Source: Lineus longissimus | Taxonomy: Eukaryota > Nemertea > Pilidiophora > Heteronemertea > Lineidae | Reading direction: 5' to 3' | Length of the DNA: 64,000 nucleotides | NCBI RefSeq assembly: GCF_910592395.1 | Contig: NC_088322.1 | Location: forward strand, 6,135,431 to 6,199,430 | In this document: one piece after another, positions 1-64,000 of the stretch | Position numbering within the stretch: the first letter of the stretch is position 1 | Layout: every line of letters starts with the position of its first letter | Position numbers and translations under genes: made by a program | The notes under the pieces: generated by a model | Told to the model about the DNA's origin: nothing | The model's input: only the letters and a program-made list of their open reading frames with translations | The model's database searches: none

Positions 1-2135
1 ACTTCCTGGGAAATATGGCATAATTTTACAATAGTGGGAGGACAATTACCCAATCAATGACTCCCTTTGACAGCTGTAACAGAACATGACAACGGTCAAT
101 CATGTAAAAGAAGAACACAAGATGTTAACCAACACATCTTCCAGATTGGTTCACCTCAGCCTCACTAACAGAGGGATACTTTGACGACCAGTGATACTGG
201 ATGGCATGTGATGTTAGGATTGCTTTCTCACTGGCCAAGCGAAGCCCAATTCTCCTTTGTGAGATAATTGAAGATTTATCTACCCTTCAACCTGCTGCTG
301 GTGCCTGCTCTGCTTCAGCAAAAACTCAATCAATGATGTCACATGTCATCTATTTTCAGTTTTACAATACCAATCACCTCAGACCTTTAGTGAGACAATT
401 AGACACAAATCTACACGTCTCCCAAAACTAGCAGAGCTACTGGCTTGACCCCCTTAAAGGGCCAACTTGGGCATAAGATATATTCGTTGTTCATACAAAA
501 ATGGCTTCCAGCAGGACCACAAGTTTTCCAAACAGGATCAATGAAAAATCGTTAAACTTCAATAAACAATGCACTATAACGAGGTGTAACATTTGGCCTG
601 CCTGAATTTCACAAGACATGTCTAAAGCTGCCTCGCAACTCTGGCAGAAATCCATATAAGAGATCAGCATTAGTGTTATACTACGAGTGGCGGTGCATGG
701 TGGCATGCAGGGGTATCATCCTCCTGGCCAGGCAAATCCCACGCCCAAGTTGTCCCTTTAAACCACCTGTACATTTAAGCTTTTTTGTCAGTAGCCAAGC
801 TACACCACAAGACATGAAGACCAACCTAGAGACGACAGAATATTAAACATATGACCTGGTAAACCTATAAAGGCTGGTCCTTTAAGAGACAGTTCATCAC
901 TATATCAACATGTAACCTCATCAAATTTTAGACTAGTTCAAAGCACCTCGCAAAGGAGCAATTTAGATTGCTGCAACCCACAATCATGATAGCATGCATG
1001 CAACAAAAGTGGTGGATCCCAGCTGCCTGCAACAAGAATCGCTGATCGCAGCGATCAATATCAAACCAGCAGACAAGAAATCCTGTTGTCACACTTTGCA
1101 GCCATTATATAATTGCAGTTCACAGTGAAAAAAATTGCTCATTTGCTTTGTAGACGCCACAAAATATTACCCTAAACTTACCGCGGACCAATCCTTCCAC
1201 TAAATATAGATAAAATGCAAGACAGCTTAACAATTGTAGCCCAATGAGGGAAAAGTGGTAGACTTAGGCTATTTGTGAAAATTAAACCGCCGCAAAAATT
1301 TGGCGGTTCACAGTACATGTACATGGACATGTACATGTACATACGCAATTGCAGGAATCCTGGTTTAACTCATCTCTGTTTAATGGATAGCAGGCACTGC
1401 GAACGATCAATTGGTACACATTTTTCATAGGGTTGTTTCAATGGATCTTGGAACAAATTCGAGATGAAGTTTGTAGATTTTTTACACATGTTGAGAAGTT
1501 TCAAAAACGGAGCAATCATTTCCATTTATTTCAAATATTAACCCTTTCACAGCAGGTGACGTGCAAAGCACGTCATGGACATGTTTTTTTCAAATTTGGC
1601 CGATTGCAGAAAAACCAGTATTTTGGAGTGAAATATATACCAAACTTACTAGCTGACAAATTATGTGAACTGCAGGCATCTTGGATGAGAAAAAATAATT
1701 CAGCTTGCCAAAGATGGCAAGTTTTAAAGTTTAGTGAAAAAAAATACATACTAAGATATTGAAAGCAAAAAAATATAACATTGTGAACCAGTGAGATGCA
1801 AAATTGCCAGTAGCGAAAAGTACATTGAGAAATACCACTTAAATTGATAGGTGGTGACTGCCAGTTACATCAAGCCAGTTTTCAACATTATGGGACTCTG
1901 CACAGCGCAAAACTCCTCTCTAATTTTTTACATACAAAACTTCTTTCTTGGCAGATCTAAGTCTTTTCTTCTGGCGACATAGAAAATACATAACTGGCAC
2001 CAATAGATCCTTATGTCTTCATAAATGAGTCCCATGATGGCGTACCTCGGGCGGAAAAGGGGAGAGGTACGTGCCGTAACCGATAGTCACCACCTGTTAA
2101 ATTGACCGCCAATGATCTAGGGGATATCATGCCAA
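1..2135. other. No gene recognised
   Basis: AT-rich DNA, presumably the intron following CTNNAL1 exon 11. I see no further alpha-catulin exon on the minus strand. It includes a short ACATGT-rich palindromic run near 1313-1340 and a TTAACCCTTTCACAGC segment near 1538 that resembles one end of a TTAA-flanked MITE. Confidence 0.5.
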
Positions 2136-2489
2136 CCCTTTCACACACAAAGGTACTTTTAATTTGTTTTCATATCGGTGTTGGGTATGTTGGATTCCAC
2201 AGCAACTCACGGAAGTCGATGCAGTTGGCCCTGTCACTCGTCCTTTGTGAGTGGACAATATCAAAACCTATTTGCAAGCAGACTTTCTCAACTTTATTTT
2301 GAGCCTCTATCCATTGGAATAAAGCAACAAAAAAAATGTAATTTACGCCTTTAGCCCCCTGGTGAGAAGAATGTACGTCGAACCGAGCTAAATTTTGTGT
2401 CAGGGGCATTTCCTTGGCTGTTGTTGTTCCTCATGGCCAAATTTGAAGTGCCTATGCGTTAATATGGTTACAAAGCGTCCCCCCCCCCA

Positions 2490-2572
2490 AGTTGACAGAT
2501 GGTGGGACAGACGCCGTTCTGAATAATTATTTTACCAGCTCTGCTGACTTTCTTCAGCTGAGCTAAAAATAT
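2490..2572 (+). repeat. Dispersed repeat D, copy 1
   Basis: The segment starting TTGACAGATGG and ending in AGCTGAGCTAAAAA recurs at 14760-14838 with about 85 % identity by eye. It follows a run of ten C bases at 2479-2488. Confidence 0.6.
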
Positions 2573-2754
2573 AATGGCAGCGAAAAGAAGTTCTGCTTGG
2601 AACATGGTTGTCAAAACACTGAAGTAAAAGGACACAAAAGTTGCAATTTCACAGAATTGTGAGATAAAATGGCTGCCAATATTTCCAGGTTTATGGTATT
2701 GCAAATTGCCAGATATGATAGAGTTTATGTGCTCTCGACTCAACATTTTATATC

Positions 2755-2860
2755 CCAGTAGTACGAGAGGTACAGTGGATAGAGCATCCAACTTTTGATC
2801 AAATGTGGTTGGTTCTAGACTCAGCCAATCCCACTTGGTACATCCAACTGGCCGTCTTTG
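2755..2860 (+). repeat. Possible decayed tRNA-derived SINE
   Basis: Sequence GTACAGTGGATAGAGCATC resembles an A box and GGTTCTAGACTC a B box at tRNA-like spacing. Too decayed for a firm call. Confidence 0.3.
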
Positions 2861-3110
2861 GAAAAGTTTCTGGATTGGGCTAGGGAATACTTGTAACCAC
2901 TTTGACACAATACAGCTGTGCAGCATAAAGCCCTTCATAAGAACTTAGATTTTATTTGTTTTCTATTTTCTTACCAGAGCGAATGTTTTGGATGTGAAAG
3001 GTTTGGACACAAAATGTTTTGAGTATTCTGACGGTGTGAAAGGGCTAACAAAGAAAGCATGGTGTGACAACCTCATGCAAACGAAACGTAAATTGAAAGC
3101 AGATGATTAC

Positions 3111-3164
3111 CTCAACATCGAGACCACGGATCGGCTTAATCGACTTCGCCAAAGCACCATGACG
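3111..3164 (-). CDS. CTNNAL1: CTNNAL1 exon 11 (residues 539-556), 54 nt
   Basis: Small exon, RHGALAKSIKPIRGLDVE, after a 9.5-kb intron. Acceptor is a strong pyrimidine tract ending CTCTCCAG; donor is GAG|GTAATC. It follows exon 10 in phase 0 and aligns in length and at A-x-x-KS-x-KP with the vertebrate linker after SLPKP. I found no later exon in bases 1-3110. Confidence 0.8.
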
Positions 3165-6100
3165 CTGGAGAGCAAAAGAAAACAACAACAACAATTAACA
3201 CACAAGCTACAACATTCAAGGAAAAGAGGACAAAGCTCAAATGATATATGGGGGTGAGGGGCATTTCTATTACTCTCGAACCTGCCTTTCAATACATGTA
3301 CACCTTCACACCTTCACCTTGGACATTTTGAGCCTATTTGTGGGAAATTTGGCCGAATAATTGTCACGGCAAGCTGTTGAACTTATTCAGAATTTCAGTG
3401 GCAAAAAACGAAATAGCTGATCAGGGTGATTGCCTTCTTGACGTGGCTTAACGCCTTTAACCCCACAGGATGATAATCCGGCATTAAAGTGATGCTATGA
3501 TGTGATTTACAACTTTGCGGAAATACGTCCGTTTTTAATTGTTGATCACAAATGTAAAGCTCAAATTTTCCATTTTTGATTAGATTTATTATAAAATCGC
3601 TGAATGTAAACCATCGCGACCGCGAAAATGTTCATGTTATGACGTCATCAATGAAAACGTCGTCGGCGTGGGCGGGATTAAACCATCAATTTCTAGAAAA
3701 TGTGCATTTCGATTCGAAAACCTTACCGATTTATGAGAAAGTGACGTAGTCATTTGTCAAAAACAGCTAAAACATTATATGGTGAAATTTGACACGAGTT
3801 ACCCTTTAACTATAGTGACGAATAACCCGCGGGATGGTAAACCGGCTTGGAAATCCCCTTTTTAGATTTGCTCACATACTGAACATAATACGGCACTGCT
3901 GTTCTGGCACATTGATGAGTATCTCGTGGAAAATGATTGTTGTGCAGTACAGTCAGTTTTGCTCTGAGTTTTGATCAAATTGTGGCAAAATGACCAGGAG
4001 GAACTTGACTTTTAAATACTGATAATAACGGGTTTTGACCAGTGATTTTAGGGTCAGAAAAACCTTAAAAGCGAATCTGACAGCGATAATGATAGCTAAG
4101 CTAGTCATAATGACAGATGATATTACAACACACAACTTCCCAGCTCATTCTGTTGCTGGTAGAACATTTAGTGTCAGGATGCCCCATGATAAATGTAGCT
4201 AAAAAGTTGAAAAGGTCAGGTGTGGCTCTGCAAACGTAAGGGAAAGCCAAGACTAAAAACAGCTACCCCACACAGGATGGACAGAAGAGGGGAATAGGGC
4301 TACTAGTTATTACCTATCATTCCAAACCAGAATCATTCTTTTATGTCAAAGAATAAATGTTTTACAGTTTGCACTATTCTGGTGATTTTCATCTGGGACC
4401 GTGGGGTGGGAAGTACAGTGACATCAGGGACCGCAGGGTTCTAGGTGTTAAAGAGGTATCAATGTCAAATTATGAAGTGACCTGTTTATGGCGAATTATT
4501 TGCACTGCCATTGGACTATGTAGAATTGGTTTACCGGCTTCATCACTTGTTCTGTTACGTAAGCCACAAGTGAGATGAGGTAAGCTGCCCACTACCCCTT
4601 GATCGAGGCATCGTTCTTGTAACGGTCATGGCAGCAAGATTAAATCAAACTTTCGTCCTCGAGATAACCTGACCATAACTTACATGTACATGTGTATTAG
4701 ATGTGTGATCAATGGTCATTGCAGTTAAGAAGCATGCCAGAGTTAAAGCCTAACGTACAATTTATGCCATTTCACCTCTGTGACCTTGAAAAGTAGGTAT
4801 ACAGAGGTAAGCCAATACCTTTAACCACCGTGCCAATCTTGTGGCGGGAGTTCAATGTTAGGTAAATAAGATTAATGTTATATCATTGGCCATTTATCAA
4901 ATAATGGTGTTGTAGCAATAAAATGTGATATTTGTGTTTGAGTGATCATGCCAGTGCTTGAGATGAGTTCGAGACTAACACATCGGTGTCCCCTGATGAT
5001 GACGTAAAGTCTGTTCACGCTAATCCCTTTGTTCCACATCCATGGTCTCATCTAACAATACACCAAACTATTACTTTCTCTGTGTTATAGGGATAGGTGT
5101 TCATATAATTTATATCATCATTTCACTATTATAGCTACAGTGGTACAGTAGTATTATATTCTAAATCACCAATTTAAAATGTTTCATTTTCATATAACAT
5201 TCGTGTATAATAGATTATGTATTAGCTTCCTTTTGACCGCAGAGGTTTTTGGTGAGAACACTAACCTCCTGGGTATAAAATGTGTCAGAAATAGCTTCTC
5301 AATGCATTATGCCGAGAACATATCTATCAAGTTTGAGGTTTCTTTAGAATAGAATTGATACTGAACTGGAGTACTGGTTGTCCCAACAAATACCAGGTCA
5401 GGTGGAGAGTTCATTCTGCCCAAACTTCGGCTGCTACCTTATTTTTGGCATACTTTTTATCTAAACCTTCCCATTCTCCAAACACTGGCCACATTATATT
5501 CCAGTATTCTGCTGTCACCATGAATATGCATTTCAACATTTGAAATTCCACACAAGACCACACTTCCTTCTGCTCTAAATAACAGCAACCAAATTCATAC
5601 TCCTAGCAAATGCACCAGAACTCATATCCGCGATGTCTTTTTTTAGCTGCTATGATGTCACAAGATAGCTGACCAGAGGAATGTAATGTTAAGAATGAGA
5701 AAATGACGATGTGCTGACTAACAAGACAGTGGGTTGGAAACTCCAGATAAAGCTGTGGATAAAAAGATACCACTCAATAGCAAAGTGCTACAAAAACACT
5801 CCAAAGTGCAATAGAATCAAATGAGGTTCTCTTCTTTGCAATGAAAAATGCAAATTTCAATCTGAAATTCATATCAAAGTATCATACTATAGACAGATTA
5901 GTTTAAATAAAGGTCCCAATTTTGTTGAACATGTAAGCTCACACTGAAAGCTTTTATAAAATGTTTCATCCCTCACTGCAACCCACTGCACTGAGACATA
6001 ACTGGAACACAACTGGCTTAATAGTCCAGTGATTACCAGTGAAATGTTACTTTTAAGACTTCAATGCTAATCACAGGTAATAGCAATGGTTAACATTGGG

Positions 6101-9100
6101 CTCCGCAGGGAGGAAATGCTGGCAACTACCCTTTCAACACGCCCAACAAGCTATTGTCCATTCATATTATGTTATGTCTGCACCTTTTGGAGCTCTGGAG
6201 GGCAAACTACTGGTCTGATTTCTCTGAAGGTTGTTTTTTATTGGTCTTCCCCTCAAAACCAAACATGATCTATTAATATTACTAACCATGGTAACAAAAT
6301 AATGTTTCACATACATTTGTGTACATTTGTGTGATGTAGTGCATTGAATTGGACATTTTCTGCTCTGTACGGTTTATTTCTCGACCAATCTGGATGAAAT
6401 GTTTAGGTTTTTACAGGGCTGCTTACCCTTATATATTTTGTTGGTGTACGTAATTAAAAAAATGATGCATTTCTTTGAGGGTGGCTTATCCCATGATGTA
6501 GTCATAGAATTAGAGGAAATTAGTGCAATTTTTTGCATAAAGAGCCAACATATTTGAACTTCCCTATTATAGAAAAATCATTTAAAAACGACTTTTCACC
6601 TACAGGAAATTTTAAGTTTCACTGAATCAATTTTATACATAAAGTGCATGAGGTATATCCTTTACCTGGTATAGAATGGCTTGGTGTGGAAATTGCTATC
6701 GTCTGCTATCGAAGTTTGTCGGTCTATCACCAGGTGTCACTGCCAGCACAATGCTGTAGTAGGGCGCACAGCGGAAGTGGAAAGGTCAACAGCCAACCTC
6801 ACAAAAGGAGAAAAAAAATGGAGGCCACGTCTTGCGCTACATCGGGCCCGTTTTCAACGATTGCACGCCTGGGGGTGGAGTTTAGATTACAACATGTTCA
6901 GGGTTTTTTTATTGGGGATAGAAATGAAAAGGCCAAGGATCATTGTTCTCACCGTATAGATATTTGGTGGTTAGGAATTCATGCTGGTTGCTTGGAGTAC
7001 CTACCATAAACATATGATCGAAAAGAAGTCACTAATAAGCAAGATACTGCACTTTCTACCTCTTCAGTTTTTGCCCCCTTGTGACCAAGTCGAGAATCAG
7101 ATCAGACCAAAATTCAGTGTCAGAGGTTATATAACATAGGGTGTCATGTGTATGAAATTTCGAATTCATAGCTTTAGCGGTTTAGTAACGTGCTATAGTT
7201 ACACTCTAACGGTCAATTTACAGCATGTGAACTTGAAAATTAGATCAAATCAAAAACCCATATGATATGTGATGTATCCTTGCTAGGAGAACCTACCATA
7301 AAATTTTTATTGAAAACGAGTCACTTATAAGAGAGATAACACACGTTTTAAGTTTACACTTATGGCCCCCTGCTGGCCAAGTCAAGAATCAGATGGGACC
7401 AAAATTCAGTGTCAGAGAAAACCTGACGGGGGGGGGGGGGGGGGGTCCTGTGTACTAGATTTTAAGTTGATAGTCCTATTGGTTAATAAATTTGCCACTG
7501 TTTTTGAAACAGGATACGGACAACCGACACTGCGGTATTGTATAGGCTCCCCTACGGTGAACCAAAAAACAAAACTTCCAAGAAATCCAACCAGTAGTTC
7601 ACCCTCCAGAGCCCCAAATGATGCAGACATAACATCTATAAATGGGCCAAAGTTGTACTTTTAAAGAGGGCTGAAGACAGTGGTGCTAACTCCATCGATT
7701 AAAACAATTCTTTTCTCACTCCTACACCCACCAGTTCTATCAAACATCTCTAAAATTCCCAAAATGCAGAGCAATCTTCAAGGAGAACATAATTTTAATC
7801 CATTTTCAAAACTAACAGATTTAGCACGGAGAGGAAAGTGAAAAGCCGACTGATAACATAGAGGAGTTTAAAGAAGGAGCTAAAATGTCAAATGCGCTTA
7901 TAAAATGAAAGTAGTTCTTGGTACAGAGAAAATGTTGAAACAGCTAAATTTTGTCAACCTTGTTCTGGGTTAGATCTGGTAAGATTTTGGATGCACTCAT
8001 AGTACATATATAGTAGCTTGACAAAAACATCGCTATTTTAATTGCAATGACACTGGAGCAATTAAGTTACTTGCAACTGAAGCTCAAATAAAACAGAGTT
8101 TTTACATTGGCCTTCGACGTCAGATCAAATAACGATGACAGATGTGTTAGTTTTATGCATATGTGATAAATAGGATTAAGTTACATGTAAGGCAATGACT
8201 GGAAAAAGGTTAATGTCACAGTGTGTTAGTGACATCATCGACCGCATGCTGTCACACAATACATAATGACATCATGATTTGTCAGTGACTTGTATATGAT
8301 GTCACTTGTACCTTGTCTTAGTTTTTTTCACTAGGCTCTGTCATTATTTAAAGCAAGGCCATACAAGTAACATATTCATTACCTATTCTGATAACAGCGG
8401 ACACTGCAGATGTATGGCTTATGACCTTTCCCTAGGAACAAGGTTGACACGTGATCACATGATTGGAAAAGCAAGCTGATGGACGTATCAATCCAAACTC
8501 ATAGCACATACTTACTTCTGGTGGCTAATTTGTCCAATAGGTGGCGATTCAAGATGAAATAATAAAGTGGCTATTCTTATGACGAGTGGTAAACAAGGAT
8601 TTATGTGATTTCAGGGACTGAACTGAGGATTAGGGATTTAATACTAGTGTTAGACTAGGGAAGGGTTAGGGTTAGGGTTAGTGCTAGGAAAACGGGTTAG
8701 AGTGAGGGAGGGATAGGGTGAGGGTTAAGATTTAAAACACTCAACGTGAAAATGACTTTCGTCAGAATAACCAGCAGTTTATGGGTAAAATGCCGTATGG
8801 TAAAGTGTCGTAAGAATAGCCACGGCGGTGAAATAAACTTAAATACAGGTATTAGGCCACACTTTTTTAATAAGTTGGATTATAAAACTCATGTATATTT
8901 TTTATCAATTTTGTCTCAGATCATACAAGGGGACCAAAAAAAATTGAAATTGGTTGAAATTGGTCGCCGGGAAAAAAATATTTGTTCACTTCTCTCTATT
9001 CTATGACCGGGGAGAGTAAAAAGTGTATCAAAAACGGTCATTGGGACTTATATTTCTTTTCTACTTTCAGGAAACTGACCCAAAGGTGATTCGTAATCCA

Positions 9101-12100
9101 ACAAATAAAGAAAAAGTGGCCTGACGTGAGAAAAAAATTGCCAAGTTGTTCAAAAAGACTCTTGACGTTGGAAATAATCAAGTCATCTAATTTTATTGTG
9201 ATCAGTGGCTTACTCTTTTTAAGGTGACGACATTTCGGGTACTTCTTTAAATGTAGTCACTGTTTATCTGGTTTAATGGTGAGTTTCACAGTCACAAAGT
9301 TCATTTGCAGAGAGTGGGCACAGCTCACCATGTGATCAGAGAATTGGTGGAGTGTCTGAGTACATTTCCTGCTCCACAGCACTGCCCTCTATAACATGTA
9401 TAAAGAAACTATCTGAAACTTCACATGAATGATGACCAGTTTCTTCGACTCCTTGAACATGTTTAAGTATAATGGCTCACAAACCAGTTGGCCACAAAGA
9501 TCGGTCATATTTTGAACAACTTGGTTCTAAAGCTCCTCTTTTGCAACTGACACTAAAATGTGTTATACTTCGAAGATGTTAAAAAGTCATGCAGTTTAAA
9601 ATGATTGGTTTATAAGCTGGAAAACACCCCCCTCACCTAACACTATCAGAACTACGCCTCCATTTGGATCCAATTTGCAACCCTTTCACTGCATATTTAT
9701 TCACCAGTACTTGGTCGCATCCTCTCTAAATACGCCAAACGCACTCGGGAATGATTTATTTCATCTTAATAGTATAGATGGCGACACTTTTCAATAGTTT
9801 CAACCGTTAAGCTAAAAGTTAGCTCCAGTGTTTATTTTTGGTATTGACTGTCAGCATATGGCGGTGCTGGCCAAAAAGTGGCTGCAGCAGCGAAAAGGTT
9901 GATAGCTTTTGCCATTTGTGTAATAAATTAAGGTTTACAGTCCAAATCACAATTGACATCCCCTTAATTTGCAAAAGTTGCGTGTAATATGTGCGCAACA
10001 TACGCGCTACCCAGCATCAAGGAGGATACCGCGGTGACGTCACGGCTTTTCCAAGATGGCGCTGCATATTGTAAACAAACTCGATCCACGGCCAAGGGAA
10101 AATCAAGTCATCAAAAAAGTTAGATTTTTCGCATCAAATCAGAGTTATTAGTACTTTTCTGCTATGAAATAAGTCTTCAGACAATAAGCTATCATTTGAA
10201 TAATGAAAAGTGCTGTTTTGATGGGGAAAAATAGGGTTTTTTAAACGAAATAGCCGGGCACCGATCTTCCAAAATTAGCGATGGTTTCAAAACAGTCTCC
10301 CAGATATGGGGCAATCTCTTCATTATCATAATGGGATTTGGAGGCATGTTTACAGATTTTACAAGTTCGAGACCTGTAATACCTAAAACTCGCATAGATC
10401 CCCTCTATTTGTCGAGTTAGCGCCCCTGTAAGATCATGCATTTTCGGACACTAGAACGAAATCTTCCTGAGGATATCGCGGTTTCGGTGATGATTTAAGG
10501 AGAAATTGACTGTTCTTAGAGTTGTATGGGACAGAAATTAGTTCATACTTCATGAATACATGAATATATTATGATATGGGCGGGCTTCTAAGTCTAAACA
10601 ATAACAAACTCAACTGCATCTCTACTGTATATTGCGTAGTGCATTGCCTAGTGTATTTCGTAGTGTATTTTAGCGGAGACATTATTTCCGCACTTTGGCC
10701 ATGCCAAACGTCTTTTTTATTCGTGGAAGTTAATCTGCTCTGTAAATTTTATTTTACACAGGAAGAATCCATACTAGGTATTGCAATATTTCATGTCTAT
10801 TGGTGTTTTTGTGTACAGGAGCGCACCAGACAGTGAGACGTGGAGATGTGTTCAGTGCTGGTGCTGTCAGTAGACTGAATCTGATTGGCCATAGCGATCA
10901 CTAATATGGGTCGGGATCACGTGATGTGACGTCACCGCGGTATCCTCCTTGACCCAGCGTATTCTCGATCATGAATCTTGTCATCAAATCGCCGGAGAGG
11001 GCTCATATTTTGTTCAAATTCCACGAGAAATGGGTTTTAGATTTATAGATCCAATTACAAGTAACCTAACCGGCGTGATTAAAATGTAGTCATTGCTTTC
11101 ACTGAGCTACAAAATGGTCTTACCTGAGGGTACGTCAAATAATTTTGATTGGCCTGTTTCGCATATGCAGAAGCAGGAGGGATGTCAATTGTGATTTGGA
11201 CTGTACTTTTAACCCATTCTGACTCCAGACAGAGTTTTATCACCAAACTATATCACAAGTTCTTCACAATACATCTGATGCACTAAACCTCATGCAATGT
11301 TTGTTTTCAAATCACACTATCCAACTGTATTTTTCACAAAACCAACAGAACTTCTCTCTGCAGAATCATCAATTCATTTCCACAAGAGTTCTGTAAAAAT
11401 GTGACCCACCATGGCAAAATGAGTCGCATGTCGCACAGAAGATGAGTCTAAAATGACACCAGGAAATAATAGAGAAATTGATATACTCAGATTTCACAAA
11501 AGGCAGACAATAGTGAAATAAACAACCAGTCCGTCTCAACCTGTCAAGCTCGGAGCGACATGCGACTCATTTAGCCATGGCGGGTCACAATTATCAGTTG
11601 ACTTTTCAACACATAATGTGACAAGTTCAGAGAGAACTCCTCAGACTGTTCCTAATGCACTCAGCTCTCAGTGTGATGGGACTGAGTGATCCCTGAGCAT
11701 TTGGGGATTAAAGCAAGGTTAATACCGCACCTCGTTTGTGTTGCAGTAAACACGACATTTTGGGTGCGGTCATGGTCAGGGCGAAGTTTTGAATGTATTA
11801 ACCCTTTATCTGCTGAAGGATTTTTTAATTATAAAATTTTCCGATAACCTGTAGAGAAGAGTTTGATTCCTCTAAACCGCCATAGAAACAATCACCGGCA
11901 TGCCATCTATTAGTAGGCAGAAAAACTGCGAAGCAGATGCTTTTTCAATGAAACTAAATGTCGAATAACGCATAGGCGCATGTTCAACTTGGGCGACAGT
12001 GGCAGTTAAAGGGTTAAAACAGTGAGACAGGATGTACAGATTCATTTGAGGTAGGTTTCATGAAAACCCAAAAGTGAAAATGGGAGCGATATGCATCTTT

Positions 12101-15100
12101 TCTTGGAGCAAACTATAGGAATTATGCAGAATAGAGAATGTCAAATTAGCACAGGCTCGGCCCACTTTTGCTCTCCACTCGGTACTAAATCATCTCAGTG
12201 ATTTCATCCTGAAGTGTATTTTACAATTCATTGGGTTTTATGCGAGTGTTCCACCATGCATTCCTGAAATCCTATCAACACGTTTCCATTTACCTTCCCA
12301 ACAAAAAATTGGCACCAGTGGAGCAGCTTCATTTTAGTTCCTGATGTGTTCTCGACATATTTTCATCCAGACTCATTCCAGGATATTGTTTTTTTTCACA
12401 CAAGGAGTCGTAGTTAGCCCACACTATTTAGAGAAAGTAAATAAGCTACATGCAGCTTGTAGGCCTTTATATCAGGCTTTGGCCCCGATGCATTTTGTGT
12501 GTACATGTTGTTCTGATAAGTAATGGCTAAATTTAACTCTTGTGGGATGGAACAACCTGCTTTTCAAGGTCCGGACTCCCACTCCCAGTTTAACTTGGAG
12601 CAGGAGTGCGAGTCAGGACAGCACGCAACCTCTCTAGTATAAGGCTCCTTACCTGAACCTGCCTGACCCCCCCCCCCCCCCCAATTACCCCCTCCCACTG
12701 AATACTCACCCCAGGTCTCGGTAAACTCATGTAGACGTTCTTTTCATTCTTGCCCTGGTTGATGTCGTTTATATCCTTCACAAGGATGGAGAGCTCGTTA
12801 ATCTGGCTTTCCCAATTATCGCAGAATACATCAAAGTTTTCCTTGGCGATTTTACTCCCTCCGTTTTGGGCAAACGCCTTCGCTGCATATATTGTCTGTA
12901 ACGGAAATTGATGACGGAGGTCAAAATACAGTGGAACCTCCCATAGCGGACACCTCTCTATTAAGGACAACCTCTCTATTAAGGACACTAGTTTTGGTCC
13001 CAAATTGGTCATTTCCATTCAATTTGACCTCTCTAATCAGTACACCTCTCTATTAAGGACAGCACTTGTCAGTCCCATGGGTGTCCTTAATAGAGAGGTT
13101 CTACTGTATTTCAGCACATCAAGATACACAAATTTGCTCCAATTTTTTGTAGTGAAATTAGTTCTGTAGAACATAAAAGCAGAAACAGTAACAAGACATG
13201 CGTGAGAATGGGCAACACCGTCAAGAATTGATCAAGTCTATAAAGTCTTTATTGATTCTTATTGTGCATACCTAAAATTTTGTAAACCCCATTCATGAAG
13301 TTGTTTTCATAGTGTTTTTGAAAAACATGACACGTCTTCAACACACCAGGGTTAATAATCCCAGTGTGCTCCAAGCTACAAGAACGGCTCAGCTCATCTA
13401 GCTGGTTGTGACAGGCTCAAGTGCTCCAAGCACTCTAGTTCAAGACCCAACAATTCAACTTTGAGAACGTTTTATAAATTTTTTTGCTGATAAGTGATAT
13501 ATCCAGCAACTGACCTGTGCTGAAGACCATCTCTTTATCACTGTTTCGTTTTTTCTTCTTTTTTCATTTTTTAGCAACAACACTTTATTTTACTGACAAG
13601 CATTTTGCTTGGCAGAGGCTGAGTGGACCAGCTTGACTGACACTTTTGGCCTATTTGAGAACATATCACCTTTAATTTTCTTCGTGGATAGAATACTTTT
13701 ACTTTCCACCTACTTGGGAAGATTTCCTTCTTTTACTTTTCACTTACTTGAGGACATAACACTTTCACTTTTCACTTACTGGGGACATAAAACCTTCACT
13801 TTTCACTTAATACCTAGGGACATTACAGTTTTACTTTTCATTGACTACGGGACATTATACCTGTACATATAACATATTTTCTTTTCACCTACTTGAGGAC
13901 ATATAACACATTTACATTTAACTTACTTGAGGACATATAACTCATTTACATTTAACTTACTTGAGGACATATAACACATTTACTTTTCACTTACTTGAGG
14001 ACATATAACACATTTACTTTTCACCTACTTGAGGACATATAACACATTTACTTTTCACCTACTTGAGGACATATAACACATTTACTTTTCACTTACTTGA
14101 GGGCATATAACACATTTACTTTTCACTTACTTGAGGACATATAACACATTTACTTTTCACTTACTTGAGGACACATAACACATTTACTTTTCACTTACTT
14201 GAGGACATATAACACATTTACTTTTCACCTACTTGAGGACATATAACACATTTACTTTTCACTTACTTGAGGACATATAACACATTTACTTTTCACCTAC
14301 TTGAGGACATATAACACATTTACATTTAACTTACTTGAGGACATATAACACATTTACATTTAACTTACTTGAGGACATAACGCTTTTAAGCTATTTTCTA
14401 CATGTTCAGCAGTTATCACAAGGGGGCCAGTCGTTGCTATATGTCGGAGAAGCTTGGCAACCTGAAAAGTGGATCAACACTTTTGATGATCATTTGATGA
14501 CAGGTGACATTATTTTCATGACACTACTCAAACTAGTGTGGTAGAGCAGCTTTTATGGAGAATTTATAACAGCCTGGGAAGACAATGCACAACCAACAAA
14601 TGAATAAATTTAACAAGTAACAGCAGAATTTGCAAGTTAGTGCAATTCTTTGGTTTACGGGTCCGCCAACATTGAAAAATGCCAAACCGAAACATACGCC
14701 GCCGACGGACGCCACGTCATCGCATAGGCTCACAAGGTGCGCCCAAAACGTGCCCCCATGTTGACAGATGGAAGGACAGACGCCACTTTGAATAGTTATT
14801 TTACCAGCTCTGCTGACTTTTGTCAGCCGAGCTAAAAAAAGTAGTTAATACCACGCCTACTGGAAAGATTACAAACTATCCGATGCTATTGTTATTTTGG
14901 ATGAGTGTTTTTGCATGCTGGTAAAGTTAGTCACCCACTTGGTTTCTTGGCCTTGTGACTCTGTCTTCAGCCAGCAGACTATTCAAAGCTTTAAAAAAAT
15001 CATCCAAACCCAGTCTACAGACCTCTTGCAGTTGTTCAGAATGCTCCTCAAATTTAACGGTAATCTCGTTCACACGGTCCACTTCACCGTTCAATCCCGC

Positions 15101-18100
15101 CGTTTTTAAGGCCATCAGTATATCATGATCCTCGTTGGTTTTGAACACGTCAGATGCCTGATCCATTGCCGTCTCTTGAAGCTGGAACACAAAAACAGGC
15201 CGACATGAACACTTGGAAACGATCCTCAGCATAAACTTTCAGGTCAAAGCCAGTATCATTGCATGGTAGGGAACCGTATCTCCCAACACATTTTTAGTTG
15301 TGCCCTGGGGGTAATGGGTATATTCAGCAAAAGATCAAAATGAACATCAGGATCATTCCTGAGTGCTCAGCTTTTGCCTTAACCGGGAATGAATATTTGA
15401 CCAATCAGCTTTAAGGTGACTTCAGAGCATTCTGCAGAGACATACAACAAGTAAAACCATACATTCAAGGGATTACCATTCACCTACTATTTGCAACATC
15501 TCTTTTTCTGATTAGGTAAGGAAAGATTCTGAGAAACTAAATTTGACACATTCAAAGAACTTTTAATTTGGCCGCCAGTTTTAGGACGATTTTGATACAC
15601 TCAATGGTAAGATTTTTTGACGTTACTTGGCCACCTGTCTTGACCTCATCTATGCCTGGGGCATCGGCGGTCCGGCTATATACTGTATATGGCGTAATGC
15701 TAGATACATATGCATGACTACATCCATACTGTAGAATGCTAGACTAGCTGTTTAACTAACTGTGTCATACTGAAATGACTCACCAACAATTGGACAATCA
15801 GACAACCTTGAGAATGACGGTTCCTTACCTGCTTCTTCAACATTTTGGAAGCGTCTACTGTTTTTAAGATGGCAGTTTCTAAATCTTGACTAGGTATGTT
15901 TATATCCTTCTGATCCTGAAAACAACAAAGCAATCAAGACTAATGTATTTTGGCAGAGAAGATGTACGGTTTAAAGTTAATAGGAACCCAGTGACTGCCT
16001 TTTGAGGCGCGCGATCGCGCCCGCGCACCATCGCGCGCCTCAATTTTTTTTAGGTGAATGAAACATCGCGCGCCTGCCCTTTAAAATGCATTAAAAAATT
16101 GCGCGCCTAAAAAATGATTGCGACGCAGTGGAAAGTGATGCTAATTACACAGGGGTCAGTAAGTCAGACATTTCAATTATCGAACTATTTTTGTGCTAAA
16201 GACTAGGCCATGATAGACAGAAATTATAGAAACCGGACGCGACTGCCGCAGGTGCACGAGCCGAGATGCAATATTCCCGCCGAAATTATATACTCAAGAG
16301 AAGACATACTATACCGGTACTCCGACGTAAATCTCGCAGTTCTGGAAATATCTTTGCGGTAGTCTCGCGCGTACCGGATATAACCCATCAAGCTTTTCTC
16401 CTTCAGAGAAATACTGCGTTGCGCTCAAGTGCCTTATAAGGCTGTGAACAAAATTAACGTTCGACCAATGAGAAAGCCACATTACCCTGCATACGAGGTT
16501 GGACGCGTGATCACTTAGTGACAAGTAAAAATAGAATCAGACCACATGTTTCTATATGTCAGAATGCTGCCGTTTGCGCTGTAGTACACGTGTGTTGTCC
16601 AAATTTTCGATTTCAAGCAAGTTTAAGGCCAACCTCGTGTCCACCAGACTAACGTTGTCGATGGATACCAGAAGAAAAGTTGGTTGGTGGTAAAAAAAAC
16701 AGTGCACCTAGGATTTTATGGTGCACTGAAAACCATGCACCTGGCTTTTTCAAAAGGCAGTCACTGGGAACCCATGGTGGTAGTTTGTTGATATAACCTG
16801 TGTGATGCTGACATTTCGCAGTGCCAGTAACATGTGTGTACGATTCATGTTTTTTTTATTTATAGGCCTGTGCTCTGTTCGGACACATCCTTATATAAGC
16901 ATAGATCTAGTTCCACCAGAATTTTTATACTCGTCCCATTCATGTACACAGCTGTGGAGTTGTAGGGTTGAAGAGCGATTTCTCCACTTGCTTCTAAGTT
17001 TTCCATCATTTTCTTTCCAAGCAATACGGAAGGACTATAGATGAGTGCAATTTTTTGCTAAACTTTTTCAGTGTGCAATCTATCCCCAGACAGACTTCCC
17101 CCATTGTCTGTGGGGTGATTTTTCTGGACTAATATGCATGGCATGGCTCTAGGAAAATTCGTCCCCGGAAAATTTTCCTTGGGGACGAATTTTCCTGTAA
17201 CCGCATGGCATTGACTTCCATTGTTTTTCATGGAACTGTGAACATTGTTCATATGTGATATTGTTATCATCATTGTTGTTATCATCATCAACAAGCCCTG
17301 TGGCGGCCGCGAGGATCAGCAGCTGAAGTTGCACATGTATAATGTGTTGCCATTCGTTTGTGTTTTGATGCATCATGTTCCTGGGCCAGGTTGTTCAAAA
17401 CAAGTGTTGTCACTAATGCTGGCGTTCACTTAAAGCGAACTGGAACGGCCAAGCCAGTTCGTATGATCTCGTTTTCATTTCCCGCGTATCGGGTGATCAG
17501 AGCGAGGCATGAATGAAACATGGCGCCTAGCTGTCAATCATTCAGTGACGTCACTACTATGGAATTTACTACGAAAATTCATGAATGAAAGATCGCATGA
17601 CTCACGTGATTCTCACATGATTCTCAATAATAACAAATTGAACTGCGCACGCTCGGGCACTGGGGGCGGAGCTACAAATCTGAACTCGACTTTCTCGGGC
17701 GGTGAAAGTCGAAAAGTTGAATAAATCGCTCGGCGGTTCCAGTTCGCTTTAACATGGTGTTAAGTCTAAAGGCTTAGCTGAAGGAGATAAGCCAAGTTAA
17801 GTAAACGCCAGTAAGCGTTAGTGACAAAATTTGTTTTCAACAACCAGGCCCTGTTCTGTTCAAGGCCTTGAACTGCAACTTTTTCATCGCATTATTTTAT
17901 TTCTGGTTCCGCGGATACCCTAAACTAAGTGCCAAGCGTCAAGAGCCACGATCACCTTTTTTTTACAGGACAGATAGGCGTATGTACTTGTCTATCACTG
18001 CGCCATCTATGCGATCTTACTGGTCAACGTTACGGTAGGCCTACCAAATGCTATCGAACACTTACTTGTTTTCAATGTAAAATCACCGGCAGGCCCCAGG

Positions 18101-21100
18101 CGATTTTTCTGGGGAGCTGGCATATCAGACCTATATACTAAATTTTATTAGAGTACAAGAACTGAACCAGAAGTTAATATCAACCCCTGAAGTTCGGCAC
18201 ACTTTTTTTTACCCAGCAGATATCTCAATGCAAACACAAGAATTTAACGGAAGAAACTTACTAAATTTGTTCCTATCCGTAATAGAGTATTCAGTTCTTC
18301 CCGTAATTTTTCACATAGCGTCAATATTCGTTCTCGGTGGTCATGTGACGTGTAGGCAGAGTCTGTGAAGTCTTGAGTCGCTTCGATGAGCAGCTCTAAG
18401 GCACTAGTTAGTTTCCCTTGAGTGTGAGGCCCCACCATTGTCATTCTTGTTACCTCCACTAAATCCTGCAATGTGAGTACGGAGAAAAGTTATCGAGACA
18501 TTGGAGCGAGAATGCACTCTCGTCTTTCTCTCCATTTAGCGTACAACAGGGACTTAGAATAATGATTAACAGAGCTAAATCAGATCGTTGAAGTCCATGG
18601 CCAGCGGTAAGAAAGCTAAATGCCTGCTGGTAAATACTTACATCAAAATCCTTCAGGCATTTACTGACAGTGGTATGAGAGTGTGCTAGACCGATGCCCG
18701 AGTCCCCGTTCACAGCTGTCAGTGTCGGTGAGATGTCGTTGCTGATAGGTGCTGTGTCTGTTACGACATGATGTACCAGGTCCATGGCGTACCGCATCTG
18801 CGTGAATACGCTATCACGGTTGCGTTTTGCCGCCTCGCACTCTGGATGTCGAAGCTGACACTGAAGAATATGACAATCGTTGCAACTTTTCCGGCTTGGA
18901 AAGATTTCTATTCAAATTTATAGTTTAACCTTTAACTCATTTTATAGCCTTTGCCGAGTTTGTTGAATACCACAATGGTATGGTATGCACACCTCTCTGT
19001 TAAGGACAGCACTTGCCAGTCCCGAAGGTCTCCTTAATAGAGAGGTTCTACTGTACTTTGAGCAAGATTGAGAACTGATTTTTAGTACAGCAAGTGGGTG
19101 AAAACTTTCTGGTTGAGGGGATATTCTGAGGGACCCGATAGGGGCATTGGTTACGGGTGCTGTGTTAGCCAGAGCAGCCCTTGATTATAAAGGGAATTTC
19201 AAATGAAGGTGACCATGGTCTGTCTAAAAGTGTCCTAACCCAGCTTTCAATACTTGATGAATCTGAAGGGGCACTCTTGGCATGAACTATCAAGGAACTG
19301 CTCATGGTGCTGAACCTCTAGCTTGCCAGTTGACTAGGTGCCTTGCCCAAGACGTTGCTAGGAGAACACAGGCTCAGTGATATTGTAATTTGTTCCAGCC
19401 ACATGGGAAGATCTCTGGCGCAGTGGTAAGAGCACCGGGCTCATAATCAGGAGGTCGTTAGTTCAATTCTCGGAAGGGTCACCGCTGTTTCATCTTTGTG
19501 TCCTTGAGCAAGGCACTTTACCCTACTTGCTTCTCTCTACCCAGGAGTACATGGGGACCTAGCTGGCAGAGATGGCACAGTATGAATGTTAGTCCTGAGC
19601 GCTGTAAAGCTGCAGCTCAGACCTGTAATACTCCCAGTGAGTAAAGCTTGAACTAAAAATGTACAGGCCAATAGCCAGGGGTAATAATGTGAAAGGCTAC
19701 GAGTGACCGATACCAGTTGGATATAGCGCTAAGTCTCATTATTATCATTAGTATTGGGCAGTTAAAACATGTGTAGGCCTATCTGATTTCTTCTTCCGCG
19801 TTTGGAGGCCTATATCAAAAACAGACCCTGCTATGCCCTGCTTTTTTTTAACGTCTGTGGACACTCCATGCTATATATTTTGTATAGCCTATTACTGAAT
19901 TCCCCCTGATAATGGGCTGAACGAATAAAATTGATTACGGATGACCAACATTTCGACAGATACATAATACTGGTGTCAATACATGTATCTTCAATCTATT
20001 GGGAGGGGGGTTTAGGTGTAATATTTTTAAATGTCCACAGACAGAGTGTTCCAGGGATAATTCAGTCTTTGGTCGTGTCCTTGGGATACGCATCATTTTT
20101 ACAAACCTGGCATGTGCCGTATCTCAGGACCCCAACGCATCAACTCACTTGGTCGACAGTAAAATAAACAATGATACATGCTACCATCGGCCAATTTACA
20201 CTATCTGACCTCTGTCACCTTGAAAAGAGTAGGTGAAAAACCTGTATGGTGTGATGTATCCTTTTTCATACACACACTATAAAAAAGTCGTCGCTCTAGC
20301 AACAACCATTTAGCTTTAAATTTGACACAGATATGTACCCAAAACCACAAATATACTGGTCACCTACCTTACATGATGTCAATAACATCACAGTGTTTTT
20401 CTCAAGAACCGCTCGAGCCGCACCCATCTCGGCACGCTGCTTATCACTTTTTAAATCCTGAAAACAGACACAATGTCAAATCATTTCCACAGATCGATCT
20501 CATGAAAGCCTATACCATGAACATGCAATTGCAAGGACAACAATCAGACCTGACTGCCTTGGGCATGCTGGGTCTCCCTACAAGGGTCATAACTTCTCAG
20601 GGTAAGTCCAACCAGTCACTCCCTGAATGATTAACTTCATGATTCTTGTACAGCTATTTTTTCTTCTTCCGTGTTAGCTCTGCACTTGGAGGTGTTATTA
20701 TCCAGGGAGTACTCCCAAAAAAATCATTTGTAGCCTGCATGTTAAAATAAAAGTTGCCCAGCTCCCAGACTACTTGTATGCGAGGGTAACAACTCTGTAG
20801 TGCTATCAGGTGGCTGACAATACATTCTGACTCTGCCACTCTTCTGATCTTGCTCCCAAACCATATCTTACATTTTGTCTGTCTCCCGTTAAGTGGGCAA
20901 GGTCCACCATCTCATTTCCAAACTGACTAAATGCCTTCACAAAATCTGTAAACGTGGCCACTCTTTCTATAAGATTTAAACTTTTCGCAACCTAAAACGA
21001 GAGATGAGACGTGATTCAAAATCTTCTCAAGATAAAACCCCTGCACAATCTTGAGCCCAACAGCATTTCACTGCAATCATATACACCATTGGTTCTGACG

Positions 21101-24100
21101 TCTCAAATAAGAGCATTTGATGCAAAGCGTGGCATAGGCCCTCGACTATGTGTTATCTGTGTGCGTGTCTGAACGAGAGAAAATGCTGTGTAAATTCAAG
21201 ATGGCCACCGTTGTCGCCGCTTTTCGGTAAAATGGCAGCGCTGATTAATGAGAGGAAGCGTATAAATGTATGTAGTGGCCACCAATGCACCACAGAAAGT
21301 TGGAATCGAACGGCGAAACAAAATTCAAGATGGCTATCATAGCGGCCATGTTTGAAAAGTGACGAAGCCAATTTTTGAAATGAACCTTCTCTTAAATGAC
21401 TCCAGACATGATCAAGGCAAATTGCAACGTATGCCCCGCTCCATGGGCACCAGGGACTCTGGTTGTCACTGAACTAGTTCTGAAGTTGTGGGGAGGAGAA
21501 GAAAGATGGCAGCCTGGCAGCCATATCGAGTTTTGTGTCGGGTCGTAAATGGATAGGGAAGTTCCGCTTCACTTGACCATCAAATCATAGAAGCTTCAGG
21601 TCTGACACTGACTCAGTTCAGGAGTTATGGCGTGGAATGCGGAAATCAAATATGGGGGCCGGTCGGCCATAGTTGGTTTCTCGGTCTGGTTCAAAATCAA
21701 TAGGGCACTTCCCCTACCCGAGGTCATCCACACACGATACAGGTCTGTCACTCACTCGGTTCTCGAGTTATGGGACGGAATGCAAAAACGAAGATGTTGG
21801 CCTGGTGGCCATGTTGGATTTTGGGTTGGGTCTAAAATTGATAGGGAATCTCCCTTACCCTTGGACATCAGACGACATTTAAGTTTCAGGTCTGTCACTC
21901 ACTTAGTTCTCGAGTTATGGGGCAGAATGCGAAAAACAAAGATGGCGGCGTGCCGTGGCAGCCATATTGATTATTGGATCGCGACGATTTGTGAAATGAA
22001 CTTTCCCCTGGTCACTCCCAATAAACCAAAAAATCAGTGGTTCAAGCGAGGTGTTGACGGAAAGAGGAAAGTAACAGTCACTGACACATGGACCACTACA
22101 TAATGCTCCCTGATTTCTGTCGGGGGCAAAATAATGTCTTGGACAAAATCATAAGTGGTTTGTGTGACTGTTAGTGTCAGGGCAGTTAGTACCAACCTAT
22201 TCCAATAAAACCTTTCTTTGGCCACCAAATGTTATGTTTCAGGTCAACAGCATCACATGTTGGACTGCTCTTGCACTCATGAGGAAAATCCTTCATGGTC
22301 ACTCTTGAATAGCCAGGAATGCTTTTTTAACAAACCACTCAAGTAGGACATCAAAGAACATTCTGGCCCCTATGACATATACAGTGGAACCTCTCTAATA
22401 AGGACACCCACAGGACTGATAACTGCTGTCCTTAATAGAGAGGTGCCCTGATTATAGAGAGGTCAAATTGAATTGAAACAACCCATTTGGGACCAAAAAT
22501 AGTGTCCTTTATAGAGAGGTTGTCCTTAATAGAGAGGTGTACGCTAAGGGAGGTTTCCACTGTATTATCTTAATAAATGCAGTGATTCAGTGGCGCTCTT
22601 CCCATACAGTCTCACTGAGAACCTACAGCACAATTTCAGCTTTGCATTAACTTGTTGCCAACAGACTTCCTCAGCACCAATTTAAAACTTCAGTACCAAA
22701 GGAGCACAAATCAAGCTTTTGGGCCGACTGACCTTTGTGACGAAAACTCCATGTTCCTACCTTTTCCTTGGCGATGAGTAACTGTTTTACAACAACCCGA
22801 TCCGCCAACAATAGCACCTTCGTAACCGCCGACAATAATATCCGTGCCGCCCGCACCATAGCTGTCTTCTCTGCTCCCTTCACCTGCCCCGTCGCATCAA
22901 GCTTCACGTCGGTGAGGACCTGGATATTTTGTCCCGCAATCCGTGCCTCCCGACAAGCCTCGCACATGTCCATCCGGATTTCTTCATTTTCTTCAGCAAT
23001 CGCCTCTCCAACGGAGACGAATCGTTCAATGGCAAGATTTACGGCCTGTCCGACGCGTATCAACGCCTTGAGAGTTTTCTCCGATTTAATTGCATTATCC
23101 CGGTGGTTCACGAGTGTCGTAATCTGGAAGTACAAAAGTTTCAAAATTGTCAACATCACAACAATTATGAACTTGAAAAATATTTTCTTAATCTTATGGC
23201 ATCTTTGGTAAAGTTAGTTAGAGCCAATGGCAATGGGTTAAGGAAATGGGCTTTCAGAATCAAATGCGATTTTATGGAAAAGGGTACATCTGACTCTGAA
23301 TAAAGAAAAAGCAAATATTTGCATCTAATAGGACTGACTGACTGGTCCGATCTGACCTCATTAATCACTTGTTTGTAAACACCTAGCCAGCTTTCATCAT
23401 AACGATAAAAAAGTTGATTTCTACACAGTCAATGTTAATTATCACCTTGACGTTTCAAATGGTTACACCATTCTTCTTCAGAAGTTACACGTCTGACCGC
23501 TAGATGTTGTAGCGGCCATTCTCTGATCCCACACGTGACTTTAAGGTCTGTAGCCCCTTCGTCTTGATTCATGTTGGTGGTTTTACGAATCCCAATCGCC
23601 TCCTTCACCCATCTCGTAAATCGTGTTGGCTCTCTCTCCACCACTTTGCTTTGTTCCCAATCAATGATATGATTGTCCTTGGCTACATGATCTGTGATGG
23701 CCGATTTGTTAAGCTCACTCAACGAAGATTTTCTATTGGCCTGAGCATATCTACGATCTTTTACAGTCTCTACGTCTTTCTGGTGTTCTTTCATCCTCAC
23801 CGAGAACTTTCTGCCAGACTCCCTGGTTGTCGCAACTGGCACAAGGATTCTACAGTGTCAAGCATATCTCCTTTGTCCGTTGGCTTCACCAATAATTGCC
23901 CTAAGGACTCTGGAAGTGTGTGGCCTACATGCTGTAGCCACCCCTGCTATCCTCATGCACTGTTCTACTGTCTCGGAGTCACCTTGTACGAAAGGCAAGA
24001 CAGTTAGTGGTTTAGTCCTGCTATCAGAATTTCGAGCGTCCTCCTTAGGGTTGATCTTATTGTCCTTACGTTATGTCATTTGTTGTACGACACGATTGAA

Positions 24101-27100
24101 CGACCAACTTGGATAACCACATCTGGCCGCTACGACATCCAGCGGTCAGACGTCTAACTTCTGAAGAAGATTTGAAATGTCAAGGTGATGATTAACATTG
24201 ATTGTGTAAAAACTAACTTTTTTATCGTTACACAATCAGATGACCGTTTTCGCAGCTTTCATCATGTCAATTGTCATGTGTAAAGGGACTGTGACAAGGC
24301 CTGTGGCATGTCTAGCTGAATTTCTACATGTTCAACACATTCCAATCCAGGTAATATAATTCAAACCAAAAGTGTACTACATATGTAGTTTATGTTGGCA
24401 AATTATAGCCAATCAGTGTTTATTATTTTCTGTCCGTATTTTATTGGTTCTGTCTCATATTGTTGGTAGCCTAAATGAACTGAAAATTATCCGCAGGCAT
24501 TGTTTCATTGTTGTCTTGATAATTCATTATGATTGTACTCTGTACAGCCATGCAGTAGTATCACCATTTCTGTATGATGGACAAATATACTGGTCCAGTG
24601 CGTCATTTCATTGCTACAGCAACCTATGATTCTATGACACAATCAGTGGCAGTGTGATGCAACACAGTGCATTTACCTGCATTGCATCATGAACTTATGT
24701 GACGGATATTCTAAGAGTTCTGTTGTCTAAGAGTTCTGTTGTAGCGTAGAAAATGTGATGTAAACTGTCCAGTACTGAAGTGATTAGATCTATTAGGCGA
24801 CTGCAAATTAAGAAAACACAGCCAAGACAGCATACTAAACTAAAAATAAACACAATGGGAATTTCTCTAACTCAAAGTACCAGCAGCATGACACTTTGCA
24901 GTTGAAATAAGCTCGAATTTAAATGAAAAGGCCAGGGGCCATTGTGCATTTAATGGTTAGGAATTCATCCTGATAAAGAAACATGCTACAGGTATAGTAT
25001 GTAGGTCAAATGAAAATTGGTACCGGTATGACATGTGATGTATCCTTGCATGGAGTACCTACCATAGAAATATTATTGAAAACAAGTCACGAATAATCGA
25101 GATATTGCACTTTTCATCTTTTCAGTTTTTGCTTCCTGGTGGCCAAGTCGAGAATCATATATTAGACCAAAATTCGATGTCCGAGGTTATCTGACCTAGA
25201 GGGTCATGTGTACCAAGTTTCAAGTTGTTAGCTTTAGCGGTTAAGGAACGTGCCATTGTTACACTCAAAAGGCCAATTTTAGCCATTTGACCTCTGTGAC
25301 CTTGAAAAGTAAGTCAAATCAAAAACTCATACCACATGTGATGTATCCTTGCTAGGAGAACCTACCATAGAAATATTATAGAAAACATCACACTTTTTAG
25401 GTGTCCTTTTGGCCCCCTGGTGGCCAAGTCAAGAATCAGGTCAGACCGAAATTCAGTATCAGAGGTCACCTGACCTGGGGGGGGGGGGGGGGGGGGGGGG
25501 GGGTGGTCCTGTGTACAAAGATTCAAGTTCATAGCTTTAGTGGTTAAGAAAAGAAACGTGCACGATTTTTGAAACAGGATACAGATGACGACGGACACAG
25601 CGCTATTGTATCGACTCCCCTACGGTGAGCCATAAAGCCATGATTTTCCCCAAAAATACAACCTCAGATTTTACATGGACTAACATCATTCATTGAAGAA
25701 TAGGCTTAGGAATATGCCACCCATGTTTCTATTACTCAAAAAATGTTTACAACTCTTACTAGAAAGGAGCTAATGGCCATCAGAATTGTACAATGATGAA
25801 AGTTTTGAATTTTCTGCAAAAAATTCAGGCCGCAGGAGAGGGCAAAGTTTTTAAAATCTGGGGCGAAAGAGTTAATTGAATTTAAGAGCCTACTCTCACA
25901 TATTTAACAGTGTATGTTTTTTATTGAGAGATATTTGGCTTGGCTTGGCACCCAGTCACCCATCGGTTTCTGATAAGATATTGAACCCCTGCAGTGCAGG
26001 CTCAACCCAAACATCGAGAATCGTGAAAATCATTAGACTGTAAAACAGCATAAATCTGCTGCTCGACAGGGTGACTGACTCCACTCTATATCGAAACATT
26101 ATCGCTGCCCCATCAAAAATATCTCTTGGCACTACATTGGTTGGTATGCAGCTAGCGTTGGCGCTATCACGTCGAGACGTTCGCGGTTTATCGCAAGAGC
26201 TTAAGGAATATCAGCGTTGTAATTGAGAATGGTATGCTACGCATACTGTTGCATGTGAATGAATTTCTCATGCATGTCATAATGAGAAGACAATGTAGTG
26301 TCCAGTGAGAAATACTAGTGATGGGGACATGGATATATCTTCCAGCTGTTTTAAACCATCAAGTTCACACCCCACTACTATCCTAAACAGTTCTTGCAGA
26401 TTGGGATCCTAACATGTTCAGTGATAGTTGTTGGGATCCCAAAGTACTGTACTTGAATTCAATCATTGAAGATTATCATTTTCATGCCTTCAAACTTGGG
26501 AGGAATTGTTATGGCCACTACAAGGTGTTCATCTTTCTTAAATTTACCACTACCGGCACCAATTCAGGACATATTTTTTTCCAAATTTTCTTTATGTTTG
26601 TAACTTGACTGTCAATCATCAGGCATAGTATAACACGCAACTGAAATACAAACAATGGAAATTTCCCTCACTCAAAACAGCAGCGTGTCACCTGCAGGGT
26701 TGTTATGTTGAAATAAGCTGCCCCCCCCCCCCCACCGGTGTATCTGATTAGCCTGCAACCTATACACTAACACTCCCAAACTGGGGTTATCCCAATTTTT
26801 AGGGGTGGAAAATAGCGTTTTCCCTTCCTTCGCCTTCGGAGGTAAATATGAAGTGTCCTGGGGACATTGTGCTCACCTGGGAATGATTTAGTCATGGTAG
26901 ATGAAATGAGACATGGCGGTTAAATAGACTTTTTAATATGACAAAATGTGGCACTATCAATGACAATTTTAGAGTTTGACCTCTAGATAAAAATTGACCT
27001 TAATTTGGTCAACTTCAGAACAGATGCCCAATAGGTGTCTCCATATAAAATTTGAAGAATCTGTGACAAATAGTAGTGAAACGTACCACCTTCACTGAAA

Positions 27101-30100
27101 TTTTAGTTACTAGGTCAAGGTCAAAATATTATGAGCACTATGTCAAGCTTGATAATATCAATCAATGATGCACATTTGAAGATCACACAGTGAAAGTTCC
27201 TTGACACAGTGCTGCTTAGAGATAACCATCGCCACAGGCGAGGCGATCTGCGGAAACCACCGCAGGTGAACCTCAATTAGCCACTTCAAATCCGCACTAC
27301 AGTGTGGTGAGCGTGAGGTCAGCGCAATTAGGCAAAACAACATTCAAAAGAAATGCTGACAAGCGTAATTCATTATAATAGGGCTCTTTTAGTCACCACC
27401 TGTGTGATTGACAATGAATAGTTGGTAATCCGTAGCATAATCCAAAAGTTCGCAAGAGGCAATACCAGCCCAAAAAGCGCAAAACCTTGTCAGTATAATC
27501 AAAATGAAAAGGCCAGGGGCCATTGTGCTCACCGTACAGATATTTGGTAGAAGAATTCATCCTACCCTTTCAGTTATGGCCCCCTAGTGGCCAAGTCGAG
27601 AATCAGATCAAACCGAAGCCGAGGGGTACCCACACACCAAGTATAAACTTTCTTGGTCAAGTGGTTAAGAAACGTGCCACTCTTCTGTCAAAAGTTAACA
27701 AATGACGACAACGACGGAAGCCACGGTCATGACGGTATCGTATAAGCTCACCTGACAGTTGAGCTAAAAAGTGAAAAGAGCTGTGTGCACAACAATCTAT
27801 ACCCAAAGAATATGAACATTTAAATCGCTGTAGTGTAAAAACTCAATATCGGCCTTCACATATGCACCCAAATGTGATCTATTCACTCCAACTCCCACAA
27901 CTGTAGATATTTGAAACGTTCACAATACCAATTTCCGAAAGGTCAAGTTTTTACTGTCTAACAGCATGAAATTGCATCCCAACCAGCACTTGAAACCCCT
28001 GGTAACTGATTCCCCCATCATGCGATGGACGTCCCCTTCCCTCCCCAAATTAGCTATCTTTCATCAACAACAAATAAATAGGACATCACCCTTGGCTATA
28101 AATTTCAAGTGACAGTTAGCCACACTGTTCAAGTCTTGTTCTGAATGGTAACATTCGTTCTTCAATCTGTCAGTTGCCATTACAATATGATTGATACTCT
28201 CTGGAGTAAATCATCATCATGTGTAGGCAAGTATCAACATAGCACTCTATAGTACTCGCTGAATGGTAGACCTGAGAAATAATTGGCAATACTTAGTAAT
28301 TGGTGGTCATTAACCAAGAAGTATGCAGAGTTCTGGTTTGAGTACTGTATACATATACAGTAGAACCTCTCTATTAAGGACACTCTCGGACCTGACAAAT
28401 GCTGTCCTTAATAGAGTGGTGTCCTGATTAGAGAGGTCAAATTGAATGGAAACAACCAATTTGGGACCAAAAGTAGTGTCCTTAATAGAGAGGCTGTCCT
28501 TATTAGAGAGGTGTCCGCTAAGAGAGGTTCTACTGCACATATCAAAATTAGAAAGAAGGGCAAATAAAACTATTTCGTTCCAGGCAACAAGGACAGAATA
28601 CGACTGCATGGTTTACATCACGAAGGATAAAGAAGAGGGCACCAAGCAATTGCCTCCATTCATTTTGTTCAGTTTTATACAGTAGAACCTCCCTCAGCGG
28701 ACACCTCTGCCAGGCGGACACCTCTACATTACGGACACGTCCGGCCAGTCCCGATTTTTTCTAAGTCATTTCCAATAACAAAAACCTCTGTACGGCGGAC
28801 ACCTCTCTATTCCGAATTGCGGACAGGGCGATAGCCAATTTTTGGTCCAATTCCCTCCCAATTACGGACAGTAGGCAAAAACAATGGCTTCCCGCGTGCG
28901 CTTGGAGAGTCGAGTAGGCCCGACAGGTGTGATATTTGCGTAATTAATCAACGTAATTACCCCATGGCATTGTGTTTTTGTATCCTAATTAAGCCGTGGC
29001 ATTTGTTTACTCATCTTTTCAACTAATCACATAGGCCTATTGCATGTATTGTGTCAACGGACACTCATAAATCCACGCGGTTTTGTCAGTGTTGCGGCGA
29101 ATATGCGTTAGTAGAGAAATTAGAAAAAATTAATTATTAATCAAAGGTGGCTGATGGACAGAAATTATGGTGTTTTTTCACACATTATGACATGTCGGGG
29201 AGATTTTGCAATACAAGGGGCACCTTTTACTAGAGAGATTATTCACGCTCTGAGTTCCAAAGTAGCTCACGTCATTCAACGCAACATCACAAGCAAATAC
29301 TGATCAGCCAACAGGTTTAAAGTTTCTACGCTAGATGTCGACACAGAGAAAACCAAGACCTGCAAGGCGGGAACTTCAAATTCACCTCTGGGACGATTTG
29401 GCATAACCTCTCTAGTGCGGACACCTCTCTATTGCGGACACCTTGGCCCAGTCCCATGGGTGTCCGCAATAGAGAGGTTGTACTGTACTTATCACACCAA
29501 AATGGCTGATTAAAGCAGCAACTTTTATGGGACACAGTATACACTTCATGTAGCTCTTACTTGTATTATGCAAGTGACATGTAAAGGTGATCATGCCTGG
29601 CCTGAATTTTAACAACCAGGAAAAAGAGCTTGCCCGTCTAGACATTAATCTGAGAGACGAAAACACCCGTTTCCTCAAACTCTGACAGTTTGTGACTTGG
29701 TCTCAGGTTGGAATGAATTACAACTGCCAAAGCAATCGATAGAGATTGAATCAATTCTTGACATTCTCAATAGACATTTTTAATCTCTTGAAATGAATGC
29801 TCCCTTATTCACAACGAATGCTCCCATTGTGCGCTATTCTTAATTGATCTATGTTGTTAGGTTTTATGTATCCTGGCCAAAGCTGTTGTAAACATAAAAT
29901 CTTACAATCATGCACACAAAAATCCCTCATTAGCTGCTAGACGTTCTGATACTATTTATAAAGCACCGCGCAAACAAGTGATTTAAATCGCTGTGACCTG
30001 GAATTGAAATCGCGGCTATGAGTTGTGCAACAAAACTACCTCGCGACCTGTGATTTGCTGTTAGAAAAATAATCTACTATTGACTACAGACTGGCAACTG

Positions 30101-31135
30101 CAATAACTTTATTTCACTCTGCAAATGCCGAAATTTTATACTTTTTTTTTCACCTTGACATGATGACATGGGAGCAACTGTTGCCACCTGTGAGTGTGAC
30201 TAGTAAAGTGTTAAACCAGATTATCAATATTGACCCTTTCTTGTCCAAAGCAAGTTTATTTCATTGCAAGGGGAAACAATTTAGGACTTTTTAATAATTT
30301 ACTTTGGTATCAATTTCATTTGATATTATACTGCACATAAAGTAATTACCTGAGAATCGGGAATAAGGAATAAGGAGCCAACTTCAGGCTGGTCTGTATA
30401 TTGACCAAGTCTTGACTAAGCTAAGACTCGATAGATAACCTGCGAAAATAAATTTCGGCCATTTAGAAAAGACCTTTTTCACAGGCAACATTTGTTTACA
30501 ATTACCAACAGTTTAACACCATTTCCATGTGACATGTCTTCCAATCCCATGTTCATATGATATTTTGAATACTTTTGGTGACGATTTGAAGATAAACATG
30601 ACTTTTATGTCACAGTCAACTTACGCTGCCTGTGAAATGGCCTTTTCAAAATGGCCGAAATTTATTTTCGCACACGGCCTAGGCCAGGGCCTAGGCCTAC
30701 TCCACCAACTGGAGTTGGTGGAGACCCCGAACTTAAAAACTCGCGAAGGGCAGATGAACAGCCCTCACATACATATGGCTGTGGTCTGTGCATGCAGGAT
30801 CAGAGGAGTCTAGCATGTCTGGCTTGAATAAGTTGTACGGTACTACTACTATGTGCATCATGAGACTGATAGTGATACACTGCATGCTTCAGACATAGTC
30901 ATGATAGTGCACGAGTGTCGTGTCAAACATGCAAAAGACAGCACCCCGCTGCGGAAAAAATGATCTCTCTCAGTAACCCGACGTCCAATTACTTAGATTT
31001 TTGGCATACACTTAAAGCCGATAATATGCAACAATTCCCTACCTGGGTCACAAGAGGTACAAGCGTCTGCTCTACAGATTTAGTACGAATTTCAAGTGAT
31101 ATTTTAGAATCCGGCCTGACAGGAGCGGCGGCCAT
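3111..31135 (-). CDS. CTNNAL1: Alpha-catulin (alpha-catenin-like 1), 11 exons, 3' end outside window
   Basis: Member of the vinculin/alpha-catenin superfamily, a helical-bundle scaffold at the cell cortex known to bind Rho-GEF and dystrophin-complex partners. Eleven exons join without frame break: 31043-31135, 22761-23123, 20872-20991, 20368-20457, 18642-18860, 18262-18465, 15829-15915, 15023-15181, 14369-14461, 12710-12895, 3111-3164, giving 556 residues. All junctions are phase 0 and GT/AG. Hallmarks are SVEQTLVPLV near residue 20, VGQAVNLAIERF (54-65), FSQFGNEMVDLAHLTGDRQN (173-192), DFTDSAYTSHDHRER (residues 327-341) and SKIAKEN (489-495). From exon 2 on, most exons align to vertebrate CTNNAL1, as I remember it, without gaps; the exon 5-6 linker is more divergent. 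Vertebrate protein is about 734 residues, so roughly 200 C-terminal residues are missing and must lie left of base 1. Start is the first ATG of exon 1. Family assignment is very secure; exact ends of exons 8 and 11 are inferred. Confidence 0.95.
3165..6919. other. CTNNAL1 intron 10, left part: no gene recognised
   Basis: Intronic DNA without recognisable exons. A short piece of repeat family A (ACCTCTGTGACCTTGAAAAG) lies near 4770-4800. Open frames up to 121 codons are not supported by codon pattern or homology. Confidence 0.5.
6920..7640 (+). repeat. Repeat family A copy, with 18-base G tract
   Basis: Begins near AATGAAAAGGCCAAGG and ends after CCCCTACGGTGAACC. Shares GCTGGCCAAGTCAAGAATCAG and other blocks with copies at 24920-25640, 27503-27770, 33735-34765, 36440-37715 and 46972-47206. 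A homopolymeric G run (7428-7445) sits at the same internal position as in other copies. Origin unknown; no coding capacity seen. Confidence 0.75.
7641..10008. other. CTNNAL1 intron 10, middle: no gene recognised
   Basis: AT-rich intronic DNA. Apart from the telomere-like run I see no exon, RNA gene or intact mobile element. Confidence 0.5.
8663..8680 (+). repeat. Short interstitial telomere-like repeat
   Basis: Three perfect GGGTTA units followed by degenerate GAGGGTTA-like sequence to about 8728. Confidence 0.8.
10018..10951. mobile_element. Non-autonomous DNA transposon, 934 bp, MULE-like
   Basis: Perfect 26-bp terminal inverted repeats (10018-10043 and 10926-10951) beginning CAAGGAGGATACCGCGG. 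Flanks ACCCAGCAT (10009-10017) and ACCCAGCGT (10952-10960) are a 9-bp direct repeat with one mismatch. A 9-bp duplication suggests the Mutator-like group, but no transposase is present. The ends contain the palindrome GTGACGTCAC, an ideal CREB/ATF site. Confidence 0.85.
11400..11589. mobile_element. MITE family B, 190 bp
   Basis: Ends are 35-bp inverted repeats with two mismatches, beginning TGTGACCCACCATGGCAAAA. Related copies lie at 53471 and 60572. Confidence 0.85.
11802..12013. mobile_element. piggyBac-like MITE, 212 bp
   Basis: CCCTTTATCTGC and GGCAGTTAAAGGG form inverted ends with one mismatch, and TTAA is present on both sides (11798-11801, 12014-12017), the piggyBac target duplication. 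Confidence 0.75.
12710..12895 (-). CDS. CTNNAL1: CTNNAL1 exon 10 (residues 477-538)
   Basis: Sixty-two codons starting TIYAAKAFAQNGGSKIAKEN and including FDVFCDNWESQINELS, the conserved KIAKENxDVFCxxWESQ block. Acceptor GTTACAG, donor GGG|GTGAGT. A pogo-like MITE ends only 33 bp upstream of the acceptor. Confidence 0.95.
12929..13106. mobile_element. pogo-like MITE (family P), 178 bp, next to CTNNAL1 exon 10
   Basis: CAGTGGAACC and GGTTCTACTG ends with TA on both sides. The interior is built of CCTCTCTATTAAGGACA-like segments in both orientations, so the element can fold. It ends 33 bp upstream of the exon 10 acceptor. Confidence 0.85.
13107..13736. other. CTNNAL1 intron 9, unique part
   Basis: No exon or mobile element seen. 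Toward 13650 the sequence becomes a diverged form of the adjoining 34-bp array. Confidence 0.5.
13737..14380 (-). repeat. 34-bp minisatellite that amplifies the exon 9 splice donor
   Basis: Fifteen units in exact 34-bp register from 13886 to 14380, plus diverged units back to about 13690. On the CTNNAL1 strand each unit contains TCCTCAAGTAAGT or TCCTCAAGTAGGT, i.e. the end of exon 9 and its donor (10 GTAAGT and 5 GTAGGT forms). The first unit is the real exon-intron boundary at 14369/14368. Confidence 0.95.
14369..14461 (-). CDS. CTNNAL1: CTNNAL1 exon 9 (residues 446-476)
   Basis: Thirty-one codons, VAKLLRHIATTGPLVITAEH followed by VENSLKALCPQ, matching the vertebrate LLRHISGTEPLEIT region. 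Acceptor CTTTTCAG, donor CAA|GTAAGT. The last ~12 exonic bases and the donor form the first unit of the 34-bp array that fills the adjoining intron. Confidence 0.92.
14760..14838 (+). repeat. Dispersed repeat D, copy 2
   Basis: Starts TTGACAGATGGAAGGACAG and ends CAGCCGAGCTAAAAAA; same family as 2490-2572. Confidence 0.6.
15023..15181 (-). CDS. CTNNAL1: CTNNAL1 exon 8 (residues 393-445)
   Basis: Fifty-three codons, LQETAMDQASDVFKTNEDHD to EEHSEQLQE. Acceptor TTCCAG. The donor chosen, GAG|GTCTGT, is weak, but it is the only join that gives EVAKLLRH without a gap against the family's E-x-C-R-L-L-R-H. The open frame runs on 31 codons past it, so an alternative donor is possible. Confidence 0.88.
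15829..15915 (-). CDS. CTNNAL1: CTNNAL1 exon 7 (residues 364-392)
   Basis: Twenty-nine codons, DQKDINIPSQDLETAILKTV followed by DASKMLKKQ. Recognised because it fills, with the right length, the gap between exons 6 and 8. Acceptor TTTTCAG, donor CAG|GTAAGG. Confidence 0.92.
15989..16766. mobile_element. hAT-like non-autonomous element, 778 bp
   Basis: Perfect 17-bp inverted ends CAGTGACTGCCTTTTGA (15989-16005 and 16750-16766). GGAACC lies directly outside both ends, consistent with a target duplication, though its length is unclear. A GC-rich hairpin (GAGGCGCGCGAT with its complement) lies just inside the left end and CAGTGCACC/GGTGCACTG inside the right. No transposase frame. Confidence 0.7.
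17151..17196. repeat. 46-bp near-perfect palindrome
   Basis: Arms AGGAAAATTCGTCCCC (17151-17166) and GGGGACGAATTTTCCT (17181-17196) are perfectly complementary; the centre GGAAAATTTTCC is itself a 12-bp palindrome. Confidence 0.95.
17381..17853. mobile_element. MITE with ~39-bp inverted ends, carrying a nested element
   Basis: Left end CTGGGCCAGGTTGTTCAAAA and right end, read inward, CAGGGCCTGGTTGTTGAAAA, continue imperfectly to TGTCACTAA. The interior holds the TTAA-flanked element 17434-17748. Lies in CTNNAL1 intron 6. Confidence 0.75.
17434..17748. mobile_element. TTAA-flanked MITE, 315 bp, nested
   Basis: Inverted ends AGCGAACTGGAACGGCC and its 16/17 complement, with TTAA at 17430-17433 and 17749-17752. 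The TTAA duplication suggests piggyBac mobilisation, but the ends lack the usual CCC start. Confidence 0.75.
18262..18465 (-). CDS. CTNNAL1: CTNNAL1 exon 6 (residues 296-363)
   Basis: Sixty-eight codons carrying DFTDSAYTSHDHRERILTL, a near-invariant alpha-catulin block. Acceptor TTGCAG, donor TTA|GTAAGT. Confidence 0.95.
18642..18860 (-). CDS. CTNNAL1: CTNNAL1 exon 5 (residues 223-295)
   Basis: Seventy-three codons starting CQLRHPECEAAKRNRDSVF, matching the conserved LRHPxCExA motif. Acceptor TTCTTCAG, donor GAT|GTAAGT. The second half (residues about 258-285, rich in S, T and D) is the most variable part of the family and probably a linker. Confidence 0.94.
18988..19053. mobile_element. pogo-like MITE (family P), right-end fragment
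   Basis: ACACCTCTCTGTTAAGGACAG to GAGAGGTTCTACTG, followed by TA. The left part is missing. About 130 bp upstream of the CTNNAL1 exon 5 acceptor. Confidence 0.7.
19150..19800 (+). repeat. Repeat family C interrupted by a SINE
   Basis: 19150-19405 and about 19752-19800 match 52500-52830 (shared GAAGGTGACCATGGTCTGTC, GGTGCTGAACCTCTAGCTTG). The gap is filled by the SINE at 19409-19747, which the other copy lacks. Confidence 0.75.
19409..19747 (+). mobile_element. tRNA-Met-derived SINE
   Basis: A box TGGCGCAGTGG and B box GTTCAATTC at tRNA spacing. The anticodon-arm region GGCTCATAATCAGGAGGTCG resembles elongator tRNA-Met (CAU). The body contains CCTTGAGCAAGGCACTTTAC, a conserved block in many animal SINEs, and ends in an ATTATTATCATTA tail. 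Approximate ends. Not a functional tRNA gene: the acceptor stem does not close. Confidence 0.85.
20184..20300 (+). repeat. Repeat family A fragment
   Basis: TGACCTCTGTCACCTTGAAAAG and GGTGTGATGTATCC match other family A copies. Lies just downstream of CTNNAL1 exon 4 in transcript order. Confidence 0.6.
20368..20457 (-). CDS. CTNNAL1: CTNNAL1 exon 4 (residues 193-222)
   Basis: Thirty codons beginning DLKSDKQRAEMGAARAVLEK, continuing the GDRQN motif of exon 3 without gap. Acceptor TTTTCAG, donor AAG|GTAGGT. Confidence 0.95.
20872..20991 (-). CDS. CTNNAL1: CTNNAL1 exon 3 (residues 153-192)
   Basis: Forty codons ending FSQFGNEMVDLAHLTGDRQN, nearly identical to vertebrate alpha-catulin. Acceptor TTTTAG, donor AAT|GTAAGA. 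Confidence 0.95.
21470..21990 (+). repeat. Diverged tandem repeat, ~145-bp unit
   Basis: Three to four units marked by TTCTCGAGTTATGGGACGGA-like starts, then GGCCATGTTGGATTTTGGG-like and CAGGTCTGTCACTCACT-like blocks. An open frame of 158 codons crosses it but follows the repeat, not a gene. Confidence 0.75.
22382..22562. mobile_element. pogo-like MITE (family P), 181 bp
   Basis: TA|CAGTGGAACC at the left and GGTTTCCACTG|TA at the right, with internal CCTTAATAGAGAGG segments. The best-preserved copy. Confidence 0.9.
22761..23123 (-). CDS. CTNNAL1: CTNNAL1 exon 2 (residues 32-152)
   Basis: Exactly 121 codons between acceptor TTCCAG and donor AAG|GTAGGA. Encodes the first helical bundle of the vinculin-like N-terminal domain, including VGQAVNLAIERF and AARILLSAVTKVLLLADRVV, both strongly conserved in alpha-catulin and alpha-catenin. 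This is the most diagnostic exon. A long open frame on the opposite strand here is its shadow. Confidence 0.96.
23401..24252 (-). mobile_element. Penelope-like retroelement, truncated, with inverted terminal repeats
   Basis: The minus strand (24120 to 23435) encodes, with stops and a frameshift, the end of a Penelope-type reverse transcriptase (PLTVLPFVQG, ACRPHTSRVLR) followed by the C-terminal region (RESGRKFSVRMKEHQ, IDWEQSKVVERE, WVKEAIGIRKTTN), where this class carries a GIY-YIG endonuclease. Inverted repeats of ~115 bp bound it (23401-23520, 24120-24230). CAGCTTTCATCAT is present on both sides (23388-23400, 24253-24265), a perfect 13-bp target duplication. The right side has an extra ~20-bp tail beyond the repeat, as described for Penelope elements. 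Lies in CTNNAL1 intron 1; inactive. Confidence 0.9.
23421..23490 (-). ncRNA. Hammerhead-ribozyme-like motif in Penelope terminal repeat
   Basis: On the minus strand CTGAAGA is followed by a hairpin (GAATGG, loop TGTAA, CCATTT) and then GAAAC: the order CUGANGA-stem II-GAAA of a hammerhead. GTCAA and TTGAC downstream could form stem III, but the base at the cleavage position does not fit cleanly. Probably a decayed ribozyme. Family knowledge: such motifs occur in Penelope terminal repeats. Confidence 0.35.
24920..25640 (+). repeat. Repeat family A copy, with 27-base G tract
   Basis: Starts AATGAAAAGGCCAGGGGCC and ends CCCCTACGGTGAGCC; two internal subrepeats. The G tract is 25477-25503. Confidence 0.8.
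25641..27502. other. CTNNAL1 intron 1: no gene recognised
   Basis: Contains a 13-base C tract at 26721-26733. From about 26862 a repeat starts GGACATTGTGCTCACC; it is related, inverted, to 32480-32665. No exon seen. Confidence 0.5.
27503..27770 (+). repeat. Repeat family A, short copy
   Basis: AATGAAAAGGCCAGGGGCCA start, GGCCAAGTCGAGAATCAGAT in the middle, GCTCACC end; internally deleted relative to longer copies. Confidence 0.7.
28358..28535. mobile_element. pogo-like MITE (family P), 178 bp
   Basis: CAGTAGAACCTCTCTATTAA and complementary AGAGAGGTTCTACTG ends; left TA intact, right side CA. Foldback interior. Confidence 0.85.
28680..29485. mobile_element. Longer pogo-like element (family P relative), 806 bp
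   Basis: TA|CAGTAGAACCTCCC at 28680 and GAGGTTGTACTG|TA at 29485, with GCGGACACCTCT blocks at both ends. The 600-bp interior shows no transposase frame, so this is probably an internally deleted relative of the parent transposon. Confidence 0.7.
29486..30440. other. CTNNAL1 intron 1: no gene recognised
   Basis: AT-rich intronic DNA with no exon or identifiable repeat. Confidence 0.5.
30441..30672. mobile_element. MITE with 46-bp inverted ends, 232 bp
   Basis: Left arm 30441-30486 starts TGCGAAAATAAATTTCGGCC; right arm 30627-30672 is its complement with a few mismatches. About 370 bp inside intron 1, counted from CTNNAL1 exon 1. Confidence 0.8.
30676..30723. repeat. Cluster of perfect short palindromes
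   Basis: GGCCTAGGCC occurs twice (30676-30685, 30688-30697), followed by an 11-bp-stem hairpin CTCCACCAACT-GG-AGTTGGTGGAG (30700-30723). Confidence 0.9.
31043..31135 (-). CDS. CTNNAL1: CTNNAL1 exon 1 (residues 1-31)
   Basis: Starts ATGGCCGCC in good context and encodes MAAAPVRPDSKISLEIRTKS followed by VEQTLVPLVTQ. The EIRTKSVEQTL segment matches the conserved alpha-catulin N-terminus. Donor is CAG|GTAGGG. The next exon lies about 7.9 kb away. Confidence 0.93.
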
Positions 31136-31513
31136 TTTTGATAATAAAGTAGAGCCTCGTTTTGGGGTTGACTTTTAGAAGTAGGTCAATCAAATATCGC
31201 CTACAACAAGAAGACAATTGCTGCACAGTGAAGAAATTTAAATTAATTTTCAGACTAAAGATCATACAAAAATGATGCTAATTTCAGTATAGTTTTTAAC
31301 ATTTTTTCTACAATATTATTTATACTAGAAGAGAGAATACGTGTTTAGAACGGCGACAACTCTTACTCTTAGTGCTACAAGCGAACAAAAATCAATAGTT
31401 CCTCCTACTTCCTGATGTCATTTCGATAAAATATTGTTAATTTCTGGTCAATTTATCCGCCTAATTACCTAAACATGGTGACCTGAAGCCCCATCAACAA
31501 CTCACAAATAACC
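31136..31513. promoter_or_regulatory. Putative bidirectional promoter between CTNNAL1 and the Tamalin-like gene
   Basis: The 378 bp between the two divergent start codons must hold both 5' UTRs and core promoters unless there are upstream non-coding exons. It is AT-rich with no evident TATA box or CpG cluster. An in-frame TGA at 31484-31486 precedes the plus-strand ATG, supporting that start. Shared regulation is inferred from the head-to-head layout only. Confidence 0.6.
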
Positions 31514-31573
31514 ATGGATCTTGACAATGGCACCCAAACAAAGGGTAGCAGCTCAAGTTTGAACAAAATAAAG
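31514..31573 (+). CDS. TAMALIN: Tamalin-like exon 1 (residues 1-20)
   Basis: Encodes MDLDNGTQTKGSSSSLNKIK. The ATG has a good context (ACCATGG), an upstream in-frame stop, and the donor AAG|GTATGT follows in phase 0. Confidence 0.82.
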
Positions 31574-34500
31574 GTATGTGGACCAATTTTGATTATTGAC
31601 CACCTCCTGTCTTGATGTTATTTGGAATGACTCGATCATGTATTGCAGCGGGTAGTGTCACTATATGTTCAATATTGTGAAATTGACAACAATGATTCAT
31701 AGTGATTCACATTTCAGCTGTATCCGTAAGCTGATTTGTAATTTCTTCAATGTTGTTAGTGTTACTGTTATGACATGATGTGTAACTAGACTAGTGTCTG
31801 TACTCGGGTCTCAGGATGGGCTGGCTTCCATTGGATAGTTTGTCTTGTTTTTGCTGTGTCCGTGTAAAATTTTTTGAGATCTATTCCAAACCAGACACGA
31901 AGGATAACCACCCGGTAAATTAAATATTCAATTGAATACCTTCATTTCTTTTCATTGATGTGGTGCAGCTTAATTGTTATGCAGATTCACAATCTGGACG
32001 ATATTGCCATTAGTCCAAGTCATGAAGTGGCCAATAATTTGGTACCAAAGGTCGATATCTATAATTAAGTGGTGGAAAATCAGTGGTGCGATTCACTTTG
32101 GTAAACATGAAATATTGAGTTTAGGGCCGAGCGTGAACTATTGAGATTTAATAAAGTCCCAGGCTAGACTTAGTGAGCCCCCTTCAGGCTTTATGTCGAG
32201 GCAGCTCCCCGATCCCCACTTTGATAACCCTTGTGTGCAGTTGAGGGGAAACCCCCCTTGTTGGGACTCTCCATAATTCTTTCTGCATGTTTTTTGTTTT
32301 GGTAATTTGTTCCGGTTGCAAGTGAAAGCAAATGTTATAATTCGGGGGGACACCGCTGCACCCCCTTTTTTGGGCCTTGCAGCCAAGCAGCTTGTTCACC
32401 ATTCTTTCCCTCCAGTTTTCAAAAGTAGTTCATCATTGGAACCATTCTCCTGTGCAGTAATAGTAGTGTGATCAAGTGGCCAATTTGGGTCAATTCTGGC
32501 CTCAGACTTGGTTTTCAAGTTCACAGAGATCAATCAAACTCTAAAATCATCATCAATAGTGCCACATTTGGTCATAAAAGTCAATTTGACCTCCATGTCT
32601 CATTTCATCTACCACTAAATCATTCCCCGGTGAGCACAATGGCCCTGACCATTTCATTTTTTATCTAATGAAAATTCCTATTTCTATTTTCAGAAGAGCA
32701 CAGCAACAACCCCCAATGAGGAGAGAGTACAACATATCGGAAATGACCTGTGCAAGATTGACGATTACAAGATTGTGTATACAAAAGCGGCAGATAATCT
32801 GAAACGGCGGGCCATCGTCCTTGTCAAGGAAAACAACACATGGGGCTTCACATTACAGGTATGAGTTATTGGAGATATTCTCAGGTTTTGTAACTTTGTG
32901 CTTTGTGATATATTCGCAGACCTTCTGTTGAAAAATACCTAGGTGAGCAAATATTTACTCACCTAACTTTTATTTTCATAGCCTAGGCGAGCAATTATCG
33001 CAACACTGTAGGCCTAGTTCTAAGAATCATGGCCTTGCCAATGGCAATGTTTGCGACTTGTGTCCGTTGGCCATGAATGAGAGTCACGGATTCCCATGCT
33101 AGGAGCGATTCCATTGGTTGGCCTTCCGAGTGACCCCCGTCATTGACCAATGGCGTGCACTGTGATGTAGTTACAATAATATGCCTGTCGGCGGCGCTGC
33201 AGTCGGGATATCCAGGTGCACGAATTAAAAAACTTTTTGAAGAGCTAGGCGCGCAGTTCCATGCGCGGCCAAAATGACAATTTGGCCGCGCAAATGCGTT
33301 CCTTTCAACAGAAGGTCTGTATTCGGTATTGGAAAACTATGGATTACAAAACTATGGATTGGACTGGGAAAGTCTGGCCTGACAGTCGTCGCTCTCCACC
33401 GCCTGTGTACTATCAACATTATGATATCAGAGTGGGAATTGGGAGCAGAGAACAGATGCTAATGTTGGTAGTTTGGGAGTGAGTCATTAGGTAAGGCACT
33501 GGGCATGCAAAAGGGTCACGCAGTATGAGGTGTGGGTCCTAGGGCAAGACACTTGGCAGATGGGTCACGAAGGTAGAGGTGTGGGTCCTCGGGCAAGCCA
33601 CTTGGCATGTAGAAGGGTCACTAAGACACTGGCAGAGAATGTTACCCAAATTAATGTCATATTTGCATAATCCTGGCTAATCTAGGCCTTTTCTTTCAAG
33701 GTATATATCTGTCATGAATTATTCAAAAAGGGGACTGGTCTACCCCTTGCCCCCCCCCCCCCCCCCCAACACAGCTGAACTCTAAAACAGTGCAGCTATG
33801 AACTTAAAACTTTGTACACAGACCCCCAGGTCAGGTGACCTCCGACACTGAATTTCAGTCCGCTCTGATTCTTGATTTAGCCACCAGGGGGCAAAAAGTG
33901 AAAATCTAAAAAGTGTGATTATCTCTTTAATAAGTGACTTGTTTTTGATAAAATTTCTATCGTCGTAGGTTCTCCCAGCAGTGATGCATCACATGTACGG
34001 GTTTTTGATTTGACCTACTTTTCAAGGTCACAGAGGTCATTTATCGTAAATTAGCTGTTTGAGAGTAACACTTTGGCACGTTTCTTAACATCTAAAGCTA
34101 TGATCTTGAAATTTTGGTACACATGACCCTCTCGGTGAGATAACCTCTGAGTCTGATGCCGAGTTGCGGTCCCATCTGATTCTCAACTTGGCGACGAGGA
34201 GGGCCAAGACTGAAAAGGTTAAAAGTGCAATATCTCACTTATATGTGTCTTGTTTTTCGATAATATTTTCATGATCTATGTTCTCCTAACAAGGACACAT
34301 CACATACTTTGCAGGTTTTTGATTTGACCTATTTTTCAAGGTTACAGAAGTCAAGTGGTGTAAATTGGCCATTTGAGTGTAACAATGGCACGTTTCTTAA
34401 CCCACTTAAATTATAAACGTGATATTTGGTACACATGACTCCCTCGGTCAGATTACCTCTGACGCTGAATTTCAACCAATCTGATTCTCGACTTGGCGAC

Positions 34501-37500
34501 AGGAGGTCCAAGACTGAAAAAGGTAAAAAGTGCAATATCTTGCTCATTATTGACTTGTTTTCGATGATATTTATATGATAGGTACTCCTAAGCAAGGATA
34601 CATCACAAATCTTGCAGTTTTTCATTTGACCTACTTTTCATTTTCACAGAGGTATGGCATGAAATTTCCATTTGGCTATATAGCACGTTTCCTAACCAGC
34701 ATGAAATCTTAACCACAAAATATCCATACGGTTAGCACAATGCCCCCTGGCCTTTTCATTTTATGCCTTTCCTCATGTTATTGCTGCTGTCTTGCAGACG
34801 TATGGTATCCACCATAAAGCCACCAAGGAGGTCGAGATGTTGACATACGTGGATTACGTAGCATTCGATGGACCTGCACATAAAGCAGGCATGAGAGCAG
34901 GTCAGTATTTGCTTGAAAAAATAATCCTGTATTCGATTATTTTGCCTTACCCAGTGGTGAACCTCCAGGGTGTCCGCCAGAGGGAGGGATTGGGGGATTC
35001 CCCCTTGAAATATTTTAGGGGGGGAATTTTGAGCACTAAAGTTTGTTTTACTGTAAAATGAGTAATTTTCATGTGATTTGATATGTAAAATAAGAGCATT
35101 TGGGAGCTAATTGTAGCAGTTTTAGGGCCAAAAAACGTCTCAGGAGGGGTCATATACCCTTTTTAAGAAAAAAAAATTTTTTTTAGAAAACAAATCTTTT
35201 TTTTTGCTCCCCCCTCAAATTTAATCCTGGCGGAAACCCTGGCCTCTGTAAAACCAAACACACTCCATGAATCTGTCCAGGTGCTGTGTTGTTTCGGTAC
35301 TGTAACTAAACAATGCTTAAGTGGAAATAAAAGGAGTTTTTCTGGGTGCTGCACCTTAACAAAAAGCACAGTGGAGAATCCTGTCACTGTGTGCCTCAAT
35401 ACAGAGGTAGTGGGGGATGATAAGCTAAGCAGAATGTTCACTTTGAACTATGCCTCATTCGCAACTATAAACTGACTCTTGGTTGAAGACCTTGATAGTC
35501 GATCAAGTCAAGATAGGCTGAGACTTTATCTTGAAATTTGGTTAAAAGTTTGAAATCCTGCAGTTGCATTTTCAAGCCATTGTTAATTCAAAGATGATAT
35601 AAGCCTTTATGGTGGTACACATCAATTCACAAGAGTCTTCCTTGGAACGAGATCCATTGAGAGATTCATGAGAAATTGGTGATGACCAGGCCGTGTGCAC
35701 AATGATTTCTAAATCTGTTGACTAGATGTTTATAAAACTTACAAGTCTCTCTTTGTTATAGGTGATGTGATTCTGTCAATCAATGGGGAGAGCATGGAAA
35801 ATGTAAACCATCCTTCTCTGGTTGATCACATCATGAAGTGCAATGACAAAATAAGGTAATGGATTTTTCTATCATGATAATCTAAAATTGAATGGTTGAT
35901 CCATTAAAATTGAAATTTTCTAAAACACATTCAAGGAATCTCTATTTAACATCTCATTTATAGGAAGTGCCCAAGATCATTGTGTTCTGGTATCATGTGC
36001 CCTGATCTGGCAGACTGGACATCGGAAAACCAAAAAATTGCAGCGAAAAGTTCGCTCAAACTGAACCAAAATCAAAGAAAGTGCACCTTTTATAAGATAC
36101 ATGTAGCTCAGTCCCCACTGCACTTGATAACACTGCAGAGTGTATTTTGAGAAAGTTATGGAAAGATCCCCGAATCAAATATCGCCTGGCTGAGAATGCT
36201 GTCCGGCCATGCAGTAAAAATATACAAACTGCACAAGATTATTTTTATCTTTCCGTGCTGGCTTTTCTTGTTTCGTGCAGACTCTAATTGTTGAAAGACC
36301 ATTCCCCTTTTGCGTCATTTTCATTGTTGCTCTTAGTGATGTCATGGCATTATTTCTCACGTCGACGATTTTGTTGTATAGTTGCCATTTCGTCAGGTCA
36401 TTTTATGTCCAACTTGATGTCTTCATGTCACAAGGGTTTTTGGCTCCCTGTGGGGGAGTCTATACAACACCGCAGTGTCCATCCTCGTCCGCCGTATCCT
36501 GTTTCAAAAACAGTGGTACGTTCTTAACTGCTGGGGCTATGAACTTGAAACTTTGTACACAGGACCCCCCCCCCCCCCAGATCAGGTGACCTCTGACAAT
36601 GATTTTTGGTCCGATCTGATTCTTGACTTGGCCACCAGGGGGCCAGACGTGGAAACCTAAAATGTGTGATATCTCTCTTATGAGTGACTCGTTTTCAATA
36701 AACTTTTTATGGTAGGATACATCACATTTCATACGGGTTTTTGATTTGGCCTAATTTTCAAGGTCACAGAAGCCAAATTGCGTAAATTGTCTGTTTGAGT
36801 GTAACTGTGGCACATTTCTTAACCGATAGAACTATGAACTTGAAACCTTTTACACAGGACCCCCCCCCCCCCCGCCCGAGGTCAGGTGACCTCTGACACT
36901 GAATTTCACTTCGATCTTATTCTTGACTTCGCCACCAGGGGGCAAAATGTGGAATCCTAAAAAGTGTGATATCTCTCTTAAATAAGAGACTTGAAAATTT
37001 TTATGGTAGGTTCTCCTTGCAAGGATACATGAAATATCATACAATTTTTTGATTTGACCTACTTTTCAAGGTTTGAGTGTAATTATGGCACATTTCTTAA
37101 CCAAGTTATGAACTTGAAAGTTGGTACACATGATACCCTATGTCAGATAACCTCTGATGCCAAAATTTGGTTTGATCTGATTCTTGACTTGGCCAGCAGG
37201 GGGCCAAAACTGAAAAGGTAAAAAGTGCAATATCTTGCTTATTAGTGACTTGTTTTCGATAATTTGTTTGTGGTTGGTACTCCAAGCAAGGATATGTCAC
37301 GCATTGTATGAGTTTTTGATTTTACCTGCTTTTCTAGGTCACAGAGGTCAAATGGTGTAAATTGGCCATTTGAGAGCAACCATGGCACGTTTCTTAACCG
37401 CTAAAGCTAACAACTTGAAACTTGGGACGTATGACCCTCTAGGTCAGATAACCTCTGACACCAAGTTTCAGTCCTTATATAATTCTCAACGTGGCCACCA

Positions 37501-40500
37501 GGGGACCAAAATTGAAAAGGTACTAATAAGTGCAATATCTAGTTTCTTAGTGACTTGTTTTCAATAATATTTTTATAGTAGGTTCTCCAAGCAAGAATAA
37601 ATGTCGTCCCGATTTTGATTTGATCTATACATGTAGCATGTTTCTTAACCAGCATGAATTCCTAACCACCAAATATCTATACAGTGAGCACAATGGCCCC
37701 TGGCCTTGTCATCTGAAAATTTCTGGGGATTTGTGGTGTATGTTTCATCCATCTTAGCCTGATATTGAACCAATGATTCCTCCATTTTAACCTGTTATTG
37801 CACCAATGATTCTCCTATCTCACTACGGTATCACACCAATGATTCCTTTATCTTAACCTGGTATCAAACCAGTGATATCTTTATTGGTGTTGTCTATGAT
37901 TCCTCCATCTTAACCTGGTATAGCACCAATGATTCCTCCATTTTAACCTGGTATCACACCAATGATTCCTTTATCGGTGTGGTCTATGATTCCTCCATCT
38001 TAACCTGGTATAGCACCAATGATTCCTCCATTTTAACCTGGTATCACACCAATGATTCCTTTATCGGTGTGGTCTATGATTCTTCCATCTTAACCTGGTA
38101 TAGCACCAATGATTCCTCCATTTTAACCTGGTATCACACCAATGATTCCTTTATCGGTGTGGTCTATGATTCTTCCATCTTAACCTGGTATCAAACCAAT
38201 TATTCCTCGATTTTAACCTGGCATCAAACCAATGATTCCTTTATCGGTGTGGTCTATGATTCCTCCATCTTAACCTGGTATATAGCACCAATGATTCCTT
38301 TTTATTGGTGTGGTCTATGATTCCTCCATCTTAACCTGGTATAGCACCAATGATTCCTTTATCGGTGTGGTCTATGATTCCTCCATCTTAACCTGGTATA
38401 TAGCACCAATGATTCCTTTTTATTGGTGTGGTCTATGATTCCTCCATCTTAACCTGGTATAGCACCAATGATTCCTTTATCGGTGTGGTCTATGATTCCT
38501 CCATCTTAACCTGGTATATAGCACAGATGATTTCTCTATCTTAACCTGGTATCACACCAATGATTCCTTTATCGGTGTGCTCTATGACTCCTCCATCTTA
38601 ACCTGGTATAGCACCAATGATTCCTCCATTTTAACCTGGTATCAAACCAATGATTCCTTTATCGGTGTGGTCTATGATTCCTCCATCTTAACCTGGTATC
38701 AAACCAATGATTCCTTTATCGGTGTGGTCTATGATTCCTCCATCTTAACCTGGTATCAAACCAATGATTCCTTTACCGGTGTGGTCTATGATTCCTCCAT
38801 CTTAACCTGGTATAGCACCAATGATTCCTTTATCGGTGTGGTCTATGATTCCTCCATCTTAACCTGGTATATAGCACAGATGATCTCTCCATCTTAACCT
38901 GGTATAGCACCAATGATTCCTTTATCGGTGTGGTCTATGATTCTTCCATCTTAACCTGGTATATAGCACCAATGATTCCTTTATCGGTGTGGTCTATGAT
39001 TCTTCCATCTTAACCTGGTATCAAACCAGTGATTCCTTTATCGGTGTGGTCTATGATTCCTCCATCTTAACCTGGTATATAGCACAGATGATTTCTCTAT
39101 CTTAACCTGGTATCACACCAATGATTCCTTTATCGGTGTGGTCTATGATTCCTCCATCTTAACCTGGTATCACACCAATGATTCCTTTATCGGTGTGGTC
39201 TATGATTCCTCCATCTTAACCTGGTATATAGCACAGATGATTTCTCTATCTTAACCTGGTATCACACCAATGATTCCTTTATCGGTGTGGTCTATGATTC
39301 CTCCATCTTAACCTGGTATCACACCAATGATTCCTTTATCGGTGTGGTCTATGATAATTCCATCTTAACCTGGTATAGCACCAATGATTCCTCCATTTTA
39401 ACCTGGTATCAAACCAATGATTCCTTTATCGGTGTGGTCTATGATTCCTCCATCTTAACCTGGTATAGCACCAATGATTCCTCCATTTTAACCTGGTATC
39501 AAACCAATGATTCCTTTATCGATGTGGTCTATGATTCCTCCATCTTAACCTGGTATCAAACCAATGATTCCTCCATCTGAACCTGGTATATAGCACCGAT
39601 GATTTCTCTATCTTAACCTGGTATCACACCAATGATTCCTTTATCGGTGTGGTCTATGATTCCTCCATCTTAACCTGGTATCACACCAATGATTCCTTTA
39701 TCGGTGTGGTCTATGATTCTTCCATCTTAACCTGGTATCAAACCAATGATTCCTCCATCTTAACCTGGTATATAGCACCGATGATTTCTCTATCTTAACC
39801 TGGTATCACACCAATGATTCCTTTATCGGTGTGGTCTATGATTCCTCCATCTTAACCTGGTATCACACCAATGATTCCTTTATCGGTGTGGTCTATGATT
39901 CTTCCATCTTAACCTGGTATATAGCACCGATGATTTCTCTATCTTAGCCTGGTATCAAACCAATGATTCCTTTATCGGTGTGGTCTATGATTCTTCCATC
40001 TTAACCTGGTATCAAACCAGTGATTCCTTTATCGGTGTGGTCTATGATTCCTCCATCTTAACCTGGTATATAGCACAGATGATTTCTCTATCTTAACCTG
40101 TTATCACACCAATGATTCCTTTATTGGTGTGGTCTATGATTCCTCCATCTTAACCTGGTATCACACCAATGATTCCTTTATCGGTGTGGTCTATGATTCT
40201 TCCATCTTAACCTGGTATCAAACCAATGATTCCTCCATCTTAACCTGGTATAGCACCAATGATTCCTCCATTTTAACCTGGTATCACACCATTGATTCCT
40301 TTATCGGTGTGGTCTATGATTCTTCCATCTTAACCTGGTATCAAACCAATGATTCCTCCATCTTAACCTGGTATATAGCACAGATGATATCTCCATCTTA
40401 ACCTGGTATCACTCCAATGATTCCTTTATCGGTGTGGTCTATGATTCTTCCATCTTAACCTGGTATATAGCACCGATGACTCCTCCATCTTAACCTGGTA

Positions 40501-43500
40501 TCACACCAATGATTCCTTTATCGGTGTGGTCTATGATTCTTCCATCTTAACCTGGTATCAAACCAATGATTCCTCCATTTTAGCCTGGTATCAAACCAAT
40601 GATTCCTTTATCGGTGTGGTCTATGATTCCTCCATCTTAACCTGGTATAGCACCAATGATTCCTCCATTTTAACCTGGTATCAAACCAATGATTCCTTTA
40701 TCGGTGTGGTCTATGATTCCTCCATCTTAACCTGGTATAGCACCAATGGTTCCTTTATCGGTGTGGTTTATGATTCCTCCATCTTAACCTGGTATATAGC
40801 ACAGATGATTCCTCCATCTTAACCTGGTATAGCACCAATGATTCCTTTATCGGTGTGGTCTATGATTCCTCCATCTTAACCTGGTATATAGCACCGATGA
40901 CTCGTCCATCTTAACCTGGTATCACACCAATGATTCCTTTATCGGTGTGGTCTATGATTCCTCCATCTTAACCTGGTATATAGAACCGATGACTCCTCCA
41001 TCTTAACCTGGTATCAAACCAATGATTCTTCCATCTTAACCTGGTATATAGCATCGATGATTTCTCTATCTTAACCTGGTATCGCAACAATTATTCCTTT
41101 ATCGGTGTGGTCCATGATTCCTCCATCTTAACCTGGTATAGCACCAATGATTCCTCCATTTTAACCTGGTATCAAACCAATGATTCCTTTATCGGTGTGG
41201 TATATGATTCCTCCATCTTAACCTGGTATATAGCACCGATGACTCCTCCATCTTAACCTGGTATCACACCAATGATTCCTTTATCGGTGTGGTCTATGAT
41301 TCTTCCATCTTAACCTGGTATCAAACCAATGATTCCTTTATCGGTGTGGTCTATGCTTCCTCCATCTTAACCTGGTATATAGCACCGATGATTTCTCTAT
41401 CTTAACCTGGTATCGCAACAATTATTCCTTAATCTGAACCTGGTATCAAACCAATGATTCCTCCATCTTAACCTTGTACTGCACCAATGATTCCTTCATC
41501 CATGCCGCCCCTCAGTTTTGAATTCATCTTCAAGTTTTTTTACAAAACTCTTGTCTTTTCCAGGATGGTTGTTTTCTTTGAAGATTGTGTGAGAAAAGTC
41601 GAAATGCACCAGCGGATAATAAAACTCCAGAAAGTTCTTGAAAATAAAGAGAAAGAGTTCTTGGCTTTGGAAGAACAAGAGAGAAAGATCATAGAGGGTT
41701 GGTAGTCTATAGGACATTAACCTTTATAATGCATGACTAAATTAGGGACAATTTCAGAAAGTGGTATAGTTGAATAGTGTCAATAGTTATGATACTTTTA
41801 GAACCATCACAAAGGACTTGGCAAGAGCTTTCATATGAATGGTAATGTGAATAGGGTTTGACAGTTCTTGTTGTTTTCTGCACAATTTCACTGTCTTACA
41901 CTTAGCAGCTTATGATGTGATAAGAATAGTAGACCAGATATTGTTCGGGATCCCAGTTGATCAATTGGTGTTAGAGACAAATGGCATAGTCTGTCAGGTG
42001 GAGACTCATGCATTCAATTTGTGAGTCTGCCTTCGGATTGGCCAAAAGTAGGGACAACATATATTACAGAGTATGGTCGTCGAATTTGACCATGAAATTT
42101 TATATTGAATCAAATCTGGTAGTGCATAATAATAATAAAATTTGTGTAATTCATGAATGAAAGAGACAGCTCATATGAGGAACTAACAGTAACTGTTAGC
42201 AATTTCTTCGCGCTGTATAGAACATTTGAAACTGATCAGTTTATTCGGAGGCGAAGATCGTGCCACAACAGAATCCTGTTGTGGATAAGAAAAATGAAAT
42301 CATTTCAAATTAGCCCCACTGGCAGTGGCGGACCAGCGCCATCCATGGGGCCTGTTGCTATAAGGCTACATAGGGCAGTACTAGCTCAGCTGAGCGTTAT
42401 CTCCTTCAGTAAATTTCATTTACAACAGTTGCATTAGGGCGCCAACTTTCCCTACTAATGCAGATTGAGCAACTTGGACCAAGTTGGCTGTGGGCTGCAG
42501 GATATCTTATAGCTAATATTAGTCTGCTGCAGATGCGCTAAATAGACATTCTCTCGATCATGTAAACATTCTTTGGGTTTTTTTCAGGCATTCACTTGGA
42601 GTCCTCGAGCTCTGAGTATGAGACGGATGAAGATGAAGATGAGACTCACAGGAGTAACATCAGCATTGAGGTGACCCCGCCTGAAGCGCTCATTGAGTCC
42701 CCGGCACGTCGGGCAAGCATGCTGGGTAATCAGTTCGTACAGATGTTCGCGCCCGACTCCTGTGCATTGACAGATGTCGGCGCAGTCAGTCCACGCCCAG
42801 AGCGGTTTCGTGCTTCGCCAAGTTTCGGGCGCAGGTTTCTTAGACGGCAGGCACCGTTGGAAAGGGATTATAAAACGAGCCAAGATTTTCAAAAGATTTC
42901 GCCATGTCTTGTACGGAAGGAGCGTGGTTTTCAACCTATTTCGTCATCGGATGATGAATCTGGAGATGATTCAAAAGAGAAGTCTGAAAGTCAGAAAGGT
43001 TTAATGAAAGACATTGCTAAGGGTAATATTAAGATCGTTCCTAAGGCTGATGTCAATATCGTTGCTAAAGTGAAAATGGAGAACCATAAAGTTACTGGTA
43101 ATGAGTCAAAGCAAGCCGCAGGTGAGACCGTTAGTCACGTCGATAGCATTGATGATAGCGGCTTGCATGTTGTTGTTAACAAGAAGGCAGCAGCAGTGCT
43201 CGGCCTCTGCGACATGACGCCAGAATCGCAGAAAGTCCGCAAACGTAGCAGCTCGGGTTCACACGATCCGTCACCAGTGCTGGAACAGGGTGAAGGACAG
43301 GGGCAGAGCAGCTCTCCTAAACCTGCACCAGAAATTAAGGCAGGTGGTTGTGAGACTGATTTGACTATCGGTAAGAAGGCAGCACGTTTCCTTGGCTTGT
43401 GCGAGCCTGAACTAGAGTCAAAGAAACCGCAACGCAGTCACTCTGCAAATGAAAAGGACATGGTCCGACCAAGTTCTGAGATTTTCGCACTCAGAAATGA

Positions 43501-45136
43501 AGAAAAGGATGTCTCTCGGCCCAAGTCACAGTTTTTCATTGCGCTGCCAGGTGGGGATGATGACGCTGTCTTTCGTGAAATAGAATATCAAGAGTCCCAA
43601 AGGAGGCGCTCTTCTCAGTTCTACATATCCTTAGACGAGATTGAGGGTGATGCACAGGATTCAAGCAGCAGCAGCTACGCAAAATTGCGAGATTCAAACG
43701 CCGTGGACTCCCTTGTCGCTAAAACTGAAGGTCAGGAAGGTGGAAATGAACATCTAATAGGTGGCGCTGTTAGAGGTGACTTTACAAAAGTGAAAAGTGG
43801 CGCCAAATCACGACCTGGTGTCTTGGTTTATCACTACAACACAAGGCCGGCGAATATCTTACAAATTGGTAAAAGTTCTTCTCTTGGAGATTTATATCCT
43901 ATGGACAAGAATTCTGAGACGCACGCGAAACGGCATGAACTGAAATTTATCCGATCTCAGAGTGAGGCTGTTGAGATTGGGTACAGTTACGGAAGCCTTG
44001 GACGTAAACGGCATCATAGGAAAAAACCCAAAAGTGGTGCGTTGGTTCATTCTCAGAGCGTTAGTAGTGATGTGCCGCAAATAATGAAAGATAAGGTTGT
44101 GCCGCATTCTGCCAGTTCTCCTGTCGTGCAGCAAGCAGGATTTTCAAAGTTGCATTCAGAACATTCAGCATTAGGTATTGTGAGTGAAAAGAAAGTTGAA
44201 CTGGGCGAAGCTGTGATAGGACCAGAACTCAAATCATCTGGGTCGGTGTATTCGGGAATGCAAGGCCAGAAAACCATGCGTTCGAGTCCGCGGAGTATCA
44301 CTCCAACTCCGCTTGGGACGGCGTTGACACGCAATGCACCCTGGGGAGAAGGAGAACTTGAAAAAGTTGTCACTCAGAAATTACGACATGATAGTGCAGG
44401 GGTGGTTTTAGATGAAACGAAAATCAAAAAGCAGGCGACATCACATGCTGTGGGAGGGCTAGAAAAAGAGCATGAGGTCCGCACAAAATCTGAAAGCAAT
44501 CTTGGGAAGAAGTCACGCAAGAACCAGGGAATGTATGTGGTAGCTACAGGGGATGGATTTTCAAAAGCAGATTTGGAAATTCCTGTATTTCAGGATGAAT
44601 CCCAGGATGTGAAATTGGTCAGGTATGAACCGGTTAGTGAGCAGATGCAGAATTCTATTGAGAGTTCTACTGATGATATAAAAATCAAAAAGCACAAGTC
44701 AAGAAAACAGGACCGGTCTGTTCGATCTGCGTTGGAAACTGAAAAATTGAATGAATCTCGGGCAAGAAGTCCCGCTGTTCTTGTAGCTCAAAGAAATGTT
44801 GACAAGGCCAACACTGGTTGTGAGAGAGTACAAGACAACGAATCAGAAAGTACGAACATTCCAAAAGTTCATAGCTTAGCGGTCCAGACTGGGGATCATA
44901 AGTCTGCAAGCAAAGACAATGAACCTGGGTCACTGGTAAGCACTGCAAGTGACTCTGTTTTAGAGGGGCCGGAGTCGAAACAAGAAATTGTGAACATTTC
45001 AAGTTTTCAACAAAATGAGGTGCCACAGTCGTCGGTTATTTTTGAGGAAAGCAAAGCGCAGAAATACTCCTTTGACGGGACGTGTATACGTCTAGGGGAG
45101 TTGATTAATGAGGATGATGAGATCACTTGGTTGTGA
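31514..45136 (+). CDS. TAMALIN: Tamalin/CYTIP-family PDZ scaffold with giant C-terminal extension
   Basis: Six coding exons (31514-31573, 32694-32858, 34798-34900, 35762-35855, 41564-41697, 42588-45136) join in frame to 1034 residues. The family (Tamalin/GRASP and CYTIP) tethers cytohesin Arf-GEFs and receptors through a PDZ domain followed by a leucine-zipper. Seen here: PDZ at about 58-145 with carboxylate loop WGFT (70-73), AGMRAGDVILSINGE (105-119) and His126 at the start of helix B, as in class I PDZ domains; coiled coil 147-186 (CVRKVEMHQRIIKLQKVLEN), matching the family's RKAELEARLQYLKQTL block. Residues 187-1034 are Ser/Lys/Glu-rich, without a recognised domain, starting with an acidic run (YETDEDEDET). 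The C-terminus, TWL, fits a class I PDZ ligand. Vertebrate members have about 360-395 residues, so the tail is over twice the whole vertebrate protein. Assignment is secure to the family, not to one paralogue. Confidence 0.9.
32480..32665 (-). repeat. GTGCTCACC-ended repeat next to exon 2
   Basis: Matches 26862-27010 in inverted orientation (CATTTCATCTACCACTAAAT; GTGCCACATTTGGTCAT). Ends about 30 bp before Tamalin-like exon 2. Confidence 0.65.
32694..32858 (+). CDS. TAMALIN: Tamalin-like exon 2 (residues 21-75)
   Basis: Fifty-five codons from acceptor TTTTCAG to donor CAG|GTATGA. Ends in RRAIVLVKENNTWGFTLQ, the first PDZ strand and carboxylate-binding loop. A copy of the GTGCTCACC-ended repeat family sits just upstream (about 32480-32665). 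Confidence 0.93.
33735..34765 (-). repeat. Repeat family A, three-unit tandem copy in intron 2
   Basis: Begins at an 18-base C tract (33750-33767) and carries three ~330-bp units, each with a TTTTGATTTGACCTACTTTTC-like block. Ends 32 bp before exon 3. Confidence 0.8.
34798..34900 (+). CDS. TAMALIN: Tamalin-like exon 3 (residues 76-109)
   Basis: Acceptor CTTGCAG, donor GCAG|GTCAGT, phase 1 exit. Encodes the middle of the PDZ domain, from TYGIHHKATKEVEM to DGPAHKAGMRA. Confidence 0.93.
34965..35242. mobile_element. MITE in intron 3, 278 bp
   Basis: CCAGGGTGTCCGCCAG and CTGGCGGAAACCCTGG are inverted ends with one mismatch. No clear target duplication. Confidence 0.65.
35762..35855 (+). CDS. 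TAMALIN: Tamalin-like exon 4 (residues 110-141)
   Basis: Acceptor GTTATAG, donor AAG|GTAATG. Encodes GDVILSINGESMENVNHPSL and VDHIMKCNDKI, the end of the PDZ fold with His126 at the ligand-selecting position of helix B. Confidence 0.94.
36440..37715 (-). repeat. Repeat family A, four-unit tandem copy in intron 4
   Basis: Starts GGCTCCCTGTGGGGGAGTC and ends CAGTGAGCACAATGGCCCC. Two units hold 14-base C tracts (36565-36578, 36860-36873) at equivalent positions. Confidence 0.8.
37745..41500 (+). repeat. 3.7-kb modular minisatellite in Tamalin-like intron 4
   Basis: Built of two modules: a 33-bp one (TGATTCCTCCATCTTAACCT...) and a 24-bp one (TGATTCCTTTATCGGTGTGG...), mostly alternating as 57-bp composites, with extra 33-bp modules and 35-bp variants carrying GGTATATAGCA. 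Since 33 and 24 are multiples of three, open frames of 90-113 codons appear, encoding DSSILTWYSTN and DSFIGVVY repeats; the 35-bp variants break the frame. No sign of coding use. Ends about 60 bp before exon 5. Confidence 0.95.
41564..41697 (+). CDS. TAMALIN: Tamalin-like exon 5 (residues 141-186), coiled coil
   Basis: Acceptor TTTTCCAG; donor G|GTTGGT is weak but keeps frame into exon 6. Encodes the last PDZ strand (MVVFFED) and a heptad-patterned helix ending LEEQERKIIEG, equivalent to the family's leucine-zipper. Confidence 0.9.
41698..42587. other. Intron 5 of the Tamalin-like gene
   Basis: 890 bp with no recognisable repeat or exon. Ends in a pyrimidine-rich TTTTTTTCAG acceptor. Confidence 0.6.
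42588..45136 (+). CDS. TAMALIN: Tamalin-like exon 6, long terminal exon (residues 186-1034)
   Basis: A 2549-nt exon entered through TTTTTCAG and open to TGA at 45134. Predicted intrinsically disordered, with many basophilic kinase-type sites (RRAS, RKRSSS, RRRSS). Two copies of KKAAxxLGLC lie at 384-393 and 448-457. Three copies of a short motif, SEIFAL (482-487), SQFFIAL (499-505) and SQFYISL (528-534), follow. The last residues are EDDEITWL. No enzyme domain is visible. Several long open frames on both strands inside this exon are its shadows. Confidence 0.9.
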
Positions 45137-45444
45137 TTGATTAATTGGTCCAAGGAGCATTCAACTTCTAAACAATGGTATCAGACCAGAGCAGTCAAGT
45201 TTTCACCCAATAACCTTTGTAAGAAGCAAGGATGTTTAAAATAAGTCTTACTAGGTTTAGGTTAGTAATCAGTCAATTTCGTGATAACCGTAATTTAACA
45301 TGTCAGAGCTGAGTGTGATTTAGATCATCATATACAACGACTACTGTAAACCGCATTATAAAACTAGGGAATTTCGTAGCAGTTTGCCTTAAACTGTGGC
45401 TTTATAACTATTATATGCCTAATTTTATGACCTTGGCTGATATG

Positions 45445-45450
45445 AATAAA
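45445..45450 (+). promoter_or_regulatory. Candidate polyadenylation signal of the Tamalin-like gene
   Basis: AATAAA, 309 bp after the stop codon and the first such hexamer downstream. A later AATAAA near 45985 is an alternative. Confidence 0.5.
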
Positions 45451-46971
45451 GGTGAAAATGAGCAAATGCTATTACTGGAAACTTAATGCACATGTACATA
45501 TATATGTACATATACACTAGGCCTTTCTTTACAAAACTGAAGTAAATGCATACTGTAGTCCATTTGTAAATTTTATGTCCATTCGATGGGGCTCTGGAGC
45601 GCAAAGTGTTAATTTATTTAAAGTTTGCTCTTCATTGACCTGTGCTTTACAACCAAACAGGATGTTTAGGGTTATGTAAGCATTGTCACTGCAGAGATCA
45701 AACAATTCTTAAGCATAGCCCAATGACCATTTTGGGGGTCACCTTGTGCTGATAGGCCATATTTTGTTTCTGGGTACTTCCCATTCATATTTTACCCATG
45801 AATGTACACAAAAAATAATTACCTGAAGATTTCACCAAAATTGACTGAGAAAAAAATGAATGGAGCGGAAAATCACAAATCCAGTGCAATACCTCAATGA
45901 GCATAAAGAAATACAAAGAATTTTTTTTGTTACTGTGGTAACTGAAATGAGGAAATCTTATTTGGTCGCAAACCTCGGATCAATAAAAACCAAACTCGAA
46001 AGAAATCTGCCCAGTAGTTTGCACTCCAGAGCCCATTAAATGTACAAATGAACTGTAGTTTGATATCAGCCCTTGTCTTTTTTTATTACTGCTGAGTGAA
46101 TAGTCACTGCTGCCTGAAGTTAAACAATGCTGAAGTTACTTGTCCATCTTTGCTGAAACCTCAAAGCCAAAATTTTGTGATTTTCAAAAACCATATCTTA
46201 AAATAAAATGGCCATAAATGCGCATTGACTTCTGATGTCAAAGTCTCTGCAATACTTGCAGTATTAAAATATCAGTCTGGATATCCTAAGACAGTTGGTG
46301 TTTTACAAAGATAGTTGCTGTGCATGTGTTGGCTGCTGCTCGCATCAATCTTTGTAATTTTTATAATAGGCTGCAACAAGGGCCATCCACAAATGCATAA
46401 AAGCCATGCATTTGACCTTAAATGCTGAAGGAATCCCAACCAGTTTTGAAGATTTTTAATTCAGTAAAACTGTTAAAAACAGGGATATTATTCATGTAAA
46501 AGAAACACATCTTGATTATTTCTTCGATTTATGAACGAATCTTAATGGATGAAATTCGATATTTGTGGCAAAATCAAATCAAGAAACAAAATAACGGGCA
46601 AAAGTGCCAAAGTAAGTTTTTAATCAGACATACTTTTCAATGTCACAGAGGTAAATAGCTTAAATTGACCGTTATTAGTTTTTTTGGCAATTTTGCTCAT
46701 CAGCCAAATAGTTCCTGTTTTCTCACAAAAACCCTTTCAGCTATATCTCATGAATGCTGAATAGTCCACAAAGCCCACTATCATGTCACCTCGATGTCCT
46801 TGGGCTGCGTGGGTTAAGCTCGCCATGCAATGCTATTTTTATTCTCCTTTCAAGTAGAATATCTGTCAAATCATCATAGACAATGATATGATTTGTATGT
46901 TTTGTTTGTGAATGTATATGTTTGTTTCATATTCTGGGCAAATGTGCGATTGAAATATTCACATTTTGGCT
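45451..46971. other. Intergenic DNA after the Tamalin-like gene
   Basis: AT-rich, possibly further 3' UTR. Contains a palindromic ATGTACATATATATGTACAT run near 45488 and short family A remnants near 46630-46690. No gene recognised. Confidence 0.5.
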
Positions 46972-47206
46972 CACCGTAGGGAGTCTTCCCTAGCGTCCGG
47001 CGTTTGTATCCTGTTACAAACAGTGGCATTTATGGTACATGTAGGTACTCCTACAAGTAGGTGACAGAGATCAAATGATGTAAGTTGGCCATTTGAGTGT
47101 AACCATGGCACAATTCTTAACCGTAAAAGCTATGAACTATAAACATGGTACACATGACCCCCTACGTTAGATAACCTCCGAAGCCAAATTTCGGTCCGAT
47201 CTGAAA
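46972..47206 (-). repeat. Repeat family A, short copy
   Basis: Starts GGCTCACCGTAGGGAGTC and contains GGCCATTTGAGTGTAACCATGG; ends in CGGTCCGATCTGA. Confidence 0.65.
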
Positions 47207-47577
47207 AGCGATTTTGAGACATGGATGGTACACATTTATCATCAAACGGAGGGTGTGTTGTGATATCAGTACACAGCGGGCAATCCTACTGGAAGCTTGT
47301 GGGTTTCTTCAAGGCATAAGCGTGATTTCAGGATGGATATAATGGTGTTTATAGTATATTTAAACTTGTTTAGCTGTGAAGGTCAAAGTTAGATATGTCC
47401 ATTTATGTAAATTTACACGTTTATACCTCTTTTGTTCTTTAAATATGTACAGTCCATGCTGAATTCTTTAGCCAGTGTGTCCATGTACCAACAATTTTAG
47501 GAGGATGTAGGTAGCATATGTCACCTTTCATAACCAAATATAATATGTAGTTGTACTTATCCAAGTTCTTGTACCTA

Positions 47578-48434
47578 CAGTAGGACCTCTCTAATGAGGA
47601 TACCCTAGGGCAGACAAATGATGTCCTTGATGTCAGGTTTGACAGAAACATGACTATGAAAGATCATATTCGCAACATGTGTAAATCCATGTACTTCTCC
47701 TTGTACCGGATAGGTCGGATCTGCAGGTTCCTTGACCAAGCCAGTGCTGAACGCCTTGTCCATGCTTACGTCACCTCAAGGCTGGATATGAGCAATGGGC
47801 TTCTGTACGGTTTACCGGACCAAACCATTGCTCCGCTCCAGCGGGTACAGAACTCAGCCGCTAGGCTTATCTGTGGTACGAGGAAGCGTGATCACATCGC
47901 CCCCATCTTGAAGCAGCTCCATTGGCTCCCAGTAAAGAGCCGAGCTGTCTTCAAGGTGCTGGTGATATGTTTCAAGGCCCTCGATGGACTTGCGCCATCA
48001 TATCTGTCTTCACTTTTGCAGCGTAACGAAGGTGGGCGCCTTACCTGGTCATCCTGTTCAGAGTGTCTCCTTGTACCTCACTCAAAATCAAAATACGGGG
48101 ATCGCAGTTTCTCTGTGGCTGCCCCTTATCTCTGGAATCGACTCCCCAAAGCAATTACATCTGCTGAGACCCTCACCCAATTCAAATCCCTTCTTAAAAC
48201 ACACTTATTCAATCTTCACTTAAAAAAATAGAGGAGGTAGCGCTTTGAGCAGGGTGAGTGACCTGGAAAGGTGCTTTACAAATTCTATATTTATTTATTT
48301 ATATTTAATTGAGAGGTGTCCTGATTTCAAAGGTCAAATTCAATATACCTCTCCAATTTTGGACCTGACTGAATGCAGGGACCTTTACAGGAAGGGTCTC
48401 CTTGAGAAAGGTGTCTGCTAAGGAAGGTTCCACT
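47578..48434. mobile_element. pogo-like MITE (family P) split by a LINE
   Basis: Left part 47578-47628 (TA|CAGTAGGACCTCTC) and right part 48307-48434 (GAGAGGTGTCCTGATT to GGTTCCACT) make one family P copy around the inserted LINE. Confidence 0.8.
47629..48306 (+). mobile_element. 5'-truncated CR1/L2-type LINE
   Basis: Encodes the last ~200 residues of a LINE reverse-transcriptase protein: MKDHIRNMCKSMYFSLYRIG, VTSRLDMSNGLLYGLP, RVQNSAARLICG, LHWLPVKSRAVFK, APYLWNRLPK, stopping at 48229-48231. The frame is intact from about 47631. The 3' end is short with a TTTA-rich tail. Catalytic reverse-transcriptase motifs are missing through 5' truncation, so it is dead. Confidence 0.9.
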
Positions 48435-49600
48435 TTTTTTCATTCCAAAAAATATTATTCAGCATATTCGTACAATCATCCGATAGATATTATACAGAGA
48501 ATTTTGCTACAGAATCAAAATCTTCTAGTAAATTTTCAAACAGCTTTTTTGGCCAAATTTCTACAGGTCAATACTTCTTTTCAGCAAGTCTTGATGCATT
48601 CCACATGATCAATAGAATTTTGTGTTTTGTTGCAAAAAAGTATTTTTTGACCCACCGCTGAATTATTACTCCACAAGAAAATACTCTAAGTTTCCTAAAT
48701 GTCTTTTAAGTGCAGGAAGTTGTTTGACTCCATATCCTCTTTAATGAGATTCTAACTGGCGGAGAGTTAATTTCAAAACAAAAACATTCCTTGAGAACAC
48801 TTTCCATGATTTTGGAGAAGTTTGCACATACTTTTTTTGACAAATTATGATGTTTTTCATAGCATGTCTACTGGATCAGTGCATTTAGCGTATATTATAA
48901 TACAACGTATTCCATTTGATCGTTCAAAATTTGGTAGTTCATATTGACTTGCCAAGGTATGAGATGATCTCCCATGCTTGCATCCGCGGTGTGGCGCTGT
49001 GAGCGTTTTAAGACACTTGACGAAAAAGGAAAAACAGCAAAACATGTGAATGATGATGATGTAATTTGTTAATCAAACAATAGAATGTACTCCATCACCG
49101 TCTATCTAAGGTTGCTATGCTAGACATATGTCATTGACTTGGAGTGTTCGCAGTTGTGGTTACTGCTGGAGGCAAAATGTTGAAACCCTTGCAGCGGAAC
49201 AATGAAGGGGGTTTGATCAGAGTGCAGGTTTCCTTTGTCTGATACAACTGAGGGAATCAATCGGGAACTAATATTGTTGAGAAATTATATGTAAATCGTA
49301 GTTAAATCATAATTCTATTATGGTCGAGATGGGCATTTGATATAAAAAATCCATTTATTGTTATTGAACGTATTGTATTGTACAGTTTTGTATGTGAGTA
49401 TTAAAAGGTAAAATGAATTGATGTCAAAAGTTATTTATAAATGTATAGTTGATGTTTATATAAATTCCGATTTCATTGTACAGAAAGATAATGTTTTTGC
49501 AGTCCAACAGATAGTGGGAGATTACGCGATAGCCATTAGAAATTGTTTCATTCTTGATTAATGTAAGACATTTATTGAAGTTGTTCACATTTTAGAGGCT
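48435..49600. other. Intergenic, no gene recognised
   Basis: AT-rich DNA without identifiable repeats or exons. Confidence 0.5.
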
Positions 49601-49611
49601 GAAACTGTTTG

Positions 49612-49725
49612 ACCCGGAAGCAGGACAATTACCCCCTGGACATATAGCCCCAGACTTTTACCCCCAGACGTTTACCCCCTGAACATTAACCCCCCAGACT
49701 TTTACCCCACTGGACATTTACCTCA
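49612..49725 (+). repeat. Short pyrimidine-rich tandem repeat
   Basis: Four to five imperfect copies of CAGACTTTTACCCCC / GGACATTTACC-like units. Confidence 0.7.
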
Positions 49726-49784
49726 ATGTACAAACTATTTTACAGTTTAAATAAAGGATAACACTTGACAATGTAGCCCAACTC

Positions 49785-50640
49785 TACAAGACCCCGCCAG
49801 ATAACCCAACTCTCATATAACACTCTAACCCCAATCTTCTTGACCCTGTCAGATAACACTTTAACCTAACTCTACAAGATAACCCAAATCTCATATAACA
49901 CTCTAGCCCCAATCTTCTTGGCCCTGTCAGAAAACACTTTAACCTAACTCTACAAGATAACCCAAATCTCATATAACACTCTAACCCCAATCTTTTTGGC
50001 CCTGACAAATAACACTTTAGCCTAACTCTACAAGATAACTCAAATCTCATATAACACTCTAGCCCCAATCTTCTTGGTCCTGACAGATAACACTTTAGCC
50101 CAACTCTACAAGACCCCACCAGATAACCCAACTCTCATATAACACTCTAGCCTCAATCTTCTTGGCCCTGACAGATAACACTTTAGCTCAACTCTACAAG
50201 ACCCCGTCAGATAACCCAACTCTCATATAACACTCTAGCCTCAATCTTCTTGGTCCTGACAGATAACACTTTAGCTCAACTCTACAAGACCCCGTCAGAT
50301 AACCCAACTCTCATATAACACTCTAGCCCCAATCTTCTTGGTCCTGACAGATAACACTTTAGCCCAACTCTACAAGACCCCACCAGATAACCCAACTCTC
50401 ATATAACACTCTAGCCTCAATCTTCTTGGCCCTGACAGATAACACTTTAGCTCAACTCTACAAGACCCCGTCAGATAACCCAACTCTCATATAACACTCT
50501 AGCCTCAATCTTCTTGGCCCTGACAGATAACACTTTAGCTCAACTCTACAAGACCCCGTCAGATAACCCAACTCTCATATAACACTCTAGCCTCAATCTT
50601 CTTGGCCCTGACGGGTAACACTTTTAATAGCCTATCTCTA
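49785..50640 (+). repeat. Minisatellite with alternating 78- and 88-bp units
   Basis: About ten units, each AACCCAACTCTCATATAACA... to ACTCTACAAGA. Units from about 50110 are 88 bp (with CCCCGTCAGAT); earlier ones are mostly 78 bp, lacking ten bases. A 115-codon minus-strand frame arises because 78 is divisible by three. Confidence 0.9.
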
Positions 50641-51732
50641 CTTGACTCTGACAGATAACACTATAGACCAACTCAACTTGGCCCCGACAGATATAGCCCA
50701 ACTCTACTTGGCTTCCACATATTCCTAAAATATTAAAATGGTGCACAGTTTTAATCAAAAGACGTTGATTATATTCTATTTGTGAAGTAATCGGTATGAA
50801 ATTTAGTGTGGTTTTGTGCAATTAATTGTAATTTATAATATCCATTGTCTTTATATTCAGGCCATTCAACAAAAATATTGCTTGTTTATTGTCACTAAAC
50901 CTGATTTCACACTGTTGGCAAGAGAGGGACTTTTACTAAAACTGTACTGCTGCCATTGATTGCCTCTTCTCCCGTTGTCAGCATTTGCAATAAGTGATGG
51001 GGCATATCAGTGCAGTTTCTATTTGCCACCAATTATGACCCATTGTTCAACTCGAACCAGGATTGTTTACCCTCACTGATTCCACTGTTCAAAGAATCTG
51101 GAACAAAATCTGATATAAGTTTATTCATGCAAGGTCACAATTCCAGTGAGGATACCTGTTGTTAATAAACAGGAGAATGCAAAAACAAACAATACTGGGT
51201 CTGGGAATAACAGCTTGTATCTACAAGATATCTGGTGGGTCTCATTGATTTTTGTAACAACCGTAGGGTGCCAGAAGCTGGTATAGACCTCCCCTAGGCA
51301 CATGGAACCTTCATAGTACAGTACCTCATTCAAGCAGCTTGACATTTCGATGGACGAAATATAAAAATTTTGCACAAAAAGCCGGGTTGTGATGATAAAC
51401 AAGTGAACATTTTTGAATGCCAAACATGGCCGAGGCCTTTGATTCTACAGACTATTTGTAATATGCATGGTGCTCAACTTCATGGTGATAGAGATGTTTG
51501 GTTTTAGGGAATGTCTCTCCTTGAATTTGTAAGAATATTCCATGAAATCTTACATTAATTTTTTTAGCCAAAAAGTGTTTTAATGAGAGTTCTGTATCAA
51601 TAAGCTAAAGCAAAATATTTCGACAAATTCCAATTTATCTAGCAAATTTAAGGTGAGGCAGCAGATCGTTAATGTAAGTCCATCCATAACCTACCGGTAT
51701 TTAGTATTATGATATTCTTTTATTTTGCCTTA
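50641..51732. other. Intergenic, no gene recognised
   Basis: No exon or repeat recognised. Confidence 0.5.
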
Positions 51733-51920
51733 CATTGCCATGGTAACCTCAGTATATTTTGGTGTGGTAACCATGGTTAGAGACATCTCCTACTATTTTT
51801 GTAGAATCCTGGTTGTGACATTATTCCGAGATTTGACTGTTTCCAAGATCAGTCATTTTTCATAATTCTGTATTATGATGGTAGCCATGGTTATTACAAA
51901 ATTTTGTTGCCATGGTTACC
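51733..51920. repeat. Cluster of four CCATGG-centred X-box-like palindromes
   Basis: TTGCCATGGTAACC (51735), GGTAACCATGGTTA (51766), GTAGCCATGGTTAT (51881) and GTTGCCATGGTTACC (51906). The last is close to the RFX X-box GTTGCCATGGCAAC. They may instead be remnants of an inverted repeat. Confidence 0.5.
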
Positions 51921-52284
51921 CATCAACAAGATATATCCACTTCACTGTTGAGAACTCGGTGCACTGCACAGAACTGATTTCTGTCGATCATCATTTTTCA
52001 ATGTCCAAATGCGAGAACATCGGATTTTGCAATCGTAGAAACTGTAAGTGTCAGTCTCATTTGCTACCAACTCTGCTTTTTGGAGTTTGCATCTGAAGAA
52101 GACAATAGCTGGAATTTTAAGTAGATAAAAATGTGTGTGATGTATTCAATGAGTTTCCGATACAATGTTGTTTCTTGTGAGAAATTTGTTGGCCCTATTT
52201 TGAAATCCTCAAAAGCTGATTTGTGTTTTCACTGTTTTCTGTGCCATCCACTTGAATTTCTTATAGTCTTCATCGTGGAGATTT

Positions 52285-53336
52285 GGACGGTGTCAGCAAG
52301 GCACTGTCCACTCTGGTTACCAAAGCGCTAGCAGACGACAATAATAAATTTGAAAGCACAGGCTGGTTCAACTGCGAATATTTCCTGTTCTATGGCACTC
52401 GTCGTGGATTTGCTGGTTGGTATTTCTAGATGAAAACTTGAACACATCTGTTCATAGGTTCATACTGAAGTGCCTGTCCTAAATAAGTAGAGAAAGCCTT
52501 GTTAGACAGAGCTAACCTTTGATTATGAAGGGATTTTTAAATGAAGGTGACCATGGTCTGTCTATGTGCTCTACCACAGCTTTCAATGACTTGATGTAGC
52601 TGAAGAAGCACTCGTGGCATGGCCTATCAAGGAGCTGCTCACGGTGCTGAACCTCTAGCTTGCCTGTCGACTAAGTGCATTGCCCGAGACCTTGCTAGGA
52701 GGAGCACTATAGTGGTGATATTGTATTTGGTTCGAGCCATTGAGCAGCCGACATGACATGTGAAGGCATATCTGAGTTCTTCTTCTCCGTATAAAAAGGG
52801 GCTTATCGCTAACTAAGGAATGAGGCATATTGATATTCACATTGCCTCATCACCTCTATCGGACTAATTGATATACATTTATATCCAAGCTGCAGCACAG
52901 GGTCCGAGTCTGTGGACAATTGGTTGGTTTAATTTGTCTTTTTGATGCTGCATTAGATTTTCTTTGCAATTCAATCTTTCGACCGGTGCAATTCAAGATA
53001 AAGCCCATTTGAACCTGTCTGTGCCACAGGTATAATGCTAGTGGTTATAATTTTCGCAACTTAGGCAGATAGATATAAGCGCAATTTGTACCCGTAATTA
53101 TGCGTAGGGCTACAAAAACACTGATTTCTCCACTTATTCAGGACAGCTTCATCAATATAAATCTATTAACAGATGTATTTAATCTATCATCTAGAAATAC
53201 CAACTGGCAAATCAACGTCGAGTGCCATCGAACAGGAATATTCGCAGTTGAATCTGCCTGTGCTTTCAACTTGTTTGCTGTCATCTGCTTGTCCTTTGGT
53301 AACCATAGTGGAGACAGTGCCTTGCTGACACCGTCC
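52285..53336. repeat. Large inverted repeat, ~213-bp arms
   Basis: Arms 52285-52497 and 53123-53336 (inverted), about 80 % identical by eye; shared TTTCTAGATGA, GGTGTCAGCAAGGCACTGTC, CAACTGCGAATATT. The 625-bp interior contains a family C repeat. No protein family recognised. Could be terminal repeats of an unknown element or two opposed insertions. Confidence 0.8.
52500..52830 (+). repeat. Repeat family C, uninterrupted copy
   Basis: Same sequence as around 19.2-19.8 kb but without the SINE, so it shows the state before insertion. Confidence 0.75.
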
Positions 53337-53470
53337 GAATCCCCACACTGGTCTTGACAACTGATCATGAATAACTCTCTTGCTGCCAAAGTGTTTGATT
53401 TTTTTGTTGGCATGTTGAGCATGCATCCAAGGTGAAGTTTTGTTGTCAAAAGTCATGTCAAATCACAATA

Positions 53471-53660
53471 TGTGACCCGTCACAGCAAAACCAGGCGCAT
53501 GTAGCTCTGAGCTCGGCAGGTTGAGGCGGACTGTTTGTTCATTTCTCTATTCACTGTCTGCCTTTTGTGAAATATGAGCACATCAATTTCTGCCGTTATC
53601 TCCTGGTGTCATCTACGCTGGTCGGGGGTTCTGTGCGACATGCACCTGGTTTTGCCAAGA
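53471..53660. mobile_element. MITE family B, copy with decayed right end
   Basis: Left end TGTGACCCGTCACAGCAAAA; right GACATGCACCTGGTTTTGCC. Interior matches 11400-11589 in the opposite orientation (ACTGTCTGCCTTTTGTGAAAT). Confidence 0.75.
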
Positions 53661-54471
53661 ACTAAATTAATAAAGTGTTTGGTTGGAACTACAGGTGTAG
53701 GTGTTTTAAAGGTACTTCGGGCCTGCTATGTTGATGATGAACAGGTATTTCAGAAATGAAATAAAAAGAAATGACAAAGCTAGTCAGTGCACAGATTTGT
53801 TTTTCTTGATTTTCTCAAAATCAACTTAAGTGTGCCTGACTACCTTTTCACCATCACACCCACAGTTGACAGATATGGGTGAATCAAGATACTAGTTAGA
53901 TGCTGCCTCAGTTAAGGTATAGTATGTCATGTAGATCATGTGTATCAATACTATCATGTGTCCATATGTTACTTATATCATTTTTAATGATATCAAAGAT
54001 TATGTGTAAAATAATCAAATAAAATGAATATGTATTGATAACAGAAAATATGTCAGTTCTTTGATCTTTGAGCCCTGGCACAAAGTGCACGTTTTCCCTG
54101 ACTTTGCGGGGAAATTGCATCAGAGGAACTTCGTCCGTCTCCTAACCTCGCCATCCCCAGTAGCCCCTCTAAGGTTGCAACACAGTGGGGACGGGGTCCG
54201 TTTTGCTCCCCCCCCAGAGAAATATAGTTCTTAAGATGCGGACCGTTTCCATGTTCATGAAAGGGTCCAACCTGTTCCAAATACTATTTACTGAGGTATC
54301 TTTGGTGAATTTATGAGCCTAGCATCTGTGCCATTTGAAGCAGGTCTCACACCCCAGTTTGGCCTCGATATGTTACATACCTTCCATCTGCCACGCGAAG
54401 TTAGGCATGGTTGTGCGAGTGTAAATTATGCTCGTTCATATTCTAGGCTACATATAAAAAATATAGCCGAG
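53661..54471. other. Intergenic, no gene recognised
   Basis: No exon or mobile element seen. Confidence 0.5.
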
Positions 54472-54641
54472 ATATAAATAAATAATAAATATCGAATTCG
54501 TAAAGCGCCTTTCCAGGTCACTCACCCTGCTCAAAGCGCTACCTCCTCTATTTTTTGAAGTGAAGATTGAACAAGTGTGTTTTAAGAAGGGATTTGAATT
54601 GGGTGAGGGTCTCAGCAGATGAAATTGCTTTGGGGAGTCGA
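54472..54641 (-). mobile_element. CR1/L2-type LINE 3' end, second copy
   Basis: Reverse complement of 48130-48300: AAGCGCCTTTCCAGGTCACT, GCTACCTCCTCTATTTTTTG, CAGCAGATGAAATTGCTTTG. Only ~170 bp of the 3' end, with an ATAAATAAATAATAAA tail. Confidence 0.85.
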
Positions 54642-54699
54642 GATGACCCTATGTTTTCACATCAAATAAAGAAACTTGATGCATTTGGCTATCTGCTGG

Positions 54700-55870
54700 T
54701 ATTTTTTCTCATTCAGTCGTACGGACGATTTAGCATTCATTGGACAGCCCTCGCCTGAAGTGATAAACAAGAACAGCCAATGCTAGCTGATCAGGCCTCA
54801 ATGGAGGATTTAGCATCCATGCTTTGGGAGAAGACCTTTTTTGTCAATCAGTCGTACGGATGATTTAGCGTGCATTGGATGCTTTGGGTGAAGACAGTAT
54901 ATTTCACAATCAGTCATACGGACGATTTAGCGTCTATTGAATGGCCATCCCCCTAAATGATAAATAAGAACAGCCAATGCTAGCTGATCAGGCCTCAATG
55001 GAGGATTTAGCATCCATGCTTTAGGAGAAGACCTTTTTTTCTCAATCAGTCGTACGGACGACTTAGCGTCTATTGGACAATCCTCGCCTGAAGCGGTAAA
55101 TTAGAAAACCCAGTGCTCAAGCTAGCTGATCAGGGCTCAATGGACGATTCAGTATCCATTGGATGCTTTGGGAGAAGAAAGTTTATTACTCAATCAGTCA
55201 TAAGGACGATTTAGCGTCCACTGGACAGCCCTGGCCTAAAGTGATGAACAAGAAAAGCGAATGCATCCAATGAATCCAATGCATCCATTGGACAGCCTTC
55301 GCCTGAAGTGATAAACAAGAACAGCCAATGCTAGCTGACCAGGCCTCAATGGAGGTTTAGCATCCATGCTTTGGGAGAAGACTTTTTTTCTCAAACAATC
55401 GTACGGACGATTTAGCGTGCATTGGACGGCCATCCCCCTAAATGATAAACAAGAACAGCCAATGCTAGCTGATCAGGCCTCAATGGAGGATTTAGCATCC
55501 ATGCTTTAGGAGAAGACCATTTTTCTCAATCAGTCGTACGGACGATTTAGCGTTTATTGGGCAGCCCTCACCTAAAGTGATGAACAAGAAAAGCCAGTGC
55601 TAGCTGTTCAGTGCTCAATGGACGATTTAGCGTCCATTGGATGCTTTTAGAGGAGACAGTCTATTTCTGAAACAGTTGTAAGGACCATTGGACAGTTCCG
55701 TCTAAAATTATGAACAAGAAAAGCCAATGCTAGCTGATCAATGCTCGATGGACGATTTAGCGTCCATTGGATGCTTTTGTAATAAACAGTATATTTCTCA
55801 ATCAGTTTTACGGACGATTTAGCGTCCTCTGGACGGCCCTCCCAAGAGAAGCCAATACTAGCAGGTCAGA
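54700..55870 (+). repeat. Diverged tandem array with hairpin-forming core
   Basis: About eight units of 127-214 bp, each with GCTAGCTGATCAGG, AATGGACGATTTAGC and TCGTACGGACGATTTAGCG-like blocks. The core CAATGGACG-ATTTAG-CGTCCATTG (e.g. near 55616) is a perfect 9-bp-stem hairpin. Confidence 0.85.
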
Positions 55871-56892
55871 CCTCAATGAACCTGATCCAGCCTAAATGGA
55901 CCAGAGCTGGGCGTGCAGTGGATGCTTTCGGTATCAAATTTTCAACTGAATTTTGTGGACGACATTGCATCCACGGACGGCACAGTCTAGGAGGACCAAC
56001 CCCGGCCCGCACTCTGCACATTCTCGTAGACGCGGCCGCGACGGGGTTGCACAACCTTTCATGTGCCCTGACCTTCGCTGACCCCGCACCAATCGCTTCT
56101 CGCACTGGTCAGGTGACAGTGCAGTGCTCATCCCTCTGATCATGGCTCGGAGTGTGTGGTAGCTGTGTAAACGAGTGCCGCTTGGTCGACCCTCACGACC
56201 TCTCTACGAAACCCGAGCAGCTTAGCGGATGTCTCAAGATCTCGGGTCCGCACGGGAATCCTAGCCACATGTTCAGTCGTTTTCCATAATGTGTGCTTTC
56301 TCACCTATGATACGGTCCCTAATCCGTACGGATATCCATAGAAAAATACCCATGTGGAATTTGTCCGAGATCATAATGATCTACACTATATTGTTGAGGT
56401 ACACTTAAATTGTCTAGTTCAGGTACAAGTTGCTTTACAAAATATTTTCTTTGGGGAGAATGGTGGACCATTTATCTTATTCTATTTCCTGTCCTCGCCC
56501 GGCTAATCAGCTGATCGCCGGTACACGCGCCTGATATATTACAGCACAGACCTATACATCAAATATGGGCGGCATTGAATTAGGCTAATCCTGTATATTA
56601 TGATACTGTGAGTGATGTATAGTATTGATGGGTTCTCCTCTAGGAGGCCGGTCACGCGAGGAGATGAGGAGAGAGGTTCGAGAGAGGACGCAGATTTCAG
56701 ATTTGTTATGAGATGATTAAAATGTGCCTGAGAATGATACATATATACGAGTCAGTGTTGTTCATTCCATGTTATCTAGAGGACTATATGTAGCACTCCC
56801 CAGCCCCCGCTCGAAGCAGAAGCAGACGCAAAACATGAACAGCAGGTGCTAGGAAACAAGGAGTTACGAAATCTTTTAATATATGTATCTAA
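55871..56892. other. Intergenic, no gene recognised
   Basis: More GC-rich between 55970 and 56260, but no supported exon on either strand. Confidence 0.45.
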
Positions 56893-57201
56893 ATGTTCGA
56901 GAACTGCGACTCGTCATCCCATAGGGAACTGCATGATTTCACTCAAGTTCTTCAACCGCAGTCCACACTCATTTCTGTACAAACCGAACCGCTGATTTTC
57001 AAAGATGCTTCGGTTCAGGCAAATCTGTCTGATGATCACCATGTCAAATCAACCGATATCTCAACACAAACAGCAATGTATCAGGCAGACCTGTCTGATA
57101 ATTCTAATCCTCTGGTACAATTTTGGTCCCAGCCCCAGTCGCAGACACCCGCTCTCATTACTTCACCAAGGCAACTGCATCGTCCAGAGTCGTCACTTTA
57201 G
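56893..57201 (+). other. Open frame of 102 codons, unassigned
   Basis: Starts MFENCDSSSHRELHDFTQVL and contains three spaced VQT/TQT-like motifs (ISVQTEP, DASVQANL, DISTQTAM). Reads more like protein than most open frames here and might be a retroelement or gene fragment. No family recognised and no splice signals define it. Confidence 0.25.
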
Positions 57202-57282
57202 GTACTTCGGCTCAGACAACTGGTCCGGCAGAACTGCTCGACGATATTTGGTTCCTACTTACCTGATTTACCTGAAAAATGA

Positions 57283-57615
57283 TTGAAGTTTGAAGTTTGA
57301 AGTCGCTCCAGGTCACTTCAAACTTCAACGTTGAAGTGACTTGGAGTTACTTCAAACTTCAAACTTCAATAATTGTTCAGGCGCCGCCTTCATGATCAGA
57401 AGGTCGTGTGTTGGATTTCCACGTAGGCTACTTTGTGAAGTTACACCCGCACTAACTCTAGTCGAATGAAAAACTAAGATAAGATAAGGGCAGGCCTACA
57501 GCAGGTTTTTCAGTTGACCATACTAATTTATGACTATCTAAAAGTTTATTGAAGTTTGAAGTTTGTAGTGACCTGGAGCGACTTCAAACTTCAAACTGCA
57601 ACGTTGAAGTTTGAA
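57283..57615. repeat. Palindromes flanking a tRNA-Met-like fragment
   Basis: 57283-57369 is an 87-bp palindrome (39-bp arms, 3 mismatches, 9-base centre) built on TTGAAGTTTGAAG. 57549-57615 holds a related sequence. Between them TTCATGATCAGAAGGTCGTG resembles the anticodon-T arm of tRNA-Met SINEs, without an A box. Confidence 0.8.
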
Positions 57616-58673
57616 TGATCCTTCTGGGCTGCAAGCTGCCTAGAAGAGGGGAAATCGACTCGTCGCGAGGCATACTTTGAAGAGCAGGTCCCGGGATATA
57701 CCAGTGTCTTCGGTATTTCACAAAATGGGAAGAAAATAGTCCTTTTATATTGTATATATGTTCGCTCATGCCTAAGGGAAACTGACAGATATAAGGGTAT
57801 ATGAGGGAAATAAGGGTAACTGACAAGTTTGTTAGTTAGGTGTCCAGATAGGCAGGCTTTTGCGCGTATTTAGCATGGGTGATTTTCTGACAATTCTGGC
57901 GGTGGTTCTCTTTTTCAAATCCCCTTGCTATTTTGCAAAAATTGTTGGCAAGTATTTTGTAGGCGTACTCTGTAAATAAAGACGGATCCTCATTGTCCTA
58001 GTAGCCTAATCAGTGATCCACGATTGTATTGCTGTCCAGCACTCAGTAGTACACTCTAGTTGAATTTAATGCAAACCCAATCATGATTCAGCGAGGCTAT
58101 AATGGTACCCTACTATCTGCACACCTGAAACGTTATTGATGGGAGGAATGTAGCAGTTTTCGGTTACAATTTGGCGGCTAAAGACCACCAGCGCCGCCTA
58201 GAGGCAATAACTGGAACAACGAGAGTGAATGCAGACAAAAAAGACAGACGAAACCCAGGATCCGAACAGGAAAAATCAAGTTAGCCGTCTCATGGCCGAT
58301 ATCGTCCCAAGACATCGTAAAGAAGCCTGGAACCACGGAAATTCGGGCACAGTCTTTCACAACGTTATGTCGGCTTTAGTAAGCCAGCTGTGATGTGGTT
58401 ACTCTATTCATGGAGGTATAAATAGTTATACCTCCATGCTCTATTAAGGTGTGTCCCAAGCTTTGATTGAGAGCTTTACGATAAGATTCATAACCTTACT
58501 AGGACAACGTCACTAGTTCCTTTGATTGTTGGAGATGGGAATAGATGTTTTTTCTCTCCCCTAGCTTTTTGCCCCCAGTCGTTTCGGTCCAAATCATAGT
58601 CCTTTCGCTCCCTGGCTTGTTCGTTAACTCTCTCACTGGGAGTTTAGTTACTTTAGCTCCTTTGACAGATTCC
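57616..58673. other. Intergenic, no gene recognised
   Basis: No exon or identifiable element. A short inverted pair, GGAGGTATAAATAGTTATACCTCC, lies near 58411. Confidence 0.45.
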
Positions 58674-58895
58674 CCCTTTCGCTGCAGCAACCATTTTTTT
58701 GGCCAGCGCCACCATGTGCTGACAGTTGATACCAATAGTTGAGCTAACTTTTAACTGAACGGTGGCAACTATTTGAAAGTGTGCGTTTCGCGTATTTAGA
58801 GAGGTTGCGACCAAGTGCTGGTGAATAAATATTTTAGAAGCACGATATGGGACCATGAACATGACTTGCTACGAACGTAACCCCCAGCGAAAGGG
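58674..58895. mobile_element. Probable piggyBac-like MITE, 222 bp
   Basis: CCCTTTCGCTG and CAGCGAAAGGG are perfect 11-bp inverted ends. TTAA follows on the right (58896-58899); the left flank is TTCC, probably decayed. Confidence 0.6.
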
Positions 58896-58979
58896 TTAAC
58901 CGTCAACAGTGTCACTTTCAGACCTCCAGATCTGGGGCTAATCACTTTGCTATCTTGAAATTGCATCACTGATAGATCA

Positions 58980-59790
58980 GACTCGAACTTTATATTGATT
59001 GATCATCAGATCGTGTTTTTTACGATGGTCGATGGTAATCTTGCATCTTATTAATCAGTCATCAGATAGTGGGATCTACATTTTCCATCACATTCAATCG
59101 GTCGTCTGGGGCTGTGATCTTGAGCAAGTCTCGTGTTTGTTGATTGGTCATCTGGAGTCAGTGAGATCGTGGATTGATCACTTGCTGATCTCACATCTGG
59201 AGTGTGGCTATAACTTACCTGGAAACCAGTCACTGGTATCAAAAGTCTTTTCTATACATGCTTCCCGAAATTGGTGGCTTGCATTGGAACTGACTTTTTC
59301 CCCCTTGTCCGTCATTAAAGGCATTCAAGTGTGTTGGTCAACCATGACTATCTCCTTTGTCCCTCCACCACAAGGCCTAGTTTTCCCTTATGACATCACT
59401 ATTTCGGACACTCAGCGCCTCATTTCTGGAAAGGTGTATAGGCATTGCCAGTTTTGAAACCCAAGGCCCCCTTCATTTAGTTTTCCTTTTTACCCTTTGG
59501 GCTTAATTCACCTACCAGATGCAGTGTGCTATTGGTCACGTCACTCCGCCTGCCATCAAGAGTGTTATCTTGGGCAAGTCACTTACACTTGTCTTTCTTG
59601 TTGAATTGTCAGTTACAGTTTGCTGCGGCAAGTCACTTGGCTATCTTATTGATGGATCATCTAGAGTGTGGCACTGGGTAAGTCAGTCTTGTCTGATTAT
59701 TGATGGATCATCTATCGTGTGACGTCGGTCATTTGGGGTGAAATCTTGGACAAGTCACTTTTCTATCTATTAGACAAGACTGAGTGACGT
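58980..59790 (+). repeat. Strongly diverged short tandem repeats
   Basis: Recurring TGATGGATCATCTAGAGTGTG, GGTCATCTGGAGT and GGACAAGTCACTT-like segments, ~40-55 bp apart. A 152-codon open frame across it is probably accidental. Confidence 0.55.
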
Positions 59791-60356
59791 TGTCCAAGGT
59801 CACACTGTAGATCCCTCCTTAGTAATCAAACAGGACTGTCCTGAATTCGGAGCCAAGACAACACACACAAATTGAGAGAGCTGAAAAGGACACAAGGGCG
59901 CTAGGCGTCAAACCACTGATTGAGAAATGTTGGTACTGATGACCTAGTTGCAAAGACAGACAATATGAATGACAAAATTTTAGTAGAAATAGTTTTAATT
60001 TCTTATCCTCATAAATTTATCAAATTTACATATACATATGTATCTGTACAATAATAAACACCTCATTTTCATACCAGTAGAACTTATTGTTGCAAAAATT
60101 GTTTTGCAACACTATCCACATGATAGCAATTTACAAGTATAAACAAATAATTGCACATAACAGTTATTAACCCACATTATCTTTTCACACTCATATAGCT
60201 TTATGCATAGAGTGAAAATCCTGGATATTTATGATCAGCACGCATGAATGAACACGTTACGAAACACTCATACTTTTCTACATGTTAGGGGAAAAATATA
60301 AACATAGACTTGTCTAAAACGTTAAAAATCTTTATCATGTATTGCACATTACTATT
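59791..60356. other. Intergenic AT-rich DNA
   Basis: No gene recognised; probably downstream of the ankyrin gene's 3' end. Confidence 0.45.
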
Positions 60357-60362
60357 TTTATT
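60357..60362 (-). promoter_or_regulatory. Candidate polyadenylation signal of the ankyrin gene
   Basis: TTTATT on the plus strand, AATAAA on the minus strand, about 1.26 kb after the stop codon at 61618. If used, the 3' UTR would contain the 60-bp hairpin MITE at 60572-60631. Confidence 0.35.
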
Positions 60363-60571
60363 TGAAATAAGACAGTCATAATGTCTCACAATCTATTTTG
60401 CAATTGAATAGCACCAAAACTTGTCTTGTTTTCATCCCACAACTGATTCAAAGGAGGATCGTAGGGTGAGTCGCTGCCAATCTACATAAACAGGCCAACA
60501 TCTATGATGGTGGATCTGTCTGAATATTTTAAACATCAAATACACAGCACCTTTCATACCACATCATCATA

Positions 60572-60631
60572 TGTGACCGGTCACAGCAAAACCAGAGCGA
60601 CATGCGCCTGGTTTTGCTATGATGGGTCACA
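60572..60631. mobile_element. Minimal 60-bp MITE of family B
   Basis: TGTGACCGGTCACAGCAAAA to TTTTGCTATGATGGGTCACA: both ends of family B with a 12-base centre, forming a near-perfect hairpin. Confidence 0.85.
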
Positions 60632-61617
60632 TATATTATTCTCTGATGTTTACTCAGACATTCCTAAAGCCCATAGCAAACAAGAAATTCATATCCCAGG
60701 CAAAATGGCTATAATCTTAGGACATAAATAGGCCATTACAGCTCATCTTTGGCCAATGATAATGGCAGAGCCCCCGACAATACGTCTTCTTCTCTTGGAA
60801 TCTTCCATTGTTTATGAATTTCCCTCTAAAATCCTCATTTTCTCAGAAACATCCGATAACAAGTTGCCCAACATGTTGTCGAATTGTTGTCATGTGTATA
60901 CAGGGCAACATTTTTGTTGCCCGTGTGTGTTGCCGAGATGTTTCCGAAAATGTTACCGGAATAGTTGTCAGTGTGTACAGAGCTTAAAAACTAACATGGC
61001 ATAATCTTTTTAAGTTTTTTCGAGTGACAATACAGTCAATATCATGTTCTAAACAACCATCCCAGTGGTCTTAATTAGCCTCAATATCAAACTGCAGCAG
61101 TAAAAGCCCTTTAAACCAGCTGAGGTCTAACTATACACATCGACACATAAATTGAACCAGGACATCATCAAATGACATCTACTTGGTATAATTCATTTGA
61201 CAGTATATATACAAATATATACAATATAGTACATGTAAGTTGTAAATGCAGACATAATGGAACACAGAAATATTTGGCACAAAACCTGTTTGTATCAAGT
61301 AGTCACAAGAGCTTTTCCTGCAAAAGCCCATCAGCACTTGTGAGAAGCGTGGAAAGCCCCGATTTTAAAACTCGCAGTTTCATACTGTTGCTGGGCAGAT
61401 TATACTCAAAACATCCGCAAATGCGCCAAAATTCAATTCTCACCCAGCTGAAAGGGGGATGGATGCTGGACTCTGTCGGTGCCTGCCTGCAAGGTTACTT
61501 TAACAATCTCCATAGAAACGTGTGTTCACACCCAATCTTAAGGAATGACCCCCAGGTCTTGGGGGCATAGATCACTACAGGCATGCATCTCAATAACCAC
61601 CAACTGTCTGTCAATGT

Positions 61618-61869
61618 CTACTTGCCCTGTCGTGACTTGAGATCCTGAAACTTCTCGTTCAAAAGTTCGAAATTTATCGTCGACGCGCCACCACCGTTGA
61701 CGCTCTGACCAGTGATGCTGCCCTCTATTGTTGGCATTGACGAAATACTCAGGCAAGGCTGGTGTTCGCGAGCTTTGACGATGAGGTTGATGATGTGACG
61801 ACTGTTGTTCATCTCTTCGGGAAGTTTTCCGTCCAGTGTTCGACTGTTCAGATCAACATGTGGCAGCGA
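61618..61869 (-). CDS. Ankyrin-repeat gene, last coding exon
   Basis: Acceptor GTATTTCAG followed by 83 codons and TAG. The first 35 residues complete an ankyrin repeat (VDLNSRTLDGKLPEEM, then HIINLIVKAREHQ); the rest is a low-complexity tail. Confidence 0.8.
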   Translation of the reverse strand, partial: SLPHVDLNSRTLDGKLPEEMNNSRHIINLIVKAREHQPCLSISSMPTIEGSITGQSVNGGGASTINFELLNEKFQDLKSRQGK

Positions 61870-63951
61870 CTGAAATACAAATCAGCCCTTAATAAGTATA
61901 AGTTACACAAGTAAGGTAGTGTGAAAAAATATTAGAACCCCACAAAGTTAGGATATTCCCTATACTCTGCCACCTTTAAAACCAGGCTGGCTCTCCTTAA
62001 GCTTTACCTAATGACTTTTGAATGTTGTGCACACCAATTTAGAGATTTTGAAGAAAGAAATTTAGAAAAAAATCCCTTCCGCTTCGTGACATATTAAGTA
62101 TCAACATTTTGATACTTTGAAAGTTTCAAAACTTGGACAAAATTTTAATGATATATCAGGCTCTCATAAACTAAACAAAATGACCAGATGATATTCACGA
62201 TAACTCATGATATTTTCAAAATGAGACAGTTGGTTTGTCATGATATTTTCAAATCGTAATATTTTCCCGATATTTTGTCCACATCTTTAAATCACTATCT
62301 TCAAATTAGTAAGGTAAGCCTGAGGTAAGCCTGTCGAAGCAAAGAAAAGAACAGAATGTTGCATAGAAGAGAGAAATATCCTTTGCGGGGTGTTCTAATA
62401 TTGTGGCACACTAATGTAAGTCAGGGTTAATGATTTAGTCCTCATGGTGTGCTTTATGCTGGTTTAAAATGTTTCTGCATCCAAGGGGTTTTAGGGGGAT
62501 GCTAAAGAGCAGCTATTTCAATGCAATCACCAAAGCTTCACACTACAATCTCCACTACTACCAAGACCCATGACCAAATGTCCTAGGGTCTGCCAATGCA
62601 ACTAGTAGCAGTGATGCGTTCGCAAGAAGATCGGTTTTCAGCCTTCTGGATAAGTTGACGTGTTGCGAGGCTGGTCCATTCTTTGATATTGTCCATCCAC
62701 GCTTCCTTGGTCTTTCTCGCCTTCATTCCTCCAGCAACACTGCCTTTTAAGGTAGCCTTTACAAGCAAGTCATGTCGGCATACATGTCCAAACCAGTTGA
62801 GCTTCCGTCTTCCACGTTGGCTAGGAGTGTCTAGTGTGTTCCATATGTTGCCTCCACCTCTTCTCGGAGAGACACATAGGGTCTTCTTTATAGGTAGGAG
62901 AGTCACCTAGTTTTTGCTGGCAATTTATCTAATTATCTAAAATGGACACAACGCTCTGTCTTAGCAGTTGTCATCCGACTTTCACAGCCGTAGAGGAAGA
63001 TAAAGATGACAAGGGACTGATAGCTACACACAATTATGAAGAAATAACAAAATGGTTTGGAAGGATTCTTTCTCTTTGACAACAGTCCAGCATTCTAACG
63101 AGGACAGCACCTCCTGAAAGGTCGAGTTGCTCAGTCTACTCTTATTTTCCAGTCATGCCTGAGGATCTCCACAGGGTTTTTTCAAGGAAGGTACCCTTCA
63201 TATATTCCAGACGTTTTGCCCGTGTGCAACACAAGGTAGGGTGGCCAGCAATTTAAGGTAGGATGGCCCTATAGATGAAAATCTTTGTTATCAAAAAGAC
63301 GTCATTCTGACATCACCAAAAAATTATAACTCTCCGTGTGTGTGTTCACATATGACGCTCAGCACAGGATGATGTGATATTAATGTCACACGATCGTTGT
63401 CGGTTTCACTTGGATACGAGGAGTTTTTCTCACCTATCTTGTGACTTGTATGATATTTTAGAATAAAACTTGTATACGATTTGGTCACAATAGCAGCGGT
63501 ACATCATCGGTTGAGCATCATTTTGTTATCGAGAGTAATATCAACAGGAGGGCGGTTTGTCGCAACTTTTCTTATTGAAAACCATGTTGAAGAAATGTGG
63601 ATGATATTTACAATATTCTAGAGTAAGGTGGGGTGGCTGCTTCCAAAGTAAGGGGGTGAGCTGCCATGGTATGATGAGATGCACAGACAAATGGCCTTAT
63701 AAAGAACACAGATTCCTGTAGTGCACAATTGATGATATTTACCGTTAACTTTTCCACACATTTTTTCCTCCCAAGTTTGCATGCCAAATGAAGTGGACTC
63801 AATCCCTCTGCATCCTGTATATCCACACACAAGTCGTCTGTCTCAACTAGCACCAACAGAATTCCAACATGGTCGCCAGTCTCGAGCGCACGGTGTAATG
63901 GCGTCCTGCCATCTCTTGGATTTACTGCACAAACATGGCTTATTACATTTG
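61618..63951 (-). CDS. Ankyrin-repeat protein, C-terminal two exons (5' part outside window)
   Basis: Two exons join in phase 0: 63743-63951 and 61618-61869, ending TAG. The upstream exon holds two ankyrin repeats, DGRTPLHRALETGDHVGILL and EGLSPLHLACKLGRKKCVEKL, with the TPLH/SPLHLA signature. The splice falls inside a repeat: LGRKKCVEKLT joins SLPHVDLNSRTLDGKLPEEM, so the third repeat continues over the junction without loss. After this come about 60 residues, PCLSISSMPTIEGSITGQS to the C-terminus FQDLKSRQGK, rich in S, G and N with a short final helix. IkB/Bcl-3-like and other ankyrin proteins were considered; the tail matches none that I recognise. The intron contains a LINE fragment. Confidence 0.8.
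62583..63020 (-). mobile_element. LINE fragment in ankyrin-gene intron
   Basis: Minus strand encodes the C-terminal tail of a LINE reverse-transcriptase protein: FLYGCESRMTTAKTERCV upstream, then RRKLNWFGHVCRHDLLVKAT, KEAWMDNIKEWTSL and AENRSSCERITATS. The order LYGCE...WFGHVCRHD...WMDNIKEWT is typical. A frame break separates the two parts. A different LINE lineage from the one at 47.6 kb. Confidence 0.8.
63021..63742. other. Ankyrin-gene intron, remaining part
   Basis: No exon or element recognised. Confidence 0.5.
63743..63951 (-). CDS. Ankyrin-repeat exon, penultimate
   Basis: Donor ACG|GTAAAT. Two acceptors fit the same phase: ATTTCAG (exon start 63951) and TGTGCAG (exon start 63924), 27 bp apart. 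The frame is also open to the right edge of the window, so the upstream boundary is provisional. Confidence 0.75.
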
Positions 63952-64000
63952 CTGAAATTTTAAAAGACCATGTTTGAGTGCCGATGTAGTTTTTGTTCAA

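Follow-up and report, generated by a model that had tools for sequence, protein, structure and literature searches.

The CTNNAL1 gene and exon 9

The window, a 64,000-nucleotide stretch of Lineus longissimus DNA (G000:C15:6135431-6199430 in an assembly of 391,118,348 bases), carries the gene CTNNAL1 on its minus strand. The spliced model comprises 10 exons and nine introns, all of which are phase 0. An exon 11 is located at 3164-3108, beyond the 10-exon model, and the window does not include the later exons, which are in L003. An NCBI alpha-catulin-like protein from L. longissimus (P0121, 705 amino acids) matches the model at 100% over the part that they share, except for two extra residues (CQ) that P0121 has at the start of exon 5. 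A second possible acceptor for this exon is found six bases upstream, at window 18855-18860, and NCBI isoform X1 has the extra CQ. P0121 begins at residue 84 of the model, and thus the full protein is expected to be ∼788 amino acids long (705 + 83). The Branchiostoma catulins among the matches listed are only 52%–55% identical to the CTNNAL1 of the window.

Exon 9 (14461-14369; 93 nt, with both ends in phase 0) is preceded by ttttcag and ends in ...LKALCPQ, and P0121 is identical in this region. It is flanked by exon 8 (15023-15181), whose end ...CAAGAG|GTCTGT was set with the help of P0121, and by exon 10 (12710-12895, TIYAAK...), its acceptor partner. Intron 9 (12896-14368) is 1473 nt in length and phase 0, and about half of it consists of a repeat array. 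The start of intron 8 (GTCTGTAGACTG, window 15011-15022) reads in frame as VCRL, which resembles the start of exon 9 in several homologs (VCKL, ACRL), whereas the spliced protein has VAKL. This is perhaps chance, or perhaps a relic of a junction that has moved.

Anatomy of the 34-bp array

The array starts within exon 9 and runs into intron 9 (13865-14379, minus strand; TRF period 34, 15.1 copies, 95% matches). The authentic exon 9 5′ splice site, CAA|GTAAGT (14363-14368), is the first of 15 donors that follow one another in exact 34-bp steps from 14368 to 13892. Ten of these are GTAAGT and five are GTAGGT, and the preceding CAA is retained in all 15 units. An earlier reading of this DNA from sequence only had given this same exon end (14369), donor (14368), unit count, and pair of donor classes. 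It had also proposed that ∼12 exonic bases are included in the first unit. The exonic bases common to exon 9 and the array unit number 11 if no gap is permitted, in keeping with that estimate, and ∼20 if a 2-base insertion in the unit is allowed. The length of ∼500 bp given earlier applies to this homogeneous block, but missed an older, decayed section that extends the array to ∼13640.

This older section (13640-13864, lower edge approximate) holds about seven units of roughly 26–35 bp, in which three donors survive (13779, 13747, and 13713). The decayed units score 111 against the unit consensus, whereas 532 other stretches of the window reach at most 38.5. Within the young block, the mean divergence is 1.7 differences per 34 bp (14 young units), and the most variable column is donor position +4 (5 of 15). 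Two unit types are present, GTGAAAAG and GTTAAATG. The latter occupies units 1–2 and 13–14 of the 15, a placement that unequal exchange could give. All 15 young units have two extra bases (TA) relative to exon 9, which would shift the reading frame of the exon, and the best-preserved old unit (13779-13748) lacks TA, like exon 9 itself.

The match between exon 9 and the array unit has a score of 23, which was reached in none of 2000 shuffles (best 22). When 19 splice sites of CTNNAL1 were tested, a second copy nearby was found for the exon 9 donor only (score 56; the other 18 score ≤20). The fact that these 18 sites are not copied nearby excludes chance as the source of the exon 9 junction copies. 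A 725-bp query covering the array matched only its own locus in the genome (two matches in 391 Mb, with very common words skipped), and thus the copies elsewhere that would mark a dispersed satellite or transposon-borne repeat were not found.

P0121 reads ...KALCPQ|TIYAAK..., and therefore exons 9 and 10 are joined at the first donor in this annotated model. Splicing from any of the later donors would extend the reading frame by VS followed by a stop. The in-frame stop after residue 478 that had been predicted from the sequence is accounted for exactly, since the 474 residues of the model and the CQ make 476, and VS followed by TAA completes 478. The truncation that would follow, given earlier as the C-terminal third, is somewhat larger, since ∼39% of the ∼788 residues would be lost.

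By a simple pairing energy, calculated with a U1 sequence that we assumed, the authentic exon 9 donor (A at −1) is moderate, at approximately −5.1 kcal/mol. Donors 3, 5, 6, and 8 of CTNNAL1 are similar, whereas donors 1, 2, 4, 7, and 10 are stronger (−9.2 to −11.5 kcal/mol). Masking of the decoy donors by RNA structure was ruled out, as the array RNA folds less well than its shuffles (z +2.46).

Boundary arrays in other animals and at other exons of the genome

Tandem repeats at exon–intron boundaries have been described in the amphioxus gene Adh3, for which they were named "mirages," with further examples in the globins BflGb6 and BflGb9, PGBD5, and troponin C (PMC3087553, PMC3902484). These reports give unit lengths of 10–72 bp for Adh3, 150–160 bp for the globins, and 60 and 108 bp for PGBD5. 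They state that splicing is undisturbed for troponin C as well as for Adh3 and globin, and for PGBD5 they presume that it is. In BflGb6, the inner units are described as homogenized, with the cluster boundaries left out.

The CTNNAL1 array shares the structural traits of these mirages. It spans an exon–intron boundary, with 11 bases of exon 9 and the donor lying inside 13865-14379, and a splice signal is carried by every in-register unit (15 of 15). Its 34-bp unit falls in the minisatellite range known from Adh3. Concerted evolution with the boundary unit excluded is also evident, given the low divergence of the young units and the exon copy without TA. To judge from the published descriptions, the nemertean and amphioxus arrays are alike in having tandem copies of a boundary, many with splice signals, and in the range of their unit lengths, which is the same or close to it. 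They differ in that the host is a nemertean, that one donor is present in 15 + ∼7 copies, and that about a dozen further loci are affected. The array is therefore novel in its host phylum, copy number, and recurrence within one genome, but not in kind. Among the papers listed from the open-licence literature searched, none is on mirages in nemerteans by title.

Other systems offer partial parallels. Human minisatellites with units averaging 30 bp and four copies overlap exon–intron boundaries in genes that belong to primate segmental duplications, and an alternative transcript accompanies 66% of the modified introns, according to PMC2812944. The placement across a boundary is the same as in CTNNAL1. 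For Cryptococcus, intron gain by tandem duplication or repeat expansion has been reported (PMC2395259), and this model is also taken up in PMC3087553. As in the cases outlined there, the tandem DNA copies in CTNNAL1 bear splice signals. However, no new intron is seen in CTNNAL1, as the phase of intron 9 is 0 and its protein junction lies where the homologs align. The CeRep25B intronic minisatellite of Caenorhabditis elegans is linked to splicing and over-represented near regions of alternative splicing, as described in PMC4039745. Unlike CeRep25B, the CTNNAL1 array was found at a single locus and includes an exon edge.

Arrays of this type were sought in one haplotype of the L. longissimus genome with two patterns, the looser of which called for three ARGTRAGT motifs at minisatellite spacing and the stricter for three perfect, spaced copies of AGGTAAGT. 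The strict search gave 110 matches, and the 100 that were listed represent 14 distinct arrays and one family on C17. The sequence upstream of all 14 was read, and an apparent exon end is present at the start of 10 of them. Together with the looser search, comparable exon-end arrays are found at about a dozen loci besides CTNNAL1. These loci were identified via their donors, and this biased sample therefore establishes recurrence rather than frequency.

Five of the 10 strict loci have significant Pfam matches. These are PRKDC (L037, 44-bp array; DNAPKcs_CC1-2, E 1.4e-12), EDC3 (L044, 41 bp; YjeF_N across the junction, E 4.2e-12), a carboxylesterase (L050, 47 bp; E 7.5e-7), CCDC93 (L058, 40–42 bp; E 3.1e-39), and a lectin that we take to be ERGIC-53-like (L056, 54 bp; Lectin_leg-like, E 1.6e-21). 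The exon overlaps of the last two were judged by eye. No significant Pfam match was obtained for the other five, which are unnamed genes: L041 (45 bp × 14; sub-threshold match, 0.008), L052 (52 bp; 0.093, not significant), L053 (40 bp), L054 (31 bp, ∼40 copies by span), and L055 (49 bp). We counted L055 as a mirage though the real donor is gone from its copies (GTACGT to GCACGT), in which GTAAGT is found nine bases farther along.

The looser search added the SMG1 gene (L035, G000:C1), which has an array of 28 bp × 5.5 at 3875-4028, and TRF revealed a second one of 84 bp × 5 at 6750-7172. The exons leading to the first array match Pfam SMG1 (E 2.2e-24), and for the exons that surround the second the match is to solved SMG1 (best E 4.6e-5). 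In the 84-bp unit, GTGAGT follows 78 nt of exonic sequence. The frame remains open across all three units examined, and use of later donors would therefore insert 28-residue repeats.

Thirteen cases can thus be compared (CTNNAL1, the two SMG1 arrays, and the 10 others). All 13 have a reading frame without a stop before the donor, and acceptors precede 11 of 11 exons, although this is a consistency check given that exon starts were picked at a nearby acceptor that leaves an open frame. A stop occurs within 90 nt past the donor in 10 of the 13, and in four of these (CTNNAL1, the first SMG1 array, EDC3, and the lectin) it lies before the second donor. No stop was met for the 84-bp SMG1 array, L052, and CCDC93, the last two of which were covered only a short way past the donor. 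Only three of the 13 periods are multiples of 3, which together with the stops suggests that most of these arrays are not coding devices. Their sequences differ and their periods range from 28 to 84 bp, as would be expected of a genome-wide habit. The presence of arrays of unrelated sequence at other exon ends favors a general DNA process over a device of CTNNAL1. In the EDC3 protein P0237, the join GGKNR|LNPKN falls on the first donor of that gene's own array, and first-donor joining is thereby seen in both genes that can be checked, CTNNAL1 and EDC3, in each case in an annotated model.

Several loci were not counted because no convincing exon precedes the first donor (L036, L038, L040, L043, and L049), although 41–51 codons are open in one frame or two before that donor in L036, L038, and L049. 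Also left out were L039, L042, L045–L048, L051, L057, and the C17 family, for which three of seven listed places were read. This family is a 54-bp donor-bearing repeat found at least at seven places within G000:C17:208931-790229, one of which (L060) lies, as judged by eye, downstream of a Rho-type GTPase-like exon. Two large 53-bp arrays share one unit on different chromosomes (G000:C4:11998087-12000479 and G000:C6:11308287-11314282), and many of their copies carry GAGGTAAG. They are possibly another junction-derived array that has spread.

As a control, the donor pattern was searched for backwards. The strict pattern gives 110 overlapping matches versus 154 backwards, and the looser pattern 419 versus 474. 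When distinct arrays on C1–C6 were compared by eye among the matches listed, there were seven with the donor pattern and at least eight with the backwards pattern, whose listing ends inside C6. The idea that tandem arrays are specially enriched in donors is rejected for now, since the control yields about as many. Minisatellites are dense in this DNA, as TRF reports about three with a period of 20–100 bp and at least three copies in the 64-kb window. The control and this density indicate that the genome is rich in minisatellites and that donor-bearing arrays are not in excess in the part compared. If the genome has 200,000 donor sites, which is our assumption, then a rough estimate based on the density in this one window is that ∼300 arrays in 391 Mb would edge a 5′ splice site by chance. 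Such a number suggests that chance placement would suffice.

Origin of the array and its possible roles

The position of the exon 9 end is coding in all catulins aligned. The exact LCPQ also occurs in another nemertean, Tubulanus (P0122), and in catenin alpha-1 (ALCPQ), and is absent from the five non-nemertean catulins compared, which have GPL, THQ, GPQ, or SPQ at this place. The coding status of this position and the LCPQ of Tubulanus and catenin alpha-1 argue that the exon end predates the array and that the array is derived from the exon.

The best account is that a tandem duplication happened to take in the last bases of exon 9 together with its 5′ splice site. Slippage or unequal exchange would then have expanded the duplicated unit into the intron, so that the units farthest from the exon are old and decayed, whereas those adjoining it form a homogeneous young block. 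The likely order is an early duplication of the junction without TA, followed by the spread of a TA-bearing unit beside the exon. Splicing would have continued to use the exon-most donor, with the later copies tolerated.

If the copies mattered as donors, then the old units should have kept them. Across the seven old units, matches to the consensus amount to 81% in the donor hexamer, 93% in the next hexamer, and 69% in the exon-like part; with seven short units and a gapped alignment these figures are indicative only. Preferential conservation of the donor copies was not found in these units, as the adjacent hexamer is better kept. We favor, with a probability of roughly 0.8, a neutral expansion that started from the edge of the exon, a mirage in which the first donor is used and the copies are tolerated decoys. 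Some observations sit less easily with a neutral expansion. The young block is very uniform, which selection could produce as well as recent turnover, identical donors spaced 34 nt apart could in principle compete, and the NCBI proteins that speak for first-donor use are annotated models.

Three roles had been put forward in the sequence-only reading, of which that of a neutral decoy array fits best, whereas the two regulatory ones gained no support. One of the latter holds that use of downstream donors would lead, via the VS-stop, to decay of the mRNA or to a truncated protein, with copy number setting the share. Such a graded brake could draw on 15 donors that match the authentic one from −3 to +6 except for A or G at +4, on a stop carried by every extension, and on copies that are not hidden by RNA structure. 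In addition, human genes with boundary tandem repeats show alternative transcripts (PMC2812944). However, we consider it unlikely, given that the join in the annotated protein is at the first donor, that the old units show no preference for keeping donors, and that similar arrays lie at unrelated exons. Amphioxus globin RT-PCR and Adh3 data also suggested no interference, according to PMC3087553. A broader version of this idea, to which we likewise assign a low probability, is that the multi-donor introns of the bootlace worm (∼4 to ∼40 tandem donors at exon ends in unrelated genes, including SMG1, which encodes the kinase of nonsense-mediated decay) are tunable leaks into decay. Downstream use would be low and would rise with copy number, and the in-frame 84-bp unit of SMG1 would yield proteins of variable length.

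The other regulatory role is that U1 snRNP, kept on the intron by the string of donors, suppresses premature polyadenylation. A U1 reserve built from a donor as moderate as that of exon 9 would be weak, and of the gene's ten donors five (this one included) are no stronger and five are far stronger. Thus, although 18 donor-like sites (15 in register and three in the old tail) are packed into ∼660 nt of a 1.5-kb intron, this role is very improbable. The longer introns 1 and 10, in their parts within the window, have no comparable array by TRF, and donors decay in the old units.

A process that duplicates DNA preferentially at 5′ splice sites, for example through R-loops, pausing, or repair at transcribed splice sites, would account for the apparent exon ends at 10 of 14 strict donor arrays among the matches listed, in unrelated genes, and for similar arrays being reported repeatedly in amphioxus (PMC3087553 and PMC3902484). 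We nevertheless regard a special process of this sort as doubtful, because arrays of the donor 8-mer are no more common than those of its backwards control, total matches are higher backwards, and the local density of minisatellites makes chance placement plausible. Assemblies can mis-size short arrays, but an assembly artefact is hardly credible for an array of ∼0.5 kb with ordered unit variants and no other genome copy found. PMC8593623 describes a Hifiasm assembly from 79-fold PacBio long reads. An alternate haplotype has been deposited as GCA_910592375.1, according to the same source.

The CTNNAL1 array, then, is real, ordinary in kind, and most likely neutral, and is a useful test of donor choice. 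Even if neutral, 15 near-identical donors at one exon and about a dozen similar exons constitute a natural experiment on how one 5′ splice site is selected from several equal ones. Lancelets are not alone in having mirages, which occur in a distant animal as well. Their presence in a nemertean fits the view that they are a residue of random tandem duplication in introns, tolerated while the exon-most donor works.

Other repeats are present in the window. An array of 3.7 kb (37740-41499) is composed of related 33- and 57-bp units (ATGATTCCTCCATCTTAACCTGGTAT...) and has long open frames, and an open frame of 856 codons from stop to stop is located nearby on the plus strand (42566-45133). An element with direct repeats like GGACAACCTCTCTATTAA occurs at 12948-12987, 22503-22538, 28476-28516, and 29406-29443. 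By eye, a similar element is also present at the lectin locus (L056) on another chromosome, and it looks like a mobile or dispersed repeat.
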